From assembly GCA_002215645.1 (NCBI GenBank), contig NGFI01000004.1, forward strand, positions 185,933 to 249,932: DNA of 64,000 nucleotides. The letters are read 5' to 3'. Positions 1-64,000 of the stretch are shown in pieces (position 1 is the first letter of the stretch; each line of letters opens with the position of its first letter). This stretch comes from Gemmatimonadetes bacterium 2013_60CM_65_52. Its GTDB lineage: Bacteria > Gemmatimonadota > Gemmatimonadetes > Gemmatimonadales > Gemmatimonadaceae. Both the position numbers and the translations under genes were made by a program. The notes under the pieces were generated by a model. The model made no database searches, was not told the DNA's origin, and saw only the letters and a list, made by a program, of their open reading frames with translations.

Positions 1-2
1 CG

Positions 3-596
3 CCGCGCTCAGGGCATCGGCGTGCGCTCGTGCCGATTGGGGGCGTGCCGGCCATCGGGCAGCGCTTCGCCATCGACTACGTGAAGGTGAACGACAAGGA
101 CAGCACGTACTCGGGCGACCGGCTCAAGAACGAGAGCTACTACGCCGAAGGAAATGATGCGCTGGCCGTGGCAGATGGACGCGTCGTCGTGGTGAAGGAC
201 GGCATTCCGGAAAATGTGCCCGGCGTCAACTCACGCGCCGTGCCCATCACCATCGAGACCATCGGCGGCAATCACGTCATCATCGATCTCGGCGACGGCC
301 GATTCGCTTTCTACGCGCATCTCAAACCGGGCGCCATTCGCGTCAAGGTCGGCGACCATGTCAAGCGCGGACAGGTGATTGGCCTGGTGGGAAACTCCGG
401 CAATTCGACGGAACCGCATCTCCACTTTCACGTCTCCGACGGAACCTCTCCCCTTGGCAGCGAAGGGCTGCCATACGGATACGACGCGTTCGAGGTAGTG
501 GGGCGTTGCCGGACCTTCGGCGCGTGTGTCCGCGAGCCGGCAAAGGTGCTTCGTGCGGAGACGCCGAGGGAGAACATGCTGGTGCGGTTTCCATGA
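3..596 (+). CDS. M23 family metallopeptidase, 5'-truncated by window edge
   Basis: C-terminal part of a LytM/M23 zinc endopeptidase that cleaves peptidoglycan cross-bridges or another glycine-containing peptide outside the cytoplasm. The frame is open to the left edge, with SGHRRALVPIGG just before the first possible internal start (GTG at 30), so the true start lies outside the window. Seen directly: the FAIDYV segment (first metal-ligand region of M23), a beta-rich core with GNSGNSTEPHLHFHV, where the HLHFH cluster supplies the last zinc ligand and the catalytic His, and a short tail. The stop overlaps the ATG of the next gene (ATGA), so the two are translationally coupled. The function on peptidoglycan is inferred from the family. 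Confidence 0.85.
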   Translation, partial: PRSGHRRALVPIGGVPAIGQRFAIDYVKVNDKDSTYSGDRLKNESYYAEGNDALAVADGRVVVVKDGIPENVPGVNSRAVPITIETIGGNHVIIDLGDGRFAFYAHLKPGAIRVKVGDHVKRGQVIGLVGNSGNSTEPHLHFHVSDGTSPLGSEGLPYGYDAFEVVGRCRTFGACVREPAKVLRAETPRENMLVRFP

Positions 597-2251
597 GGGA
601 CGTGATGCGGCTGCGTCTTCCTTCGTGGATTCTGGCCGCCACGGTCGTGACGCTTGCCGCAACGCCGCTCGGCGCGCAGCGAGCACCGTACGACATCGTG
701 ATCCGCGGTGGACGCGTGCTGGACGGAGCAGGGAATCCCTGGATTCTCGCCGACGTCGGAATTCGGGACGGAAAGTTCTCGCGCATCGGCGTGATCCCGG
801 AGAAAGGCACGATCGAGCTGGACGCGCGCGGCAAGTACGTGTCTCCCGGCTGGATCGACGTGATGGACCATTCAGGCAGTGTGCTTCGCCGGAATCCGCG
901 CGCGGAAAACAAGCTGATGATGGGCGTGACCACGACGATCGGCGGCGAGGGTGGCACTCCGGTGCCGGCCGGCCAGGTGGCGTCGTATTTCGCTCAGCTC
1001 GAGCAGCAGGGCATCAGCATCAACTTCGGCACGTACTTCAGCGAGACCCAGGCACGTGTGGCGGTGCTCGGCAGATCGTCGAGAGAGCCCACGGCGGCCG
1101 AGCTGGAGCGCATGCGCGCGGTGGTGGACACCGCGATGCGCGCTGGCGCCATGGGGATGACGACCGCCCTGATCTATCCGCCGAGCAGCTACGCGACCAC
1201 GAACGAGTTGATCGAGGTGGGGAAGGCGGCGGGGCGGTATGGCGGTCTGTATGCGAGCCACATCCGCGGCGAAGGGAAGGAGGTCGTGCAATCCGTGGAG
1301 GAGGCGATCAGGATCGGCGAACAGGCGGGAATGCCTGTCGAGATCTTTCATCTGAAGGTTGCCTATAGGCCCGGGTGGGGCATTCTCATGGATTCCGTGC
1401 GGCGCGTGATCGAGGCGGCGCGGGCGCGCAACGTGGACGTTGCGGCGGACATGTACGTCTACACCGCTGGCGGCACGGGACTCGAGGCGACGATTCCGAG
1501 CTGGGCGTTCGACGGCGGAATGGACTCGCTCGTTGCACGGCTTGCGAGCCCCGCCACGCGCGCGCGCCTGAAGGCCGAGCAGCGCAGCGGAGTCGCCGGC
1601 TGGTGGAACATCATCGAGGCCGCGGGCGGATGGGGCGGCATCGTGCTCGTGAACGCGCGCAATCCGCAGAACGACCGGTTCAACGGAAAATCCATCGCAC
1701 AGATTGCCACGGAGCTCGGAAAGGATCCCGCGGATGTCGCGTTCGATTTCGTATCACAGGGCAAAGGCCGAGTCATGGCGCTCTACCACATGATGGGTGA
1801 GCAGGACATCGAAACGGCGCTGCGTTTCCCGTGGACGAGCATCGGCAGTGATGCGGGTGCCGCCGCGACGCTTGGTGCAGCGGACGATCTCGGTCTTCCG
1901 CACCCGCGATCGTACGGCAATGCCGTCCGCGTCATCGCGAAATACGTGAAGGAGCGTGGCGTGCTCACGCTGGAGGACGCCGTGCGCAAGATGACGTCGT
2001 GGCCCGCGACGCGATATCGGCTTGCGAGTCGCGGGACCATCAAGGAAGGCAATTGGGCCGACGTCACGATCTTCGACCTCGCCACGCTTCAGGACAAGGC
2101 GACGTACGAGCATCCCACGGAGCTTCCGACGGGCATCGAGTGGGTGCTCGTCAATGGCGCTGTGACGATCGACCATGGCCGGCACACCGGTGTGACCGCC
2201 GGGCGCGTGCTGTATGGGCCCGGCAAGGACATTTCTTCGAGCTCGAGGTAA
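593..2251 (+). CDS. D-aminoacylase-like amidohydrolase, secreted
   Basis: Amidohydrolase of the N-acyl-D-amino-acid deacylase/dihydroorotase-like family, 552 aa. An N-terminal hydrophobic signal (about residues 5-29, ending PLGAQ) predicts export. The beta-sandwich start IVIRGGRVLDGAGNPW and the C-terminal KEGNWADVTIFD segment are typical of the family. The usual first metal motif HxH after PGFID is absent: this protein reads PGWIDVMDHSG (D89, D92, H93). Later ligand candidates are retained: SHIRGEG, IFHLK and SIGSDAG. The start is the ATG overlapping the upstream stop; a second ATG lies four codons in. It follows an M23 peptidase and precedes a beta-lactamase-like gene, so a role with D-amino-acid-containing peptides from cell walls is plausible but inferred. 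Confidence 0.85.
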   Translation: MRDVMRLRLPSWILAATVVTLAATPLGAQRAPYDIVIRGGRVLDGAGNPWILADVGIRDGKFSRIGVIPEKGTIELDARGKYVSPGWIDVMDHSGSVLRRNPRAENKLMMGVTTTIGGEGGTPVPAGQVASYFAQLEQQGISINFGTYFSETQARVAVLGRSSREPTAAELERMRAVVDTAMRAGAMGMTTALIYPPSSYATTNELIEVGKAAGRYGGLYASHIRGEGKEVVQSVEEAIRIGEQAGMPVEIFHLKVAYRPGWGILMDSVRRVIEAARARNVDVAADMYVYTAGGTGLEATIPSWAFDGGMDSLVARLASPATRARLKAEQRSGVAGWWNIIEAAGGWGGIVLVNARNPQNDRFNGKSIAQIATELGKDPADVAFDFVSQGKGRVMALYHMMGEQDIETALRFPWTSIGSDAGAAATLGAADDLGLPHPRSYGNAVRVIAKYVKERGVLTLEDAVRKMTSWPATRYRLASRGTIKEGNWADVTIFDLATLQDKATYEHPTELPTGIEWVLVNGAVTIDHGRHTGVTAGRVLYGPGKDISSSSR

Positions 2252-2252
2252 G

Positions 2253-3788
2253 GTGCGGAACTACGCTCTGAATTCACGAACCGTGGCCGCCACGCGTCGC
2301 GCGATTGCCGTGCTGTTGCTTTCCGCCGCGCCGGTTGCGGCACAGCGCGCGCCCGACTTCGCCGCCTTCGACCGATATGTCGACAAGGCCGTTCGTGACT
2401 GGAAGGCGCCGGGCCTGGCCATCGCCGTCGTCAAGGACGATTCGCTCGTCTTCGCCAAGGGCTACGGCGCCATCGAGCTCGGGAAGCCAGCACGCGTCAA
2501 CGAGCACACACGATTCGCAATCGGTTCCACGACGAAGGCCATGACCTCCGCCGCGCTGGCCATGCTCGTGGACGAAGGCAAGCTGCGGTGGGATGACAAG
2601 GTCATCGATTACATCCCCGACCTGCGGCTGTACGACGCCTATGCCACGCGCGAGCTCACGATTCGTGATCTCCTCTCGCACCGCACCGGCCTGCCGGGCA
2701 CCGATCTATTCTGGGGCGTGGAAGAGAACATCCGTCCCTTCAACGATGTCATACATCGCCTTCGATACATCAGGCCGACTTCTTCGTTCCGCTCGACTTG
2801 GACATACCAGAATGTCATGTATGCGATGGGCGGCGCGGTCATCGAGCGCGTCTCGGGCAAGCCGTGGGACGTCTTCATTCGGACGCGAATCTTCGCCCCG
2901 CTCGGGATGACGGAGTCCGAGGCCCTGGTGACGGACATTCGCGGCAAGGCGAACGTTGCCGTTCCGCACTCACAGATCCGCGATACCGTGCGTGCCGTGC
3001 CAATCAGGTCCACCGACGGCGTGGCGCCGGCCGGCTCGGTGTGGTCGAGCGTCTCGGACATGTCGAAGTGGATGCGCTTCATGCTGGACAGTGGACGCGT
3101 GGGCACGACACGCCTCATCACGCCCGCAAACTTTCGCGAGTTGGTCGCGCCGCAGATGCGCGCGCCCATCGGCCAGTATCCCGCTCTCGAGCTCGCGGCG
3201 CCGCACTTCTTCACCTACGCGCTCGGCTGGTTCGTGCAGGACTATCATGGACGAACCGTGTGGATGCACACGGGCAGCATCGATGGCATGAGCGCCATCA
3301 TCGGCCTCCTCCCGGAACAGCGCGTGGGCGTTTACGTGCTTGGCAATCTCGATCATGTCGAGCTCCGTCATGCGCTCATGTATCAGGCATTCGATCTCTA
3401 CGGATCGGGGCCCTCGCGTGACTGGAGCACGGATCTCGCGGCGTTGCTTGCGTCAAAGCGCGGACCACGGGTCGCCTCATCCACGGCGCCGCACGTGGCG
3501 ACCACGAAGCCATCGCTGCCGATCGAGCGCTACGCCGGCACCTACGTCGATTCCGCCTACGGGAGCATCGTCGTCACTGCGACAAGCGGCGCACTGAGCG
3601 CGCGATTCGAGAAGCTCGATCTCGGTATGCTGGAACATTGGGACTATGAGAGCTTTCGCGGCCGGCCTCCCGCGCACGTCGAAGAAGTCACGCCACTCAC
3701 GTTTCAGGTCGACGGCACGGGCGGTGTCGCCGCCGTTCGCGCCTTCGGCGCAACATTCACTCGCGTCACGGACACGCCGTCACGATGA
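2253..3788 (+). CDS. Serine beta-lactamase-like hydrolase (class C/AmpH type) with C-terminal extension
   Basis: Periplasmic penicillin-recognising serine hydrolase of the beta-lactamase/esterase EstB family, about 511 aa from a GTG start. The signal peptide ends near LLLSAAPVAAQ. Catalytic elements in order: GSTTKAMT (SxxK nucleophile), WTYQNVMY (YxN) and WMHTGSIDG (HTG replacing KTG). The last 120 residues resemble the DUF3471-type beta-barrel that often follows these domains. The GTG at 2253 was chosen because it begins just after the upstream stop and gives a normal signal peptide; an ATG at 2214 would overlap the previous gene deeply. Its stop overlaps the next ATG. The substrate could be a D-peptide or an ester; true beta-lactam resistance is not implied. 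Confidence 0.87.
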   Translation: MRNYALNSRTVAATRRAIAVLLLSAAPVAAQRAPDFAAFDRYVDKAVRDWKAPGLAIAVVKDDSLVFAKGYGAIELGKPARVNEHTRFAIGSTTKAMTSAALAMLVDEGKLRWDDKVIDYIPDLRLYDAYATRELTIRDLLSHRTGLPGTDLFWGVEENIRPFNDVIHRLRYIRPTSSFRSTWTYQNVMYAMGGAVIERVSGKPWDVFIRTRIFAPLGMTESEALVTDIRGKANVAVPHSQIRDTVRAVPIRSTDGVAPAGSVWSSVSDMSKWMRFMLDSGRVGTTRLITPANFRELVAPQMRAPIGQYPALELAAPHFFTYALGWFVQDYHGRTVWMHTGSIDGMSAIIGLLPEQRVGVYVLGNLDHVELRHALMYQAFDLYGSGPSRDWSTDLAALLASKRGPRVASSTAPHVATTKPSLPIERYAGTYVDSAYGSIVVTATSGALSARFEKLDLGMLEHWDYESFRGRPPAHVEEVTPLTFQVDGTGGVAAVRAFGATFTRVTDTPSR

Positions 3789-5692
3789 CATCCACGACCG
3801 CGCGGCTCATGTGCTCCAATCGTCTCTCACGACGTGTACTCGTTGTGAATGCGCTGCTGCTCTTAGTCGCGTTTAGCGATGCGGGCGCACAAGCCGCCGC
3901 CGCCGCACCGGCGCGCACGCCGCTCGAATTCGAGAAGACCGAGGTGATGATTCCCATGCGCGACGGCGTGAAGCTCCACACGCTCGTCTATACGCAGAAG
4001 GGTATCACGGAGGCGCGGCCCATCATTCTCAATCGCACGCCCTACGGCATTGCCGGCACCGCACGCGTGATGAATGGCTCGTTCGCCGAGCTGGCCGACG
4101 AAGGCTACGTCTTCGTGTTTCAGGACATTCGCGGCCGGTTCACGTCCGAGGGACAATTCGTCATGCTGCGTCCGCCGCGCGACCGAAAGGCGGCCGGCGC
4201 CGTCGACGAGAGCACGGACACGTATGACACCATCGCATGGCTGATAGCGAACGTGCCGGCGAACACGGGCAAGGTCGGCATGCTCGGCGTGTCGTACCCG
4301 GGCTGGCTGACCGTGATGGCGATGCTCGATCCGCATCCCGCGTTGAAGGCCGTGTCACCACAGGCGTCGCCCGAGGACATGTTCATCGGCGACGACTTCC
4401 ACCACAACGGCGCGTTCCGTCTGAGCTACGGCTTCGAGTATGCCGCCATGATGGAGGCCGGCAAGGAGATCAAGGCATTTCCGTTCGACAAGCCGGACCT
4501 GTATGACTGGTATCTCGACGTCGGCTCCCTGGCGCACATCGACGAGCGCTACCTGCACGGCAAGATTCCCACGTGGACCGACTTCGCCACGCACGCGAGC
4601 TACGATGCGTTCTGGAAGCGGCAGGCCGCGTCGCCGTATCTCACGAGCGTCAACGTGCCGACGCTCAACGTCGCAGGATGGTGGGATCAGGAGGATTTCT
4701 TCGGGCCTATCAAGATCTACGAGACGCTCGAGAAGCACGACACCAAACACCTCAATTATCTCGTCGTAGGCCCATGGAATCACGGCGGATGGAATGCCGC
4801 CACCGGCCAGAAGCTCGGCGACGTGGACTTCGGCAGCGCGACGTCGGCCTACTTTCGCAAGAGCATTCAAGCGCCCTGGTTCGCGTATTGGCTCAAGGGC
4901 AAGGGGACGCTAAATCTCGCCGAGGCGACGACGTTCGAGGCGGGGTCGAACGCGTGGCAGTCACATGACAGTTGGCCGCCGAAGGCGGGCGTCTCGGCGC
5001 GAAAGCTTTACCCGCAGGCGAATGGCGTTCTGTCATTCGACGCACCGTCGCAGAAGGGCGAGGCGTTCGACGCGTATGTCTCCGATCCGGCCAAGCCGGT
5101 GCCGTATCGCCCGCGGCCCATTCTTCCCTCGTTCATGCCGCCATCCACGTGGTCGCGCTGGCTCATGGACGATCAGCGCTTCCTGAACGGCAGAAACGAC
5201 GTGCTGAGCTGGCAGACACCGCCGCTCACGGAGGACGTTGCGATCGCCGGCGCCATCACGGGGCATTTGTTCGCTGCCACGTCAGGCTCCGACGCGGATT
5301 GGGTGGTCAAGTTGATCGACGTCTATCCCGACAACTATTCGGCGGACCCGAAGCTCAGCGGATACGAGCTGATGGTGGCGAACGACGTCTTTCGCGGACG
5401 ATTCCGGAAGGGCTTCGACAAGCCGACAGCGATCGAGCCGAATCACGTAGAGGAGTTCACGGTCGATCTCCACACGCAGAGCTATCGCTTCCTGAAGGGC
5501 CACCGCATCATGGTGCAGGTGCAGAGCAGTTGGTTCCCTCTCATCGATCGCAATCCGCAGACGTTCGTGCCGAACATCTTCGCGGCGCCGGACTCGGTGT
5601 TCAAGGCCGCCACGCAGAAGATCTATCGCGCCTCGGGCAAGGCGACGTACGTCGAAATCCCCGTCGTGAAGAGCGCGGCGCCAATTCCCTAG
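3785..5692 (+). CDS. CocE/NonD family hydrolase (X-Pro dipeptidyl-peptidase-like), secreted
   Basis: Alpha/beta hydrolase of the CocE/NonD family, 635 aa, which hydrolyses acyl esters or peptides including glutaryl-7-ACA-like substrates. The signal peptide spans about the first 35 residues (LLLVAFSDAGAQ). The nucleophile elbow GVSYPGW follows VGMLG, an acid candidate lies in NVAGWWDQED, and the catalytic His candidate is in GPWNHGGWN. The C-terminal third (after about residue 400) is the jelly-roll domain typical of the family, with VQVQSSWFPLIDRNPQT near its end. It overlaps the beta-lactamase-like stop by four bases (ATGA), making it the last gene of a four-gene coupled secretory operon. 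Confidence 0.9.
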   Translation: MTSTTARLMCSNRLSRRVLVVNALLLLVAFSDAGAQAAAAAPARTPLEFEKTEVMIPMRDGVKLHTLVYTQKGITEARPIILNRTPYGIAGTARVMNGSFAELADEGYVFVFQDIRGRFTSEGQFVMLRPPRDRKAAGAVDESTDTYDTIAWLIANVPANTGKVGMLGVSYPGWLTVMAMLDPHPALKAVSPQASPEDMFIGDDFHHNGAFRLSYGFEYAAMMEAGKEIKAFPFDKPDLYDWYLDVGSLAHIDERYLHGKIPTWTDFATHASYDAFWKRQAASPYLTSVNVPTLNVAGWWDQEDFFGPIKIYETLEKHDTKHLNYLVVGPWNHGGWNAATGQKLGDVDFGSATSAYFRKSIQAPWFAYWLKGKGTLNLAEATTFEAGSNAWQSHDSWPPKAGVSARKLYPQANGVLSFDAPSQKGEAFDAYVSDPAKPVPYRPRPILPSFMPPSTWSRWLMDDQRFLNGRNDVLSWQTPPLTEDVAIAGAITGHLFAATSGSDADWVVKLIDVYPDNYSADPKLSGYELMVANDVFRGRFRKGFDKPTAIEPNHVEEFTVDLHTQSYRFLKGHRIMVQVQSSWFPLIDRNPQTFVPNIFAAPDSVFKAATQKIYRASGKATYVEIPVVKSAAPIP

Positions 5693-5707
5693 CGCGAAGG
5701 CGACCGC

Positions 5708-6175
5708 TCAGCGGCCGATGGCCTGGAGCTCGACGAGCAGGCAACGGTCCTGCACCACGTCGATTCCCGCGCGCGCAAAGCGCTCGGCCGCGGCGTCATT
5801 GCGAATGCCGAGCTGAAACCACACCGACGCGGGGTGCTTGGACAGGATGTCGTCCACGTGCTGGTCGATGTCGCGCGGGCGCCGGAATACGTTGACCATG
5901 TCCACCTGTCCCGGCACGGCCGAGACCGTGCGCACGACGGGCTCGCCGAGAATCTCCGTGACGTCGGGATAGTAAACGGGCACGGGGACAATCGCGTATC
6001 CAGCGCGCTGCGCGTACTCGGGCACGTAGTACGCCGGCTGGCCGGTCTCTTCCGTCTTGATGCCGAGCACCGCTATGCGGTGAGTACGTCGAAGGAGGCG
6101 CTCGATGCCGGCGTCATCATCGATCAGATGCGTCCGCCAGTCCACCGCCGTTGCGGGTGTATCCGGTGTCGTCAT
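5708..6175 (-). CDS. CoA-binding domain protein
   Basis: Small single-domain Rossmann protein, 155 aa, of the CoA-binding family (YccU-like). It starts RLLRRTHRIAVLGIK and contains YAIVPVPVYYPDVTEILGEP and a DIVxVF-type strand (VDMVNVFRRP), all typical. HPASVWFQLGIRN and GIDVVQDRCLLVE match the C-terminal region, where a conserved Cys follows QDRC. The ATG at 6175 was chosen because the longer reading runs through an intergenic repeat. The family function is poorly known; binding of CoA or regulatory use of it is inferred. It is transcribed divergently from the saccharopine-dehydrogenase-like gene, with a repeat-bearing 269-bp gap between. Confidence 0.85.
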   Translation of the reverse strand: MTTPDTPATAVDWRTHLIDDDAGIERLLRRTHRIAVLGIKTEETGQPAYYVPEYAQRAGYAIVPVPVYYPDVTEILGEPVVRTVSAVPGQVDMVNVFRRPRDIDQHVDDILSKHPASVWFQLGIRNDAAAERFARAGIDVVQDRCLLVELQAIGR

Positions 6176-6180
6176 GAGAT

Positions 6181-6237
6181 CAGTAGTGAAGACCAGTACC
6201 CGGTATCCGGCACTCGGTAAAACAGCGTATCCGGTAC
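6181..6237 (+). repeat. Dispersed intergenic repeat, copy 1
   Basis: 57-bp element beginning CAGTAGTGAAGACCAGTACC and ending GTATCCGGTAC. Near-identical copies lie at 46041-46096 and 63054-63110, all in plus orientation. It sits in the gap between two divergent genes, next to an inverted partial copy at 6297-6334. Internal CCGG-centred half-palindromes (GTATCCGGTAC) suggest a folded or protein-bound element of the REP type. Confidence 0.8.
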
Positions 6238-6296
6238 GAACCATCAACCTAACGACAGACCAAGACAACGAGCGACGTCCGACGAAGGCCGCCTTC

Positions 6297-6334
6297 TACC
6301 GGATACCCGCTACCGAATGCCGGATACAGAGTAC
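6297..6334 (-). repeat. Dispersed intergenic repeat, inverted partial copy
   Basis: Read on the minus strand this segment gives GTACTCTGTATCCGGCATTC followed by GGTAGCGGGTATCCGGTA, which matches the core of the 57-bp repeat with a few substitutions and a short deletion. It lies 59 bp from copy 1 in opposite orientation, so the pair could form a long stem in RNA or cruciform DNA. Confidence 0.65.
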
Positions 6335-6444
6335 TTGAGTCCCTCCGGGTACTGCTGCTGCGTCGTCACTTGTGAAGTGTACTTGTCCGCCGAATGCTCT
6401 GTCCGGCTAGATTTCTCTTCGCAACGAACGGAGCTGTCCCACAG

Positions 6445-7590
6445 ATGCGAATGCTTGTTCTTGGCGCCGGACTTCAGGGCTCGGCGTGTGCATACGACCT
6501 GCTTCAGAACCCCGATGTGAAGCAGGTGCGGCTCGCCGACCTTCACTTCGATCACCTGCCGCCGTTTCTCCGGCCGCTCTCGGGCGAGCGGCTGATTCCG
6601 ACCACGCTCGACGTACGCAACCGCGATGCGGTGCTGGCCACGATGCGCGAAAGCGACGCGGTCATGAGCGCCATCCCCTACTACTTCAACCTCCAGCTCG
6701 CTCAGTGCGCCGTGGAGGCCGGAGTCCACTTCTGCGACCTTGGCGGCAATACGGACATCGTCTTCAAGCAGAAGGCGCTGGCGTCCGAGGCGGCCGCGAA
6801 AGGAATCACGATCGTTCCGGACTGCGGCGTTGCGCCGGGAATGGTGAACATCCTCGCGCAGCACGGCATAGAGCAGCTCGACACCGTGAGCTCGGTGCGC
6901 ATCTATGTCGGCGGCCTGCCACAGCACCCCGAGCCGCCGCTCAACTATCAGATCGTCTATTCGCTCGAAGGCGTGCTGGACTACTACACGACCCATTCGT
7001 GGGTCGTGCGCGACGGCAAGCGACAGCAAGTGACGGCGCTCTCCGAGCGCGAGACCGTGGAGTTTCCCGCACCTGTCGGCGCGCTTGAGGCGTTTCATAC
7101 CGCGGGCGGGCTTTCGACGATGGCGTTCCGGTACGAGGGGAAAATTCCGACGATGGAGTACAAGACGCTTCGCTATCCCGGACACGCGCAGGTCATGGAA
7201 GCCATCCGGGATCTCGGCTTGCTCGATCTCGACGGCGTGGAGGTAAAGGGATGCACCGTGGTTCCGCGCGATCTCTTCGTGCGCGTGGTCGGTCCCAAGC
7301 TCACGAAACCGCATAGCAAGGACGTGCTCGCGCTGCGGGTGATCGTGTCGGGCACCAAAGCGGGCGCGCCGGCCACACGACGCTTCGATCTCATCGATCG
7401 CTACGACGAGAAACACGGCATCAGCGCGATGATGAGGACGACGGGCTACTCCCTGTCCATCACGGCCCAGATGCAGGTGCGCGGCCTGGTGCGTCCTCCC
7501 GGAGTATGGACGCCCGACGAGTGCATGCCATCCGCGGACTACATCGCCGAGCTGCGTGCGCGCGGCATGGATCTACGCGAGAGCGCGTGA
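6445..7590 (+). CDS. Saccharopine dehydrogenase-like NAD(P)-dependent oxidoreductase
   Basis: Enzyme of the saccharopine dehydrogenase/lysine dehydrogenase family, 381 aa, which oxidises an amino acid or its adduct with NAD(P). The N-terminal Rossmann motif is VLGAGLQGSACAYDL (GxGxxG). SDAVMSAIPYYFNLQLAQCA and CDLGGNTDIVFKQ are classic for the family, and DCGVAPGMVNILAQH precedes the substrate domain (about residues 130-330). The start is the ATG at 6445, which places the Rossmann motif at the very N-terminus; upstream in-frame starts run into spacer sequence. Substrate is unknown; a role in lysine or other amino acid breakdown is inferred from the family only. Confidence 0.88.
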   Translation: MRMLVLGAGLQGSACAYDLLQNPDVKQVRLADLHFDHLPPFLRPLSGERLIPTTLDVRNRDAVLATMRESDAVMSAIPYYFNLQLAQCAVEAGVHFCDLGGNTDIVFKQKALASEAAAKGITIVPDCGVAPGMVNILAQHGIEQLDTVSSVRIYVGGLPQHPEPPLNYQIVYSLEGVLDYYTTHSWVVRDGKRQQVTALSERETVEFPAPVGALEAFHTAGGLSTMAFRYEGKIPTMEYKTLRYPGHAQVMEAIRDLGLLDLDGVEVKGCTVVPRDLFVRVVGPKLTKPHSKDVLALRVIVSGTKAGAPATRRFDLIDRYDEKHGISAMMRTTGYSLSITAQMQVRGLVRPPGVWTPDECMPSADYIAELRARGMDLRESA

Positions 7591-7611
7591 CAGATCCGCG
7601 ACGCCTCTGCG

Positions 7612-9228
7612 TCAGCGGATGAAGTTCGCGAGCGTCGCCCCCATGGCGTCCATGGTGGCCTTCGCGTTGCCCCGATCGTTGCCGTTGTAGAGGAACGCGA
7701 ACGCGATGATCTCTCCGTCGCGGGCGGTGACGTACCCACCGAGACCGGCAACGGTGTTGGTCGTACCCGTCTTCGCGTGCAGGTTGCCTTCAGCGGGCGT
7801 ACCACGCATCCGTCGACGCAACAGCTCCGATTCCCCGGCCACCGGCAACGAGCCGTGAAACGCCGACGACCATGGCCCACGGTGCGCATAGCTCAGCAAC
7901 TGCACCATGAGACGCGGGGTGAAGTAGTCCAGCGTTGAGAGTCCGGAGCCGTCGAACACGCGGATGGCCTCCGGGTCGCCGGCTACTTTCGTGCGGACGA
8001 AGTTCCGAAGATTCGCGAGTCCGGTTTCCGCCGTTCCCCGACCAAGCGGCGAGCTGGCGCGCGACGCGTCCCGAAAGAGCAGCTCCGCCACGATGTTGAT
8101 GCTCTCGCGATTCATCTCGGAGACGATCTGGGCAAGCGGCGGCGATGCGACGCCTGCGACCTTCGTGGCAGCGGTCGGCGTCGCGCCGGGCCGGACCTTT
8201 CCTGTAACGGTGACGCCAGCGTTCTGTAGCGCTGCGTTGAGTGCTCCCGCCGTAAACAACGCCGGATCATCCACCACGAGCGAGTATTTCAGCGGACCAC
8301 TGAGCGCCCCGATGGTGCCGCTCACGTCGATGCCGCCGTCGGCCGCGCGCCGTGCGATGATTCGGCCCCCGCGACCACCCGTGAGACGCACCTTGCTGCG
8401 CAGGGGAATCGTCGTGCTCACCGGCTCGAGCGTCACCTGCGCCACCTTGCCCGCCGGACTCACCACCACCCACACGAGATTCTCGTTCAGCGACAGCGCC
8501 GACACGCGCGCAGCGTATGCGGCGCCGAGGTATGTGGTCTTCCATCCGTCGGGAATGCGCTTGTCGTCGAAGACCGTCTCGTCGTACACGAGATCACCCG
8601 CGACCTTCTTCACCCCAGCCGCAACGATCGACTGCGCGAGCGTCGCCATGGGGAGATTAGCGTCTCTGAAGAACCGCGCGGACAGCGATGGATCGCCGTC
8701 GCCGCGAAGATAGAGATTGCCCTGCACGGTGCCATCGGTGCCCACCGGACCATCGCGCAGGACGTCGGTGGAAAACGTGTGATCCGGGCCGAAACGGTCC
8801 AGCGCCGCGGCGGTGGAGAACAGCTTCATCGTCGACGCGGGCTGCATCATCTCGCTCGCGTTCTGCTCGAACAGCGTGTCTCCACGCGTGAGCGACACCA
8901 CCATCACGCCGAAGTGACCACCGCGCACTCGGCTCGTGATCATGGTCGACAGGTCGGTGCTGAGCGCCTGCGTGCCGTTGGGCGAAGTCCATGCTGGGGC
9001 GGCGGGCTCGCGCCGGCTGGTACGCCGTGGCTTCGGCGCGGTGCGGCGCGTGCGCTTCGGCGGCTTCTTTCGGAGGCTGGCCTGATGGACGACGCTCTCG
9101 CCAGCGGACTGTGGCGTTGGGGCGAGCGCGGCGCGCCCGTCGGCAAGCGGTACCAGCGCCGCGAACGCGCACAGGGCCAATGAGACCGTACACCGAACGA
9201 TGCGCGGGCGATTCCGGGAATGATCCAT
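7612..9228 (-). CDS. dacB: D-alanyl-D-alanine carboxypeptidase/endopeptidase (PBP4, DacB)
   Basis: Class C low-molecular-weight penicillin-binding protein that trims peptidoglycan side chains in the periplasm, 538 aa. An N-terminal signal peptide (CAFAALVPLADGRAAL) is followed by a basic low-complexity linker (KKPPKRTRRTAPKPRRTS). The catalytic triad motifs appear in order: PASTMKLFST (SxxK), MNRESINIVAE (SxN) and HAKTGTTNTV (KTG). The large insertion between SxxK and SxN, with LYLRGDGDPSLS, is characteristic of PBP4. The ATG at 9228 was chosen over an earlier start because it gives a sensible signal peptide. With the M23 peptidase and D-aminoacylase-like genes at the left edge it suggests local clustering of cell-wall turnover functions. 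Confidence 0.92.
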   Translation of the reverse strand: MDHSRNRPRIVRCTVSLALCAFAALVPLADGRAALAPTPQSAGESVVHQASLRKKPPKRTRRTAPKPRRTSRREPAAPAWTSPNGTQALSTDLSTMITSRVRGGHFGVMVVSLTRGDTLFEQNASEMMQPASTMKLFSTAAALDRFGPDHTFSTDVLRDGPVGTDGTVQGNLYLRGDGDPSLSARFFRDANLPMATLAQSIVAAGVKKVAGDLVYDETVFDDKRIPDGWKTTYLGAAYAARVSALSLNENLVWVVVSPAGKVAQVTLEPVSTTIPLRSKVRLTGGRGGRIIARRAADGGIDVSGTIGALSGPLKYSLVVDDPALFTAGALNAALQNAGVTVTGKVRPGATPTAATKVAGVASPPLAQIVSEMNRESINIVAELLFRDASRASSPLGRGTAETGLANLRNFVRTKVAGDPEAIRVFDGSGLSTLDYFTPRLMVQLLSYAHRGPWSSAFHGSLPVAGESELLRRRMRGTPAEGNLHAKTGTTNTVAGLGGYVTARDGEIIAFAFLYNGNDRGNAKATMDAMGATLANFIR

Positions 9229-9333
9229 CACCCTGAGAAATGGCAACTCGCGTTCCAGTAGCTTGGAGGCGTGGGTTCCGGCGCCCGGGGAGGGCGGTAC
9301 CTGCAATCTAGCGACGAGACCGACCCTTCCGGG

Positions 9334-9702
9334 TCACGTCTCATGCAGCGCCCAGCTGAGCGCAGCGTCGTAGTCGCGGAAGACTCGCACGTTCTGACCC
9401 GCCATCTCCGAAAAGGTTGCGTACATGCGGGCAATGCCGAATTGGACGTCGCGCGCGACGACCAATGCGCGGCGCGAGGCATTGCTGAAAACGCCCAGGT
9501 CCGCCGCCGCTTCCACCGCCGTGCTGCCCATGTCGAACTCTTCGACTTCGCGCAGATCGCCGATCTGCGAAAACGCGGGATCGAAAGCGGGGTCCGCGGC
9601 CATCTTGAGGTAGTGCTCGAGAAGCTCGGACGCAGTGAACTTCCCCCATACGCGGCCTCTCACGATTCGAGCGCCGACGTCGACGGTGAACGTTTCCGGC
9701 AT
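9334..9702 (-). CDS. Small STAS/SpoIIAA-like protein
   Basis: 122-aa soluble protein. Alternating strands and helices, with the pattern GDLREVEEFDMGSTAVEAAA, SRRALVVARDVQFGIARMY and NVRVFRDYDAALSWA, resemble the SpoIIAA/STAS-like fold used in signalling or lipid binding. No catalytic residues are evident. A strong Shine-Dalgarno sequence (AGGAGG, six bases upstream) fixes the ATG at 9702. A hairpin at about 9315-9342 overlaps the stop codon. The gene lies between dacB and an acyltransferase-like membrane gene, all on the minus strand. Specific role unknown. Confidence 0.7.
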   Translation of the reverse strand: MPETFTVDVGARIVRGRVWGKFTASELLEHYLKMAADPAFDPAFSQIGDLREVEEFDMGSTAVEAAADLGVFSNASRRALVVARDVQFGIARMYATFSEMAGQNVRVFRDYDAALSWALHET

Positions 9703-9746
9703 GGGCCACCTCCTCGTGGGATGCCGCGCCCTGGGCGCGAAGTCGG

Positions 9747-11003
9747 CTACACCTTCAGGATGATGTTCCGCTTGTAGAGCCAGGACAGGATCGCATACCA
9801 GAACAGCACGAACACGATGGCAAATGCGAGGGACGCGTTGATGGGATCGAGCCATGGTGTGAACAGCGTCTCGTAGATGCCCTGCTCGAGCGACATGCGC
9901 CGACCATCCTTCGTCACCTTGAAGATGGAGTAGATCAGGCGAGCCAGGATTCCCGAGCCGACGAACGCCGCGATCGGGTTCACGCCGTAGATGACGAAAA
10001 ACTTCGTCCATCCGCGCACCTTGTGGAAATCGACGATCCACATGACCGTCGCGAGTGCGATGCACGCCATGCCGCCCGTGAAGAGGACATACGAGCTGGT
10101 CCACAGGCTCTTGTTGATGGGAAACACCCAGTTCCACATGAGGGCGGCCATCATCCCCAGCGCGCCCGCCGCGAAAAGTCCGGCGAGACGCTCGGGCAGC
10201 GGCTTCCGCTCGGCGATCCAGCGCCCCGCGATGTTGCCGAGCATGGCCGTCGCGATTGCAGGAATCGTGGAGAGAATTCCCTCCGGATCCCACGTCTTGC
10301 TGGACGCCCAGATGTGATTGCCGAGCCCGAAGCGCGTCCAATCGAGCACCACTCTGTCGACCCATGCCTGCATCGTGCGCGGCGGCATGTTCAGCAGCAG
10401 TGCGCCGATGGTGCCTTCGCCGGGCACCGGCAGCGCCGTCATCACGACCCAATAGGACAACAGCAGGCCCGCGATGATGGCGACTTGCTGCCTGAGCGTC
10501 GTGCGCTGCGTGAGCAGCGCCGCGCAGAGATAGGCGATGCCGATGCGCTGGAGCACGCCCATGATGCGCCAGTGCATGAGCCGGTCGGCGATGCGCTGAA
10601 GGAACGACGGGTCCGGGACGCCTGCGACGTCGCCCCATGTGAAGTAGGGGAACCCGTTCACCAGCAGGCCGAACACGAAGATCAGCACGCCGCGGCGGAT
10701 GATCTGAGCGCGGATGGCGCGTTCGTCGTCGCCGCGCTCGCGGCGCGCCGACAGGGAGAGATAGGTGGTGATGCCCGCGATGAAGAGGAAGAACGGGAAG
10801 ACGAGATCGGTCGGCGTCCATCCGTTCCACGTCGCGTGCTCGAGCGGTTCGTAGATGTGCTCCCAACTGCCCGGATCGTTCACGAGCAGCATGCCCGCCA
10901 CCGTCATGCCGCGGAACACGTCCAGCGACAGCAGGCGCTCGCGAACCGGTTTCGCTGCGAACGAATCGAAGGTGCGCGGAATGGAGGAGAGAGTATCAGA
11001 CAT
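9747..11003 (-). CDS. Heparan-alpha-glucosaminide N-acetyltransferase-like membrane protein (DUF5009 family)
   Basis: Polytopic inner-membrane protein, 418 aa, of the HGSNAT/DUF5009 acyltransferase family. The N-terminal signature [19 protein letters not shown], followed by [16 protein letters not shown], is diagnostic. About ten hydrophobic segments follow, and the last cytosolic residues are basic ([12 protein letters not shown]). In animals the family transfers acetyl groups from cytosolic acetyl-CoA to sugars across the membrane; bacterial members are thought to acylate cell-envelope glycans. The ATG at 11003 was chosen because the signature motif then starts near residue 25, as in homologues. 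No operon partner is obvious apart from the STAS-like gene 44 bp downstream. Confidence 0.85.
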
Positions 11004-11128
11004 GGGGGAAGTCTCAGTAGGACGATAACGGTACCTCGCGCCGGGCCTTTGTCGAGCCCGCATCGCCACTTTCGGCCCCCGGGCAGCCTGTACAGATTCA
11101 AGCAACACGCCCGCACGGAGGGTACCGC

Positions 11129-11617
11129 ATGCGTCGCAAGATCGTTCGTGATGGAGTCATCGCCGGCATACTCGGCGCCACGGCCGTGGCTGTGTGGTTC
11201 CTCGGCGTGGACGTCATCTACGCGCACGCGTTCCGCACGCCGACGGCGCTGGGGAAAGGGCTGCTGCGCCTGTTCGGCCCGCCCACCGACGACAGCGTGT
11301 TCATGCTCGTCGCGGCGTATACGGTGTTTCACTACGTGGCGTTCATCGCCGCGGGGCTGCTGGTGTCGGTGATCGTGCACTGGGCGCAGACGCAGCCCAC
11401 GGTGCTGGCGGGCGCGCTGATGCTCTTCGTCGCGTTCGAGATCGGCTTCTACGGACTGAGCTCGGCGCTGGAGGAATCACCGTTTCTCGGCGCGCTCGGC
11501 TGGGCGCAGGTGGCGACGGGCAATCTCATCGCGGCGCTGGTGATGGGGACGTACATGTGGCGAACGCACCCGGAGCTCAAATCCGAGCTGGATTACGCGC
11601 TGGCGGGAAAGGAGTAG
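11129..11617 (+). CDS. Hypothetical four-helix membrane protein
   Basis: 162-aa integral membrane protein with four hydrophobic segments (roughly residues 8-28, 55-82, 90-108 and 122-142) and short polar ends. It has no motif I can assign. FRTPTALGKGLLRLFG lies between helices 1 and 2. It begins with a basic stretch (MRRKIVRDG), consistent with the N-terminus inside. It stands alone on the plus strand, divergent from the acyltransferase-like gene, and marks the last recognisable core gene before the accessory island. Confidence 0.65.
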   Translation: MRRKIVRDGVIAGILGATAVAVWFLGVDVIYAHAFRTPTALGKGLLRLFGPPTDDSVFMLVAAYTVFHYVAFIAAGLLVSVIVHWAQTQPTVLAGALMLFVAFEIGFYGLSSALEESPFLGALGWAQVATGNLIAALVMGTYMWRTHPELKSELDYALAGKE

Positions 11618-11671
11618 GTTTCGGGCCCTTGCGTCGGGTGCGGTTGAGCATTTTCACATTCTTTGACTTGA

Positions 11672-12102
11672 ACGATCCGAAACACCGTCCGGGAAGCACT
11701 GATAAACGCAGTCGCGCACGCCGACTACTCGCACCGCGGCGCGCCTTTTTTGATGACCGACTCGAGATCGAGAATCCGGGGTTGCTCCCCTCCGGCCTCA
11801 CGGTCGAAGATCTCAAGCGCGGGGTGTCGAAGCTGCGCAATCGCGTCATCGGCCGCGTCTTCCACGCACCCGGTCTGATCGAGCAGCGGGGGAGCGGCGT
11901 TCAGCGGATGATCGTCGCGTGCCGCGAAGTGGGGTTGGCGCTGCCGCGGCTCGAAGAAATCGCTACACGCTTCCGGGTGACCATCTACACAGAGCGCGTG
12001 TCGCAACCATTGGTCGAGACGACGGACCAGACGATCCTGGACGAACTCTCGGACGGTGAGGCCGACTGACGAGCGAGATCGCCGCGGTCATTTGCCTCGC
12101 CT
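11672..12102 (+). pseudogene. Decayed fragment of AlbA_2/Schlafen-type ATP-binding regulator (central/C-terminal part)
   Basis: Remnant of an ATP-binding DNA-binding regulator (AlbA_2 domain followed by a HATPase_c_4-like domain). Frame 2 encodes VREALINAVAHADYSHRGAP (11687-11746). After a small deletion/frameshift near 11746, frame 1 continues with FDDRLEIENPGLLPSGLTVE, then SKLRNRVIGRVFHAPGLIEQ and RGSGVQRM, to a stop at 12069. A second shift near 12063 reveals LTSEIAAVI in the third frame. The normal N-terminal half (AlbA_2 and the linker) and the final winged-helix segment are missing here. Fragments matching the part before and the part after this piece occur at 19771-20097. Confidence 0.8.
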
Positions 12103-12126
12103 TCCTTGGTACTTTGGGTGAGCCTT

Positions 12127-13800
12127 TTACTCTCGCAAGGCATACTTCTCAGAGTACGCCCGCAAGAACACTTCATCCTGGCACAGGCAACGCCCCGACG
12201 AGAGTTTGGCTGCCGGAGAATTCACCTCCGCCACAGTATTTCCATCAACTGTTAGCCGAAGCAGATCGATCTCCGAACGCGCAGGAAGTCGCGGAGCACG
12301 AAGCCCACCAGCGTCGCTGACGAGCTCCGCGGCGAGAAGGATGCCCGCGAGCGCTGACTGGAAGGCCATTGGTACTTCCGCAGGGCGCCCGTTCGCGAGA
12401 CCGCCACCAAGCCTGAACACGAGGCCACCGCACAAGGCGCCCACATAAAACTCATCGAGACTCGCATTTTCGAACCTGAACAGTTCGTGAGGCTCGATTG
12501 AGCGGCGCGCAGCGATGCGTTCGATGAATGCGCGTCCTACTGGCCCGCCGCTATGTAAAAGCACTCGTACTTCCATGAGTTCGTCAACGGTCGTACAGCC
12601 CAACGCTTCGGCATACAGCTGATCTCGATTCTTGGTTGGTCCAGTGGGGTGGTAGAGACACGCCACACAAGGCCCGTCGCCAATGAACGTGTGACGGGAC
12701 ACGCCAAGATTCTCCGGTTGAGTCCACGCATTCGCAATCCATCGGGGCAGCGCAGCTTGCACAGCTATGCGATCCTCGGCGCTGTCAAGGGCAAGGAGTA
12801 CTCGCTCCAAACGGTAGTTCGCGCGCTCATTCAAGTACGCCGCCCACGACTCTGGGTGCCCGAGGGCGACAACATCGTTACCTGTCGTGGTTACTGCGGC
12901 CATTTCCTCGGTGGCCATTTCAACTTTTGTCCGACCGACGGCTCCCTGATGGGAAAGCACATATCTCTGCACGTTGGTGAGATCCACCATCTCGGGATCT
13001 ATGAAGTGTAGAGTGCCATGAAGCGAAGGAGTTCGGGATAGAGCCCATACCACTGCATTGCCAATCGCGCCGACGCCGACCAGAAATGTTTCTCCTATCG
13101 AGACGTACGGAGGCTCAGTCCTCTCACCGGCAGGATGCGCCAAAGCGTCCCGCGTCAGTTTCAGGTCGACGACCGAGAAGCAAAGCGTTCCACCATCCCC
13201 ACGCGCGCTCAGTCCGGTTCCGGTATCGGTATCAAGGAAGTCGCGAAATACGGCCTGAAAAACAGCAGAGGCACCGAAACAAGCCGCAGCCCCGGCCCCG
13301 TAAGGATTCTCCGTCTGCCCAGATCCAACCGGGTCGACATTTGAAATGGATGCTAGCCACTCCTGCGACCCGATGTAAAACTGTTGTTGAAGTATCGACG
13401 TTTCACTGACGTACGAGGGTTCCGTCGGCGTCTGGCCAATTACCAGGAGCGCGGTAGCTCCTTGAATCTTGGAATCGATCTCAATGAGCGGATTGATTCC
13501 GCTTGCCCTGTTGCTCAGGCGCTCTCTCAGAGCATGCTGCTTCCCAGCAAGTTCACCTGAAGCGAAGTTCGTGCTATCCGCAGCTAGAGGTGCCAAGGAG
13601 ATACGGGGATAGAGCCTGGCGAGAAGGTCAACGCATAGATCAAGTGTGCTTCGAGCTTCCGGAGAGGTTGCCGCGGAATAATCCCATGCGATTCCGACGA
13701 CGCGCGATAGCAGATGTGTGCGGATTGCTTCGCTGTTGGCGTTCTTCAGTAGCGATCCCGCGGACAGTGCGGCTTTGTCAAAGAAATTGGCGAGTGCCAC
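12127..13800 (-). CDS. ThiF/E1-like ubiquitin-activating-type enzyme
   Basis: Large E1-like enzyme, 557 aa from a GTG start two bases after the upstream JAMM gene. Expected role: adenylate the C-terminus of the neighbouring ubiquitin-like protein and pass it on as a thioester. The adenylation domain starts near residue 236: VGVGAIGNAV (GxGxxG at 242-247), HFIDPEMVDLTNVQRY (D268 and R279 in the expected nucleotide-binding positions), RTKVEMA (K292) and LLALDS (D339). Cysteines that could bind zinc or carry a thioester are C378, C381, C538 and C540 (GPCVACLYHP, GRCLCQDE). The first 230 residues are an unusual domain with TENPYGAGAAACFGAS near its end; no E2 active site is obvious there. Last gene of the array. 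Confidence 0.85.
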   Translation of the reverse strand: MALANFFDKAALSAGSLLKNANSEAIRTHLLSRVVGIAWDYSAATSPEARSTLDLCVDLLARLYPRISLAPLAADSTNFASGELAGKQHALRERLSNRASGINPLIEIDSKIQGATALLVIGQTPTEPSYVSETSILQQQFYIGSQEWLASISNVDPVGSGQTENPYGAGAAACFGASAVFQAVFRDFLDTDTGTGLSARGDGGTLCFSVVDLKLTRDALAHPAGERTEPPYVSIGETFLVGVGAIGNAVVWALSRTPSLHGTLHFIDPEMVDLTNVQRYVLSHQGAVGRTKVEMATEEMAAVTTTGNDVVALGHPESWAAYLNERANYRLERVLLALDSAEDRIAVQAALPRWIANAWTQPENLGVSRHTFIGDGPCVACLYHPTGPTKNRDQLYAEALGCTTVDELMEVRVLLHSGGPVGRAFIERIAARRSIEPHELFRFENASLDEFYVGALCGGLVFRLGGGLANGRPAEVPMAFQSALAGILLAAELVSDAGGLRAPRLPARSEIDLLRLTVDGNTVAEVNSPAAKLSSGRCLCQDEVFLRAYSEKYALRE

Positions 13801-13802
13801 AG

Positions 13803-14321
13803 TTACTCCTCGGTGATGTCAATCAGCGTCGCAGCCTCGAGCGCCGACAGCTTCTGCCATTGCGCATCTGGCCGCATGCGATATACGACCGCTGCTCCAA
13901 GAGAGAACTCGCTGGCCGCGTAGTCCGGTATCACGATGGAGAGACCGCCCTCACGGGTCATGACGGGAAAGTCCTCGTCGGTGTCCGAGTGATACGCCGC
14001 CGCGGGGTGACTGTGGAGTTGGGCAATGATGGTCATTCGGTGACTGTGCAGCCACACGTTCATCGCGAACAGTTCGTCACCCTCGATCAGCACGAGGCAT
14101 CCGCCGTCGAGACCACCGGCATGCTGCTTGGGTATGTAGGCGGCGCGGACTTCGAACTGCGTTCCGACCGGCTCGCCTACCCAGAACCCAACGCCCTCAT
14201 GGCCTCGTCGTCCACTTTGGCGAAGGAAGGCGTGTACGTCGTTCACGATCTCCCACGGGACTCGAATGCTTTGAATTGATTCAAGGCCTTCGGGGTCATT
14301 GCCTTGATCGGCGGCGGTCAT
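13803..14321 (-). CDS. JAMM/MPN (Mov34) family metallo-isopeptidase
   Basis: 172-aa zinc isopeptidase of the JAB/MPN superfamily, the group of eukaryotic Rpn11/CSN5 deubiquitinases and bacterial partners of ubiquitin-like proteins. The JAMM motif is complete: E42 in HEGVGFWVG, then QLHSHPAAAYHSDTDED with H103, H105, S112 and D115. The spacing of six residues between the second His and Ser is common in bacterial operonic JABs. The ATG at 14321 overlaps the upstream stop (ATGA), so it is coupled to the CEHH gene. Expected function: trim the C-terminal tail of the ubiquitin-like precursor and/or remove it from targets. The activity is inferred from motif and context. Confidence 0.9.
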   Translation of the reverse strand: MTAADQGNDPEGLESIQSIRVPWEIVNDVHAFLRQSGRRGHEGVGFWVGEPVGTQFEVRAAYIPKQHAGGLDGGCLVLIEGDELFAMNVWLHSHRMTIIAQLHSHPAAAYHSDTDEDFPVMTREGGLSIVIPDYAASEFSLGAAVVYRMRPDAQWQKLSALEAATLIDITEE

Positions 14322-14926
14322 GCGGGAGGCTCGCCCTGCTCGAAGCCGGCAACGTGATGGCCGATCGAGTAGTTCGAGATTGGCTGCACGCCGTACTGAT
14401 AAATGGTGTTGAGAATGTGAAAGAGCGTGCCCGCGCCAAGACCGCGGTGCAGCAGCCACGAGTCTCCAGTATGCGCAGGATGCTCGTGGTACTCCCGAAC
14501 GCCCGGAATGCAAAGAAACGGCACTTCGTCCGGACTGTGCGCCTGCATGAGAGGAATTGATCCCGAGAGCTGTGGCATGCCCGGCACTGCGAAGTTCACC
14601 ACCTGACGGCGTAGCAACGCGGTCGGCAAGTTGCGGTGACGATAGGGCTCGCGAGTGAACGGATCGACGAGTCTGACGGAAGGCGGCTCGAGGTCGTAAT
14701 TCGTGAAGTCACAATCGACGCCGCAGATGACAGCTGACGGACGAAGTTGTGCAGCAGCGAATATGACAAAGGCGCGCGGAAAGCTGGCCTCGACAAGCAA
14801 CCACCCGCGGCGGCGATGGTCGGCTTCCCCGCTCCGATAACCTGCGACTTCCGCGTCGAACTTCTCACGTGAGACCGCTGGGTCCACGACCTGTGATCGA
14901 GCGTCCGCCAGCACAGCCATGCTCAC
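14318..14926 (-). CDS. CEHH predicted metal-binding protein of ubiquitin-like operons
   Basis: 202-aa protein found, to my knowledge, almost only beside bacterial ubiquitin-like, E1-like and JAB genes, and known as the predicted metal-binding CEHH domain. The signature is visible: C139 (PFLCIPG), E148/H149 (REYHEHP), H152 and H160 (HTGDSWLLHR), followed by GLGAGTLFHILNTIYQYG. The preceding segment VDCDFTNYDLEPPSVRLVDP has the look of a ubiquitin-conjugating (E2) fold core, and no other E2 candidate exists in the array, so it may act as the E2 or a specificity factor (inference). The GTG at 14926 overlaps the upstream stop (GTGA); an ATG lies two codons in. Confidence 0.8.
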   Translation of the reverse strand: MSMAVLADARSQVVDPAVSREKFDAEVAGYRSGEADHRRRGWLLVEASFPRAFVIFAAAQLRPSAVICGVDCDFTNYDLEPPSVRLVDPFTREPYRHRNLPTALLRRQVVNFAVPGMPQLSGSIPLMQAHSPDEVPFLCIPGVREYHEHPAHTGDSWLLHRGLGAGTLFHILNTIYQYGVQPISNYSIGHHVAGFEQGEPPA

Positions 14927-15225
14927 CGAGGTGTCCCCGGCTCGCCCCTCGTTGCAACGATGGGAGCGCCGTTGACGCCCACGCGCAGCGTCAAGTACAG
15001 AATCACGTCGGCCGGAAAATGGAAATCACCCACTTTGCGCGACAGGTCCAAGGGCGTTCCCTTTGCGTCCTTGAGCTCCCAGTCGCTGAGTGAGCGCCCG
15101 CCGTTCTTGGTCTGCTTGAGGGCAAGCTCCGCAACCGTCCGAAGCGGGGTCTCCGGGTGGGCGTTGACCACGGTTTCCACACCGTTCACGACCACGACGA
15201 TGTGACTTTCAGTGAGCTTTGCCAT
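14923..15225 (-). CDS. DUF2604-type ubiquitin-like protein
   Basis: 100-aa beta-grasp protein matching the DUF2604 family of bacterial ubiquitin-like modifiers. Visible features: first beta-hairpin SHIVVVVNGVETVV, a helix LRTVAELALKQT, then SDWELKDAKGTPLDL and the closing strand VILYLTLRVGVNG. Family members as I recall them end shortly after this last strand in a small-residue motif. This one carries 14 further residues (APIVATRGEPGTPR) after G86, implying processing by the adjacent JAMM enzyme. A good Shine-Dalgarno (GGAG, nine bases upstream) supports the ATG at 15225. A 126-bp gap separates it from the ImmA/IrrE gene, so a separate promoter for the Ubl-CEHH-JAMM-E1 block is possible. Confidence 0.85.
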   Translation of the reverse strand: MAKLTESHIVVVVNGVETVVNAHPETPLRTVAELALKQTKNGGRSLSDWELKDAKGTPLDLSRKVGDFHFPADVILYLTLRVGVNGAPIVATRGEPGTPR

Positions 15226-15351
15226 GACGACGTTCTCCGGAGCAGGCGGCCTTTGCGCTTTGCGTCGCCGCGTTACTCCTTCATAGAACGGCGCATCTCC
15301 CTCGTCTGTCCACGGTTGCAGGTCGTACCTAGTCGACGCCGCTACCGATAA

Positions 15352-16128
15352 CTAGAACAGATCTTTGGTCGGCCTGCTCCCAATCGGCTGTATGTCCATG
15401 TCGATCGTGACGCGTCGGTTCGCGGCATCCTGGGACACGTCATACAACTTGCGCACTTTGTTGATCAGATCGGCGACTTCGTTGTGGGAACGAATGCCGT
15501 GTGGATGCCGTTCAGCCAGCATCTGTCTCATGCCGTCCAGCGGCATCAGGAACTCAGCGGCGAAGTCGTTTGCATCCAGTTCCAACTTTCCGGCCCTGGT
15601 CAGAGGTCCATTGTTCGCAAGAGTACAGCGCCCAAACCTCAGAAGGCGAGGGGCGATATCCGCACCAAAAAGATCGCCATGAAATGCCTCTCTCCTCTGG
15701 AGATGCGGCAACACTTCGCCAACAAGATGGCCGATTTCGTGTGCTACGGTCCAGCGCTGGCGCTGAAGTGGGTCACCGTTCTTGACAAATATCCAACGGT
15801 GATCGCCCGCGGCAGTGACGTACAGGCCGCCTGCGAGTGGATCATCATTGGGTTCCTCCTTGTCAATATTCAGCCCCCACTTCGCGGCGAGGTATTCGAG
15901 TGCCATGCGATCGGTGAGGTCGTCGAGGAAGCAAGTACTGCAGTCGAGGTAAGACTTGGCGACGCTAATAGGATCCGCAGCCTCCGTTAAGACAGAGACA
16001 TGACCCAGCGAGTGCAAGCGCCTTCGCAGCCCGTTCACAATGTCGCGAGCTTTTTTCGAGCGCCAGCTGTTCTTCACAGCGCGACTCGCGTCTTTGGATT
16101 CAGAGATTCTCGTTCTCATGGGAGACAT
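15352..16128 (-). CDS. ImmA/IrrE family zinc metallopeptidase
   Basis: 258-aa peptidase of the M78 (ImmA/IrrE) family, whose members cleave repressors or anti-regulators after stress or DNA damage. The catalytic motif RWTVAHEIGHLVG gives H130, E131 and H134, and the downstream ELDANDFAAEFLMP is the conserved third-ligand helix. The N-terminal 50 residues are basic and helical. The ATG at 16128 was chosen because AGGAG lies ten bases upstream; it overlaps the end of the zf-HC2 gene by 29 bases, so the two are coupled. By analogy with ImmA and IrrE it may cut a regulator in the same operon, with the zf-HC2 protein the closest candidate (inference). Confidence 0.85.
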   Translation of the reverse strand: MSPMRTRISESKDASRAVKNSWRSKKARDIVNGLRRRLHSLGHVSVLTEAADPISVAKSYLDCSTCFLDDLTDRMALEYLAAKWGLNIDKEEPNDDPLAGGLYVTAAGDHRWIFVKNGDPLQRQRWTVAHEIGHLVGEVLPHLQRREAFHGDLFGADIAPRLLRFGRCTLANNGPLTRAGKLELDANDFAAEFLMPLDGMRQMLAERHPHGIRSHNEVADLINKVRKLYDVSQDAANRRVTIDMDIQPIGSRPTKDLF

Positions 16129-17584
16129 CGTCTGGACACTCCTGGTTTGAGTCAGAGTCACTCGGCAAGGGCGGGAACTCGTGACGCGCGGCGCGTTTAT
16201 CCAGGATTTCACCTTTGAGCTTCCCGCTCTCCTGAATGCAGAAATAGTAAACGTCGCACGCGAGAGAGAAGATGGCATTCCGCTCCGCCTGCGTGAGACC
16301 CGGTTCGCGAGCAAGAAACGTCGCACGCCAATCAGTCTCCCACAGTGCGACGATGCTGTATTCCTCAAAAGGCGCAAGCTGTCCCCACACAAGCGACTGA
16401 TGATTGGTCTTGGACCAGTGCTCAAGACGATTATCGTGTTTGCACCGTAGGAACTCGCGAATCTCTTCTGCAAAGTTGCTCGTCACGCGGTGTGTCTCGG
16501 AGGCGTCCGCCTGGGCGCGGTCTTTCCCATAGACCGCTTTTTGCTCGGCGACACGCCTGAGCGGCGTCGCGTCTTCGACGCGATCGGGCAAAGATGCCGC
16601 TGGGCGTGAAACGCGACCCGAATGTCCGATAGAGGGAATTCGATCTAGCCAGGGATTTGTTTGCCTGGGCGACTTCGGCTCTCCTATTTCCCCGGTCGGA
16701 CTTGTTGGGGAATTGGTTGGCCCATCGTCGATCTTGCTGTCCTCGAGAGTGTCATCGGAGAAATCCGCGCGGCACACCGCGTCCATATAACTGGATAGCC
16801 GCGCACCGAGGAGCTGCCACTCTGGTCGCGTGCGAATCTCCGCATGGCCGAGTCTGCCCACGACGAGGTCTGAGGGAGGAGCTTCCGATCGGCTCCAGGC
16901 CCGCTCGACACGCAACAATTCCTCCCCTGAGCGAGTCGGTAGCCGGCCAATGCAGCGGTTGAGGCAACTTGCGTGGCCACTTCGCTCCATGTCCACGTGA
17001 ATCACGGCAGACCCACCAATCCCGCTATCGGCAGATCTAAAAATGAGAGACCACTCCGCGGCCAGTCGCTCATCTTCAGTCACTGGCGTGAGATTGACCA
17101 TCTGGCCACCGTCAGAGGCAGACACAAACTGATCAAGCACGAGTACCAGTAGTGCGAAGGAAGCCATATCGCGAGACGCCAAAGAGTCATCTTCCACGTG
17201 CTCATCAAGTGCTCGCGCCTGACGAGTACCTGGCCGCGATTCTAGCTCCACTGCCCAAATCTGGCCAACTTCGGGACGGGGACGTGGGTCAGCGAGCGCA
17301 TGGGCGACTCGGTTCCGCTGCTCGGACAAGTGCTTCCTGACGCTCTCTGATCTCTCGGGTGCCCTGAGACTTACGTACGAGAGAAACCCTCTGGCCAAAT
17401 AGTCCTGGAGGGCGTCCGATGCTGACGAGTCTTCGGTTCGAAGGCTCGCGAGCGAGCGCGCGCAATCAGGGCACGTTTGCACGTGCGACTCAATATTGGC
17501 AGAAAGCTCAGGGTCGGCCTTTCCGCTTTCGTACGCGACGAGTTCGTCGGCTGGCGGGCAATGGCTATGCGGGAATCTACGCAT
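16100..17584 (-). CDS. zf-HC2 (anti-sigma-type zinc finger) protein with PemK/MazF-like region
   Basis: 494-aa protein. The N-terminus is a zf-HC2 finger as in anti-sigma factors: C9, then IESHVQTCPDCARSL with H34, C38 and C41. A middle region (about residues 110-260) begins PEVGQIWAVELE and runs through a hydrophobic strand ALLVLVLDQF and EDERLAAEWSLIF, resembling the barrel of PemK/MazF-type proteins and the first gene of this operon. Then comes a Ser/Pro-rich linker and a helical C-terminal region containing IVALWETDWRATFLAREPGL. There is no transmembrane segment, so it is cytoplasmic. The ATG at 17584 has GGAGGG ten bases upstream. Placed after a sigma-like gene, it is the obvious anti-sigma candidate; the remaining domains are of unknown function. 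Confidence 0.7.
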   Translation of the reverse strand: MRRFPHSHCPPADELVAYESGKADPELSANIESHVQTCPDCARSLASLRTEDSSASDALQDYLARGFLSYVSLRAPERSESVRKHLSEQRNRVAHALADPRPRPEVGQIWAVELESRPGTRQARALDEHVEDDSLASRDMASFALLVLVLDQFVSASDGGQMVNLTPVTEDERLAAEWSLIFRSADSGIGGSAVIHVDMERSGHASCLNRCIGRLPTRSGEELLRVERAWSRSEAPPSDLVVGRLGHAEIRTRPEWQLLGARLSSYMDAVCRADFSDDTLEDSKIDDGPTNSPTSPTGEIGEPKSPRQTNPWLDRIPSIGHSGRVSRPAASLPDRVEDATPLRRVAEQKAVYGKDRAQADASETHRVTSNFAEEIREFLRCKHDNRLEHWSKTNHQSLVWGQLAPFEEYSIVALWETDWRATFLAREPGLTQAERNAIFSLACDVYYFCIQESGKLKGEILDKRAARHEFPPLPSDSDSNQECPDDVSHENENL

Positions 17585-17725
17585 TACGAACAAGCCCTCC
17601 GCTGGAGTCGCTGGTACGATCTGCATCGATCGGCGAACTGTTTCCGCTCACCGCATTGTCCCATTCAAGAACTGCGCAACGCATCATTTTGTCCATAAGT
17701 GACGGAAATCGAACCGCCGGGAGAG

Positions 17726-18763
17726 CTATCCGACGTCAGTGAGGAGCCCGCGAATTCTTCCAAGTACCTGTTCCTGATCCTCACTCCCGGCCAGTGCAAG
17801 CTCGAGAAACACCGAGCGAATATTGCGCTGCTCATTGTTCACGAGTGACTTTGATACCCCCAAGCGCTCCGCCAGAGCCCTAGTAGCGAGTGCCGGCTCG
17901 TCAATCATCAACTTGAGAATCGCCCGCTGAGCGCCGCTGAGGCTGTCGAGGGCCTGTCGCGCCAGTTCGTCGGCGATGATGGGATCCAGCGATGTCGGCA
18001 AGGAGACATGCAGGATTTGATCAATACTGACCGATGGACTGTCAGGAGCTTCCTCGTGGAGGACGAATCGCTGTTCAATGGCGACCATGATCTGCGCACC
18101 GGTCCACAGGCGGCCAGTACCTGAAACCAGCGAAAAGGAGATCTCAGCCAGATCGGACGACGCGAGTCCAGGTGATTTCCGGCTCCCCGTGGAGTAGTTC
18201 GTCAGGGCAATCTTCCGAGGTATGAATTTCACGGCTGTGCGAATCGACGCCGAATCCATGATCGGCGGAGGTTCCTCGACCCATACGTCGAGGCCATATG
18301 CGGCCCGGGCTCCGATTCCGGCGAGCGGCCGAAGACGTGCATCGTCGGCCAACACATCAGCCAGGCGACGGCGAACGTTCGAGAGCGTGTCACGGCGGCG
18401 TTCGGAGATCGTGAAGTTCAGCAGAGCTTTTTCCAGATATCGCTTCACGCCGGTCGGAAGGATCGCGACAGTCAGTGCTCTTTCAATGGCTCCAGCCTCG
18501 ACGCCGCGCCGTTGAATGAAATCCTGAACGAGGTCCCAGATACCGACCGCATCCCAGACTCCACTGGGCGAGTAGACGCTGGCCGCGTACCGAGGTTTGA
18601 TCCGCGCGACAACACAGGCGGTGAGCACGTGCGTCAACCAGGGCCACAACCAACCCTCGAGTTCCCGCGTCGCAAATTCGCGACGCAAGTCATCGATTGA
18701 TGGTTGTGCCGGTACAGCGGCGGCGAGCCCGGCGATTGGAAGGTCGCGCATTCGTCGGGTCAC
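17726..18763 (-). CDS. Divergent sigma-70-family-like regulator
   Basis: 345-aa protein with the outline of a sigma factor. Residues 57-130 resemble sigma region 2: WDAVGIWDLVQDFIQRRG (core-binding helix), then YLEKALLNFTISERRRDTL (the Arg-rich promoter-melting helix). The C-terminal 70 residues are a helix-turn-helix like region 4.2: LSGAQRAILKLMI and ALAERLGVSKSLVNNEQRNI. Between them lies about 140 residues of unrelated sequence, longer than the linker of ordinary ECF factors. The start is a GTG overlapping the upstream stop (GTGA); an ATG at 18751 is the alternative. The next gene has a zf-HC2 finger, the usual anti-sigma fold. Assignment is by pattern only and could also be a sigma-like activator. 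Confidence 0.62.
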   Translation of the reverse strand: MTRRMRDLPIAGLAAAVPAQPSIDDLRREFATRELEGWLWPWLTHVLTACVVARIKPRYAASVYSPSGVWDAVGIWDLVQDFIQRRGVEAGAIERALTVAILPTGVKRYLEKALLNFTISERRRDTLSNVRRRLADVLADDARLRPLAGIGARAAYGLDVWVEEPPPIMDSASIRTAVKFIPRKIALTNYSTGSRKSPGLASSDLAEISFSLVSGTGRLWTGAQIMVAIEQRFVLHEEAPDSPSVSIDQILHVSLPTSLDPIIADELARQALDSLSGAQRAILKLMIDEPALATRALAERLGVSKSLVNNEQRNIRSVFLELALAGSEDQEQVLGRIRGLLTDVG

Positions 18764-19281
18764 CCCGGCACCGGCGGGTAAGGGTCAGCCAAACGCGCGC
18801 CCGCATGGGCGAGGATTGCAGAGATTGCCGGTTCGGGAAGCCAGCCGAGCGGCTTGCATCGGATCAGGTCTGCAATCCTTATCACGAGACGATTATCAAG
18901 TTCAAAGATACCGTCCTTGTTGAACGCCGGCAGACTGCCTTTCGAGCTGAAGATCCATTTTCTTGTCCGGAGGAGCGCTTGAGCAGCCGGACTACCGGGA
19001 GTGCCCCACTCGGGCTTCCAGCTCAACCGCGCGGACAGCGCTACGTGCTGCTCCAAGGCAATGGCTGACCGGGCGTGAATGGGAGAAACAATCACCAACA
19101 CCATCGGGCGATTGAGTTTGCCAGCCATTGTCCGACGACTCACTCCATCATCCACGGCGAAGACTTGGCCCCGGACGAGCAATGGACGAAGGCGTAAGAG
19201 TCGATCTTCGTCTGAATCAACCCCTTCCATAGACACTTTCCGCACAGCGGTGGCAGCATCGCCATAGGAGCGAGAGGTCAT
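18760..19281 (-). CDS. PemK/MazF-like barrel protein, first gene of the array
   Basis: 173-aa cytoplasmic protein. LLVRGQVFAVDD, followed by KLNRPMVLVIVSP, matches the first strands of the PemK/MazF/CcdB-like barrel (RGxI...RPVLVIS). A final part FELDNRLVIRIADLIRC, then helical PEPAISAILAH, resembles the end of these proteins. It is longer than typical MazF (about 110 aa), with an N-terminal extension of 35 residues, and has no antitoxin partner gene. The ATG at 19281 has AGGTGA nine bases upstream. The same strand pattern recurs in the zf-HC2 protein two genes on. It may be an RNase-type effector, an inert barrel used for binding, or something else; function is not established. Confidence 0.5.
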   Translation of the reverse strand: MTSRSYGDAATAVRKVSMEGVDSDEDRLLRLRPLLVRGQVFAVDDGVSRRTMAGKLNRPMVLVIVSPIHARSAIALEQHVALSARLSWKPEWGTPGSPAAQALLRTRKWIFSSKGSLPAFNKDGIFELDNRLVIRIADLIRCKPLGWLPEPAISAILAHAGARLADPYPPVPG

Positions 19282-19770
19282 CGATTGTGCTCACCTGACC
19301 CCTCGTCGCTGGAGTGAGTGCGTTGGATTGATCGGCCATGGGTTATCTGTGGCATCGGCGGAGCCCCGACTGGTCACAAGCGGAATCGACACCGTATTTG
19401 AACCACCCATCGGCCACTCTCGTCCACGCGTCCGGCGAACCGCCAGGGTTTGCAACGTTTGTGTAAGAAGGCCGTTGCGTCAGCTCGGGCGTATGCGAAC
19501 CGCTCGGCGCTAGCGAGTATTGCAGGTTATCTTGGATCATCTCTCGCGGAGCAGAGCATGCGGCGCGCTCTCAAGTCCGCCTGAGCGCGTGTACGAACTC
19601 CATCTCGCCCGCTCGGCGCGCAAGGAGCTCCAGCTCGAAGAACGGGTCGGAAGCCTTCATTCCCGATTCCATCACGCTGCGGCTCGCGCCCGGTATCGAG
19701 ATCCTCCTGTGGTCCCGCACCAAGCCCATCGCGGCTCGGGTCCACCCCGCCCTCACCACTTCAACAACCG
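19282..19770 (+). other. Intergenic stretch between the array and the decayed regulator; no gene recognised
   Basis: Short open frames occur on both strands but none has a recognisable domain or good initiation site. VYELHLARSARKEL (19588-19629, plus) faintly resembles the start of a RelE/ParE-type toxin but loses the pattern immediately. The promoter of the minus-strand array probably lies in the first 100 bases; I could not pick a convincing -35/-10 pair. Confidence 0.4.
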
Positions 19771-20097
19771 ATGGCCGACCTCGACTCGGAAGCCCTCGAC
19801 TTCCGAGCAGCTTCCGAGTCGTTCGCGTCGGTTCCCAGGCTCACCAGAGATAACCTCGTCAAATTGCACCTGATGATGAACCATCAAGGGCGTCGAGCGC
19901 CAACCGTTTGAGGAATGCTCTACTTCGCCCGCGACCGATCGTCGTCCTCTGCAGATGCATGGATCCCGGCGCGCCGCTGTGGCCTCACGTCGCGCGCTAC
20001 GCGCACGCGACTCGCCCGGCTGGTCGAGAGCAGTCTCCTGGGCGAAGTTTGTACCGGGCCGCAGGATCCGAAACGACGCTACTTCCGCATGCAGTAA
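19771..20097 (+). pseudogene. Decayed AlbA_2/Schlafen-type regulator (N-terminal linker joined to extreme C-terminus)
   Basis: Single-frame remnant of the same family as the fragment at 11672. DLDSEALDFRAASESFA and LTRDNLVKLHLMMNHQGRRA lead to APTV, then an in-frame TGA at 19909-19911 where the family has Gly (PTVGG; one-base change GGA to TGA), then GMLYFARDR and DAWIPARR. Directly afterwards comes the terminal winged-helix piece LTSRATRTRLARLVESSLLG and TGPQDPKRRYFRMQ. The entire ATPase-like central part is deleted, and that is the part preserved at 11672-12102. It ends 16 bp before hsdM. Confidence 0.8.
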
Positions 20098-20113
20098 TCG
20101 AGGACGAACAACG

Positions 20114-22567
20114 ATGGCATTGAAGAAGTCGCAACTCTACTCCTCACTCTGGCAGTCGTGCGACGAGCTGCGCGGCGGCATGGACGCGTCGCAGTACAAG
20201 GACTACGTCCTGACGTTGCTGTTCATGAAGTACGTCTCGGACAAGTACGCCGGCAAACCGGGCGCGCTGATCGTCGTCCCGAAGGGCGGCGGCTTCGCCG
20301 ACATGGTGGCACTCGCAGGCGACAAGGAGATCGGCGACAAGATCAACAAGATCATCGGCAAACTCGCCGAGGCGAACGATCTCAAGGGAGTCATCGACCA
20401 GGCCGACTTCAACGACGAGGGCAAGCTCGGCGCCGGCAAGGAAATGCAGGACCGCCTGTCGAAGCTGGTGGCGATCTTCGATGGTCTCGACTTCCGCGCC
20501 AACCGCGCCGAGGGCGACGACCTGCTCGGCGACGCCTATGAGTACCTGATGCGCCACTTCGCCACCGAGAGTGGCAAGAGCAAAGGGCAGTTCTACACGC
20601 CGGCCGAAGTGTCGCGCATCATGGCGCAGGTCATCGGGCTGGATCAGGCGGTCACGATGGATCAACCGACGGTGTACGATCCGACCTGCGGCTCCGGCTC
20701 GTTGTTGATCAAGGCGGCGGACCAGGCTGCGACTACGAAGCTTGCGATCTACGGCCAGGAGATGGACGTCGCCACGTGGGCGCTGGCGCGCATGAACATG
20801 ATTCTGCACGGCCATCCCACCGCGGAGATCTGGCGCGGGAACACGCTCGCGGCGCCGCACTTCAAGAACAGGGACGACAGTCTCAGGACGTTCGACTTCG
20901 CGGTTGCCAATCCGCCGTTCTCGTCGAAGGCGTGGTCGAGCGGTCTCGATCCGGCGCAGGACGAGTTCAAGCGGTTCGAGCTCGGGGTCCCGCCGGCGAA
21001 GAATGGCGACTACGCTTTTCTGCTGCACTTGGTCAAGTCGCTCAAGAGCAAGGGCAAGGGCGCGATCATCCTGCCGCACGGCGTGCTGTTCCGCGGCAAC
21101 AAGGAAGCGGACATCCGCAGGAATCTCGTGAGCCGCGGCCTGATCAAGGGGATCATCGGCCTGCCGGCGAACCTCTTCTACGGCACCGGCATCCCGGCGT
21201 GCATCGTGGTGATCGACAAGGAGCACGCGCATGCGCGGACGGGCATCTTCATGATCGACGCGAGCAAAGCTTTCCTCAAGGACGGGAACAAGAATCGCCT
21301 GCGCGCGCAGGACATCCACAGGATCGTGGATGTGTTCAACCGGCAGATCGAGCTGCCGCGCTACTCGCGCATGGTACCGGTGGCGGAGATCGCGGACCCT
21401 GCCAACGATTACAACCTCAACATCCCACGGTACGTCGACTCCAGCGAGCCCGAGGACCTGCACGACCTCGACGCGCACCTGAACGGCGGCATCCCCAACG
21501 GCGACATCGATGCGCTCGGCGACTATTGGAGCGTTTTTCCAGGGGTGCGTGAGGCGCTGTTCAAGAGCAACGGTCGCGCAGGGTACAGCGACGCGGTGCT
21601 CGACGCGTCGCGGGTGAAGCCAGCGATTCTCGAACACGCCGAATTCAAGGCGTTCGCCGCGCGAGTCGCCGCCGTGTTCCAGGGATGGCGCACGGCGCAC
21701 GAGCCAAGGCTCAAAGCCCTGAAAGTGAACGACCTTCCGAAGGCGCTCATGAATACGCTTTCGGAGGATATCCTCTCGCACTTCGCCGGCTTGCCGCTGA
21801 TCGATCGGTACGACGTCTATCAGCGGTTGATGGACTACTGGGCGGAGGTGATGCAGGACGACGTGTATCTGATCGCGGCCGACGGCTGGGTGGAGGCGGC
21901 GAAGCCGCGCGGCATCGTCGAGGACAAGGAGCGGAAGATCAAGGAGACGCCCGATCTCGTCATCAAGCGCAGGAAGTACAAAATGGATCTCGTTCCGCCA
22001 GCCTTGGTCGTCGCATTCTGGTTCGCAAAGGAGCAGGCCGCGATCGAGGCACTTCAGGCCAGACACGAGACGGCCGCGCGCGAGCTGGAGGAGTTCGTCG
22101 AGGACAACACAGGCGATGAAGGACTTCTCGCCGATGCGGTGAACGAAAAAGGCAAGGTCACCAAGGGCGGCGTGAAAGATCGGCTCAAGGGCATCGAAGA
22201 CGAGCCGGAAAGCGAGGAGGAGCGTGATGTGCTCGCGCGTTGCCTGGCCCTAATCGAAGCCGAGTCGGGAGCGAGCAAGGCGGTCAGCGAAGCGCAGGCC
22301 GCGCTGGATGTGAAGCTGCTGGCCCGGTACGGAAAGCTCACCGAGGCCGAGATCAAGGCGCTCGTGATCGAGGACAAGTGGCTCGCGAGTCTGCGCGTGG
22401 CGATCGAGGGCGAGGTGCAGCGGCTCACCCAGCAACTCGCGGGGCGGGTGAAGGAACTCGAGGAGCGATACTCGCAGCCGCTATCGGCGCTGGAGCAGGA
22501 ACTGGAGGCGTTCAGCGCCAAGGTCGAGGGGCACCTCACGAAGATGGGGCTCGTGTGGCATGAATAG
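20114..22567 (+). CDS. hsdM: Type I restriction-modification DNA methyltransferase subunit
   Basis: N6-adenine methyltransferase subunit of a type I restriction-modification enzyme, 817 aa. The N-terminal HsdM bundle (LYSSLWQSCDELRGGMDASQ, then FMKYVSDKYAG) is followed by the AdoMet motif VYDPTCGSGSLLI and the catalytic VANPPFSSKAW (NPPF). It is about 300 residues longer than a typical HsdM. The extension (about residues 500-817) is charged and helical, ending in a probable coiled coil (LTQQLAGRVKELEERYSQPL). The ATG at 20114 begins the conserved N-terminus; a longer reading upstream enters the pseudogene. The stop overlaps hsdS (ATGAATAG). It forms an M2S complex with HsdS that protects host DNA. 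Confidence 0.95.
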   Translation: MALKKSQLYSSLWQSCDELRGGMDASQYKDYVLTLLFMKYVSDKYAGKPGALIVVPKGGGFADMVALAGDKEIGDKINKIIGKLAEANDLKGVIDQADFNDEGKLGAGKEMQDRLSKLVAIFDGLDFRANRAEGDDLLGDAYEYLMRHFATESGKSKGQFYTPAEVSRIMAQVIGLDQAVTMDQPTVYDPTCGSGSLLIKAADQAATTKLAIYGQEMDVATWALARMNMILHGHPTAEIWRGNTLAAPHFKNRDDSLRTFDFAVANPPFSSKAWSSGLDPAQDEFKRFELGVPPAKNGDYAFLLHLVKSLKSKGKGAIILPHGVLFRGNKEADIRRNLVSRGLIKGIIGLPANLFYGTGIPACIVVIDKEHAHARTGIFMIDASKAFLKDGNKNRLRAQDIHRIVDVFNRQIELPRYSRMVPVAEIADPANDYNLNIPRYVDSSEPEDLHDLDAHLNGGIPNGDIDALGDYWSVFPGVREALFKSNGRAGYSDAVLDASRVKPAILEHAEFKAFAARVAAVFQGWRTAHEPRLKALKVNDLPKALMNTLSEDILSHFAGLPLIDRYDVYQRLMDYWAEVMQDDVYLIAADGWVEAAKPRGIVEDKERKIKETPDLVIKRRKYKMDLVPPALVVAFWFAKEQAAIEALQARHETAARELEEFVEDNTGDEGLLADAVNEKGKVTKGGVKDRLKGIEDEPESEEERDVLARCLALIEAESGASKAVSEAQAALDVKLLARYGKLTEAEIKALVIEDKWLASLRVAIEGEVQRLTQQLAGRVKELEERYSQPLSALEQELEAFSAKVEGHLTKMGLVWHE

Positions 22568-23909
22568 CGACGCGGTACAGGTCAATGACGGCGCGGTGTG
22601 CTACCTCGTAGGCGTCGATGCCCATATGCCGCCGGCGGGCTACAGGAGCACGGAGGTTGGAGTCATCCCGCATGATTGGACGGTGGGGACACTGGGCGAT
22701 ACAATCTCTGCTCTGCAAGCTGGAGTTAGCGTCAAGTCAACTGCAGAGGACTTCGTTAATGGGGTTCCAGCCATACTCAAGACCTCTTGTATTGAATCCG
22801 GATCATTCTTTCCGGATGAGGCAAAACCTATTGCGCCTAAGGATCGAAAGCGGGCGACACTCAATCCTCGCCGAAGCGCGATCCTCATCAGCCGGATGAA
22901 CACAATCGACCTGGTCGGCGAGTGCGGGTTTGTGGATCAAGACTACCCAGAGTTGTTCATTCCTGATCGCCTTTGGATGACCCACCTCCGCTCATCGACG
23001 GGGGTTTCGCCACGCTGGCTCACTTACGTACTGAGTAGCGCGCCGTACCGCCGCCAACTGCAAACCATCGCTAGCGGTACGAGCGATAGCATGAAGAACA
23101 TCGCGAAGGGATCACTTCTCGGGTTGCAGGTTGCATATCCTCCTCCTCCGGAGCAGCACGCCATCGCCGAGGCACTGTCGGACGTGGATAGGTTGCTGGG
23201 AACGTTGGAGGCGCTGCTGGCCAAAAAGCGGGCCATCAAGCAGGCCGCCATGCAGCAACTCCTCACCGGGAAGACGCGCCTGCCGGGCTTTGACGATGAC
23301 TGGAAGCGCGCGACTGTCGGCGCTGAATTTCACATTGAACTCGGGAAAATGCTGGATGCAGAAAAGAATGTCGGGGTTCCTAAACCCTTCCTGGGGAATC
23401 AAGCGGTTCAGTGGGGATTCATTGATACTAGAGAGCTGGGTACGATAAAGCTTACTCCGTCGGACCTCCATCGTTACCGGCTCGAACACGGCGATCTGCT
23501 GGTTTGCGAGGGCGGCGAGATCGGCCGGGCCGCAATCTGGACAGGCGAGCTCTCGGAGTGCTACTACCAAAAGGCATTGCATAGGCTGCGACCGAAGAAG
23601 GATTACGATCCGCGCCTGATGCTCTATTTGTTTCGCCATTTTTCAGCTACCGGAGCTCTCCTCAACTACGCGACGCAAACAAGCATTGCTCATCTGCCAA
23701 AGGAAAAAATTGAAACGATTCCTATCGTCCGTCCTTCCTCCAGCGAACAAGCCGCCATCGCTACCGTCCTCTCCGACATGGACGCCGAGATCGCCGCGCT
23801 CGAAGCACGCCGCGACAAGACCCGCGCCATCAAGCAAGGCATGATGCAGCAACTCCTCACGGGCCGCGTGCGGCTCCTGAAGCCGACATCAGCGAACGCC
23901 AGCGCGTGA
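22560..23909 (+). CDS. hsdS: Type I restriction-modification specificity subunit
   Basis: DNA-recognition subunit, 449 aa, with two target recognition domains (about residues 25-205 and 235-420), each followed by a conserved helical spacer: EQHAIAEALSDVDRLLGTLE, then AIKQAAMQQLLTGKTRLPGF, and EQAAIATVLSDMDAEIAALE, then AIKQGMMQQLLTGRVRLL. The two repeats set the spacing of the bipartite target site. GYRSTEVGVIPHDWTVG opens the first domain. The first ATG overlaps the hsdM stop by eight bases and was taken as start; an ATG at 22626 just before the conserved opening is possible. Base composition in the recognition domains is more AT-rich than in hsdM and hsdR, as expected for a fast-exchanging module. 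Confidence 0.95.
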   Translation: MNSDAVQVNDGAVCYLVGVDAHMPPAGYRSTEVGVIPHDWTVGTLGDTISALQAGVSVKSTAEDFVNGVPAILKTSCIESGSFFPDEAKPIAPKDRKRATLNPRRSAILISRMNTIDLVGECGFVDQDYPELFIPDRLWMTHLRSSTGVSPRWLTYVLSSAPYRRQLQTIASGTSDSMKNIAKGSLLGLQVAYPPPPEQHAIAEALSDVDRLLGTLEALLAKKRAIKQAAMQQLLTGKTRLPGFDDDWKRATVGAEFHIELGKMLDAEKNVGVPKPFLGNQAVQWGFIDTRELGTIKLTPSDLHRYRLEHGDLLVCEGGEIGRAAIWTGELSECYYQKALHRLRPKKDYDPRLMLYLFRHFSATGALLNYATQTSIAHLPKEKIETIPIVRPSSSEQAAIATVLSDMDAEIAALEARRDKTRAIKQGMMQQLLTGRVRLLKPTSANASA

Positions 23910-26900
23910 ACACCGTCGGCCAGCGCGAAATCCTCTCTCAGCAACGCGTGATCGCGTTTTTCGAGGATGCGCTCGGCTACGCCTACCTCGGCCACTGGAA
24001 GGACCGCGACGGCAACAGTAACGTCGAAGAGGCCGAGTTGACCAAATGGTTGAAGCGACAGGGCCACAGCGACAAGATCATCAGCAAGGTGCTCTTCGAG
24101 CTGAACAAGGCCGTCGCGCTCGGCGGCAGCAAGACGCTGTACGACGCTAACCGCGAAGTCTACGGGCTCCTGCGCTACGGCGTGAAGGTCAAGCCCGATG
24201 TCGGTGAGCAGAACGTCACCGTTTGGCTCATCGACTGGACCAACCCCGGCAACAACGACTTCGCCATCGCCCAGGAGGTGACGGTGTTCGGCGTCAACGA
24301 CAAGCGCCCGGACATCGTCCTTTATGTCAACGGCATCGCACTCGGCGTGCTGGAGCTGAAGCGCTCGATCATATCCGTCACCGAGGGCATCAGGCAGAAC
24401 CTCGACAGCCAGAAGAAGGAGTTCGTCGAGCCATTCTTCACCACGGTGCAACTGCTGATGGCCGGCAACGACACCGAGGGGCTACGCTACGCGGTGATCG
24501 ACACGCCGCAGAAGTACTGGCTGCGCTGGAAGGAGCTCGAAGCGCATCCGGCCGCCGGCGACAACCCGCTGCTGCGGGAGCTGGGGCAGCTCTGCAACAA
24601 GGCTCGAGTACTGGAACTGTTGCACGACTTCCTCGTGTTCGACGCAGGCATCAAGAAGATCTGCCGCCACAACCAATACTTCGGCATTCGCGCGGCGCAG
24701 GCGCGCGTAAAGCGGCGCGAGGGCGGCATCGTCTGGCACACCCAGGGCAGCGGCAAGAGCCTGATGATGATCTGGCTCGCCAAATGGATCCGCGAACACG
24801 TGACGAATGGGCGCGTCCTCATCATCACGGACCGGACCGAGCTCGATGAGCAGATCGAGAAGTTCTTCCTCGGTGTCGATGAGGAGATCTACCGCACCAG
24901 GAGTGGCGCCGATCTGGTGCGGGTGCTCAACGCCAGCGAGGAATGGCTCACCTGCTCGCTGATTCACAAGTTCGGAGCGTCGGATGAAGGCGACATCGAC
25001 GACTTCCTCGCCGACATCCAGGGCCATCTGCCGAAGGACTTCCGCGCCAAGGGCGAAATCTTCGTCTTCGTCGACGAGTGCCACCGCACCCAGTCCGGCA
25101 AGCTGCACGACGCAATGAAGGCGCTGCTCCCCGGCGCGATGCTGATCGGATTCACGGGGACGCCGCTGCTCCGGGACGATAAACGGCGCTCCATCGAAAC
25201 CTTCGGGCCGTACATCCACACCTACAAGTACGATGAGGCCGTGCGCGATGGCGTCGTGCTCGACCTGCGCTACGAAGCGCGCGATATCGATCAGAGCATC
25301 ACGTCGCCGGCGAAGGTCGATCAGTGGTTCGAGCTCAAGACTCGGGGGTTGACCGACGTCGCGAAGGCGCAGCTCAAGCAGCGCTGGGGCACCATGCAGA
25401 AAGTGCTTTCCGCGCGCGACCGCCTCGAGAAGATCGTTGCCGACATCCTCATGGACATGGCGACACGTGACCGCCTCAGCAGCGGGCACGGGAACGCGAT
25501 CCTCGTGTCCGGCAGCATCTACTCGGCCTGCCGGTTCTTCGAGATGTTCCAGCAAACCGACTTGGCCGGCAAGTGCGCGATCGTCACGTCCTACCGGCCC
25601 GCACCGGCGGACATCAAGGGCGAAGAGAGCGGCGAAGGTCTGACGGAACGGCTCCGGCAATACGATGTCTACCGAAAGATGCTCGCCGCGCATTTCAACG
25701 AGCCGGAAGACACGGCGATGCACAAGGTCGAGCTGTTTGAGAAGGATGTGAAGAAGCGCTTCATCGAGCAGCCCGGACAGATGAAGCTGTTGATCGTGGT
25801 GGACAAGCTGCTCACCGGATTCGACGCGCCGCCCGCGACGTACCTCTACATCGACAAGCAGATGCAGGACCATGGTCTGTTTCAGGCAATCTGCCGGGTG
25901 AACCGCCTGGACGGTGACGACAAGGAGTACGGGTACATCATCGACTACAAGGATCTGTTCCGGTCGCTGGAACAGTCCATCACCGACTACACCGGCGAGG
26001 CGTTCGCCGGATACGACCGGGAAGACGTCGAGGGGCTGCTCAAGGACCGGCTCCAGCAGGGGCGGGAGCGACTCGAGGAAGCGCGCGAAGCGGTGAAGGC
26101 GCTGTGCGAACCCGTCGAGCCGCCGCGCGACAGCGCAGCGTATCTACGGTATTTCTGCGCCGCGGAGAGCGGGAATGCGGCTCAACTCAAGGAGAACGAG
26201 CCCAAGCGCGTTGCCCTCTACAAGCTGGCCGCCGCGTACCTTCGAGCCTACGCCAACCTCGCGAACGAAATGCGCGAGGCCGGCTACTCGGATGCCGACG
26301 TGCAGGAGATCAAGCACGAGGTGGATCACTACGAGAAGGTCCGCGAAGAGGTCAAGCTGGCGAGCGGCGACTACGTGGACATGAAGATGTTCGAGCCGGC
26401 GATGCGCCACCTGCTCGATACGTACATCCGCGCGGAGGAGAGCGAGAAGCTCTCGGCATTCGATGATATGACGCTGGTGCAGTTGATCGTGGAGCGTGGG
26501 GCGCGGGCCGTCGACATGTTACCGGACGGCATCCGCCGGAACGAAGGTGCGATGGCGGAGACCATCGAGAACAACGTTCGGCGGTTGATCATCGACGAGA
26601 TGGCCGTCAATCCGAAGTACTACGAGCGGATGTCGGAGCTGCTCGACGCGCTGATCGCCGAGCGCAAGCGGCAGGCGCTGGACTACAAAGCGTATCTGGC
26701 TCGCCTCGTCGAGCTGACGAAGCAGGTGAGCAATCCGGCGATGCAGACGACCTATCCTCTTGGGATCAACACCGCACCGCTCCGCGCCCTGTTCGACAAT
26801 CTTCAAGGCGTGGCCGGTCTGGCTGGTATGCTCAGTCGGCTCGGCGTGGTGGCCGAGGTCCGCGTTGGCTCTACCGCCGCCGAACGGGCGGCGTTTGCGC

Positions 26901-27055
26901 TCGACAAGTCAATTCGCGCGGTGAAGAAGGCGGATTGGCGGGGCAATCGATTCAAGGAGCGCGAAGTTCGGAATGCGGTTCAGTCAGTGCTCGGCGACGA
27001 TGGAGCGCTGGTCGACACCGTGTTCGAAATCGTGAAGAATCAGCGTGCGTACTAG
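23906..27055 (+). CDS. hsdR: Type I restriction enzyme endonuclease/translocase subunit
   Basis: Motor and nuclease subunit, 1049 aa. The N-terminal PD-(D/E)xK nuclease shows RPDIVLYVNG and LGVLELKRS (D136, E150, K152). The SF2 translocase follows with Walker A WHTQGSGKSLMMIW (about 279-286), VDECHRTQSGKLH (motif II, about 389-401), IGFTGTPLL (motif III) and VDKLLTGFDAPP (motif V). The C-terminal helical domain binds the methylase core. The start is a GTG overlapping the hsdS stop (GTGA), so all three subunits are coupled. All visible catalytic motifs are intact, suggesting an active system that cleaves unmodified incoming DNA. Confidence 0.95.
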   Translation: MNTVGQREILSQQRVIAFFEDALGYAYLGHWKDRDGNSNVEEAELTKWLKRQGHSDKIISKVLFELNKAVALGGSKTLYDANREVYGLLRYGVKVKPDVGEQNVTVWLIDWTNPGNNDFAIAQEVTVFGVNDKRPDIVLYVNGIALGVLELKRSIISVTEGIRQNLDSQKKEFVEPFFTTVQLLMAGNDTEGLRYAVIDTPQKYWLRWKELEAHPAAGDNPLLRELGQLCNKARVLELLHDFLVFDAGIKKICRHNQYFGIRAAQARVKRREGGIVWHTQGSGKSLMMIWLAKWIREHVTNGRVLIITDRTELDEQIEKFFLGVDEEIYRTRSGADLVRVLNASEEWLTCSLIHKFGASDEGDIDDFLADIQGHLPKDFRAKGEIFVFVDECHRTQSGKLHDAMKALLPGAMLIGFTGTPLLRDDKRRSIETFGPYIHTYKYDEAVRDGVVLDLRYEARDIDQSITSPAKVDQWFELKTRGLTDVAKAQLKQRWGTMQKVLSARDRLEKIVADILMDMATRDRLSSGHGNAILVSGSIYSACRFFEMFQQTDLAGKCAIVTSYRPAPADIKGEESGEGLTERLRQYDVYRKMLAAHFNEPEDTAMHKVELFEKDVKKRFIEQPGQMKLLIVVDKLLTGFDAPPATYLYIDKQMQDHGLFQAICRVNRLDGDDKEYGYIIDYKDLFRSLEQSITDYTGEAFAGYDREDVEGLLKDRLQQGRERLEEAREAVKALCEPVEPPRDSAAYLRYFCAAESGNAAQLKENEPKRVALYKLAAAYLRAYANLANEMREAGYSDADVQEIKHEVDHYEKVREEVKLASGDYVDMKMFEPAMRHLLDTYIRAEESEKLSAFDDMTLVQLIVERGARAVDMLPDGIRRNEGAMAETIENNVRRLIIDEMAVNPKYYERMSELLDALIAERKRQALDYKAYLARLVELTKQVSNPAMQTTYPLGINTAPLRALFDNLQGVAGLAGMLSRLGVVAEVRVGSTAAERAAFALDKSIRAVKKADWRGNRFKEREVRNAVQSVLGDDGALVDTVFEIVKNQRAY

Positions 27056-27773
27056 TTCGCGTCGCCTGGCGATTCTCGGCATGCCGGTCGAGGTGGTCCG
27101 GAAGGACATCAAGAACCTGCACGTCGCCGTGTATCCGCCGATGGGCCGCGTGCGCGTGGCGACGCCGCTCCGGCTCGACGATGACGCCGTGCGCGTGGCG
27201 GTCATATCCCGCCTCGGATGGATTCGCCGGCAACAAGCCCGGTTTGCCGATCAGGTCCGGGAATCACAGCGCGAGCTTGCGACGGGCGAAAGCATCTACT
27301 TTCGTGGTCGCAGGTTCCGGCTGGAAATCATCGAGGATTCGGGGAGCCCGGCGGTTCGCATTGCCACGAACTCACGCATTCAGCTCCGTTGCCGTCCCGG
27401 CGCCGATCGCGCCCAGCGCGAAGCGACCCTCAACGAGTGGTACCGGGAGCGCCTGCGAGAGCAGATTCCTCAACTTCTACGCAAGTGGGAACGGAGGGTC
27501 GGAGTCGACGTCGCCGAGGTGCGCATCAGGCGCATGAAGACGCGGTGGGGCAGCTGCAATGCCTCGGCGCGCCGGATCTGGTTGAATCTCGAGCTTGCGA
27601 AGAAGCCGGCATCGTCGCTCGAGTACATTCTCGTGCATGAGATGATTCACATCCACGAACGGCGGCATAGTGCGCGATTCCGTGAGATGATGGATGTCAT
27701 GATGCCCGGTTGGCAGTTGCAGCGGGACGAGCTCAACCGCGCCCCGTTATCCCATGAAGACTGGCGCTACTGA
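27045..27773 (+). CDS. YgjP/SprT-type M48 metallopeptidase (DUF45) attached to the type I RM operon
   Basis: 242-aa zinc metallopeptidase-like protein of the YgjP/DUF45 group. The catalytic region is VHEMIHIHERRHSARF with H198, E199 and H202, and the family-specific ERRH (E205, H208). RIRRMKTRWGSCNASARRIW precedes it, as is usual. The start is a GTG overlapping the end of hsdR by eleven bases, so it is the fourth gene of the operon. Such genes are commonly seen next to type I RM systems, but their job is not established; protein turnover or maturation of the complex is a guess. Confidence 0.88.
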   Translation: MRTSSRRLAILGMPVEVVRKDIKNLHVAVYPPMGRVRVATPLRLDDDAVRVAVISRLGWIRRQQARFADQVRESQRELATGESIYFRGRRFRLEIIEDSGSPAVRIATNSRIQLRCRPGADRAQREATLNEWYRERLREQIPQLLRKWERRVGVDVAEVRIRRMKTRWGSCNASARRIWLNLELAKKPASSLEYILVHEMIHIHERRHSARFREMMDVMMPGWQLQRDELNRAPLSHEDWRY

Positions 27774-27930
27774 TCGGGCCTCGGATGCCGTGGTACCGTG
27801 CGCCGGGCGCTATACGGCGCGGCCTCTATTCTACGCGCGGCACGCTTCCGTTCCGCCATGCCTTCCTAGAGCCAAGCCCCTCTCGCGGTCCAGGCGTTCC
27901 GATTGGCCCCGCGACTGAGCAAATTGCGCC

Positions 27931-28158
27931 ATGCTCGGTTGGTCTAGCTGTCCCGCGGTGGAGCGCGCTCCTGGCAAGGTCAGCGGAGAATGGCTGTTCC
28001 GTTCCACGCGGGTGCCGGTGCGTGCTCTCTTCGAGAATCTCGAGGGCGATGCCTCCGTGGTCGACTTTTTGGAGTGGTTTCCCGGCGTCACCCGGGCTCA
28101 GGTCGATGCAGTTCTGGAGCACGCAAGCCAAAGCTTGGCGATCCGTGAGACGGTCTGA
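27931..28158 (+). CDS. Orphan DUF433 antitoxin-like protein
   Basis: 75-aa DUF433 protein. The pattern PGKVSGEWLFRSTRVPVRAL, ENLEGDASVVDFLEWFPGVT and QVDAVLEHASQSL matches this helix-turn-helix antitoxin-like family closely. Members normally precede a PIN-like DUF5615 toxin starting with a FDxxxP-type segment; none is found in the 84 bp to the next gene or in overlapping frames, so this is an orphan antitoxin, perhaps a remnant. It sits at the right end of the accessory island. Confidence 0.75.
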   Translation: MLGWSSCPAVERAPGKVSGEWLFRSTRVPVRALFENLEGDASVVDFLEWFPGVTRAQVDAVLEHASQSLAIRETV

Positions 28159-28241
28159 AACTTCTCGAATTCGCGCGCCCAGCATAGATCGCTCTGGCGT
28201 TTAGTGCCGCGCTTGTTCGTCCGGAACGCCGCAGGCCATCC

Positions 28242-29087
28242 CTACTTCGCCGCTCGCACCGGAACAAAGTCCACCTGCGCACCCGCCGCGCCGTCCTCCG
28301 CACCGCGCGCCTGCCAGCGAAAGAACACCACCGAAATGATCGCGAAGAAGAACAGCCCGCCCGGCACCCACATGATGAGCGCGCCGAGAAGCTGATCCTG
28401 CATCGGCGTGATCTCCCAGATCCTCGGCGCACTCGCATACGCCGGATAAAGGATGTGATCCGCGTAGCCAATGCAGATCGCGATGAGCGACATCGGAATG
28501 CTCATGAGAAACAGATACAGCATCTGCAACGGATACGAGAGCCGCGGCAGCTCCGGCATCGGGCTGAGAATGGGCCACCACATCAGCGTCGCCGCAACCA
28601 TGAAGCACAGATGCTCCACGATGTGAACGTCGTGATTCGCCATGGCGAGGTTGTACATCGGCGGCAGATGCCACACGGCCAGCACGACGTTGAAGATCAG
28701 GAAGCAGCGCCACGGCTGCGTGACCCAGCGCGCGACCGGACCGACACCCCTCCACTGAAGAGCAGGCCGCAATATCCAGCCCGGCGTCGCCATGATGAGC
28801 AGCGGCGGCGCGATCAGTGTGAGCACCAGGTGCTGCACCATGTGCGCGCTGAACAAATAGTCGTCGCTCAGGTCGTGCAGCCAGCCGTTCAGCGACAGGA
28901 AGATCAGCAGCAGGGCGCCGTAGAAGGTCGCGCGCTGTCCCGTCGTCGGCGTGGGCTCGTGGCCGGCGCGCCAGTGATACAGCGCGCCGAGCCCGGCCAA
29001 TCCAATCACCGTGCTCGGATGCACGGTGAACTCGGTGAGTGCGATGCGCGCCACGGGATGCAGCAGCAGCGCCACCGGCGGATGCAT
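28242..29087 (-). CDS. ctaG: Cytochrome c oxidase assembly factor CtaG (caa3 type)
   Basis: 281-aa membrane protein of the caa3_CtaG family with about seven transmembrane helices. It helps insert copper or otherwise assemble caa3-type oxidase. Histidine-rich membrane segments are visible: SAHMVQHLVLTLIAPPLLI, NHDVHIVEHLCFMVAA and LHDLSDDYLFSAH. The ATG at 29087 overlaps the coxD stop (ATGA), placing ctaG as last gene of the oxidase operon. Confidence 0.88.
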   Translation of the reverse strand: MHPPVALLLHPVARIALTEFTVHPSTVIGLAGLGALYHWRAGHEPTPTTGQRATFYGALLLIFLSLNGWLHDLSDDYLFSAHMVQHLVLTLIAPPLLIMATPGWILRPALQWRGVGPVARWVTQPWRCFLIFNVVLAVWHLPPMYNLAMANHDVHIVEHLCFMVAATLMWWPILSPMPELPRLSYPLQMLYLFLMSIPMSLIAICIGYADHILYPAYASAPRIWEITPMQDQLLGALIMWVPGGLFFFAIISVVFFRWQARGAEDGAAGAQVDFVPVRAAK

Positions 29088-29446
29088 CAGTTGATGGCGC
29101 CGACCCCGATCTTGAGCTTGCCGAAAAGGAACAGCAGTCCGATCAGGGTGGTCATCGCAATGATCAGCGGCCCGGTGAAGAGCACGCGGAACAGCCTGTG
29201 ATCGTAGCGAAGATGCATGTAGAACAGCACCACGGTCGCGAACTTGAACGCGGACATGATGAGGAGCGACGGCACGAACAGCCGCGACGCGGTGAAGCTG
29301 GGGATGTAATAGATCCAGACTTCGACGACCGTGATGAGCGTGAGGATGACCGCGACCTTCCAGTACGTGGACCAGGTCGGATGCTCCTTGTCGATTCCCA
29401 TTGCCGCGTGATCGACGTGCGCGGCCTCGTGCGTATCGTGAGCCAT
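29087..29446 (-). CDS. coxD: Cytochrome c oxidase subunit IV
   Basis: 119-aa small oxidase subunit with three transmembrane helices. A His-rich N-terminus (HDTHEAAHVDHAA) is followed by WSTYWKVAVILTLITVVEVW, then FKFATVVLFYMHLRYDHRLF, the hallmark of prokaryotic subunit IV. The ATG at 29446 was chosen to follow subunit III by 11 bases. It stabilises the complex; it carries no redox centre. Confidence 0.88.
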   Translation of the reverse strand: MAHDTHEAAHVDHAAMGIDKEHPTWSTYWKVAVILTLITVVEVWIYYIPSFTASRLFVPSLLIMSAFKFATVVLFYMHLRYDHRLFRVLFTGPLIIAMTTLIGLLFLFGKLKIGVGAIN

Positions 29447-29457
29447 GTGTCGGAGGC

Positions 29458-30147
29458 CTACTTGATCAGGTAGACGAGCGTGAAGATCGCGATCCAGACG
29501 ACGTCGACGAAGTGCCAGTACAGCGCGGCCAGGTCGACGTTGAGCGCATCCTTGGGACCGAGCCCTCGGCGGGCATCGATCGCGAGGAGGGTGAGCAGCC
29601 AGAGCACGCCCGCGGTGACGTGCGCGCCGTGGAAGCCGGTGAGCGTGAAGAACGACGAGCCGAACAGATTCGTGCGGATGGTCAGTCCCTCGTGCACGAA
29701 CGAGGTGAACTCGAAAGCCTGAAAGCCGAGGAACGTCGTGCCGAGCAGCGCGGTCATGAACAACCACAGCTTCGAGTTGCCGAGCAGGCGCTCGCCGAAC
29801 GTGTGCTTCGGCTGGTCCTTCGTTTCCACGGCCGCGAGCGCGAGCACCATCGCCAGCGACGACATCAGCAGCACGAAGGTGGAGGCGGACGTCACCGGAA
29901 TGTTGAGGATGGGCTTGAGCGCAGTGGCGCACACCGGCGGGAGACATGCCTCGTGCGGATACGGACCGACGCGGCTGCGCCCCTTGTAGATGAGGTACGT
30001 CGAGATGAGCGACGCGAAGAGCATGCACTCGGAGCCGATGAAGGCCCAGATGGCGATCTTCTTGTGGTCGAGCCCCGTCGAGGTCGGAGGATGACCACCG
30101 TGCGCGTGCTCGTCGTGCGTGCTGTCGATCGTGGCGGCGTGTGCCAT
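29458..30147 (-). CDS. coxC: Cytochrome c oxidase subunit III
   Basis: 229-aa integral membrane subunit of the haem-copper oxidase. Typical segments: KIAIWAFIGSECMLFASLIS, FEFTSFVHEGLTIRTNLFGS, FFTLTGFHGAHVTAGVLWLL and LYWHFVDVVWIAIFTLVYLI, the last containing the conserved WHFVD. Its start lies one base from the subunit I stop, so it is the third gene of the operon. Confidence 0.94.
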   Translation of the reverse strand: MAHAATIDSTHDEHAHGGHPPTSTGLDHKKIAIWAFIGSECMLFASLISTYLIYKGRSRVGPYPHEACLPPVCATALKPILNIPVTSASTFVLLMSSLAMVLALAAVETKDQPKHTFGERLLGNSKLWLFMTALLGTTFLGFQAFEFTSFVHEGLTIRTNLFGSSFFTLTGFHGAHVTAGVLWLLTLLAIDARRGLGPKDALNVDLAALYWHFVDVVWIAIFTLVYLIK

Positions 30148-30148
30148 C

Positions 30149-32050
30149 TTAGTGGGCGTCCTCGAGCGGGGTGAGGACCCACGCGTAAAGTGAAAGAGTC
30201 ATCAGCAGCGCGCCGCCGAGGATCACGGATAGCGCGAGCGGCATGTTGTTCTCGTGAATGAACAGCAGGCCGCTGAACATGATCACCATCGCGCCGGCGC
30301 AGATGAGCGGCTTGATGGTCTGATTCGGCATGGGAATGCCGAGGTCGCGCGCCGACCTGCCGGTGGCCACCTCGATGTGGGCGCCTGACTCCTCGGCCTG
30401 GGCGTGCGAGAGCTCTGCATGCTCGTGCGAGCGCATGTCCCACATCGGATAGCGCGACGTCACGCGGGGAATTCGCGCGAAGTTGTATTCCGGCGGAGGA
30501 GACGGGATGGACCACTCGAGCGTCCCTGCGCCCCACGGATTGTTGCCCGCAACGGCCCCAGTGCGGAAGCTGCGCCAGAAGTTGATGAGGAAGATCAGCG
30601 TGCCGACCATGAGGATGGCCGTGCCGATGCTGCTGATCAGGTTGAACGTCTCCCAGCCCTGGCCGGCCTCGTACGTGTAGATGCGGCGCGGCATGCCGAG
30701 CAACCCGGAGTAGTGCATCGGGAAGAACGTCAGGTTCATGCCGATGAACGTGAGCCAGAAGTGCCAGCTCCCCAGCTTTTCACTCAGCAAGCGGCCGGTG
30801 ATCTTCGGGTAGTAGAAGTAGAGGCCGCCGAAGATGCCCATCATCGAGCCGCCGAAGAGCACGTAGTGGAAGTGCGCGACGATGAAGTACGTGTCGGTCT
30901 GCTGGAGGTCGGCCGGTGGCGACGCGTGCATCACGCCGGAGATGCCGCCGATGGTGAAGAGACCCACGAGCCCGATCGCGAACTTCATGGCGGTCGAGAA
31001 CTGGATGGAGCCGCCCCACATGGTGAAGATCCAGTTGAAGATCTTCACGCCCGTTGGAATGGCGATGAGCAGCGTGGTGACGCCGAACACCGTGTCGCCG
31101 ATGGCGCCCATGCCCACCGCGAACATGTGGTGCGCCCAAACGCCGAAGCCGAGGAATGCGATGAGCATGGTGGCGTACACCATGACCGGGTATCCGAAGA
31201 TCGGCTTGCGCGAGAAGGCAGGGATGATCTCCGACGTCAGCCCGAACGCCGGCAGGATGAGGATGTACACCTCGGGGTGGCCGAACACCCAGAACAGGTG
31301 CTGCCAGAGCAGGGGATCCGCACCCGCGGCGATCTCGTAGAACTGCGTGCCGAAGAAGCGGTCGAACTGGAGGAAGACGAGCGCGATCGTGATGACGGGG
31401 AACGCGAGTATGAGAAGGAACTGCACCACGAATGCGTTCCATGTGAACATCGGCATGCGCATCAGGTTCATGCCTGGCGCACGCATGTTGACGATGGTGG
31501 TGATGAAGTTGAACGCCGCGGCCAGGGAGCTGATGCCGAGGATCTGAAGGCCCAGCACCCAGAAGTCGATGTTGAGGCCTGGTGAGAACTGCATGGTGGT
31601 GAGCGGCGCGTACCCGAACCAGCCGCCATTCGGCGCGGCGCCGACGAACCACGAGGCGTTCATGAAGATCGCGCCGAACAGATACACCCAGTAGCTGAAC
31701 GCGTTGAGCCGCGGAAAGGCGACGTCGCGCGCGCCGATCTGGAGCGGGATGAGGTAGTTGAAGAACGCGGCCGACAGCGGCATGATCGCGAGGAAGATCA
31801 TGGTCGTGCCGTGCATCGTGAACATCTGGTTGTACGCTTCGGCCGACAGGACGTGCTTGTTCGGGCCGGCGAGCTGCCAGCGGATCAGCCCCGCCTCGAG
31901 GCCGCCGACGATGAAGAAGAAGAGGGATGTGAAGAGATAGAGCGTGCCGATCCGCTTGTGATCGACCGTCGTGAGCCAGCTCCAGAGGCCGCTCTCACCG
32001 ACGTAGCTCTCGACCGGGGTGTAGACCGGTGCGGTAGCCGTGGTTGCCAT
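30149..32050 (-). CDS. coxA: Cytochrome c oxidase subunit I
   Basis: 633-aa catalytic subunit of an aa3/caa3 haem-copper oxidase, carrying haem a, haem a3 and CuB in twelve helices. Haem and copper ligand motifs are present: FTMHGTTMIFLAIMP, WVFGHPEVYILILPA (His-Tyr cross-link region), WAHHMFAVG and IVAHFHYVLFGG. The ATG at 32050 (MATTATAPVYTP) was chosen because DHKRIGTLYLF then falls near residue 30, as in homologues. It follows coxB by 29 bp. It reduces O2 to water and pumps protons. Confidence 0.96.
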   Translation of the reverse strand: MATTATAPVYTPVESYVGESGLWSWLTTVDHKRIGTLYLFTSLFFFIVGGLEAGLIRWQLAGPNKHVLSAEAYNQMFTMHGTTMIFLAIMPLSAAFFNYLIPLQIGARDVAFPRLNAFSYWVYLFGAIFMNASWFVGAAPNGGWFGYAPLTTMQFSPGLNIDFWVLGLQILGISSLAAAFNFITTIVNMRAPGMNLMRMPMFTWNAFVVQFLLILAFPVITIALVFLQFDRFFGTQFYEIAAGADPLLWQHLFWVFGHPEVYILILPAFGLTSEIIPAFSRKPIFGYPVMVYATMLIAFLGFGVWAHHMFAVGMGAIGDTVFGVTTLLIAIPTGVKIFNWIFTMWGGSIQFSTAMKFAIGLVGLFTIGGISGVMHASPPADLQQTDTYFIVAHFHYVLFGGSMMGIFGGLYFYYPKITGRLLSEKLGSWHFWLTFIGMNLTFFPMHYSGLLGMPRRIYTYEAGQGWETFNLISSIGTAILMVGTLIFLINFWRSFRTGAVAGNNPWGAGTLEWSIPSPPPEYNFARIPRVTSRYPMWDMRSHEHAELSHAQAEESGAHIEVATGRSARDLGIPMPNQTIKPLICAGAMVIMFSGLLFIHENNMPLALSVILGGALLMTLSLYAWVLTPLEDAH

Positions 32051-32079
32051 TTCGTCTGATTCTCCGGTGATGTCGGCGG

Positions 32080-33474
32080 TTACTTGAGCGCCTGCAGGTA
32101 CGCCACGATGTCGGCGATCTGTTCGTCCGTGAGGCCCATCGCCATCGTGGCCTTCGTGACGGGATCGAGCTGTCCCTTGCCCAGCGTCGGCATGACGACA
32201 CCCGGCTTCATCGCGCGCGCATTCTTGATCCAGAGCGCGAGATGCTTCGTGTCGTTCGGGTAGATGCCGCCAGCGATGGTGGTGCGCGATCCGATGTGTG
32301 TCAGGTTCGGACCGATCTGTCCGACCATCATCGGGTTGCCGCGGATGACGTGACATCCGAGGCACCCGCCCTGGCCCGCCGTGAGCAGCGCGCGGCCACG
32401 CTCGGTGTCGCCGTGCAAGGACTCGTTGTACGCCAGACCATCGGGAATGGGCGTGCGCGGAATGGTGTGAGCAGGAAGCTTTTCTTTGGGGAAGGCGACG
32501 AAGCCGCCCTGCTGCACCGGCATCGCCGCAATGTTGGGCCCCGCCGGTGTCTGTGCCGCGCTGACGGCCGCGACCGCGCCGCCCTTGGTACCAGTGGGCG
32601 TCACTGCGATCTGATTCAGCTTACCCGGCGAGACGGCTTCGGATGGGACCTGCACCGGCTTGATCGTATCCGTTGCCGCGGGGGTCACCGGGGCAGCCGC
32701 GACGGCACCGAATGCCGCCGGCGAGAGCTGATGCGCCGCCCACGATTCGAAGTTCGCCTTCGTGACCGTGAACGTCTTGAAGTGCATGTTGCCATGCGAC
32801 GTTCCGCAATACTCGGCGCAGAAGCCATTCCATGCGCCCTCACCCACCGAGTCCGGCGTGAACCACAGGTGGTTGACGCGGTTGGTGATGAGGTCGCGCT
32901 TGCCGCCCATCTGCGGGATCCAGAAGGAGTGCAGCACGTCCTGCGTGGTGAGCGCGAAGTTCACCGTCCGGCCGATGGGCAGATAGAGCTCGTTGGCCGT
33001 GGTGAGCGTGTCGAGCTTGCCGTTGCCCTGCGTCGTGTACTGCGGGTAGCGGAACTCCCACCACCACTGGTGCCCGATCACCTGTACCTGGAGCGAGCCG
33101 GCCGCCGCCGTCGCCTGTGTCTTGAAGATGGTGCGGACCGTGGGGACGGCGATGAACGCGAGAATCACCGCCGGAATGGCGGTCCAGAGGATCTCGAGCG
33201 TGGTGTTGCCGTGCACGTGCGCCGGACGATCGTTCTCGCTCTTCCGCTTGTAGCGGACGATCGTGTAGAGAAGGATCCCTTCCACGAAGATGAAGACGAA
33301 CGTCCCCAGCCACAGAAGGATCTTGAAGAGGTAGCCGACGTCGCGATTGAACTCCGTGTGGTCGTGGAAGACGGAGTTGGGGTACTGCGCATTGGAGCAC
33401 GCAGTCAACGCGACCACGATGATTGCCGGCAGCGCAGCGGCGAGCAGCCGGCGCAGTCGGTGGGGAACGGGCAT
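32080..33474 (-). CDS. coxB: Cytochrome c oxidase subunit II fused to cytochrome c (caa3 type)
   Basis: 464-aa lipoprotein-anchored subunit II. The signal ends in ALTACSNAQ (lipobox), followed by a hairpin of two helices. The CuA site is FCAEYCGTSHGNMHF. An Ala/Pro/Thr/Val-rich linker of about 80 residues follows, then a fused class I cytochrome c with haem motif CLGCH (C371, C374, H375) and probable distal Met in VVMPTLG. This architecture defines caa3 oxidases, in which the tethered cytochrome feeds electrons to CuA. It is the first gene of the five-gene operon; the promoter should lie in the 170-bp gap upstream. Confidence 0.95.
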   Translation of the reverse strand: MPVPHRLRRLLAAALPAIIVVALTACSNAQYPNSVFHDHTEFNRDVGYLFKILLWLGTFVFIFVEGILLYTIVRYKRKSENDRPAHVHGNTTLEILWTAIPAVILAFIAVPTVRTIFKTQATAAAGSLQVQVIGHQWWWEFRYPQYTTQGNGKLDTLTTANELYLPIGRTVNFALTTQDVLHSFWIPQMGGKRDLITNRVNHLWFTPDSVGEGAWNGFCAEYCGTSHGNMHFKTFTVTKANFESWAAHQLSPAAFGAVAAAPVTPAATDTIKPVQVPSEAVSPGKLNQIAVTPTGTKGGAVAAVSAAQTPAGPNIAAMPVQQGGFVAFPKEKLPAHTIPRTPIPDGLAYNESLHGDTERGRALLTAGQGGCLGCHVIRGNPMMVGQIGPNLTHIGSRTTIAGGIYPNDTKHLALWIKNARAMKPGVVMPTLGKGQLDPVTKATMAMGLTDEQIADIVAYLQALK

Positions 33475-33643
33475 GCGATGTCCTTGGTCCGACGATGTCG
33501 TGAGAAGCGCGATCGCGTTCAGTCCGTCGCGCTACGCCATGGTGCTGGAGTCCGGGAAAAGTACCGGGGCCAGAGGGCGAAAGCAACGCAACTGCCGTCG
33601 TGCGGCGAGCGTGTAGGACTTTTCCCCACAGCGGCTTACGGCC

Positions 33644-34030
33644 TCAGCGCGACGGCAGGCTCGGCTTGGGTTCATCCACGACCATATGCTGGTCCTTGAT
33701 GCGGATGATTGCGATGTCGAGCGACTGGCGCGTGGACGCGACGCCTTCGCGGAGCATGCGTATCTTCGTGACTTCGCTTCCGCCGCGGGTGGCCACGAGG
33801 TTGAGCGCCGCCACCTGGTCGGCGATCATGCCGAACTGCGGCTTCAACAGCCCGACGAGAGGCGGCAGCGTGCGCTTCACCTGCTGCGCGTACATGGACG
33901 TCGGTTTGTTCTGCTTCAGGGTGAGCGCGTATGTCTCGACGATCCCGTGAAGGCGCTGCAACTGTGTCTGCGCCTCCTCGATCGTCTTCATTTTCTGAAT
34001 ACCAGCGCCGTCGAGCTTCGGAGGAGCCAT
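33644..34030 (-). CDS. Hypothetical protein, helical
   Basis: 128-aa protein without a recognised domain. It is strongly helical: KMKTIEEAQTQLQRLHGIVE, then TYALTLKQNK, LPPLVGLLKPQFGMIADQVA and TRQSLDIAIIRIKDQH. It lacks cysteines, signal peptide or membrane segments. The ATG at 34030 lies 9 bp downstream of the nicotinate phosphoribosyltransferase stop, so the two are probably co-transcribed. A coiled-coil adaptor is a possible reading, but nothing specific supports a function. Confidence 0.6.
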   Translation of the reverse strand: MAPPKLDGAGIQKMKTIEEAQTQLQRLHGIVETYALTLKQNKPTSMYAQQVKRTLPPLVGLLKPQFGMIADQVAALNLVATRGGSEVTKIRMLREGVASTRQSLDIAIIRIKDQHMVVDEPKPSLPSR

Positions 34031-34038
34031 GCTGAAAG

Positions 34039-35103
34039 CTACTTCACTCGTTCGAGCTTCGGGTTGTCCCGAAACTCTCGGCCTGCCTTCGCCTGCGGCT
34101 TGCCGTTCAGTTTGACGACGTCGGCGGTAAACTCCCACCGCCCGCGATGCACCGCGGCGCCAACGCCGTAGGCATCCACGGGGACGCCCTCCTCCTCGAA
34201 CTCGTGAATGCGCTCCACGCCGAATCCGCCCGAAGCCACGATGCGGACCTCTCCGTAACCCTCCGCGTCGAGCGCATTGCGCACGTTCCACACGAGCGTC
34301 GCGTTCACGCCGGTCGGCACGAAGTCGCCCATGAGCGGAACGACGGACTTGTCCACCATGAGCTCCGACGTGTCGAGACGAACACCCCATAGGCGGCCCT
34401 CGAGCGCCTGCGCGACGGCGAGGCTCGTCGCCACGCTGTCGTTGACATAGTCCACGGGCACGACGAGCGGAACGTCGTCCGGAAGGACCTTGGCGACGGC
34501 CACGGCCGCGGCCGCGGTGTCACCGCCGAACGCGGCAATGACCGCATGCGGAATGGTCCCGACGCCCTTTTTTCCACCGAACGCCGACATCGCGTCCGTG
34601 GAGACGCTGGTCGCGCCGGCGACGTACGCGCTGTAGCCGTCCCCGGGCTGAAGGAGGACATGATCGCTGCGCGCGCCGAAATAGAAGATCGGCTTCGGGC
34701 GGGCCGCGTCGACGAGCTCGCGAACGTTCGTACACACGCGCGTGCGTCGCGCGATGGCGCCGATGATCGGCACTTCCAGATGCGCGAAGGCCGCGTACTC
34801 TCCCTCGACGCGAAGCACGGTGTCCCACGACGCGATGCTGTCGCCCTCATAGAGCGCGTGCACCTCCAGCGCCGCGAAATCGTCGGTGCAGAGCTTGAGC
34901 AGCGCCACCGCTTCGTCCACGCCGCCGACCCAGCCGTTCCGCTTCGCCGACACCTGCCAACTCACGCGCGCGCGGCGCTTCTCCGTGCGGATGACGTCGC
35001 GTGCGTGGTTGAGGTACACGTCGCTATACGCGCCCGCGCGAATGCGGTCGACCGGCAGCTCGAACAGCGCGGGGTCGATGCGCTTGCGTCGTCGTGGCGG
35101 CAT
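34039..35103 (-). CDS. pncB: Nicotinate phosphoribosyltransferase
   Basis: 354-aa enzyme of the nicotinate phosphoribosyltransferase family that makes nicotinate mononucleotide from nicotinate and PRPP (NAD salvage). RAGAYSDVYLNHARDVI opens the chain; IYYFGARSD-like IFYFGARSDHVL and GVGTIPHAVIAAFGGDT match the active-site strands, and RIVASGGFGVERIHEFEEEG matches the phosphate-binding end of the barrel. YGVGAAVHRG near the C-terminus agrees. The ATG at 35103 is 10 bp from the aspartase-fusion stop upstream, suggesting one transcript. Confidence 0.85.
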   Translation of the reverse strand: MPPRRRKRIDPALFELPVDRIRAGAYSDVYLNHARDVIRTEKRRARVSWQVSAKRNGWVGGVDEAVALLKLCTDDFAALEVHALYEGDSIASWDTVLRVEGEYAAFAHLEVPIIGAIARRTRVCTNVRELVDAARPKPIFYFGARSDHVLLQPGDGYSAYVAGATSVSTDAMSAFGGKKGVGTIPHAVIAAFGGDTAAAAVAVAKVLPDDVPLVVPVDYVNDSVATSLAVAQALEGRLWGVRLDTSELMVDKSVVPLMGDFVPTGVNATLVWNVRNALDAEGYGEVRIVASGGFGVERIHEFEEEGVPVDAYGVGAAVHRGRWEFTADVVKLNGKPQAKAGREFRDNPKLERVK

Positions 35104-35113
35104 GACTCGAGGT

Positions 35114-36979
35114 TCAGGACGTGCCGGTGCCGGGCCCCGTCATGGCCTCGGGGTTCAACGCCTGATCGAGCTGCTGCCGGGTCAGCAGCCCGCGTTCCAT
35201 GACGAGATCGTACACGCCGCGCCCGCTGGCGAGAGCGTCGCGGGCAATCTCCGTGCTCGCCTCGTAGCCAAGCACGGGGACGAGTGCCGTCACGATCCCG
35301 ACCGAGTGCTCCACGAAGTGCCGCATCCGGTCGGGATTGGGCGTGATGCCTTCAATACAGCGCTCCCGAAGCACGACGCACGCGTTCGTCATGGCGGAAA
35401 TGCCGGCGAGCAGCCGAAACGCGATCACCGGCTCGAACACGTTGAGCTGTAACTGCCCCGCTTCCGCCGCAATGGTCACGGTGACGTCCCCCCCGATGAC
35501 GTCGAAGCAGACCTGATTGACCACCTCGGGGATGACCGGATTGACCTTGCCGGGCATTATGGACGAGCCTGGCTGCATCGCCGGCAGGTTGATCTCACCA
35601 AGCCCGGCCCGCGGCCCCGAAGAGAGCAGCCGAAGATCGTTGCAGATCTTGGACAGTTTCACCGCGCAGCGCTTGAGCACTCCGCTCAATTGCACGAACG
35701 CACCCGTGTCGGCGGTGGCCTCCACGAGATCGGGCGCGGTGACGAGCGCAAGACCCGTGATGCGCGAGAGATGCGCGCGCACGGACTCCGCGTAGCCGGG
35801 CACCGCGTTGAGGCCGGTGCCGATGGCCGTGGCCCCCATGTTGATCTCGCGAATGAGCGCCTGGGCTTCGCCGAGGCGGTCCACGTCCTCCGCGATGGTG
35901 TGCCCGAAGGCGGCGAACTCCTGGCCGAGCGTCATGGGGACGGCGTCCTGAAGCTGCGTGCGTCCCATCTTGATGTACGGCGAGAATTCCGCGCCCTTGG
36001 CAAGAAATGCCTCCACCAGCGCGCGCATGGCGGTGCGCAGTCCTTCGATGGCCGTGTGGAGTGCGAGCTTCACGGCGGTCGGGTAGACGTCGTTGGTGGA
36101 CTGGCTCAGGTTGACGTGGTTGTTCGGATGGACGAACGCGTAGTCGCCGCGATCGTGTCCCGAGAGCTCGAGCGCCCGATTCGCGATGACCTCGTTGGCG
36201 TTCATGTTGGTCGACGTGCCCGCGCCGCCCTGAATCATGTCCACGAGAAAATGCTCGTGGTGACGGCCGGCGCGGATCTCCTGCGCGGCGCGCACGACGA
36301 CGTCGGCGACTGCGGGCTCCAGCTTGCCCAGCTCCGCGTTTGCCAGCGCGGCGGCCTCCTTCACCGCGCCGAGCGCCTCGATGAGCGCGGGAAATTCGCG
36401 CAGCGGCACGCCGGTGATGGCGAAGTTCTCGAGGGCACGGAGGGTCTGGATGCCGTACAGCGCCTCGCCCGGTACGTCGCGGTCTCCCAGCAGGTCGTGC
36501 TCGCGGCGGGTGGCCGTTCCGCCAAAGCCCAGCGTGCGTCCCCGGCCGACGATGGTCGCGTCCACGGCGGAGAGCCGTTGCTTGATCGCGCGCGCCGCGC
36601 GTCCCACGAGCGCCGCGTAGAGCGTCGGCGCCTCGCGCACCATGTCCTGAATGCGGTCCTGCGTGAGGACGAAGGCCCGCGTCTTCACGAGGGTGCGGGC
36701 GGTCGTCCCATGCGCGGACTCGTCGAGCAGCAGTCCCTCGCCGACCGCTTCGCCGGGGCCAAGGGTCGCCAGACGCACCGGCCGGCCGGCGCCCTTCTCG
36801 ATGGCAACCGCGCCCGACACGATGAACGCCATCAGATGCCTCGGCTGTCCTTCGGCGAAGAGGATCGCGTCGACGTCGAACTCCTCTTCCTTCACGAGTC
36901 GCGCGAGCTGGTGCACGGCGGTGTCGGTGACGCCGTCGAGGAATCGAAGGCCGCGGAGGGTGTCTCGGACGGATGACAT
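35114..36979 (-). CDS. aspA: Aspartate ammonia-lyase with N-terminal cyclic-nucleotide-binding domain
   Basis: 621-aa fusion. Residues 5-125 form a cyclic-nucleotide-binding/CAP-like beta-roll (FDVDAILFAEGQPRHLMAFI, then GEAVGEGLLLDESAHGTTAR) and are followed by a helical linker. From about 150 the chain is a complete aspartase/fumarase-type lyase: LGDRDVPGEALYGIQTLRA, QGGAGTSTNMNANEVIANRA, QSTNDVYPTAVK and the catalytic-loop signature GSSIMPGKVNPVIPEVVNQ. The lyase converts aspartate to fumarate plus ammonia. The ATG at 36979 begins just before the CNB domain. The fusion suggests the lyase is allosterically controlled by a nucleotide or similar ligand (inference). Divergent from an asparaginase gene 123 bp away. 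Confidence 0.9.
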   Translation of the reverse strand: MSSVRDTLRGLRFLDGVTDTAVHQLARLVKEEEFDVDAILFAEGQPRHLMAFIVSGAVAIEKGAGRPVRLATLGPGEAVGEGLLLDESAHGTTARTLVKTRAFVLTQDRIQDMVREAPTLYAALVGRAARAIKQRLSAVDATIVGRGRTLGFGGTATRREHDLLGDRDVPGEALYGIQTLRALENFAITGVPLREFPALIEALGAVKEAAALANAELGKLEPAVADVVVRAAQEIRAGRHHEHFLVDMIQGGAGTSTNMNANEVIANRALELSGHDRGDYAFVHPNNHVNLSQSTNDVYPTAVKLALHTAIEGLRTAMRALVEAFLAKGAEFSPYIKMGRTQLQDAVPMTLGQEFAAFGHTIAEDVDRLGEAQALIREINMGATAIGTGLNAVPGYAESVRAHLSRITGLALVTAPDLVEATADTGAFVQLSGVLKRCAVKLSKICNDLRLLSSGPRAGLGEINLPAMQPGSSIMPGKVNPVIPEVVNQVCFDVIGGDVTVTIAAEAGQLQLNVFEPVIAFRLLAGISAMTNACVVLRERCIEGITPNPDRMRHFVEHSVGIVTALVPVLGYEASTEIARDALASGRGVYDLVMERGLLTRQQLDQALNPEAMTGPGTGTS

Positions 36980-37102
36980 GGGCAGGAAAGTAGACCTCGA
37001 GCCCGGAGGCGGCCAACCTTGAAGGTTCCCGCTACCATGCCGAGACTTGACGGGTTCGACTGCCGGCAGCGGCCGGCGCGGCCTCACCTCGATGGGTTTT
37101 CA

Positions 37103-38305
37103 ATGACACTCACGCGACGCGAATTCATCGGTGCGGGCGCCATGGGCGCCGCGACTCTCGTTCTCCCCCGAAACACGGGCGCGTCGACACCGCTCGAATA
37201 CGGAGACGCTGCGCGTGCCACCGTGGGAGATGCGGCGCGGCCCGTGACCATCGCGAGCGCCAACGGGCTGCGCGGAGTGAAAGTGGCGTACGACCGTATC
37301 GTGTCGGGGGCGGATCCGCTCGACGCGGCCATTGCCGGCGTGAACATCCAGGAGCTCGATCCCGAGGACCAATCGGTCGGCCTTGGTGGATTGCCGAACG
37401 CGGAAGGCGTGGTGCAGCTCGACGCGAGCGTCATGCACGGGCCCACGCGCCGCGCCGGATCCGTGGCGGCGCTGGAGGACATCGCGACGCCGTCGCTCGT
37501 GGCCAAGGCGGTGATGGACTACACCGACCACGTGATGATGGTCGGACCAGGCGCGAGAAAGTTCGCCATCGACATGGGCTTCACGCCGCAGAACCTGCTC
37601 ACGGAAAAGAGCCGGCTCATGTGGCTGCGCTGGCGTGCCAACCTGAATCCGGACGACGCCTATCTCGACTACACGGGCGAGCCCGTCATCGCCAAACCGG
37701 TGCGTCCCCCGCGCACGTCGATGCGCATGCCCGCCTTCCGGCACGGCGACGAATCGGACACGACGCACGTGTTCTACGACGAGCACGGAATCGCTCACAC
37801 GTATGGCACGATCAACCTCAATGCCGTGACCGCCGCGGGCGACATCGCCTCGGTGACGACCACCAGCGGACTGTCGTGGAAGATTCCCGGCCGCGTCGGC
37901 GACAGCCCGATCATCGGGGCGGGGCAGTACTGCGACAACGACGTCGGCGCCGCGGGGTCCACCGGCCGCGGCGAGGCGAGCATCAAGGTGTGCGGATCGT
38001 TCCTGGCCGTGGAGCTCATGCGGCAGGGATTGTCGCCCGAGGCGGCGCTCATGAAGACGATGGAACGCGTCATCGCCATGACGGAAAAGCGGCTGCTCAA
38101 TGAGCGCGGCAGGCCCTACTTCGACCTGAATTTCTACGCCGTCAACAAGAAGGGCGACTTCGCGGGCGCCTGTGCGTACAGGGGGAGCAGCTACGCCGTG
38201 TGCGACGCGCAGGGACCGCGCCTGATCGAGGCAGCGTACCTGTTCAAGCGGGATGAGCGGCCTACCGGAAAGCCCATTTCGGGAACACTCGTCATCCCGA
38301 AGTAG
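37103..38305 (+). CDS. Tat-exported N4-(beta-N-acetylglucosaminyl)-L-asparaginase/isoaspartyl peptidase
   Basis: 400-aa Ntn-hydrolase of the glycosylasparaginase family. A twin-arginine signal starts the chain (TLTRREFIGAGAMGAATLVL), so export of the folded protein is expected. The autocleavage region is HTYGTINLNAV, where the Thr becomes the nucleophile at the new N-terminus. GRVGDSPIIGAGQYCDNDVG and AGSTGRGEASIK follow as in the family. The ATG at 37103 starts directly at the Tat signal. It releases aspartate from glycosyl-asparagine or isoaspartyl peptides; the divergent neighbour degrades aspartate to fumarate, so the pair may form an asparagine/aspartate catabolic unit (inference). Confidence 0.9.
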   Translation: MTLTRREFIGAGAMGAATLVLPRNTGASTPLEYGDAARATVGDAARPVTIASANGLRGVKVAYDRIVSGADPLDAAIAGVNIQELDPEDQSVGLGGLPNAEGVVQLDASVMHGPTRRAGSVAALEDIATPSLVAKAVMDYTDHVMMVGPGARKFAIDMGFTPQNLLTEKSRLMWLRWRANLNPDDAYLDYTGEPVIAKPVRPPRTSMRMPAFRHGDESDTTHVFYDEHGIAHTYGTINLNAVTAAGDIASVTTTSGLSWKIPGRVGDSPIIGAGQYCDNDVGAAGSTGRGEASIKVCGSFLAVELMRQGLSPEAALMKTMERVIAMTEKRLLNERGRPYFDLNFYAVNKKGDFAGACAYRGSSYAVCDAQGPRLIEAAYLFKRDERPTGKPISGTLVIPK

Positions 38306-38315
38306 CGCGCAATCC

Positions 38316-40388
38316 TCAGACGGCGGTCTTGAGCCCGCCCACGAGTTTCGAGAGCTTGTCCGCTGCCGCGCCGAGCGTCCCCGCAGCGGCAGCAATCTGC
38401 TGTGTGCTCGCGCTCTGTTCCTGGCTCGAGGCGGCCACCTGTTCCATCGCGGCCGCGAAGGATTCGGTGCCACCCGCGAGTGCGCCAAGACGCTGATCGA
38501 TCTCGGCGACGAGCGCGCTCGTCGCATGCGAAGTGCTTTGGATGCTCGAGGTCCACGACTCCGACTCGGCCACGGCGCGCTCGATGTCGGTGAAGGAGCG
38601 GGAAGCCTTCAGGGTCGCGCCCCGCACGTCGCTCGCCGTGTTGGCGGCGCGCTCGGCGGATTCCCGTGTGCGCTCGATGCCCGCGAGCACGGTCTTCACG
38701 GTGACTTCCGTGCGATCGGCGGCCTCCGCGGACATGGTCGCGAGACGGCGCACCTCGCCCGCGACGACGGCGAAGCCCTTGCCGTGCTCGCCGGCGCGCG
38801 CAGCCTCCATGGCCGCGTTGAGCGCGAGCAGCTTCGACTGCCGCGCCACCTGACGGACGAGCGTCACGAATTCGCGAATCTGTTCGCTCGCGCTGCCCAA
38901 CGCAGAAATTGCTTCGGCGCTGGCCATCACCGCGTCATCGAGGACGCCGAGCCACTCGGTGCTGGTGTCGAGGCCGGCGCGATTCTCGGTGGCGAGTCCC
39001 TTCAGTGCGTCATTGCGGGCCACACCGTCGTGTGCACCATGCTCGAGCGAAACTGCCAGCTGGCGCAATGAGCCCGATGCCTCGGCCAGTGCGGCAATGC
39101 TCGACGCCATGGACGTGGCCTGTGCCGACAGGTCGCCCGCCGTTCCCGCAATCTGCCCGGCGGATGCCGCCATCTCCTCCGTGCCCGCGGTGATCTCCGC
39201 CGACATGGCGCTCGTCTCGCTCGCCGAGCCGGCGATCGTCCGCGCCAGCCGCCGAAGCTCGTGGATCATGGCCGTGACGGCGCGGCTCAGGCGCCCGATC
39301 TCGTCGTCGCTCGTGCTGCGGCCAACCTCCACGGAAAAGTCGCCGGCCGCGACGGCTTCGGCCGCCACGGCGAGCGCCGTCGCTGGCGCAGTGATTCGGC
39401 GCTCGAGAAAATGGTTGATGAGGTAGACGATGACGCCAAAGATCAACAACAGCGCGAGCACGGTGCCCAGCAGGGCGGCGCGTACCGGTTGAAACGGTGC
39501 CGCGATTTCGTCCGCCGTGAGATGCGCGACGACGCGCCACCGTCCGGCGTTCACGAGACGCACCGCGGCACGTCCGCCCGCGAACACAATGCCGTCTCCC
39601 TCCGTGCTCGCGCCGAGACCGCGCAGCTGGCGGCCGATGTTCGTGGAATCCGAGCTGAGAACCATGCGTCCCATGGAGTCGATGACCTCCACGGGGACTC
39701 CACCGCTGGCGCCGGCGAGCGCGCGGTTCAACGGGATGACGCTGAACTTCAACTTGACCACGCCAACCTTCTCCGATCCGTCACGCACGACAGCGGCCAC
39801 GGAGACGACGGCCAGGTGGGCGGCCGAGTCGAACGCCGCGTCGCCGGGCGTGATGCCATCGCGCCACGCAGTCTGCCACCACGCCTCGTCGCTCTGCACG
39901 AAGTCCTCGCTGCGCGACGTGGTGACGGCGTTATACCCGTTCGCGTCGGTGATCACGATCTCGGCGAGTTCCAGCTCCGGCAGGATGTTGGTGAGGTAGG
40001 TGCGCGCTTGCGGGGCCACCTGGAGCGAGCGATCCGCGTCGAACCGCTTTTCCAGCGTCGCGATGTCCGCGCCGACGATGCCGAGCGTCCGCGCGCGCGC
40101 TCCACCCTCGCGCGCGGCCGCGATCACGATGGGACTGAACGAAAGCGCTCGCGCGTCACGGATACGCTCGGCCAGCTCTTCGCTGATGACCAGCTCCTCG
40201 CGGCGGGCCGCGTCGGCAAGCCGGGCGTCTCCGCGCCGCTCCACGTCGCGCCGCAGCACCGTGCCGGCAACGGCTGCCAGCGCCAGCACCACCACCGCGC
40301 CGCCGGCTCCGACAGCGCCGATGAACCGGCTCTGCAACGATCGGGCGGCGCGCGCCTGAATGGGAGACGAGAAGGAGAAAAGCGACAT
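38316..40388 (-). CDS. Methyl-accepting chemotaxis protein with periplasmic sensor
   Basis: 690-aa transmembrane chemoreceptor. TM1 ([20 protein letters not shown]) is followed by a periplasmic dCache/PAS-like domain (about residues 50-320, with [20 protein letters not shown] and [17 protein letters not shown]), TM2 ([20 protein letters not shown]), a HAMP domain ([20 protein letters not shown]) and the cytoplasmic signalling hairpin with tip [20 protein letters not shown]. It transmits ligand binding to CheA/CheW; no other che genes are in the window. The ATG at 40388 was chosen to place TM1 at the start. The gene is divergent from leuS with only 25 bp between starts. Confidence 0.9.
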
Positions 40389-40413
40389 CGACGGTGATAG
40401 GCTAGTTTTAGGA

Positions 40414-42921
40414 ATGACAGATTTCGTTCCGGCCACCACCGTCGGCGAGCCGTCGATCGGATACGATCCTGCCGCAGTGGAACGCAAGTGGCAAGCACGC
40501 TGGGAGGCCAGCGGCACCAACGCGCCGAAGCTCGACGGAGCGCCGCGTCCCTACTACGCCCTCATGATGTTTCCCTACCCGAGCGCCGAGGGATTGCACG
40601 TCGGCAATCTGTTCGCGTTCACGGGGTGCGACATTCATGGACGATTTCAGCGGCTGCGGGGACACACCGTCTTCGAGCCGTTCGGGTACGACGCCTTTGG
40701 CATCCACTCCGAGAACTACGCCATCAGGCTCGGCATCCATCCCGCCGAGCTGATTCCGCGGAACATCGAGAACTTCCGCCGCCAGGTGCAGCGCAACGGT
40801 CTGATGATCGACTGGTCGCACGAGCTGGCCACTACGGACCCCGCCTACTACAAGTGGACGCAGTGGGTCTTTCTCCAGCTCCATAAGCGCGGACTGGCGT
40901 ACAAAAAGAAGGGCGCGGTCAACTGGTGTCCCTTCGACAAGACCGTGCTCGCCAACGAGCAGGTCATTGGCGGCGCGTGTGAGCGCTGCGGCACCATGGT
41001 CGAGCAGCGCTTCCTGGAACAGTGGTTCTTCCGTATCACCGCCTATGCGGAACGCCTGCTGAAGAATCTCGACCACCTGGACTGGTCCGAGAGCACCAAG
41101 ACGGCGCAGCGGAACTGGATCGGCCGGTCCGATGGGGCCGAGATTCTCTTCGTCGTGCAGGACCTGATGGAGTACGCTGGCAGCGCCACCGCGTCGGCAG
41201 GACAGTCGGGTGAAGTGACGGCCACCGCGATGGAGATACGCGTCTTCACCACACGTCCCGACACGCTGTTCGGCGCGACATATCTGGTGCTGTCACCGGA
41301 ACATCCGCTCGTGCAGGAGCTGCCCGGCGACGACCAGCGTGACGAGGTCGAGGCATACGTCGCACGCGCCGCGAAGCAGGATCTCGTGACCCGCAAGACG
41401 AATCGCGACAAGACCGGCGTGTTCACCGGCGCCTATGCCACGAACCCGGCCAGCGGCGAACCGATCCCGATCTGGGTCGCGGACTACGTGCTGATGGAGT
41501 ACGGCACGGGCGCCATCATGGCCGTGCCCGGCCACGACGAGCGGGATCACGAGTTCGCGAAGAAGTACGACTTGCCCATCCTCCAGGTCGTCGCGCCGAC
41601 ACCCAACACGGTGGACGTGCGCGAAGCGGCATTCGTGGAAACCGACAACTGCCACCTGATCGACTCGGGGCACTTCTCCGGTCTGTCAGTCGAGGAAGGC
41701 AAGGCCGCGATCGTCAGCGAGCTCGCGTCGCACCACGCAGGAAACGCCGTGGTGAACTACCGGCTGCACGACTGGTGCATCTCACGCCAGCGGTACTGGG
41801 GGCCGCCGATTCCCATTCTGTACTGCGATACGTGCGGCGTCGTGCCGGTGCCCGAGGCGCAGTTGCCGGTGGAGCTGCCGAACATCGAGGACTTCACGCC
41901 AGACGACTCGGGCGTGAGTCCGCTGGCGCGTCACGAGGAGTGGTATCTCACGACCTGTCCGAACTGCGCCCGTACGGCGCGGCGCGAGACGGACGTGAGC
42001 GACACGTTCCTCGACAGCGCGTGGTATTTCCTCCGCTATCCCAGCACGGATCGCAACGACGTGGCCTTCGATGCGTCGCTGACGAAACACTGGCTGCCCG
42101 TCACGAGCTACATCGGCGGCAACGAACACGCGGTGCTGCACCTGCTGTACTCGCGCTTCATCACCATGGTGCTCCACGACGCGGGCCTGCTGTCCTTCGA
42201 GGAACCGTTCACGCGCTTCCGCGCGCACGGCCTCATCGTCAAGGAAGGCGCGAAGATGTCGAAGACGAAGGGCAACGTGGTGAACCCCGACCAGTACATC
42301 GAGGAGTGGGGCGCCGACGCATTCCGCACGTACCTCATGTTCCTCGGCCCGTACGAGGAAGGCGGCGATTTCCGCGACAAGGGTATCTCGGGCGTGCGCC
42401 GCTTCCTCGATCGTCTGTGGCTGTCGGTGCACGACGCCCGCACGGACGGCGACATCGACGACACCGTGCGCCGGAAGCTTCACCAGACCATTCGCAAAGT
42501 CGGCGACGACATTCCGCGCCTCGGGTACAACACTGCCATCGCCGCGATGATGGAATACATGAACACCATGCGCTCCGGCGAGCGCCGGCCGCACGTGGAC
42601 GAAGTACGGCCCCTGGTGCAGATGGTCAGTCCGTTCGCGCCGCACATTGCCGAGGAGCTGTGGGAGACACTCGGCCACACGAGGAGCGTCTTCGACTCGG
42701 GCTGGCCCGACTACGATCCGGCGCTGGTGGTGGAGGACACGTTCGAGATGCCGGTGCAGGTCAACGGCAAGCGGCGGGCAGTCATCACCATCTCCAAGCA
42801 GGTGGACGAGACGGCCGCGCTTGCAGCAGCGCTCGCCGAGCCGACCGTGGCGAAGTTCGTCACCGGCACGCCAAAGAAGATCGTGTTCGTGCCGGGACGA
42901 CTGCTCAACATCGTGGTGTGA
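40414..42921 (+). CDS. leuS: Leucyl-tRNA synthetase, variant HIGH motif
   Basis: 835-aa class I synthetase that charges tRNA-Leu. Visible: [20 protein letters not shown], in which the HIGH motif reads HVGN (62-65), [20 protein letters not shown] (zinc-type insertion), editing domain ([20 protein letters not shown], then [16 protein letters not shown] with the conserved Asp), [18 protein letters not shown], and [14 protein letters not shown] (KMSKS as KMSKT, 614-618). The C-terminal anticodon-binding and tail domains are complete ([17 protein letters not shown]). The ATG at 40414 is preceded by AGG. I recall the HxGN form in a subset of phyla, so this is probably the only, functional LeuRS. 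Confidence 0.93.
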
Positions 42922-42931
42922 GGCCCGCCGC

Positions 42932-43507
42932 TTAGAAGCGAATGCCGACGGTGAGCGGAATCGCGAGGATGGGTCGCGCGTCGGCGAGCATCACGTGCAG
43001 GCGCGCCTCCGCCACAGCGGAAAAACCTGTGAGCGGAATCTCGACGCCGGAGCCCACGTTGAAGCCCGGCCGCGTCCCCTCGTGCGTTCCGTTATAGATG
43101 GCAATGCCGCCGGTGACGAAGGTCTGCGCCGCGGAATGCTGGAGACGGTACACGATGGTCGAGCCGAGCGAGAGAAGATTCGCGTCGTCCTTCCCGGGCC
43201 CTTCGTGTCCCGATTTGAGCGGAAAGCGCTGCCACAGCACCTCGCCACGTAGCGAATAGGGCTGCCCACTCACCGCGTATTCCACGACGCCGCCCAGACC
43301 GTAGCCGGCGGCATGGTCGTCCGCGAGCCGGCCGATGGGAATCGAAATGCCCGCGGTGCCCCCATAGAGCGGAACGTAGTAGTCCGATTGGGTGCGAGGT
43401 GCGGGCGCCGTACTCGCGGGCGGTCCGGACTGCTGGGCGCCAGCCGGCAATGTTGCGCCCACGAGCGCAATGAAGAGAGCGGTCGAGATGCGACGAGGTA
43501 GAATCAT
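42932..43507 (-). CDS. Predicted outer-membrane beta-barrel protein
   Basis: 191-aa secreted protein. The signal peptide ends LVGATLPAGAQQ; a short proline-rich segment follows (SGPPASTAPAPRTQSD). The rest is a series of amphipathic strands with alternating aromatic residues, such as YGLGGVVEYAVSGQPYSLRG, NLLSLGSTIVYRLQH, and ending ILAIPLTVGIRF with C-terminal Phe, typical of outer-membrane barrels. It lacks a specific family signature. Convergent with leuS (10 bp gap). Confidence 0.65.
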   Translation of the reverse strand: MILPRRISTALFIALVGATLPAGAQQSGPPASTAPAPRTQSDYYVPLYGGTAGISIPIGRLADDHAAGYGLGGVVEYAVSGQPYSLRGEVLWQRFPLKSGHEGPGKDDANLLSLGSTIVYRLQHSAAQTFVTGGIAIYNGTHEGTRPGFNVGSGVEIPLTGFSAVAEARLHVMLADARPILAIPLTVGIRF

Positions 43508-43562
43508 CGAGAGACGGGTTGGAATGAGACGAGCGCCGCAAGGGCGCAGGCTGGCAGGCGCG

Positions 43563-44723
43563 TCAGAGCAGTGTGCCGACCCACTCGCCGACGTAGTACC
43601 CCACTGCGGCGACGCCGAGCCCGACGACGAACATGTCGAGGCCCGAGCGGAACACGCTGCGTCCGGTAAAGACGGATCGCGCCGCACCCACGACCCAGTG
43701 GGAGATCATCGCGATGGAGAACGCCGCGATCGCCGCGGTGCGGCCCTGAAACATGAAGAAGGGCAGTACGGGAATCAGCGCGCCGACCGCCGTGGAAAGA
43801 CCCGTGATCCAGCCCTCCTGCAATGGAGATGACGTGGACACGCCGATGCCAAGCTCCTCCTGCACCTGCTCGGCCAGCATCTGCTCGGGATCCGCCATCA
43901 CCTGCGTCGCGAGATTCTGCGCGTGTTCGGCGTCGATGCCCTTGGCCTGATAGATCAACGCGAGCTCGTCCCGCTCGATCTCCGGCATGAGCGCGATCTC
44001 GTCGCGCTCCATCGCGATCTCGTGCGCATACACCTCGCGTTCGCTCTCCGCCGCGAGATAGCCGCTCGAACCCATCGAGAGCGCGTCGGCGATGATGCCG
44101 GCCACGCCCGCTACCATGACGGCGTGGTACTGCGTGCCCACGGACGCGCCGATGACGCCGGCCACGAGCCCGAAGTTCGCGGTGAGGCCGTCGTTGAACC
44201 CGTACACCACGTTGCGCAGGATTCCTCCCGCTGCGGTGCGGTGCCACGGCTCGCCTTTGCGCCCAGCGATACGGTTGAGCGTGAGCGCGTGGTCCGCCGA
44301 TTCACGCGCCAGCGTGAGTGCCTCGTGCTTTCCCGGCACGCCTGCCGCCGTGTCGCGATGCATGCCGAGATAGCCCTTGACCTCGCGTCCCTCTTCCGCG
44401 AGCAGCATCGGCAGCAGAAAGCCCGGGCCGAAGCGCCGGCCCAGAAAAGCGAGCAACCGCGTGCGTCCCGTGGGACGATGGTTACGGACCGGATGCCCGT
44501 GCTCGGAGAGCAGCTGCGCCCAGACGTCCACGTGCCGCTGCTCCACCTCAGCCAATTTCCTGTAGAGCTCCTGCCGCGCCGGGTCCGACTCGGCCGTCGC
44601 GAGCACGCCATACAGAAACGCCGCATCCGCTTCGTCCTGCCAGTGGTGCTCGAACGCGTGGAGATCGGGGAGCGGCCGGCGGGCCGGCGCTGGGGTTGGC
44701 GGCGTGAGCGTAGCCATATTCAT
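43563..44723 (-). CDS. Ferritin-like/VIT1-family iron or manganese transporter
   Basis: 386-aa protein with an N-terminal rubrerythrin/ferritin-like helical domain (residues 25-160; FEHHWQDEADAAFLYGVLA, then LAEVEQRHVDVWAQLLSEHG) fused to a VIT1/CCC1 transporter domain (about 175-386; VVYGFNDGLTANFGLVAGVI, DALSMGSSGYLAAESEREVY, and ENPxQx-type cytosolic helices). The ferritin part carries the ExxH-type metal ligands (E72, H76 region). It exports or sequesters Fe2+/Mn2+ and probably senses or binds metal through its soluble domain (inference from family). Confidence 0.87.
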   Translation of the reverse strand: MNMATLTPPTPAPARRPLPDLHAFEHHWQDEADAAFLYGVLATAESDPARQELYRKLAEVEQRHVDVWAQLLSEHGHPVRNHRPTGRTRLLAFLGRRFGPGFLLPMLLAEEGREVKGYLGMHRDTAAGVPGKHEALTLARESADHALTLNRIAGRKGEPWHRTAAGGILRNVVYGFNDGLTANFGLVAGVIGASVGTQYHAVMVAGVAGIIADALSMGSSGYLAAESEREVYAHEIAMERDEIALMPEIERDELALIYQAKGIDAEHAQNLATQVMADPEQMLAEQVQEELGIGVSTSSPLQEGWITGLSTAVGALIPVLPFFMFQGRTAAIAAFSIAMISHWVVGAARSVFTGRSVFRSGLDMFVVGLGVAAVGYYVGEWVGTLL

Positions 44724-44822
44724 AAAGTAAGCAGGGCGCTCCCATGGCCGTAGGCAACCTTCGGCGGAATTCGGCGTGTCTCAGGGATACGACGATTCCA
44801 CGGAACCCCGAGGACCCCAATC

Positions 44823-46019
44823 ATGCGACACACACATCTGCTCGCGCTTGCTGCCCTGGCCGGCATCACCTCCACCGCCCATTCACAGGAAGCCCGGACG
44901 GAGGCGACCCGAGTCAGAGCCTCCACGCCGGAGGTCTTCAGCTTCCGCTCCGCCGAGCCGGGCCACCGGGCGGCGATCGGCGTCAGCACGTCCACGAGCG
45001 GCACGTTGCGCGACACGCTGGGCATTCTCATCACCGCGGTGACGAAGGACGGTCCCGCGGAAAAGGCCGGGCTGGAGGAAGGCAATCGAATTGCGGCAAT
45101 CAACAGTGTGAATCTCCGCGCCAATGCCGCGGACGTCGAAGACGCAGAGATGTCCGGCGCGCTTACTCGGCGGCTCACCCGCGAGCTCGCCAGGCACAAG
45201 CCGGGTGACGAGGTGGAGCTCAAGGTGTATCGAGATGGCCGCACGCAGACCGTGAAGGTCCGGACGGCCGATTCCGATTCGCTGTTCCACCGCCTGGACT
45301 TCCGGCGGACGTCGGAGGAGTTGAAGCAGGAGCGCGAGAACCGGCCGGCCCTCGGCTTCAGCGTCGGGAGCACCGGCAGCCGCCGCGATACTCTCGGCGT
45401 GCTGGTGATGAGCGTCGCGGATTCGAGTCCGGCTGCCCGCGCCGGCATCGAGGAAGGCAATCGCATTGCCGCGATCAACGGCGTAAACCTTCGCGTGTCG
45501 CGTGACGACGCCGGGGACCGATATCTCTCGAGCGTCAAAGCGCAGCGGCTGCATCGCGAGATCTCCCAGCTCAAGCCCGGCGACAACGTGACGCTGAGCG
45601 TGTACTCCGGCGGCCGTGTCCGCGACGTGTCGGTCAAGGTTGCGCGTGCCGCGGACATACACGGCGCCGGCGGAATGATGTATTTCGGCGGCGATGCGTT
45701 TGTAATGCCATCCATGCCTCCGATGCCCGCGATGCCGCCCATGCCGCCCATGCCGATGATCCGGGCCAACCAGCGCATGCACCCGATCTTCGACTACGAG
45801 TTCGATCCCGAGCTCCGCGGCCAACTGGAGGACGTGCGCATGCACCTCGACATGATTCGTCCCCAGCTGGAGCATTCACTGAGGGCCGTTGAGCCGCAGG
45901 TGCGGATGCAGCTCGAGCGTGTGCGGCCTCAGATCGAGCGCGCGCTGCGAGACGTTCGCCCGCAAATCGAGCAGATTCGCCGACAGATTCCCACGCGGAT
46001 GCTGTGGGTGGATGCCTGA
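44823..46019 (+). CDS. Secreted protein with two PDZ domains and a Met/Pro-rich segment
   Basis: 398-aa exported protein. The signal peptide is LLALAALAGITSTAHSQ. Two related PDZ domains (about residues 45-145 and 165-280) repeat the pattern GIxxxxVxxxSPAxxAGxEEGNRIAAINxVNLR, separated by a helical linker; the repeat points to an internal duplication. A Met-Pro tract follows (MPSMPPMPAMPPMPPMPM), then a helical tail rich in RPQ repeats (LERVRPQIERALRDVRPQIE). No protease domain is present, so it is probably an adaptor or scaffold in the periplasm. Start supported by a good signal peptide at the ATG. Confidence 0.82.
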   Translation: MRHTHLLALAALAGITSTAHSQEARTEATRVRASTPEVFSFRSAEPGHRAAIGVSTSTSGTLRDTLGILITAVTKDGPAEKAGLEEGNRIAAINSVNLRANAADVEDAEMSGALTRRLTRELARHKPGDEVELKVYRDGRTQTVKVRTADSDSLFHRLDFRRTSEELKQERENRPALGFSVGSTGSRRDTLGVLVMSVADSSPAARAGIEEGNRIAAINGVNLRVSRDDAGDRYLSSVKAQRLHREISQLKPGDNVTLSVYSGGRVRDVSVKVARAADIHGAGGMMYFGGDAFVMPSMPPMPAMPPMPPMPMIRANQRMHPIFDYEFDPELRGQLEDVRMHLDMIRPQLEHSLRAVEPQVRMQLERVRPQIERALRDVRPQIEQIRRQIPTRMLWVDA

Positions 46020-46040
46020 AGCGTCGCTTTTAGAGACCGG

Positions 46041-46096
46041 TAGTAGTGAAGACCAGTATCCGGTATCCGGCACTCGGTAAACGACGTATCCGGTAT
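46041..46096 (+). repeat. Dispersed intergenic repeat, copy 2
   Basis: Begins TAGTAGTGAAGACCAGTATC and continues CCGGTATCCGGCACTCGGTA, ending GTATCCGGTAT; near-identical to the copies at 6181 and 63054. It lies between the convergent PDZ gene and kup. Confidence 0.8.
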
Positions 46097-46234
46097 GGAC
46101 CACCGACGCCCCTCTCGGTATGGAAACGACGTTTCAGAGTCAGAGTCGGATATCCGAAAGTCGACATCCGCCATGCGCCGTCCCATCGCCGCAGGGGCAT
46201 CGGCGGCGGAGAGTCTCAGAGTGGCGACCATCCG

Positions 46235-48163
46235 TCAGAACTCGATCTGCGCTCCGAGCTCCACAACTCGGTTTGGCGGGATCTGAAAGAACTCCGTCGC
46301 CGACCGTGCATTGCGCGTCATCACGGCGAAGAGCTTCTTGCGCCACCGCCACATCTTCGTGCGGTTCGACAGCACCAGCCGCTCGCGTCCCAGGTAGTAG
46401 GACGTCTCCATGGGAGGGGCGGGGACGCCCTGCGCCACCGCCGCGGCCAGCAACTCCGGCACGTTCGGCGACTGCATGAAGCCGTACAGCCCCACGAGGC
46501 GGTAGAAGCCCTGGCCCAACTTCTGTAGCGTGACGCGCTTTTCCGCCGGCACTTCCGGAATGCCGTGCGTCTGAATGCTCAGGACGACGACCGTCTCGTG
46601 CAGCACCTTGTTGTGCTTGAGGTGATGCAGCAGGACGACTGGCACGCCGTCCGGTGAAGACGTCATGAAGACCGCCGTGCCTCGCACCCTCACCGGCGGA
46701 TTTCTTTCGATGCTGGTGAGGAACGTCTCGAGGGGAAGCGACGTCTCCTTCTGGATCGCGTTGAGCGCGGCCCGGCCGTGCTTCCATGTGCTCATCAGCG
46801 TGTAGACGCCAGCGGCCAGGGCGATCGGCACCCAGCCGCCGTGTTCGATCTTCACCACGTTGGCCAGGAGGAACGAGAGGTCGACGAGCAGAAACGCGGT
46901 GGTCAATGCGACGACATTCAGGAGCGACCACTGCCACCGTACGCGCGCCACGACCGCGAACAGAATGGACGTGATGGCCATCGTCCCCGTGACGGCGATG
47001 CCGTATGCCGCGCTCAGATTGCTCGAGTTCCTGAACCCGACGATGAGCAGCAGGCAGCCGTACATCAGCAACTTGTTCACCTCGGGGATGTAGATCTGCC
47101 CCGCCTCGTGCACGGAGGTATGGATGATCTGCATTCGCGGAGAGTAGCCGAGCTGGATGCTCTGCTGCGTCAGCGAAAACGCGCCCGAGATGAGCGCTTG
47201 CGATGCCACCACCGCCGCCAGTGTCGCGATGATCAGGAGCGGCCACAGGAGCGCCTTCGGCGCGAGCAGGTAGAATGGATTGCTCGCCGCATGCGTGTCG
47301 CGGAGCAACAGCGCGCCCTGCCCGAAGTAGTTGAGCACCAGCGCAGGCAAAACGATCACGAACCACGCCAGGCGGATGGGCCGCTTGCCGAAGTGCCCCA
47401 TGTCCGCATAGAGCGCCTCAGCGCCCGTGACACAAAGGACAACCGCGCCGAGCGTGAGAAAGCCCGCGAGACCATGGTTGAAGAAGAACTGCACGCCGTG
47501 CCACGGATTGATGGCGAGCAATACCGTGGGCGTCGCGATGATCGAGCGGACGCCGAGCGCCGCGATGCTGGCGAACCACGCCAGCATGATCGGTCCGAAG
47601 GCGGTGCCGACGGATGCCGTGCCGAAGCGCTGCACCATGAACAGCAGGAGGACGATGACGAGACTGATCCACGTGACGAACGGCGCGAGCGCCGGCGTGT
47701 TCACCTCCAGACCCTCGATCGCGCCAAGCACCGAGATGGCGGGCGTGATGACTCCGTCGCCATAGAGCAGTGCGGCGCCGAACAGCCCCACGGCGATGAG
47801 CGCGAGCCGGCGCCGTTTGTCCTCGTCGCGGCGTTTCTGCTGGAGCAGCAGTGCCAGCAGGGCGAGAATGCCGCCTTCGCCGCGGTTGTCCGCGCGCAGG
47901 ATGAAGACGATGTACTTGACGCTGACGACGAGAATCAGCGACCAGACGATGAGCGACAATATGCCGAGCACGCTTTCCGGCGTCGGGACGATGCCGTATT
48001 CGGCCCGGAAGCATTCACGCAGCGCGTAGAGGGGACTCGTTCCGATGTCGCCGTAGACGACGCCGAGCGCGGTGAGGGAGAGCGTGGCGAGCCGACGACC
48101 GGTGGGCGCCTTTCGCTCGGGCAGTTCGGGGTACGCCGTATGTTCTGCAGTCTGGGCCGACAT
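46235..48163 (-). CDS. kup: Potassium uptake protein Kup
   Basis: 642-aa potassium/proton symporter of the KUP/HAK/KT family. The family signature is near the N-terminus: SLTALGVVYGDIGTSPLYAL. Twelve hydrophobic segments follow, including ILALLALLLQ, GALLYGDGVITPAISVLGAI and ALYADMGHFGKRPIRLAWF. The C-terminal cytosolic domain (about 490-642) ends MTRNARSATEFFQIPPNRVV. The ATG at 48163 was chosen so that the signature lies around residue 35. Moves K+ into the cell. Monocistronic. Confidence 0.95.
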   Translation of the reverse strand: MSAQTAEHTAYPELPERKAPTGRRLATLSLTALGVVYGDIGTSPLYALRECFRAEYGIVPTPESVLGILSLIVWSLILVVSVKYIVFILRADNRGEGGILALLALLLQQKRRDEDKRRRLALIAVGLFGAALLYGDGVITPAISVLGAIEGLEVNTPALAPFVTWISLVIVLLLFMVQRFGTASVGTAFGPIMLAWFASIAALGVRSIIATPTVLLAINPWHGVQFFFNHGLAGFLTLGAVVLCVTGAEALYADMGHFGKRPIRLAWFVIVLPALVLNYFGQGALLLRDTHAASNPFYLLAPKALLWPLLIIATLAAVVASQALISGAFSLTQQSIQLGYSPRMQIIHTSVHEAGQIYIPEVNKLLMYGCLLLIVGFRNSSNLSAAYGIAVTGTMAITSILFAVVARVRWQWSLLNVVALTTAFLLVDLSFLLANVVKIEHGGWVPIALAAGVYTLMSTWKHGRAALNAIQKETSLPLETFLTSIERNPPVRVRGTAVFMTSSPDGVPVVLLHHLKHNKVLHETVVVLSIQTHGIPEVPAEKRVTLQKLGQGFYRLVGLYGFMQSPNVPELLAAAVAQGVPAPPMETSYYLGRERLVLSNRTKMWRWRKKLFAVMTRNARSATEFFQIPPNRVVELGAQIEF

Positions 48164-48293
48164 CGCGTCCGGGGCATTCGAGAGCTCGCCGGTCGTGGGA
48201 ACGGCGCAGGCCGGAGACGCGAACGCCTCCGGCCTGCCATGAACATATGCATGGAACAATCCCGCCGCAGTCGGCGGGACGAACTGCCGCCGG

Positions 48294-48881
48294 CTACCGC
48301 TCCAGCCCCTCGATCTCCTTCGCGGTGCGCTCCAGGATCTCGGCGATCCGCTTCAGGAGCGCCTGGTCATGGACGGCCCCGGTGGCCTTGCCGTACGTGG
48401 CCTTCCCGACGTGCCGGAACGCCCCGTGGACCTCGGCCATGGGCTCGTCGAGGAAGTGTCCCACAAGCGTCGCGATGCGGTCGAAGATGTTGTCGACCGT
48501 TTCGCGATTTGCGGCGAGGTACGCGCGCCCCTCGTCCGTGATCTCGTAGACCTTCTTGCCCTCGGGGCCGGGGACGATACGCGCATAGCCCTGGTCCTCA
48601 AGGAGTTGCAACGTGGGGTAGACGGTGCCCGGGCTCGGGGCGTAGGCGCCGCCGAACTTCTCCTCGAGGGCCTTGATGATCTCGTAGCCGTGCCGCGGCT
48701 TTTCCTCGAGGAGGCGCAGCACGACGTAGCGGAGGTCGCCCTGCTCGAACATCCTTCCGCCGCGCCAGCGGCCCCTGGGGCGGCCTTCGGCGAAGAATGC
48801 GTTCATGAATCCGGCGTCCCATCCCCACTTCATGCGGGCCCAGTACGGGCGGCCGTGATGTCCTTCCCAACAGCCGTGCAT
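48294..48881 (-). CDS. PadR family transcriptional regulator
   Basis: 195-aa winged-helix repressor. The N-terminus is Gly/His/Trp/Arg-rich (MHGCWEGHHGRPYW), then the PadR domain: FEQGDLRYVVLRLLEEKPRH, GYEIIKALEEKFGGAYAPSP and GTVYPTLQLLEDQGYARI. The C-terminal part is helical and mediates dimerisation. The ATG at 48881 has GGAG nine bases upstream; the ATG nine bases earlier would have the GGAG immediately adjacent. Its own promoter is overlapped by three copies of a 10-bp palindrome, so autorepression is very likely. The target beyond itself is not evident; the inducing ligand is unknown. Confidence 0.92.
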   Translation of the reverse strand: MHGCWEGHHGRPYWARMKWGWDAGFMNAFFAEGRPRGRWRGGRMFEQGDLRYVVLRLLEEKPRHGYEIIKALEEKFGGAYAPSPGTVYPTLQLLEDQGYARIVPGPEGKKVYEITDEGRAYLAANRETVDNIFDRIATLVGHFLDEPMAEVHGAFRHVGKATYGKATGAVHDQALLKRIAEILERTAKEIEGLER

Positions 48882-48893
48882 AGGAGTCATCTC

Positions 48894-48934
48894 CGATATA
48901 TCGCTGCAAGTATGATATATCGGGCGATATATCG
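48894..48934. promoter_or_regulatory. Triple palindromic PadR operator
   Basis: Three copies of the palindrome CGATATATCG or its nine-base core GATATATCG: 48894-48903, 48914-48922 and 48925-48934. They cover the spacer, the -10 and the start region of the padR promoter. The AT-rich repeated dyads in a GC-rich genome, right upstream of a PadR gene, mark an autoregulatory operator. Confidence 0.85.
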
Positions 48935-48941
48935 TTGTCAA
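48905..48941 (-). promoter_or_regulatory. padR promoter
   Basis: On the minus strand TTGACA (48941-48936, perfect -35) is followed after 18 bp by TATCAT (48917-48912, five of six matches to -10). Two operator palindromes lie inside this promoter and the third just downstream of the expected start point. Confidence 0.8.
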
Positions 48942-48971
48942 GGCGGCGCGCCGGCATATCGGAAAAGCAAA

Positions 48972-48994
48972 CGGACCCCATGCGCTGGGGTCCG
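48972..48994 (-). terminator. Rho-independent terminator downstream of the tRNA
   Basis: Nine-base-pair stem CGGACCCCA/TGGGGTCCG with a five-base loop; on the minus strand it is followed by TTTGCTTTT. It lies about 130 bases after the tRNA 3' end on the same strand. Confidence 0.75.
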
Positions 48995-49125
48995 TCGATT
49001 GAGCACCGGCTATAGCGCCGGCGAGCTGGTAACTCGTGAAAGTCAATCTAGGAACAGACCATTGCATCAGTCAAGTCCCATGCAACATCGACGATGCGCA
49101 AAAAGCCGAGGGCGTCCTTTGGGTG

Positions 49126-49198
49126 GGTGACCGGCGGGACTCGAACCCGCTTCCCCGAGTTACCAGCTCAATGTGTTAGCCAGTTACACCACGGTCAC
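49126..49198 (-). tRNA. tRNA-Thr (anticodon GGT)
   Basis: Folds as a complete cloverleaf on the minus strand. Acceptor GTGACCG pairs with CGGTCAC (seven pairs); D stem GTGT/ACAC with loop AACTGGCTA; anticodon stem TTGAG/CTCGG (two G-T pairs) with loop CTGGTAA, giving anticodon GGT after the invariant T33; T arm GCGGG-TTCGAGT-CCCGC. The discriminator base is C, unusual for threonine, and the CCA tail is not encoded. Confidence 0.88.
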
Positions 49199-49330
49199 CA
49201 CGGTGCGTAGGCCTTGGTGGTGGTAATCTGCCCCCGCCACGCGCCTCACCCCTAGGACACGTTCGAAGATGATGCGAGATGGCCACGTGCGCTATGCTCG
49301 CATCAGACGCATTCGATGCGTGGCCGTACC

Positions 49331-49948
49331 CTATTGCTGCGGATGGTGAGTCACCCGCTTTCGGTGCACTCTCGCCGGGGGCTGCGCCTTCTGCCACCGC
49401 ACCCGCAGCGCGATCGCCACGATCACGAGCGCGATGCACAGCTCCACAAACACCTTCTCGCCGTCCAGATAATCGATCGCGTGATCGCCGAGCGTGGAGT
49501 CCGTGAACATCGAATGCAGCGCGAAGAGTGGAAACACCGCGTACGTCGTAAAGTGGATCCGCTTCCACCACCGTCGCCCGATCTCGAACCGAAAGTACGA
49601 CGTCACCAGCACCACGACGAGCAGATACGCCGCCGCGGCGCCGAGCGTGTTCACGAGCGGCTGCTTGGGCGCATGCGTGGGATACAACACGTCGATGAGC
49701 CGGAAGTCCACGCGACTCGGCAACAGCAGCAGGGCGGGATGTACGAGCACGAGCGCGAGCGCCGTCCAACCTGTGTAGTTGTGCAACGAAACCGTATCGA
49801 TGCGATGGTGCGGCCAGCGTCGAACGGGGTTGTATTTCGTCGACAACAACAGCCCGATAAGAATGTTCAGCGTCAGCAGGCCGATGGCGCCGAGACCGGC
49901 GTAGCTCGACAGCTCGATGGGATCCACTCGGTCACGCGCTCCTGTCAT
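49331..49948 (-). CDS. Ferric reductase-like transmembrane haem protein
   Basis: 205-aa membrane protein of the ferric-reductase-like transmembrane group with about six hydrophobic helices. Paired histidines in membrane segments could bind two haems: SLHNYTGWTALALVLVHPAL, KRIHFTTYAVFPLFALHSMF. No FAD/NAD domain is present, so a partner reductase would be needed. The C-terminus is basic (RVRWQKAQPPARVHRKR). An ATG at 49948 was used; a GTG twelve codons upstream is possible. Function in electron transfer across the membrane is inferred. Confidence 0.8.
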   Translation of the reverse strand: MTGARDRVDPIELSSYAGLGAIGLLTLNILIGLLLSTKYNPVRRWPHHRIDTVSLHNYTGWTALALVLVHPALLLLPSRVDFRLIDVLYPTHAPKQPLVNTLGAAAAYLLVVVLVTSYFRFEIGRRWWKRIHFTTYAVFPLFALHSMFTDSTLGDHAIDYLDGEKVFVELCIALVIVAIALRVRWQKAQPPARVHRKRVTHHPQQ

Positions 49949-50104
49949 CACAATTGCGGCTGGCGACGTCAGCGTTTCGCACACGGAAATCGCTCACGGT
50001 CGCGCACGGTCAGGGAAGCGCGACACGACAAGTATGGGGCACGTGCATTGCGCTTGTTGAGGCACACGGAACGCCACATGAACCCTCATCCGAGGATGAC
50101 CAGC

Positions 50105-50305
50105 ATGGCTGACGACTTCGACAACGACGGACTCGAGAACAGAATGAAAGGCACGGCGAAAGAAGCGAGCGGCAAGCTCCGCAACGCCGCCGGCGGCCTG
50201 ACTGGCGATACGAGCGAGCAGATCAAGGGCAAGGCGAAGGAGCTCGAGGGAAAGGCGCAGCGAAAGATCGGCGAAGCCGAAGATCGCGTCGACGAAGACG
50301 CCTGA
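50105..50305 (+). CDS. CsbD family stress protein
   Basis: 66-aa hydrophilic CsbD-like protein: NRMKGTAKEASGKLRNAAGG followed by the repeat-like EQIKGKAKELEGKAQRKIGE. Such proteins accumulate in general stress but their action is unknown. The start ATG is preceded by GAGGA eight bases upstream. It ends just before a bidirectional terminator shared with the convergent efflux permease gene. Confidence 0.9.
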   Translation: MADDFDNDGLENRMKGTAKEASGKLRNAAGGLTGDTSEQIKGKAKELEGKAQRKIGEAEDRVDEDA

Positions 50306-50323
50306 TCTCGATCCGCAAGACAG

Positions 50324-50349
50324 AAGGGGCGCCGTTGCGGGCGCCCCTT
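50324..50349 (+). terminator. Hairpin terminator between csbD and the ABC permease gene
   Basis: Ten-base-pair stem AAGGGGCGCC/GGCGCCCCTT with a six-base loop, placed 19 bp after the CsbD stop and 11 bp from the convergent permease stop. There is no long T tract, so strength is uncertain; it probably serves both directions. Confidence 0.7.
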
Positions 50350-50359
50350 CGTCGTTCGC

Positions 50360-51577
50360 CTACTCGTATCGTAGAGCGACGATCGGATCGAGCTTGGCCG
50401 CCCGCCGCGCCGGCCACACACCGAACACCACACCCACCAGGGCCGAGAAGACGAAGGCCATGGCGATGGAGCCGGCGGAAATCTGCGTGTTCCACTGCGC
50501 GAACGCGCTCATCGCCGCGGCGCCGCCGCTCCCCACCACCGCACCGACCAGGCCGCCAAGCAGGCAGAGCACCACCGCCTCGATGAGGAACTGCAACAGA
50601 ATGTTCGATCGCGTGGCGCCGAGCGCCTTGCGGATGCCGATTTCGCGCGTGCGCTCGGTGACGGACACGAGCATGATGTTCATGATGCCGATGCCGCCGA
50701 CGAGCAGACTCACGGCGGCGATGCCGGAGAGCAGGTAGGTGAACACCTGCGTCGTCTCGCCGAGAGTATTCAGGAAATCGGCCTGGCTGCGAATCGTGAA
50801 GTCGTCAGGTTTTCCGGCGGTAAGGCGGTGCTCGCGGCGAAGAATCCGCTGCACGTCGGCCATCGCGTCCGGAATCTTTTCCTCGGTCTGTGCAAGAACG
50901 CTGACGGAACGCAGGCGATCCGTTCCGAACACGCGGAAACGCCCGGTGGTGATGGGAATCAGGACCTGATCGTCGGGGTTGCCGAACGGACTCGATTGTC
51001 CCTTGGATTTGAGCACGCCGATGACCGCGAACTGGAGCCCGCGAATCCGGATGTTCTCACCGATGATCGCGTCAGGAGACCGGATGTTGAGGTTCTCGAG
51101 CACCGCGGACCCGATCACGGCGAGCCGCTGCTTTCCGTCGTCCTCGGCACGGGTGAACATGCGGCCGGCATCGAGCTGATACTTGCGCACCTCGAGGTAG
51201 TTGGCCGTGGTGCCCACGATGGAGGTGCTGGTGTTCTGATTGAGATACACCACCTGCAACCGGCTGTTGATCTCCGGCTGGACTGCGCTGAGCGTCGTCG
51301 CCCGCTCTTCCACCGCCTTGGCGTCCGCGAGGGTGAGCCTGGTGTTCTGGTCGAACGAGATGCCCATGCCGCGCTGCTGCCCCGGAATCACGGTGAGCAG
51401 CGTGGTGCCGAGCGACGCGATGCGATCCTTGACCGCTGATTGTGCGCCTGTGCCGAGCGCGACGACGGCGATGACGGCCGCGACGCCGATGACGATGCCG
51501 AGCATCGTGAGCAGCGAGCGAAGCTTGTTGGCGCGCAGCGCTCCGAGTGCCACGCTGATGATCTCACCAATGAGCAT
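50360..51577 (-). CDS. MacB-type ABC transporter permease
   Basis: 405-aa permease with the MacB_PCD periplasmic domain between TM1 and an FtsX-like C-terminal unit. TM1 (LLTMLGIVIGVAAVIAVVAL) follows the amphipathic start ISVALGALRANKLRS; the C-terminal block contains IGIMNIMLVSVTERTREIGI, then RKALGATR, the coupling-helix signature. There is no nucleotide-binding domain, and no ABC ATPase gene is found in the window. It acts with the MacA-like and TolC-like proteins encoded upstream to expel a toxin or envelope molecule. Last gene of the operon. Confidence 0.9.
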   Translation of the reverse strand: MLIGEIISVALGALRANKLRSLLTMLGIVIGVAAVIAVVALGTGAQSAVKDRIASLGTTLLTVIPGQQRGMGISFDQNTRLTLADAKAVEERATTLSAVQPEINSRLQVVYLNQNTSTSIVGTTANYLEVRKYQLDAGRMFTRAEDDGKQRLAVIGSAVLENLNIRSPDAIIGENIRIRGLQFAVIGVLKSKGQSSPFGNPDDQVLIPITTGRFRVFGTDRLRSVSVLAQTEEKIPDAMADVQRILRREHRLTAGKPDDFTIRSQADFLNTLGETTQVFTYLLSGIAAVSLLVGGIGIMNIMLVSVTERTREIGIRKALGATRSNILLQFLIEAVVLCLLGGLVGAVVGSGGAAAMSAFAQWNTQISAGSIAMAFVFSALVGVVFGVWPARRAAKLDPIVALRYE

Positions 51578-51604
51578 GGGTGCCTCCGGCCATGGCCACG
51601 CCTG

Positions 51605-53374
51605 TCACCGTCCGCCGCCGCCCGTGCGAGCCGCACCACCGCTCGCGGCACCGCCGGCCGCGCGCTGACCGGCCGGCTGCGTCGACTGCATGCCCGGCAC
51701 ACCGGTATTCTGGCGCATTCGATCGTTCTGCTGCTGGCGCTGCGCCTGCATCGCGGCCGCCGTGAGCATTGCGACCTCCTCACCCTCGCTGAGACCGCTC
51801 ACGACCTCGGAGTAGTCGAAGTTCGCTGCGCCAAGCATGATGACACGCGGCTCGAACGAAGCGCCCTTCTTCACGAACACGAGCCCGGGTCGCGAACGGC
51901 GAGATACGCCGCCGCCGGTCTCCGCCGCGCCGATGGTCAGCCCTGCGCCCGGTGCGCGCCGCGTGTCGGCTCCCCGCTGCGGCGCGGAAGGAACTTGCGC
52001 ACCCGGAGCAGCGCCCTGCTGCTGCATTTCACGACGCCGGCATGCGCCCGCCACGCGCGCATCCACGCCAACGGCCGCGTAGATCTTCTCCATCTCGGCA
52101 CGAATGGCCTGGCGGTCGCCGGTACCGCCGCGCATCTGATCGCGAAGATCATCCAGCCGCTTCTTCTCCATGGGCTTCTTGCGCAGCGCCGCGTCCACAG
52201 CGGCGCAGTCCTTGTCGGAGACGTCGGGCATCTGGAACCCACCCTGCTGCGCGCCGAGACTCACGTCACCGCGCGAAACGCCGCGCGTCGCACCAGACGG
52301 TGTTCCTGTGGGACCCGCTCCACCAGCGCCACCGCGGTTGCCGCGCATTGCCGACTGCTGCGCGGCTACCTGGACACGTACACTGTCCGGATCGAGCCCG
52401 AGAATCGGCGCGGTCGCAACAGCCTCGCGTGTATTTCGCACGGCATCGTTCGGGACGGCGAGTACGCCGAGCCGCTGATCGACGAGGACACTCGTCTCGC
52501 CGTTCATGCCGGGCTTGAGCAGCCCCTCGCCGTTGTCGAGCGTAACGAGCACGGGGAACATGGTGACGTTCTGCTGGATCACCGCCTGCGGCTCGATCTT
52601 TTCCACGACACCCGTGAAGGGGCGGTTGGGGTACGCGTCGACCACGACGGTGGCGGTCTGCCCCGGACGCACCTGACCGATGTCGGTCTCGTTGAACAGC
52701 GCACGCACGCGGACGCGACCGAGGTCCGCCATCTTGAGCAGCGTGGTCCCCCCGCCGAATGCGCCGGTGGCGGAGGTGATGACCGTGCCGAGCGACACGG
52801 TTTTCTCGATCACCGTTCCGGCGACGGGCGCCTTGACGGTCGCGTCCTCGAGCCGTTGCATGGCGAGGTCCATGCTGGTGGCCGCGGCAACAAGCTGTGA
52901 CTGGGCGTTGGCGTAGTCGAGCTGCGCCGCTTCGTGCTCCGGAGCCGTGATGATCCGGCCCTTGAAGAGATCGTCCGAGCGTTTCTTCTGCGCGACGGAC
53001 ACCTCGAGCTTGGACTTCGCGGCAGAGAGCTGCGCGGCTGCCTGGTCGTACTGGTTCTTGGTGTCGCGCGTCTCGATCTGCACGAGCAGGTCGCCGGGCT
53101 GCACGAGCGACCCGGTCTCCACCGGCATCTTGAGGATCTGTCCCGATGCCTTCGACTTGACCTCGACGACGTTGATCGGCTCGACGACGCCGGTGGCCTG
53201 TGCGTCGATCACGATGTCGCGCCGCTGCACCTTCACGGTGGAGATGACGACGTTGGACTTCTTGTCGGACGAGCAAGCGGCGCCGGCGAGCAACGCAGCG
53301 AGGAGAGCGAGTTTTCGCACGGGACGGAGCGAGAAGGTCGGAGTCAGCACCGGATGAGCGGGGCGGTGTGACAT
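51605..53374 (-). CDS. MacA/HlyD-type periplasmic adaptor with Spy-like insert
   Basis: 589-aa membrane-fusion lipoprotein. The lipobox is LLAGAACSS (C34). Barrel and lipoyl halves flank a coiled-coil hairpin (about 105-180; QYDQAAAQLSAAKSKLEVSV, then KAPVAGTVIEKTVSLGTVI). The beta-barrel follows with VRPGQTATVVVDAYPNRPF. An unusual segment of about 155 residues (341-495) interrupts the C-terminal domain: Gly/Ala-rich flanks around a helical core DKDCAAVDAALRKKPMEKKR that recalls Spy/CpxP-like helices. The chain ends in a Gln/Gly/Ala-rich tail. The ATG overlaps the TolC stop (ATGA). Links the inner-membrane permease to the outer-membrane channel. Confidence 0.88.
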   Translation of the reverse strand: MSHRPAHPVLTPTFSLRPVRKLALLAALLAGAACSSDKKSNVVISTVKVQRRDIVIDAQATGVVEPINVVEVKSKASGQILKMPVETGSLVQPGDLLVQIETRDTKNQYDQAAAQLSAAKSKLEVSVAQKKRSDDLFKGRIITAPEHEAAQLDYANAQSQLVAAATSMDLAMQRLEDATVKAPVAGTVIEKTVSLGTVITSATGAFGGGTTLLKMADLGRVRVRALFNETDIGQVRPGQTATVVVDAYPNRPFTGVVEKIEPQAVIQQNVTMFPVLVTLDNGEGLLKPGMNGETSVLVDQRLGVLAVPNDAVRNTREAVATAPILGLDPDSVRVQVAAQQSAMRGNRGGAGGAGPTGTPSGATRGVSRGDVSLGAQQGGFQMPDVSDKDCAAVDAALRKKPMEKKRLDDLRDQMRGGTGDRQAIRAEMEKIYAAVGVDARVAGACRRREMQQQGAAPGAQVPSAPQRGADTRRAPGAGLTIGAAETGGGVSRRSRPGLVFVKKGASFEPRVIMLGAANFDYSEVVSGLSEGEEVAMLTAAAMQAQRQQQNDRMRQNTGVPGMQSTQPAGQRAAGGAASGGAARTGGGGR

Positions 53375-54696
53375 CAGGGCAGGTCGTGTCCCACGAGCGC
53401 CTCGAGCTGCGCGCGTGCGACGCGGAAGTCCTGCCGTGCCTGGATGAGCGCGGAGCGCGCCCCGTCCAGCGTGGATTGCGATGTGAGCACGTCGAGCAGC
53501 GTGGACGCACCGAGTGCGTAGCGCTGCTGCTGTACGCGAAGGTCTTCCTTTGCGGCGTCGACGCTGGCCTGCTGAATGACGATGCGCTGTTGCGCGGTAC
53601 GGATGGCGCCGAGCTGCTGTACGAACGTCTGCTGTGCGGCGAGGCGGGCATCCCGAAGTCCCGCATCCGCGAGATCTTCATTGACGCTCGCGCGCGTCAC
53701 GGCATCCTCGCGCGCGTAGTTGTTGAAGAGCGCGTACGAGAGACGCAGGCTGACGTTGTTGGTGTAGGCGAGTGGCTGGCCGTTGAGGCCGTACGCCTGA
53801 CTGTACCCGTTGCCCGAGCGCGAGAGCGTGAGATCCACGGATGGCAAATATGCCGTCCTGGAGGATCGTGCCACGGCATGCGCGGATTCGAGTTGCGTCT
53901 GGGCCTGTCTGACCGCCGGACCCTGGTCGAGCGACGCGGCAAGCGACACGCTGTCAACGGAGGCGAGATCGAGGTCCAGGGTGTCCGATGGCAGCGCGGT
54001 GACGGGAGTCGCGGAGCCGATGAGACGCGTGAGCGCGGCACTCGCGATCCGGACGTTGTTGCGCGCCGTGATCAGCGCGAGCCGTGCGTTGCCGAGTGCG
54101 ATGACGGATCGCAGCGAGTCGGAGAGCGTCGCCACGCCGGCGCGCGTGCGTGCGATGGAGGTCTTGAGCTGCTCCTGCGCCTGTTGCAGTTGCGCCAGCG
54201 CGGCGCCCTCGGCTTCGCGCGCCGCCAGAATGGAGTAGTACTGCGTCTTTACCTGTAGAGCGACGTTGAAGCGCTGCGTGATCTCGTTGGCTTCGGCGGA
54301 CGAGACGTCGAAGTGTGCGCGCCGCAGGTCGCTCAGGCGGCGCCCGCCGTCGAACAGATTGAGTGTCGACGCGAGGCCGGTGCTGTACGTCCACGGCTGC
54401 GGCGCGGCATACGGTACGAGCCGGCCCTGCGTGTCGAGGCGGTCGCCGGACTGATTCACCTGGCCAAGGGAGAGGCTGAGGCTGGGCAGCAGCGCGCCCT
54501 TTGCGGAGCGGACGCCGGACTCCGCCGTGCGGACCTGTCCGCGCGCCGTCACGGCGAGAAGACTGTAGTCCTGCGCCTGTGCGACTGCGTCACGTAACGA
54601 CATGGGACGCCCGCCGAGGGTGTCGGGTGTCTGCGCGGCGAGAACGGCGGGAACGACGAGCAGCGCGCAGAGCGCGCGAAGGGGGGCGAGGTACAT
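53374..54696 (-). CDS. TolC family outer-membrane efflux protein
   Basis: About 440-aa outer-membrane factor. The signal peptide is LCALLVVPAVLAAQ. Two similar OEP halves each show the long helical pattern (LRDAVAQAQDYSLLAVTARG, LRLSYALFNNYAREDAVTRA, then QQQRYALGASTLLDVLTSQS). Starts on the ATG whose first base is shared with the stop of the previous gene (TGATG); a GTG one codon earlier is possible. Forms the exit duct for the MacA/MacB-like pump. Confidence 0.92.
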   Translation of the reverse strand: MYLAPLRALCALLVVPAVLAAQTPDTLGGRPMSLRDAVAQAQDYSLLAVTARGQVRTAESGVRSAKGALLPSLSLSLGQVNQSGDRLDTQGRLVPYAAPQPWTYSTGLASTLNLFDGGRRLSDLRRAHFDVSSAEANEITQRFNVALQVKTQYYSILAAREAEGAALAQLQQAQEQLKTSIARTRAGVATLSDSLRSVIALGNARLALITARNNVRIASAALTRLIGSATPVTALPSDTLDLDLASVDSVSLAASLDQGPAVRQAQTQLESAHAVARSSRTAYLPSVDLTLSRSGNGYSQAYGLNGQPLAYTNNVSLRLSYALFNNYAREDAVTRASVNEDLADAGLRDARLAAQQTFVQQLGAIRTAQQRIVIQQASVDAAKEDLRVQQQRYALGASTLLDVLTSQSTLDGARSALIQARQDFRVARAQLEALVGHDLP

Positions 54697-55079
54697 CACT
54701 TATGGCAGGCGGCCTTGATGCGCTTGCGCTCGGCGTCGCGGCGGGCGTCGTCGTCCTTGCGCCGCGCGTCGATCCGGCTCCGCTGCTCCGGCGTGAGAAT
54801 GGCATTGATGGCCACGCGCCGCGCCATCTTGATGGAATCCATGGCTGGTTGAACGGGGCGGAGCAACGTCTCGACCTGGCAATTCGAGTCGTCGAGCACG
54901 GAGTCCATCGTGGCGCGCTGCGTGCCACTGAGCGCCAGGTCGTCGTAGAGCGCCTTGCGCCGCGACGCGATGGTCGAGTCGTCGTGGCGGAAGACGCGAT
55001 CGGCGGAGAGGCCGAGTACGCCGCCAACGAGGAGGGCACCGAGCAGGAACGCGAGCGCTTGCTGTTTTGGACGCTCCAT
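54696..55079 (-). CDS. Spy/CpxP-like periplasmic protein
   Basis: 127-aa membrane-anchored protein. An N-terminal helix (ALAFLLGALLVGGVLGLSA) is followed by a helical, charged domain with LYDDLALSGTQRATMDSVLD and AINAILTPEQRSRIDARRKD, the LTxxQ-type repeats of Spy/CpxP and heavy-metal-resistance sensor proteins. Lies between the anti-sigma-like gene (6 bp) and tolC (overlap). Likely an envelope chaperone or stress sensor feeding into the same operon. Confidence 0.75.
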   Translation of the reverse strand: MERPKQQALAFLLGALLVGGVLGLSADRVFRHDDSTIASRRKALYDDLALSGTQRATMDSVLDDSNCQVETLLRPVQPAMDSIKMARRVAINAILTPEQRSRIDARRKDDDARRDAERKRIKAACHK

Positions 55080-55085
55080 GACGGC

Positions 55086-55448
55086 CTAGCGCGAGAGGAG
55101 GTAGTGAATGGCAACGTCGCCGTCGCCCACGGACGCAGCCCGCGCCGAGGGCTCGAGCGACGTCGTCGGATTGATGACGCTCGCGTACGCGCTGCGCACC
55201 TCGAGCTGGCGCGAGCGAACGAGCGCGAGGCTTGCGGCGACGATGAGCGCCGCGGCGGCCACGAGTCCTGGGCGCGACATGCCGGCCAGCGCGGACCACC
55301 AACTGTCCGTGTCCTGGTTCCGCGCGATGTGCGCGAGGATGCGCGACTCGAGCGCGTCCCAGTAGGTCTCGTCGTCGGGCGCCGCATACAGGGCCCGCAG
55401 GGCGTCTGTCAATTGGGCGTCGCCGGACATCCAGCGTTCATCCGTCAT
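55086..55448 (-). CDS. Predicted anti-sigma factor, single transmembrane helix
   Basis: 120-aa protein encoded directly after, and overlapping (ATGA), an ECF sigma gene. The cytosolic N-terminal part (ALRALYAAPDDETYWDALES, then RILAHI) precedes one transmembrane helix (GLVAAAALIVAASLALV) and a 40-residue periplasmic tail. No zinc-finger motif is visible, so the assignment rests on position and topology, which match membrane-bound anti-sigma factors. Confidence 0.7.
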   Translation of the reverse strand: MTDERWMSGDAQLTDALRALYAAPDDETYWDALESRILAHIARNQDTDSWWSALAGMSRPGLVAAAALIVAASLALVRSRQLEVRSAYASVINPTTSLEPSARAASVGDGDVAIHYLLSR

Positions 55449-56035
55449 GGTTTGCTCCGAAGATTCTGCAATCGCTTTCTCAATGCCGCGCGCGCATGAT
55501 GAAGATCGGATCGTGCCGTTCCCTCGGGAATGCCCAGCGTGCGGCCGATCTCCCCGTGGGTGAACCCCTCCACGTCGTGCATCACGATGACCGCGCGCTG
55601 GCGGTCGGTCAGATGCGTCAGCGCTTCCTTCAACCGTTCGCGAAGCTCCTCCGATTCCGCCGGATCGCGGAACGGCATCGGGATCGCTTCGGGCAGCTCC
55701 TCCGCCGCCCGCACCTTGCGGCGACGGACGAGATCGAGCGCGGCGTTGGCCATGATCCGGTACAGCCACGCCCCGAATGGCTGGTCGGGACGAAACCGGT
55801 CGAGCGCGCGATGCGCATGCAGAAATCCTTCCTGCACCGCATCCTCCGCGTCTTCATGCGAGAGCACGATCGCGCGGACGATACCATAGGCCCGTCGCTG
55901 ATGGATGCGCACGAGGTCCGAAAAGGCCTCGTCCGATCCGCGCTGCGCCGCGATCACGATGGCGCGCTCCGCCCGCACGCCGTCAGCCGGCGACGGCATC
56001 TCGAGCGATGTGAGCGGCGCGGCGGTCGCGATCAT
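55445..56035 (-). CDS. ECF sigma factor (RpoE-like)
   Basis: 196-aa extracytoplasmic-function sigma factor. Region 2 shows SHEDAEDAVQEGFLHAHRAL and GAWLYRIMANAALDLVRRRK; region 4 shows LTDRQRAVIVMHDVEGFTHG, then EIGRTLGIPEGTARSDLHHA. It directs RNA polymerase to stress promoters and here heads an operon with an anti-sigma-like gene, a Spy-like gene and the TolC/MacA/permease genes, so envelope stress probably induces this efflux system. Confidence 0.93.
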   Translation of the reverse strand: MIATAAPLTSLEMPSPADGVRAERAIVIAAQRGSDEAFSDLVRIHQRRAYGIVRAIVLSHEDAEDAVQEGFLHAHRALDRFRPDQPFGAWLYRIMANAALDLVRRRKVRAAEELPEAIPMPFRDPAESEELRERLKEALTHLTDRQRAVIVMHDVEGFTHGEIGRTLGIPEGTARSDLHHARAALRKRLQNLRSKP

Positions 56036-56100
56036 GACTCCAGCGGTGGGCGAACCTCATTCTTCCTACGGCTGCTCGGAATGAAGCGTTGGAGTATCCG

Positions 56101-56697
56101 TCACCCGGCGGCAGGCGCACCGGCGAGCCCGAGCGAGTTCGCCGCGCGCTGCATGGCGCCGATCACGACCGTGATGTGCTCGTCGAGATCCACGCCGAGA
56201 TCCGCCGCGCCCTGTACCACGTCCTCGCGGCTCACGCCGCGCGCGAACGCCTTGTCCTTCATCTTCTTCTTCACCGACCGGGCGTCCACTTCATGTACAC
56301 TCCGTGAGGGACGCACGAGCGCCGTGGCCGTAATGAGCCCCGTCAGCTCATCCACCGCGAAGAGGGTCTTGGCCATGGGCGTGACGCGCGGCACGCCGGA
56401 ATACTGCGCATGTCCAAGCACGGCCTCCAGAATGTCCTCCGGCCAGCCTCGGTCGCGGAGCACGCGCACTCCGTGCGCCGGATGCTCCTCGGTGGGCGAA
56501 TGCGCGGCGTTCGGAAACCGCTCGTAGTCGAAGTCGTGAATCAGGCCCGTGAGCCCCCAACGCTCGGCGTCTCCGTCCAGGCGGACCGCATATTCCCGCA
56601 TCGCGGCCTCGACGGCCAGCATGTGCTTCCGAAGGGAATCGCTCCGGGTGTACTCCTGAACGAGGGCGAGGGCTTCGGTGCGGGAAGGAAGCGTCAT
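56101..56697 (-). CDS. HD domain phosphohydrolase-like protein
   Basis: 198-aa HD-superfamily protein. SLRKHMLAVEAAMREYAVRL supplies the first His, LTGLIHDFDYERFPN the HD pair, and HGVRVLRDRGWPEDILEAVL with GHAQYSG further ligands. Members hydrolyse phosphate esters of nucleotides. Substrate unknown. Located downstream of the cyclophilin/small membrane protein pair on the minus strand, 26 bp away. Confidence 0.85.
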   Translation of the reverse strand: MTLPSRTEALALVQEYTRSDSLRKHMLAVEAAMREYAVRLDGDAERWGLTGLIHDFDYERFPNAAHSPTEEHPAHGVRVLRDRGWPEDILEAVLGHAQYSGVPRVTPMAKTLFAVDELTGLITATALVRPSRSVHEVDARSVKKKMKDKAFARGVSREDVVQGAADLGVDLDEHITVVIGAMQRAANSLGLAGAPAAG

Positions 56698-56723
56698 GTC
56701 AGCGATTGGTGGCGGGGAGCCGC

Positions 56724-56885
56724 CTACTTCGCCGCTTCGGCCGCGGGCTTTCCCTCGCGTTCCTCAGCGTTGTAGTGCGCGTTGGTGATGCGCACGATGC
56801 CAAAGAGGATCACGAACAGGGCGATGGCGCCAAGGATGAGTCCGGTAAATCCGGCCGACTTGTCTCCGGGCTGTGGGGAGCTCAT
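56724..56885 (-). CDS. Small single-helix membrane protein
   Basis: 53-aa protein overlapping the cyclophilin stop by four bases (ATGA). The hydrophobic helix [17 protein letters not shown] occupies residues 15-31; the tail is charged ([13 protein letters not shown]). Translational coupling to both neighbours supports it being real. Function unknown. Confidence 0.7.
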
Positions 56886-57340
56886 GCGACACGCACCTTG
56901 TTCATGACGTCGTTCTTCTTGATCTGCTTCATGATGTCGAGGCCACCGGTAATCTTGCCGAACACTGTATGTACACCGTTCAGGTGCTTCGTGTTGTCCT
57001 CTGACAGCACCATGAAGAACTGGCTTCCGCCCGTGTCCTTGCCGGCATGCGCCATGGAGAGTGCGCCAACCTCATGTTTCCGCGGATTGCCACTTGTCTC
57101 GCACTTGATCTTCCAGCCGGGACCGCCCGTGCCGATGCGCGGATCGCCCTCCGGAAGGTCGCGGGAGAGCGGGTCGCCCCCCTGGACCACGAAGTCCGCG
57201 ATGACGCGATGAAATTTCACGCCGTCGTAAAACCCCGAGTTGGCCAGCTTCTCGAAGTTCTCGACGGTCTTGGGCGCGTCCACATCATACAGCTCGGCGC
57301 TGATGGTGCCGCGATTGGTCTCGAAGGTTGCAGTCTTCAA
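56882..57340 (-). CDS. ppiB: Peptidyl-prolyl cis-trans isomerase (cyclophilin)
   Basis: 152-aa cytoplasmic cyclophilin that speeds proline isomerisation during folding. Active-site segments: [40 protein letters not shown] and [11 protein letters not shown]. It lacks a signal peptide. The start codon is TTG ([11 protein letters not shown]), the only in-frame start near the conserved N-terminus. First gene of a coupled pair with the 53-aa membrane protein. Confidence 0.94.
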
Positions 57341-57502
57341 CGGCGTCTCCGCACAGGGTACAGGCCTCGCATAGGGTATTCAAGGAAAGATAGTCCTGCG
57401 ATGGGACCGTGCCACCGGGGGCTGTTCGGGCGTCTATTTACAATACGGCGGAATGGGTGATGCTTAGCATCTCGTCCGTCGTTCACTCGTGCCCTGCGGG
57501 CC

Positions 57503-60061
57503 ATGCGCATCCGCCACGTCCTCTCGCTTCTCGCCCTTGCCTCGGCCGCAGTTTCGTGCGGCGGTGACGCATCCAAGTCTTCACCTGGCGAAACGCAGCC
57601 GACCACACTGGTGGTGACGACGGTCATCGTCGCGCCGCCCTTCGCTCAGCTCGAGCTCGGGAGCAGCGCGACGTTCACGGTCGAAGTGCACGATCAGCTC
57701 GGCGCCCTCATGAGCGGGAAGGTTGCGGCCTGGACTTCCGGCGATCCGCGAGTCGCAACGGTCGATGCCTCTGGCGTGGTGAAGTCCATCGCCGTCGGGA
57801 CGGCGTCGGTGATAGCGACCGTCGAGGGCAAATCCGGGCTGGCGACCATCACCGTCGTGCCCGTGGCAGTGGCAAGTGTGAGCATCGCAGCTCCCGCGAG
57901 CAGTGTCACGGCGGGCCTGACGGCCACGTATACGGCCACGACGAAGGACAGGAACGGCAACGTGCTCGCGGGCCGAGTGGTGGCGTGGACGTCCAGCTCG
58001 ACGCGCGTGGCGACGATCGACGGCAACGGCGTGCTCACCGCGATTTCGGCGGGCACCACCACCATCACCGCGACAAGCGAGACCATCTCGGCAACGCTCA
58101 GCGTCGTCGTGGCCGCGCCCGCCGGTTCAGTTCCACCGACCATCGCGTCCATAGCTCCGGCGACGCTCACGCGTGGCGCGACTGCGACCATCACGGGCGC
58201 GAATTTTGGTGCCACGCCGGGCCTCAATCAGGTGTTCATCAGTGGAGTCGCAACCCAGGTGACTGCGGCGTCACCGACCCAGCTCACCGTCACGGTTCCG
58301 GCAGGAGTACCGTGTCAGGTTACGCAATCCGTAAACGTCGACGTGTTGACGGTGGCCGGAAGCACCACGGCAAAGCAGACGTTGCAAGTCGCCGCGCAAC
58401 GTTCGCTGGCGGTTGGAGCGAGCTTCTTCATGACGGCCACAGGCAACCTGGCGTGCAACGAGCTGCCGACTGGCGGCACGTATCTCGTGAGCGTCTTCAA
58501 CGCTGGGAAAGCGGTGGGCAGTGTGGCGGGGTTCGAGCTCAAGGGAATCGGGGGTACGCCGGCCGGCAACATGGCGGCGCCCGTCAGCCCGAATGCGACC
58601 GTCATTCCGGCCCCGAGGATGTCTGTGCAGAGCGCCGTGACGCCCGAAGCGCAGGCCGCGGAGAACGAGCACCTTCAACATCTCCAGGGAGATCTCGATC
58701 TCGTACGACGCCTCGGTTCGCCGCGGCGGTATCCAATCGCGCGCAGCATCGCCGGCGTGGCGAACACGCAGTCGCAGTTGGTGGTTCCGACCACCGTCGG
58801 CGCGACGACGAGCATCAACTATCACTTCAACAGTTGTCGCATCAGCAGCGCGACGACCATCACTGCGCGCGTGGTGTACGTCGGTCCCAAAGCGATCGTG
58901 CTCGAGGACAACGCCTCGCCGCTCGCCGGAAAGATCGACGCCGACCTCAGCGCACTGGCGAAGGAATTCGAGGATGTCTCGTTCCCGTTGCTCGGGAGCT
59001 TCGGCAACGTCCTGGCCTACGACGACTCGACCAACAAGAACGGCCACCTGATCATGCTGTTCACCCCCCAGGTGAACAATCAGTCGGCCAACCTGCTCGG
59101 GTTCGTCTCGGCGTGCGACTTCTATCCGCCGAGCATCGATCCGTCGGTCAGCGCGAGCAACCAGGCGGAGATCTTCTATGCGCGTGCAGTGACGGACACC
59201 TCGCCCACGAGCAACTCCATCAACGGACGGCCGCTCTGGCGCCGCGAGATGCCCGGAACGCTGATTCACGAGTCGAAGCACATCCTCGCCTTCGGAGAGC
59301 GATTCCAGACGCCGGTCATCATCACCGCGTTCGAGCAGATCTGGCTCGAGGAAGCCACCGCGCAGCAGGCGAGTGAGCTCTACGGGCGCGCGATTCACGG
59401 CAACGGGTGGAAGACCAACGCGGGGTACCAGGACGCGCTGTTCTGCGAGGTACGGCCAAGCTCTGCGAGCTGCAACGGCGCGACGTTCGTGATGGGCAAC
59501 CACTTCGGCTTCCTGAACGACTATCTCCAGAACTTCGAGACCAAGAGCATCCTGAGCGGAGTCGACGACTACGATATCTACGGAAGCTCGTGGCTGTTCG
59601 CCCGGTGGCTCACCGATACGTATGCGGCGGGAAACGAGTCCGCGTTCCTTCAGTCGGTGGTGAAGAACTACAACGTCACGGGAGTGGACAACGTGGTATC
59701 CGTCACGGGCAAGACCTGGCCGGAGCTGCTCTCACAGTTCACGCTGATGCTCCTGGCGGACGATTTGCCCAACGTCCCCAAGCAGTTCCAGGAGCTGAGC
59801 TGGAATCTGCCGGCAGTGTTCGCGGGCTACAACGGCGATTTCCCGTCGTCGCGGTCGCTCTCGCCGCTCGCGCCGCGTCAAGCACCCTTCGCGACCAACT
59901 TCACGGCGTCCCTGTCGTCCATCAAGGGCGGCGGAGCCATGCTGCTGCGCATCAACGCATCAGGCAACGTGGGTTCTCAGCTGCTGGACCTGCATGATTT
60001 CTCGGGTCAGCCGCTGGATCCGACGTCGAACATCGGGATCGCGGTCTTGCGGATTCAGTAA
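57503..60061 (+). CDS. Secreted lipoprotein: Ig-like (BIG2) and IPT domains fused to an M30-like zinc protease
   Basis: 852-aa lipoprotein. The signal ends in the lipobox SAAVSCGG. Two bacterial Ig-like (BIG2) repeats follow (about residues 35-115 and 120-205; VAAWTSGDPRVATVDASG and VVAWTSSSTRVATIDGNG). An IPT/TIG domain (IASIAPATLTRGATATITGA) spans about 208-290. The C-terminal 450 residues contain TLIHESKHILAFGER (HExxH, H589, E590, H593) and EQIWLEEATAQQASELYG, the zinc site and following Glu of hyicolysin-like M30 peptidases. Probably a surface-attached protease. The gene is preceded by a divergent region towards ppiB. Confidence 0.87.
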   Translation: MRIRHVLSLLALASAAVSCGGDASKSSPGETQPTTLVVTTVIVAPPFAQLELGSSATFTVEVHDQLGALMSGKVAAWTSGDPRVATVDASGVVKSIAVGTASVIATVEGKSGLATITVVPVAVASVSIAAPASSVTAGLTATYTATTKDRNGNVLAGRVVAWTSSSTRVATIDGNGVLTAISAGTTTITATSETISATLSVVVAAPAGSVPPTIASIAPATLTRGATATITGANFGATPGLNQVFISGVATQVTAASPTQLTVTVPAGVPCQVTQSVNVDVLTVAGSTTAKQTLQVAAQRSLAVGASFFMTATGNLACNELPTGGTYLVSVFNAGKAVGSVAGFELKGIGGTPAGNMAAPVSPNATVIPAPRMSVQSAVTPEAQAAENEHLQHLQGDLDLVRRLGSPRRYPIARSIAGVANTQSQLVVPTTVGATTSINYHFNSCRISSATTITARVVYVGPKAIVLEDNASPLAGKIDADLSALAKEFEDVSFPLLGSFGNVLAYDDSTNKNGHLIMLFTPQVNNQSANLLGFVSACDFYPPSIDPSVSASNQAEIFYARAVTDTSPTSNSINGRPLWRREMPGTLIHESKHILAFGERFQTPVIITAFEQIWLEEATAQQASELYGRAIHGNGWKTNAGYQDALFCEVRPSSASCNGATFVMGNHFGFLNDYLQNFETKSILSGVDDYDIYGSSWLFARWLTDTYAAGNESAFLQSVVKNYNVTGVDNVVSVTGKTWPELLSQFTLMLLADDLPNVPKQFQELSWNLPAVFAGYNGDFPSSRSLSPLAPRQAPFATNFTASLSSIKGGGAMLLRINASGNVGSQLLDLHDFSGQPLDPTSNIGIAVLRIQ

Positions 60062-60076
60062 ACCCGCGCGCCGGCG

Positions 60077-60571
60077 TCAGCTCTTTGACGCCGGCGGTTT
60101 GCCCGACGTGAGCACACCGAGCCAGACGCGTGGCACCTTGCAGCCGGCCAACATCGCGGGATCGAAGGTCCATTTCGCGACGGCGCCGCGGAAGCTTTCG
60201 CCGAGCCAGGGGTGCGTGGCCTTGACGACGGTGAAGGTCTTCATGTCCGCCTTGCCGAGCGTGTCCACCATGACCGACACCCGTACCTCGTTGTACTTGG
60301 CGCGCCGCACCGCGGACGGCATGGCCTTTACCGGCAGCGCCGTGGCGACGTTGGCGTGTGGTGTGGCGAGACGATCCACACCCAGATCGGGCTTCACTGC
60401 CGCGCGCCGGAGCGCCTCGGCGCAATCACCATAGGCGATTGCCCCCTCCGGCGGCGCACTGCGTACAGGAGTCTCGGGCACGATTTCCGGCTCGGGTTCG
60501 GGATTGCCCGCGCACGCCACGAGGAGCACGGTGAGAGCGAGGGCGGAGCGGCCGCGCGAGAGCAGGATCAT
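60077..60571 (-). CDS. TonB C-terminal-like lipoprotein
   Basis: 164-aa lipoprotein from the ATG at 60571 (lipobox LLVACAG). A Pro/Glu-rich stretch (NPEPEPEIVPETP) precedes a domain with RVSVMVDTLGKADMKTFTVV and FRGAVAKWTFDPAMLAG, the beta-alpha-beta pattern of the TonB C-terminal domain. It lacks the TonB inner-membrane energising helix, so it is not a true TonB. An ATG at 60607, overlapping nth's stop, is the alternative start and would indicate coupling. Confidence 0.78.
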   Translation of the reverse strand: MILLSRGRSALALTVLLVACAGNPEPEPEIVPETPVRSAPPEGAIAYGDCAEALRRAAVKPDLGVDRLATPHANVATALPVKAMPSAVRRAKYNEVRVSVMVDTLGKADMKTFTVVKATHPWLGESFRGAVAKWTFDPAMLAGCKVPRVWLGVLTSGKPPASKS

Positions 60572-60603
60572 ATCCGGAAGTGAGGTGAGAACACGCGTCG
60601 TGC

Positions 60604-61299
60604 TCATGGAGCCACGAGCGACGATGGACAGATGTCCGCGAGCACGCAGTCGGCGCAGCGCGGCGCGCGCGCATCGCAGACGCGACGCCCGTGCTCGATG
60701 AGAAGGTGGGACAACATCGTCCAATATTGCTTCGGAAACAGCGGCATGAGTGCAAGCTCGATCTTCACGGCGTCGGACTCCTTCGTGAAGCCGAGGCGGT
60801 TGCTGAGACGCGTGACGTGTGTGTCCACGGTGATGCCGTCGTTTCTTCCGAAGGCATTCCCGAGGATCACGTTCGCCGTCTTGCGTCCGACACCGGGAAG
60901 CTGCACGAGTGCGTCCATGTCGGCCGGAACGTCGCCGCCGTGTCGCTCCACCAGCGCAGTGGCCATGCCAATGAGGCTCCTGGCCTTGTTCCGGAAGAAT
61001 CCCGTCGACCGGATGAGCTCCTCCAGCTCCCACTGCTCCGCTTCTGCAAGCGCCGCAGGGTCCCGGTACCGGGCAAACAGCGCGGGCGTCACCATGTTGA
61101 CGCGCTTGTCCGTGCACTGCGCACTGAGAATCGTGGCGACGAGCAGTTGATACGCATTCGTGAAGTCGAGCGCGCAATGGGCGTCGGGATACTCCGCGAG
61201 AAGGCGGTCGAGCACCACGCCGGCCTGCTTCTTCAGCGCTGCGCCGCGCAGAACTCGAGACGCCCGTGCCCGGACCGGGCGCTTCTTTTTCGCGGGCAT
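60604..61299 (-). CDS. nth: Endonuclease III (DNA glycosylase/AP lyase)
   Basis: 231-aa base-excision enzyme for oxidised pyrimidines. The helix-hairpin-helix is [17 protein letters not shown] with catalytic Lys region; the catalytic Asp lies in [15 protein letters not shown]. The C-terminal 4Fe-4S cluster is intact: C-x6-C-x2-C-x5-C in [18 protein letters not shown] basic N-terminal extension ([16 protein letters not shown]) precedes the usual start. The ATG overlaps the polX stop (ATGA). Confidence 0.95.
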
Positions 61300-63038
61300 C
61301 AGCGCAGCGCCTCCCGCCGCGCGCGAGAGAACGCCAGCACGTCGTCAACGCTCCGGGCGTTCAATATGTCCTGCGCTGCGACGCCTGCCTTCCGCGCCAT
61401 GCCGACGCCGATCGTCGTGTAGTCGAGCGACGCGACGGAGTGGGCGTCGGGCCCGATGGCAATCGTAACGCCGCGCTCGATGGCCCGTGGAATGAGACGC
61501 CAATCCAGATCGAGCCGCTTGGGATCGGCATTGAGCTCGAGCGCGACACCAACGTAGCCGGCCTTGTCGATCACCGCTTCCAGATCGAGCGGGTACGGAT
61601 CGCGAGACAGCAGCAAGCGCCCGGTCGGGTGGCCGAGGATGGTGAGATGCGGGTCGTCGAGCGCGCGAAGAACGCGCGCGGTCATGGTACTCTGGTCCAT
61701 TGAGAACCGGGAATGTATGGACCCGACCACGAAATCGAAGCGGTCCAGCGTCTCGCCATCGTAGTCGAGCGTACCGTCGGCCAGGATGTCCGCCTCGATG
61801 CCCTTGAGGATGAGAAACCCATCCGTGGCCGCAGCGTTGAGCGCGTCGATCTCGGCGTGTTGCGCGAGAATCCGTTCGCGGGACACGCCGCCGGCGTAAA
61901 ACGCCGACGCCGAGTGGTCCGTGATTCCGAGGTAGCTCCACCCGCGGGCACGCGCGCCGTCTGCCATGACCGCGATGCTGGCACGGCCGTCCGAGTACTC
62001 CGAGTGGCAATGCAACACGCCGCGAATGTCGGATGGCTCGATGAGCGTCGGCATGCGTCCCCGCGCGGCAAGCTGGAGCTCGCGCCCGCTCTCGCGCATC
62101 TCTGGAGCGACGTAGGGAAGCCCTGCGAGGGCGTAGAACGCCGCTTCATTCGCGGCCTCGAGGCGACGTCCGCTCGCGTCCAGCAGGTGATTTCCTTCGA
62201 GCGTGATGCCGTGCGCGGCCAGCATGGTCGACACCGAGCGCACGTGCTGATCCGACCCCGTGGCGCGCCAGAGCGCCACGACGAAGTCCTCTGCCGAAAC
62301 GCAATGCAGATCGAGACGGGCGCCATCCGTCAGCGTGATGCACGGCGACGCCGTGCCCTCGTTCGTGACTTGTCGGACTCCCGGCGCTCGCGACAGCGAT
62401 GACGCCACCGCCACCGGATCTGCCACGCACGCTGCCACGACGTCGACGTCCCGAGCCGTCTCACAGTGACGGCGCAGCGACCCCGCAAGTTCGGCCCGGA
62501 CGACGTCCGGATGTGAACGAACCATCGCGAGCAAGGACGTCGCGCTGGCGAGCATGCGAGGGTAGAGATCGCGTGTTCCGGACGCGCGAAAACGCTCGAC
62601 GGCATGGATGAGCCGGTCTACGGTCTTGGGGCCGAATCCCTTCAGTGCGCGGAGTCGCCCGTCGCGCGCGGCCGTCTCCATGGCGTCCACGGAATCGATG
62701 CCGAGCGCTGCATGCAGTTGGTGAATGCGGCTCGTTCCCAATCCGGGAACCTGCATGAGATCGAGCAGGCCGGGCGGCGTCTCGGCGCGCAGCTGCTCGA
62801 GGTAGCTCGACTCGCCCGTCGCGTTGAGGTCGCGGATGACGGCGAGCGTCGCGGGTCCGATGCCGCGCGTCTCGGCAAGTGTTCCCGCATGGTCCAGTGC
62901 GGCGAGATCATCCGTCTCGAGGGCGATGACAGCCTTCGCTGCACCCTCGTATGCTCGCACCTTGAAGGGACTCTCGCCGCGGAGCTCGAGGTGGGCCGCA
63001 ATGAGGGAGAGCACGTGCGCGGCGGAACGGGGATCCAT
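61299..63038 (-). CDS. polX: PolX-type DNA polymerase/3'-5' exonuclease (PHP domain)
   Basis: 579-aa bacterial family X polymerase. The N-terminal 8-kDa and HhH region ([20 protein letters not shown], then [11 protein letters not shown] and [18 protein letters not shown]) is followed by the palm domain, whose usual aspartates appear as [10 protein letters not shown] and [10 protein letters not shown]. The C-terminal PHP exonuclease domain starts at [20 protein letters not shown] and includes [12 protein letters not shown] and [14 protein letters not shown]. Repairs gaps in base excision, consistent with translational coupling to nth. The ATG at 63038 begins the conserved region; the upstream repeat is outside. 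Confidence 0.93.
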
Positions 63039-63053
63039 CTCGTCAAAAAAAAT

Positions 63054-63110
63054 CAGTAGTGAAGGACAGTACCCGGTACCCTGCACCCGGTAAAACAACG
63101 TATCCGGTAC
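63054..63110 (+). repeat. Dispersed intergenic repeat, copy 3
   Basis: Begins CAGTAGTGAAGGACAGTACC and ends ACGTATCCGGTAC; matches copies at 6181 and 46041 over its whole length with a few changes. It lies in the gap between polX and the next minus-strand gene. Confidence 0.8.
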
Positions 63111-63134
63111 GGCCCCCCGAAGTGGGGCGACAGT

Positions 63135-63584
63135 CTATCCCTCCAACCCCGCGAAGTTCTTGAGCTTCTCGATGATCTCATGGAGCTGCCGCTCCGTGAG
63201 ATCGATCTCCGCCGCCGCGCCATCGGAGTCGAGCAGGCCCGCACGCATCGATATCGCCACCTGATTCAGGTAGCGGATCTTCCCCAGAATCTCGTCCGTG
63301 GCACGCCGCAGTCCCACGAAGCGGCGTTTCTCGGCGAGCGCGCGGCGATAGCGGAGGAGGATTTCCTGGGACGTCAGGCGGCGGGCGAGCGCCAGTGCTT
63401 CCTCCCGGGTGCGTCCCGGAAACGCACCACGGTCGGGCAGGCCGGCGTCGTCCCAGCTCTCGTCGGCGAACCAGAGGCGACCCACGTATTCGATGCCGTC
63501 GAACGCAACGCGACAGCTGACGTTGAAACGCCGGCCGTCATACTCGAGTGTAGCGATGTGCGGTTGAACGTTGTCGTCGACCAC
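63135..63584 (-). CDS. Hypothetical protein
   Basis: 149-aa cytoplasmic protein, GTG start. The N-terminal half is beta-rich (IATLEYDGRRFNVSCRVAFD, then GIEYVGRLWFADE); the C-terminal half is a helical bundle, possibly a coiled coil (ALARRLTSQEILLRYRRALA, then RQLHEIIEKLKNFAGLE). I recognise no family. Next to an alpha/beta hydrolase gene (5 bp upstream), so they may be co-transcribed. Confidence 0.65.
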   Translation of the reverse strand: MVDDNVQPHIATLEYDGRRFNVSCRVAFDGIEYVGRLWFADESWDDAGLPDRGAFPGRTREEALALARRLTSQEILLRYRRALAEKRRFVGLRRATDEILGKIRYLNQVAISMRAGLLDSDGAAAEIDLTERQLHEIIEKLKNFAGLEG

Positions 63585-63589
63585 GGAAG

Positions 63590-64000
63590 CTACCTGGCAC
63601 GGATTGGAGAAGACCCAAGCTCGCGAAGGAACGCGAGCAGGGGAGGAAACAGCCGTTGCGGGTGCTCAACATAGGGCACATGCCCGCAGTCTTCCAGCAC
63701 CAGGCAGGAGGTCCCGAGGGCGCTTGCGACGTCGAGCGACGACGCCAGCGGGATGGGATCCTGCCGCCCATGTGCGACAAAGGCGGGCACATGCGCGTCT
63801 CCGAGCGCCGCACGGATGTCGTAGTCGCCCAGCGACGTCCAGATGGACTGCTGCACGCGGCCGGTTACGCGAAACGGTGTGAGATCGTGCGCGCGCCGCG
63901 GATCGGCGAAGTATCCGGCGACGCTGAGCTCGAATGCCCGCTGCCGGTATGCTTCGGGATCGGACTCCCGGAGCCCCGAGGCCGCGAGGGCCGCGCGCAG
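63590..64000 (-). CDS. Alpha/beta hydrolase, 5'-truncated by window edge
   Basis: C-terminal 136 residues of an alpha/beta hydrolase (aminopeptidase/esterase group). The open frame continues to the right edge without a stop, so the start lies outside. Visible: VPAFVAHGRQDPIPLASSLD (the strand bearing the acid Asp) and CLVLEDCGHVPYVEHPQRLF with the catalytic His in GHVPY. PEAYRQRAFELSVAGYFADP is a cap-domain segment like that of proline iminopeptidases. Substrate unknown. Confidence 0.85.
   Translation of the reverse strand: MRAALAASGLRESDPEAYRQRAFELSVAGYFADPRRAHDLTPFRVTGRVQQSIWTSLGDYDIRAALGDAHVPAFVAHGRQDPIPLASSLDVASALGTSCLVLEDCGHVPYVEHPQRLFPPLLAFLRELGSSPIRAR

What the first reader, a model, noticed from the sequence alone, without database searches (positions are those of the whole stretch)
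12127..15225. Ubiquitin-like conjugation cassette: DUF2604 Ubl, CEHH protein, JAMM peptidase, E1-like enzyme
Four tightly coupled genes (overlaps or a 2-bp gap) encode a beta-grasp modifier, a CEHH metal-binding protein, an intact JAMM isopeptidase and an E1-like activator. The Ubl/E1/JAB set is established as a family of bacterial operons, and related Bil systems protect against phages. This particular version has no canonical E2 and is poorly studied as far as I know. Location beside a type I RM system supports a defence role (inference).
Basis: partly seen in the sequence, partly recalled or inferred. Interest (0 to 1): 0.88.

Follow-up and report, generated by a model that had tools for sequence, protein, structure and literature searches.

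The report
Bacterial ubiquitin-like conjugation operon (BilABCD)
These four genes are a new copy of BilABCD, an already described bacterial protein-tagging pathway with a ubiquitin-like tag, an E1, an E2 and a tag-removing protease; the supposedly E2-less cassette has its E2 in the 'CEHH metal-binding' gene.

Summary
In detail: a tight minus-strand operon at 15225-12127 encodes a DUF2604 ubiquitin-like protein, a CEHH protein, a JAMM peptidase and an E1-like enzyme. The key interpretation, that there is no canonical E2, is wrong. All four proteins match the solved BilA, BilB, BilC and BilD of a bacterial E1-E2-Ubl system (PDB 8TYX/8TYY/8TYZ/8TZ0; E = 1e-16, 1e-49, 6e-33, 2e-105). The CEHH protein is the E2: its model matches eukaryotic E2s (Z about 9), and CEHH is the published BilB catalytic motif. 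Pfam's 'Prok-E2_C' is the first half of the E1. All catalytic residues are present, including the modifier's glycine (G86), here hidden behind a 14-residue tail that BilC would cut off. The operon keeps its gene order from Bacteroidota to Alphaproteobacteria and is group 6c of Iyer et al. (2006). It sits, with a type I restriction system, in a 16.6-kb insert absent from five sister species. The only unusual part is next door: a CapP-like peptidase coupled to zinc-finger and sigma-like genes instead of the usual CapH repressor. Verdict: real, intact, a new member of a known kind; modest interest.

The parts
14923..15225 (-). bilA: single ubiquitin-like (DUF2604, beta-grasp) modifier, 100 aa; predicted mature C-terminus Gly86, followed by a 14-residue tail APIVATRGEPGTPR
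   Evidence: Pfam DUF2604 2.4e-21; PDB 8tyx_A/8tyz_B Ubl(BilA) 1.1e-16; G83 and G86 invariant in 12 aligned sequences, whose tails after that Gly are 0-9 residues in the relatives
14318..14926 (-). bilB: E2-like conjugating enzyme (Pfam Metal_CEHH), 202 aa; CEHH = C139, E145, H147, H152
   Evidence: Metal_CEHH 1.3e-61; 8tyz_C E2(BilB) 1.5e-49; model pLDDT 81, Z 20.4 to 8tz0_C and Z up to 9.5 to eukaryotic E2s; CEHH invariant in 14 loci
13803..14321 (-). bilC: JAMM/JAB deconjugating and processing peptidase, 172 aa; E42, H103, H105, S112, D115
   Evidence: 8tyx_B DUB(BilC) 6.1e-33; PADLOC BilC 3.7e-18; residues invariant in 8 aligned sequences
12127..13800 (-). bilD: E1-like activating enzyme, 557 aa: N-terminal inactive adenylation half (Pfam 'Prok-E2_C'), active adenylation domain, helical CYS insert with C457 (= published Cys417), Cys4 site C378/C381/C538/C540
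   Evidence: 8tyz_A E1(BilD) 2.4e-105 over residues 2-554; invariant residues; model matches 8tz0_A (TM 0.82 on the query) and then UBA6, UBA7, UBA3
15352..16128 (-). Possible regulator: CapP-like ImmA/IrrE (M78) metallopeptidase, 258 aa from ATG 16128, 126 bp upstream of bilA, same strand
   Evidence: Peptidase_M78 3.9e-12; PADLOC capP 6.7e-17; HEIGH motif. Comparable peptidases lie upstream of other Bil operons
16100..17626 (-). Possible regulator: zf-HC2 anti-sigma-like protein, 508 aa, 3' end overlaps the M78 gene
   Evidence: zf-HC2 0.0022 and ChrR-type anti-sigma 0.0075, both below cut-off; hits in 395 genomes of the phylum are short, weak and mostly to the zinc-finger region
17726..18763 (-). 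Possible regulator: protein with C-terminal sigma-70 region 4-like HTH, 345 aa
   Evidence: HTH_24 7.8e-5; sigma70-ECF 0.013, below cut-off; no full-length relative found
11618..28241 (.). Inserted island (about 16.6 kb) holding the Bil operon, the M78 module and a type I restriction-modification system
   Evidence: In five same-genus species the flanking genes are 20-140 bp apart; island G+C 0.607 against 0.644 and 0.656 in the flanks
19955..27773 (+). Type I restriction-modification system hsdM-hsdS-hsdR plus YgjP-like metallopeptidase
   Evidence: N6_Mtase 2.6e-100, Methylase_S 4.8e-17, HSDR_N 2.3e-37, YgjP-like 3.4e-58

Best explanation
A BilABCD operon of the single-Ubl kind. BilC (JAMM) trims the 14-residue tail after Gly86 of BilA; BilD (E1) adenylates the exposed glycine and loads it on Cys457; it is passed to Cys139 of BilB (the CEHH protein, an E2), with His152 in the active site; BilB attaches BilA to lysines of target proteins without a known E3, and BilC can remove it again. 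The operon came into this genome within a mobile defence island and probably protects against phage, as experimentally studied Bil operons do. Identity and catalytic anatomy are shown by homology here; the reaction steps are inferred from the solved and assayed relatives; targets and phage defence are not shown for this copy.
For: Matches to all four solved Bil proteins. Same ABCD order at the 13 GTDB loci, several members of the phylum and rhizobial plasmids. Invariant catalytic residues in all four proteins. Literature: BilB Cys138/Glu144/His146/His151 and BilD Cys417 (PMC11354881) fall on the window's C139/E145/H147/H152 and C457. The BilB model matches eukaryotic E2s and the BilD model matches eukaryotic E1s. 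Invariant BilA Gly86 with variable short tails supports C-terminal processing. Empty site in five sisters, restriction system and sporadic spread (4 of 99 relatives, 6 of 395 in the phylum) support a mobile defence island.
Against: BilA ends VGVNG rather than the usual AGVGG or AGVAG, and its tail is the longest seen, so processing could be less efficient. No assay of this copy. No E3, substrate or phage data. Some relatives lack any tail, so processing is not universal.
Confidence: 0.94

Rival explanations
1. An E2-less conjugation system: the E1 alone charges targets and CEHH is a zinc-binding accessory protein.
For: Pfam still calls CEHH 'predicted metal binding'.
Against: CEHH matches a solved E2 (1.5e-49), has the UBC fold, and its C/E/H/H are the published catalytic and structural residues of that E2, not a metal site.
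Confidence: 0.02
2. The E2 is the N-terminal 'Prok-E2_C' domain of the E1, as proposed in 2006, and CEHH does something else.
For: Prok-E2_C hit 1.6e-24; prediction in PMC1779556.
Against: That region is matched over its whole length by the solved BilD E1, whose N-terminal half is described as an inactive adenylation domain; no cysteine in this stretch is invariant across the 12 aligned E1s (C174 is only nearly invariant), while C457 is.
Confidence: 0.02
3. Same BilABCD biochemistry, but the physiological role is a DNA-damage or general stress response rather than phage defence, with expression set by the CapP-like module.
For: A CapP-like peptidase lies upstream, and CapP- or WYL-type regulators sit next to several Bil loci; the 2026 paper notes the line between immune and stress pathways is blurred and that related Bub operons have no shown phage protection (PMC13373217).
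Against: Location in an insert with a type I restriction system; Bil operons are listed among known anti-phage pathways (PMC13373217).
Confidence: 0.25
4. A decayed, non-functional cassette left in an island.
For: A recG-C-like fragment lies just downstream; at least one related locus looks broken (bilD in two pieces in L011).
Against: All four frames open, overlaps intact, every invariant catalytic residue kept.
Confidence: 0.03

Closest known systems
Solved BilABCD, PDB 8TYX, 8TYY, 8TYZ, 8TZ0 (bacterial E1-E2-Ubl and Ubl-DUB complexes)
   Same: Single Ubl, E2 with CEHH, JAMM DUB, E1 with two adenylation halves and CYS insert; long matches for all four
   Different: Roughly 40-50% identity; the window Ubl ends VNG with a 14-residue tail; E1 longer by insertions around residues 73-95 and 190-230
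Group 6c operon of Sinorhizobium fredii pNGR234a (Iyer et al. 2006, PMC1779556)
   Same: DUF2604, Metal_CEHH, Mov34/MPN, 'E2 ligase fold family C' E1 in the same order; E1s 43% identical
   Different: Plasmid-borne next to a VapC module; no M78 peptidase or restriction genes annotated nearby; the 2006 paper assigned the E2 to the E1's N-terminus
Bil operons with more divergent BilB (e.g. Bradyrhizobium plasmid L021, G048, G079)
   Same: BilB-BilC-BilD order and the C-terminal CEHH part; CapP-like peptidase and HTH upstream
   Different: BilB shorter and under 30% identical; the gene in the bilA position there does not match DUF2604
Bub (bacterial ubiquitination-like) and type II CBASS Cap2/Cap3
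   Same: Bacterial Ubl-type conjugation with deconjugating protease and, for Bub, the same kinds of regulators
   Different: Other E1-E2 architectures (own knowledge); window E1 scores far below cut-off against the 6A-MBL Cap2/3 model and only weakly against PADLOC E1-E2 models

Membership tests
BilABCD | Four-gene order Ubl-E2-JAMM-E1 in one operon | tested here: met
   same order at relatives
BilABCD | BilB-type E2 with catalytic Cys within CEHH | tested here: met
   C139/E145/H147/H152 invariant; 8tyz_C 1.5e-49; literature motif
BilABCD | E1 with inactive plus active adenylation halves and CYS insert with catalytic Cys | tested here: met
   Full-length match to 8tyz_A; C457 invariant; model
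BilABCD | JAMM peptidase active site | tested here: met
   E42, H103, H105, S112, D115 invariant; 8tyx_B 6.1e-33
BilABCD | Ubl with a C-terminal glycine reachable after processing | tested here: met
   Gly86 invariant in 12 aligned sequences; the cleavage itself is not testable here
BilABCD | BilA with two tandem Ubl domains (ISG15-like form) | tested here: not met
   100-aa protein with one DUF2604 domain; a single-Ubl form is also solved under the name BilA, so this feature defines one Bil type only and does not exclude membership
BilABCD | Conjugation of Ubl to target lysines | not testable with these tools
   Needs biochemistry
BilABCD | Protection against phage | not testable with these tools
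   Only context evidence: island with type I restriction system
CapH+CapP regulator | M78/ImmA-IrrE peptidase of the CapP kind | tested here: met
   PADLOC capP 6.7e-17, HEIGH motif
CapH+CapP regulator | Partner CapH repressor (small HTH_3-type protein) | tested here: not met
   None of the three genes upstream matches capH or HTH_3/HTH_31; the HTH present is sigma region 4-like, weak. So the module is filed as CapP-like only

The most novel reading that the evidence does not exclude
The Bil operon here is switched on by a new kind of regulatory module, in which the CapP-like peptidase cuts an anti-sigma-like zinc-finger protein and so frees a dedicated sigma-like factor, in place of the usual CapH repressor.
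Probability: 0.15. Interest if true: 0.5.

Novelty: new member of a known kind. Interest (0 to 1): 0.27.

Why it matters
It corrects two misleading database labels: 'Metal_CEHH' is a ubiquitin-conjugating enzyme and 'Prok-E2_C' is part of an E1. It adds an intact, chromosomally inserted Bil operon with a clear empty site to a lineage where such operons are rare. It also shows that Bil operons across phyla carry varied regulators upstream (CapP-type peptidases, WYL proteins, small HTH and MarR-like proteins), which gives a testable route to what triggers them.

Tried and rejected
E2-less system: rejected by the E2 structure match. Prok-E2_C as the E2: rejected by the full-length E1 match. Plasmid or phage origin of this copy: no nucleotide match in plasmids, no BilB protein match in phage records; rhizobial plasmids carry protein-level relatives only. 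Conservation of the neighbouring zf-HC2, sigma-like and 173-aa genes with Bil: no match at the Bil loci searched, none in plasmids for the first two, and only short weak hits in 395 genomes. Repeats at the island ends: no shared 11-mers. No paper found on CapP with anti-sigma partners (the search terms also drew many unrelated papers). The primary papers on the solved system are not in the library, so details come from a review and a 2026 paper that cites them. A first paper search with DUF2604/CEHH was mostly noise. The organism was not identified by name.

Full report
What is there. The JAMM ORF reported from 14513 is just the longest open frame; ATG 14321 is the natural start.

What the proteins are. 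Pfam gives DUF2604 (2.4e-21), Metal_CEHH (1.3e-61), Prok-JAB (1.2e-4, below its cut-off), and Prok-E2_C (1.6e-24) plus ThiF (1.7e-11). PADLOC gives BilB 2.6e-5, BilC 3.7e-18 and BilD 1.5e-8. The decisive test was against solved structures: the four proteins match 8tyx_A Ubl(BilA) 1.1e-16, 8tyz_C E2(BilB) 1.5e-49, 8tyx_B DUB(BilC) 6.1e-33 and 8tyz_A E1(BilD) 2.4e-105, each over most of its length. Foldseek titles 8tyz and 8tz0 'Structure of a bacterial E1-E2-Ubl complex'.

The missing E2. The CEHH protein is the E2. Its AlphaFold model (mean pLDDT 81) aligns to 8tz0_C with Z 20.4 and then to a long list of eukaryotic ubiquitin-conjugating enzymes at Z 8-9.5 over about 115 residues. A review of the solved system states that BilB's catalytic Cys138 is part of the CEHH motif (Cys138, Glu144, His146, His151; PMC11354881); the window has C139, E145, H147, H152 with identical spacing, invariant in 14 loci. 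The Pfam name 'predicted metal binding' is therefore misleading. Likewise 'Prok-E2_C' covers the N-terminal part of the E1, and the review describes the N-terminal half of BilD as an inactive adenylation domain; the whole BilD model matches eukaryotic E1s UBA6, UBA7 and UBA3 after the bacterial E1. The published catalytic BilD Cys417 corresponds to C457 in the window, invariant in 12 E1s, together with an apparent Cys4 site C378/C381/C538/C540.

The modifier's tail. In 12 aligned sequences the last invariant BilA residue is a glycine (Gly86 in the window), in the context AGVGG or AGVAG in most relatives. After it come 0-9 residues in relatives and 14 in the window (APIVATRGEPGTPR). Four of the aligned relatives end exactly at the glycine, so they need no trimming; the window copy would. 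In three further loci (L005, L006, L025) the bilA frame runs straight on into bilB, giving a Ubl-E2 fusion with the glycine motif at the joint, so a cut there would be needed too. The solved BilC complex and the review support BilC as the trimming enzyme. JAMM residues E42, H103, H105, S112, D115 are intact.

Distribution. Bil loci of this kind were found in Bacteroidota, Acidobacteria, Actinobacteria, Eremiobacterota, Dormibacterota, Gamma- and Alphaproteobacteria and on rhizobial plasmids, including S. fredii pNGR234a. That plasmid is the prototype of group 6c in Iyer et al. 2006 (PMC1779556), so this operon type has been on record for twenty years. In the window's own lineage it is sporadic: 4 of 99 relatives and 6 of 395 genomes of the phylum have CEHH. 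No phage record has it.

The island. In five species of the same genus the two genes that flank the region in the window (ORF 11129-11617 and the CtaG gene 28242-29087) are neighbours, 20-140 bp apart. The window has 16.6 kb between them, with lower G+C (0.607 against 0.644 and 0.656). The insert holds Bil, a complete type I restriction-modification system with a YgjP-like peptidase, a recG-C-like fragment, and four further genes. This is best read as a defence island acquired in this lineage, which makes a defence role plausible but does not prove it.

The neighbours. Directly upstream of bilA, same strand, lies a CapP-like M78 peptidase (PADLOC capP 6.7e-17), overlapping a zf-HC2 anti-sigma-like gene, preceded by a sigma region 4-like HTH gene and a small unknown gene. 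At other Bil loci I found CapP-type peptidases, most with an HTH partner (L006 fused, L013, L024, L026, L021, L027, L028), WYL proteins (L010, L011), a small HTH (L008) and MarR-like proteins (L001, L009), divergent from bilA. Published work reports CapW or CapH+CapP next to 219 of 544 Bub operons and CapK+CapS next to five Bil operons, with CapP activated by single-stranded DNA to cut CapH (PMC13373217). The window lacks a CapH; whether its peptidase acts on the zf-HC2 or sigma-like protein is an open, testable idea, given low probability because those genes are not conserved elsewhere and the domain matches are weak.

Mechanism and status. Shown here: gene content, homology, intact active sites, island insertion. 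From literature on the solved relatives: processing, E1 thioester, E2 catalytic residues. Inferred: that this copy does the same and defends against phage. Novelty: a new member of a known kind. Single-Ubl Bil operons are, as far as I remember, called type II; that label was not checked here.

Noticed in passing
15352-19281: CapP-like M78 peptidase, zf-HC2 anti-sigma-like, sigma region 4-like HTH and a 173-aa gene without a family match form a co-directional string upstream of bilA; no CapH. Possible new regulatory module.
   Followed up: partly
11618-28241: 16.6-kb insert between two genes that are adjacent in five same-genus species: a clean empty site for a defence island. No shared 11-mer repeats at the ends.
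   Followed up: yes
L005 9674-10606, L006 9707-10576, L025 9514-10377 (minus): bilA and bilB are one open frame: a Ubl-E2 fusion with the AGVAG/GAGG/AGVGG glycine motif at the joint. If real, the modifier must be cut free from its own E2, as eukaryotic ubiquitin is cut from ribosomal-protein fusions.
   Followed up: partly
about 11740-12069: Fragment matching the C-terminal domain of putative ATP-dependent helicase RecG-like proteins (HATPase_c_4, 9.3e-23) without an upstream partner: remnant of a truncated gene.
   Followed up: no
L001 778-1365, L009 2211-2786, L012 1057-1662: Similar-looking proteins of 191-201 aa (MarR-like winged helix in the two scanned) encoded divergently upstream of Bil operons in an actinobacterial and two gammaproteobacterial MAGs: a candidate further class of Bil regulator.
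   Followed up: partly
L020 9368-10726: TIR-domain and caspase-family genes just downstream of the Rhizobium etli p42a Bil operon; possible linked effector pair.
   Followed up: no
L024 12614-13531: NYN-domain nuclease-like gene (6.7e-9) overlapping the end of bilD in a same-family genome (G034); possible accessory effector.
   Followed up: no
L011 11056-12617: bilD of Phenylobacterium sp. J426 appears split across frames, either a broken gene or a sequencing error.
   Followed up: no
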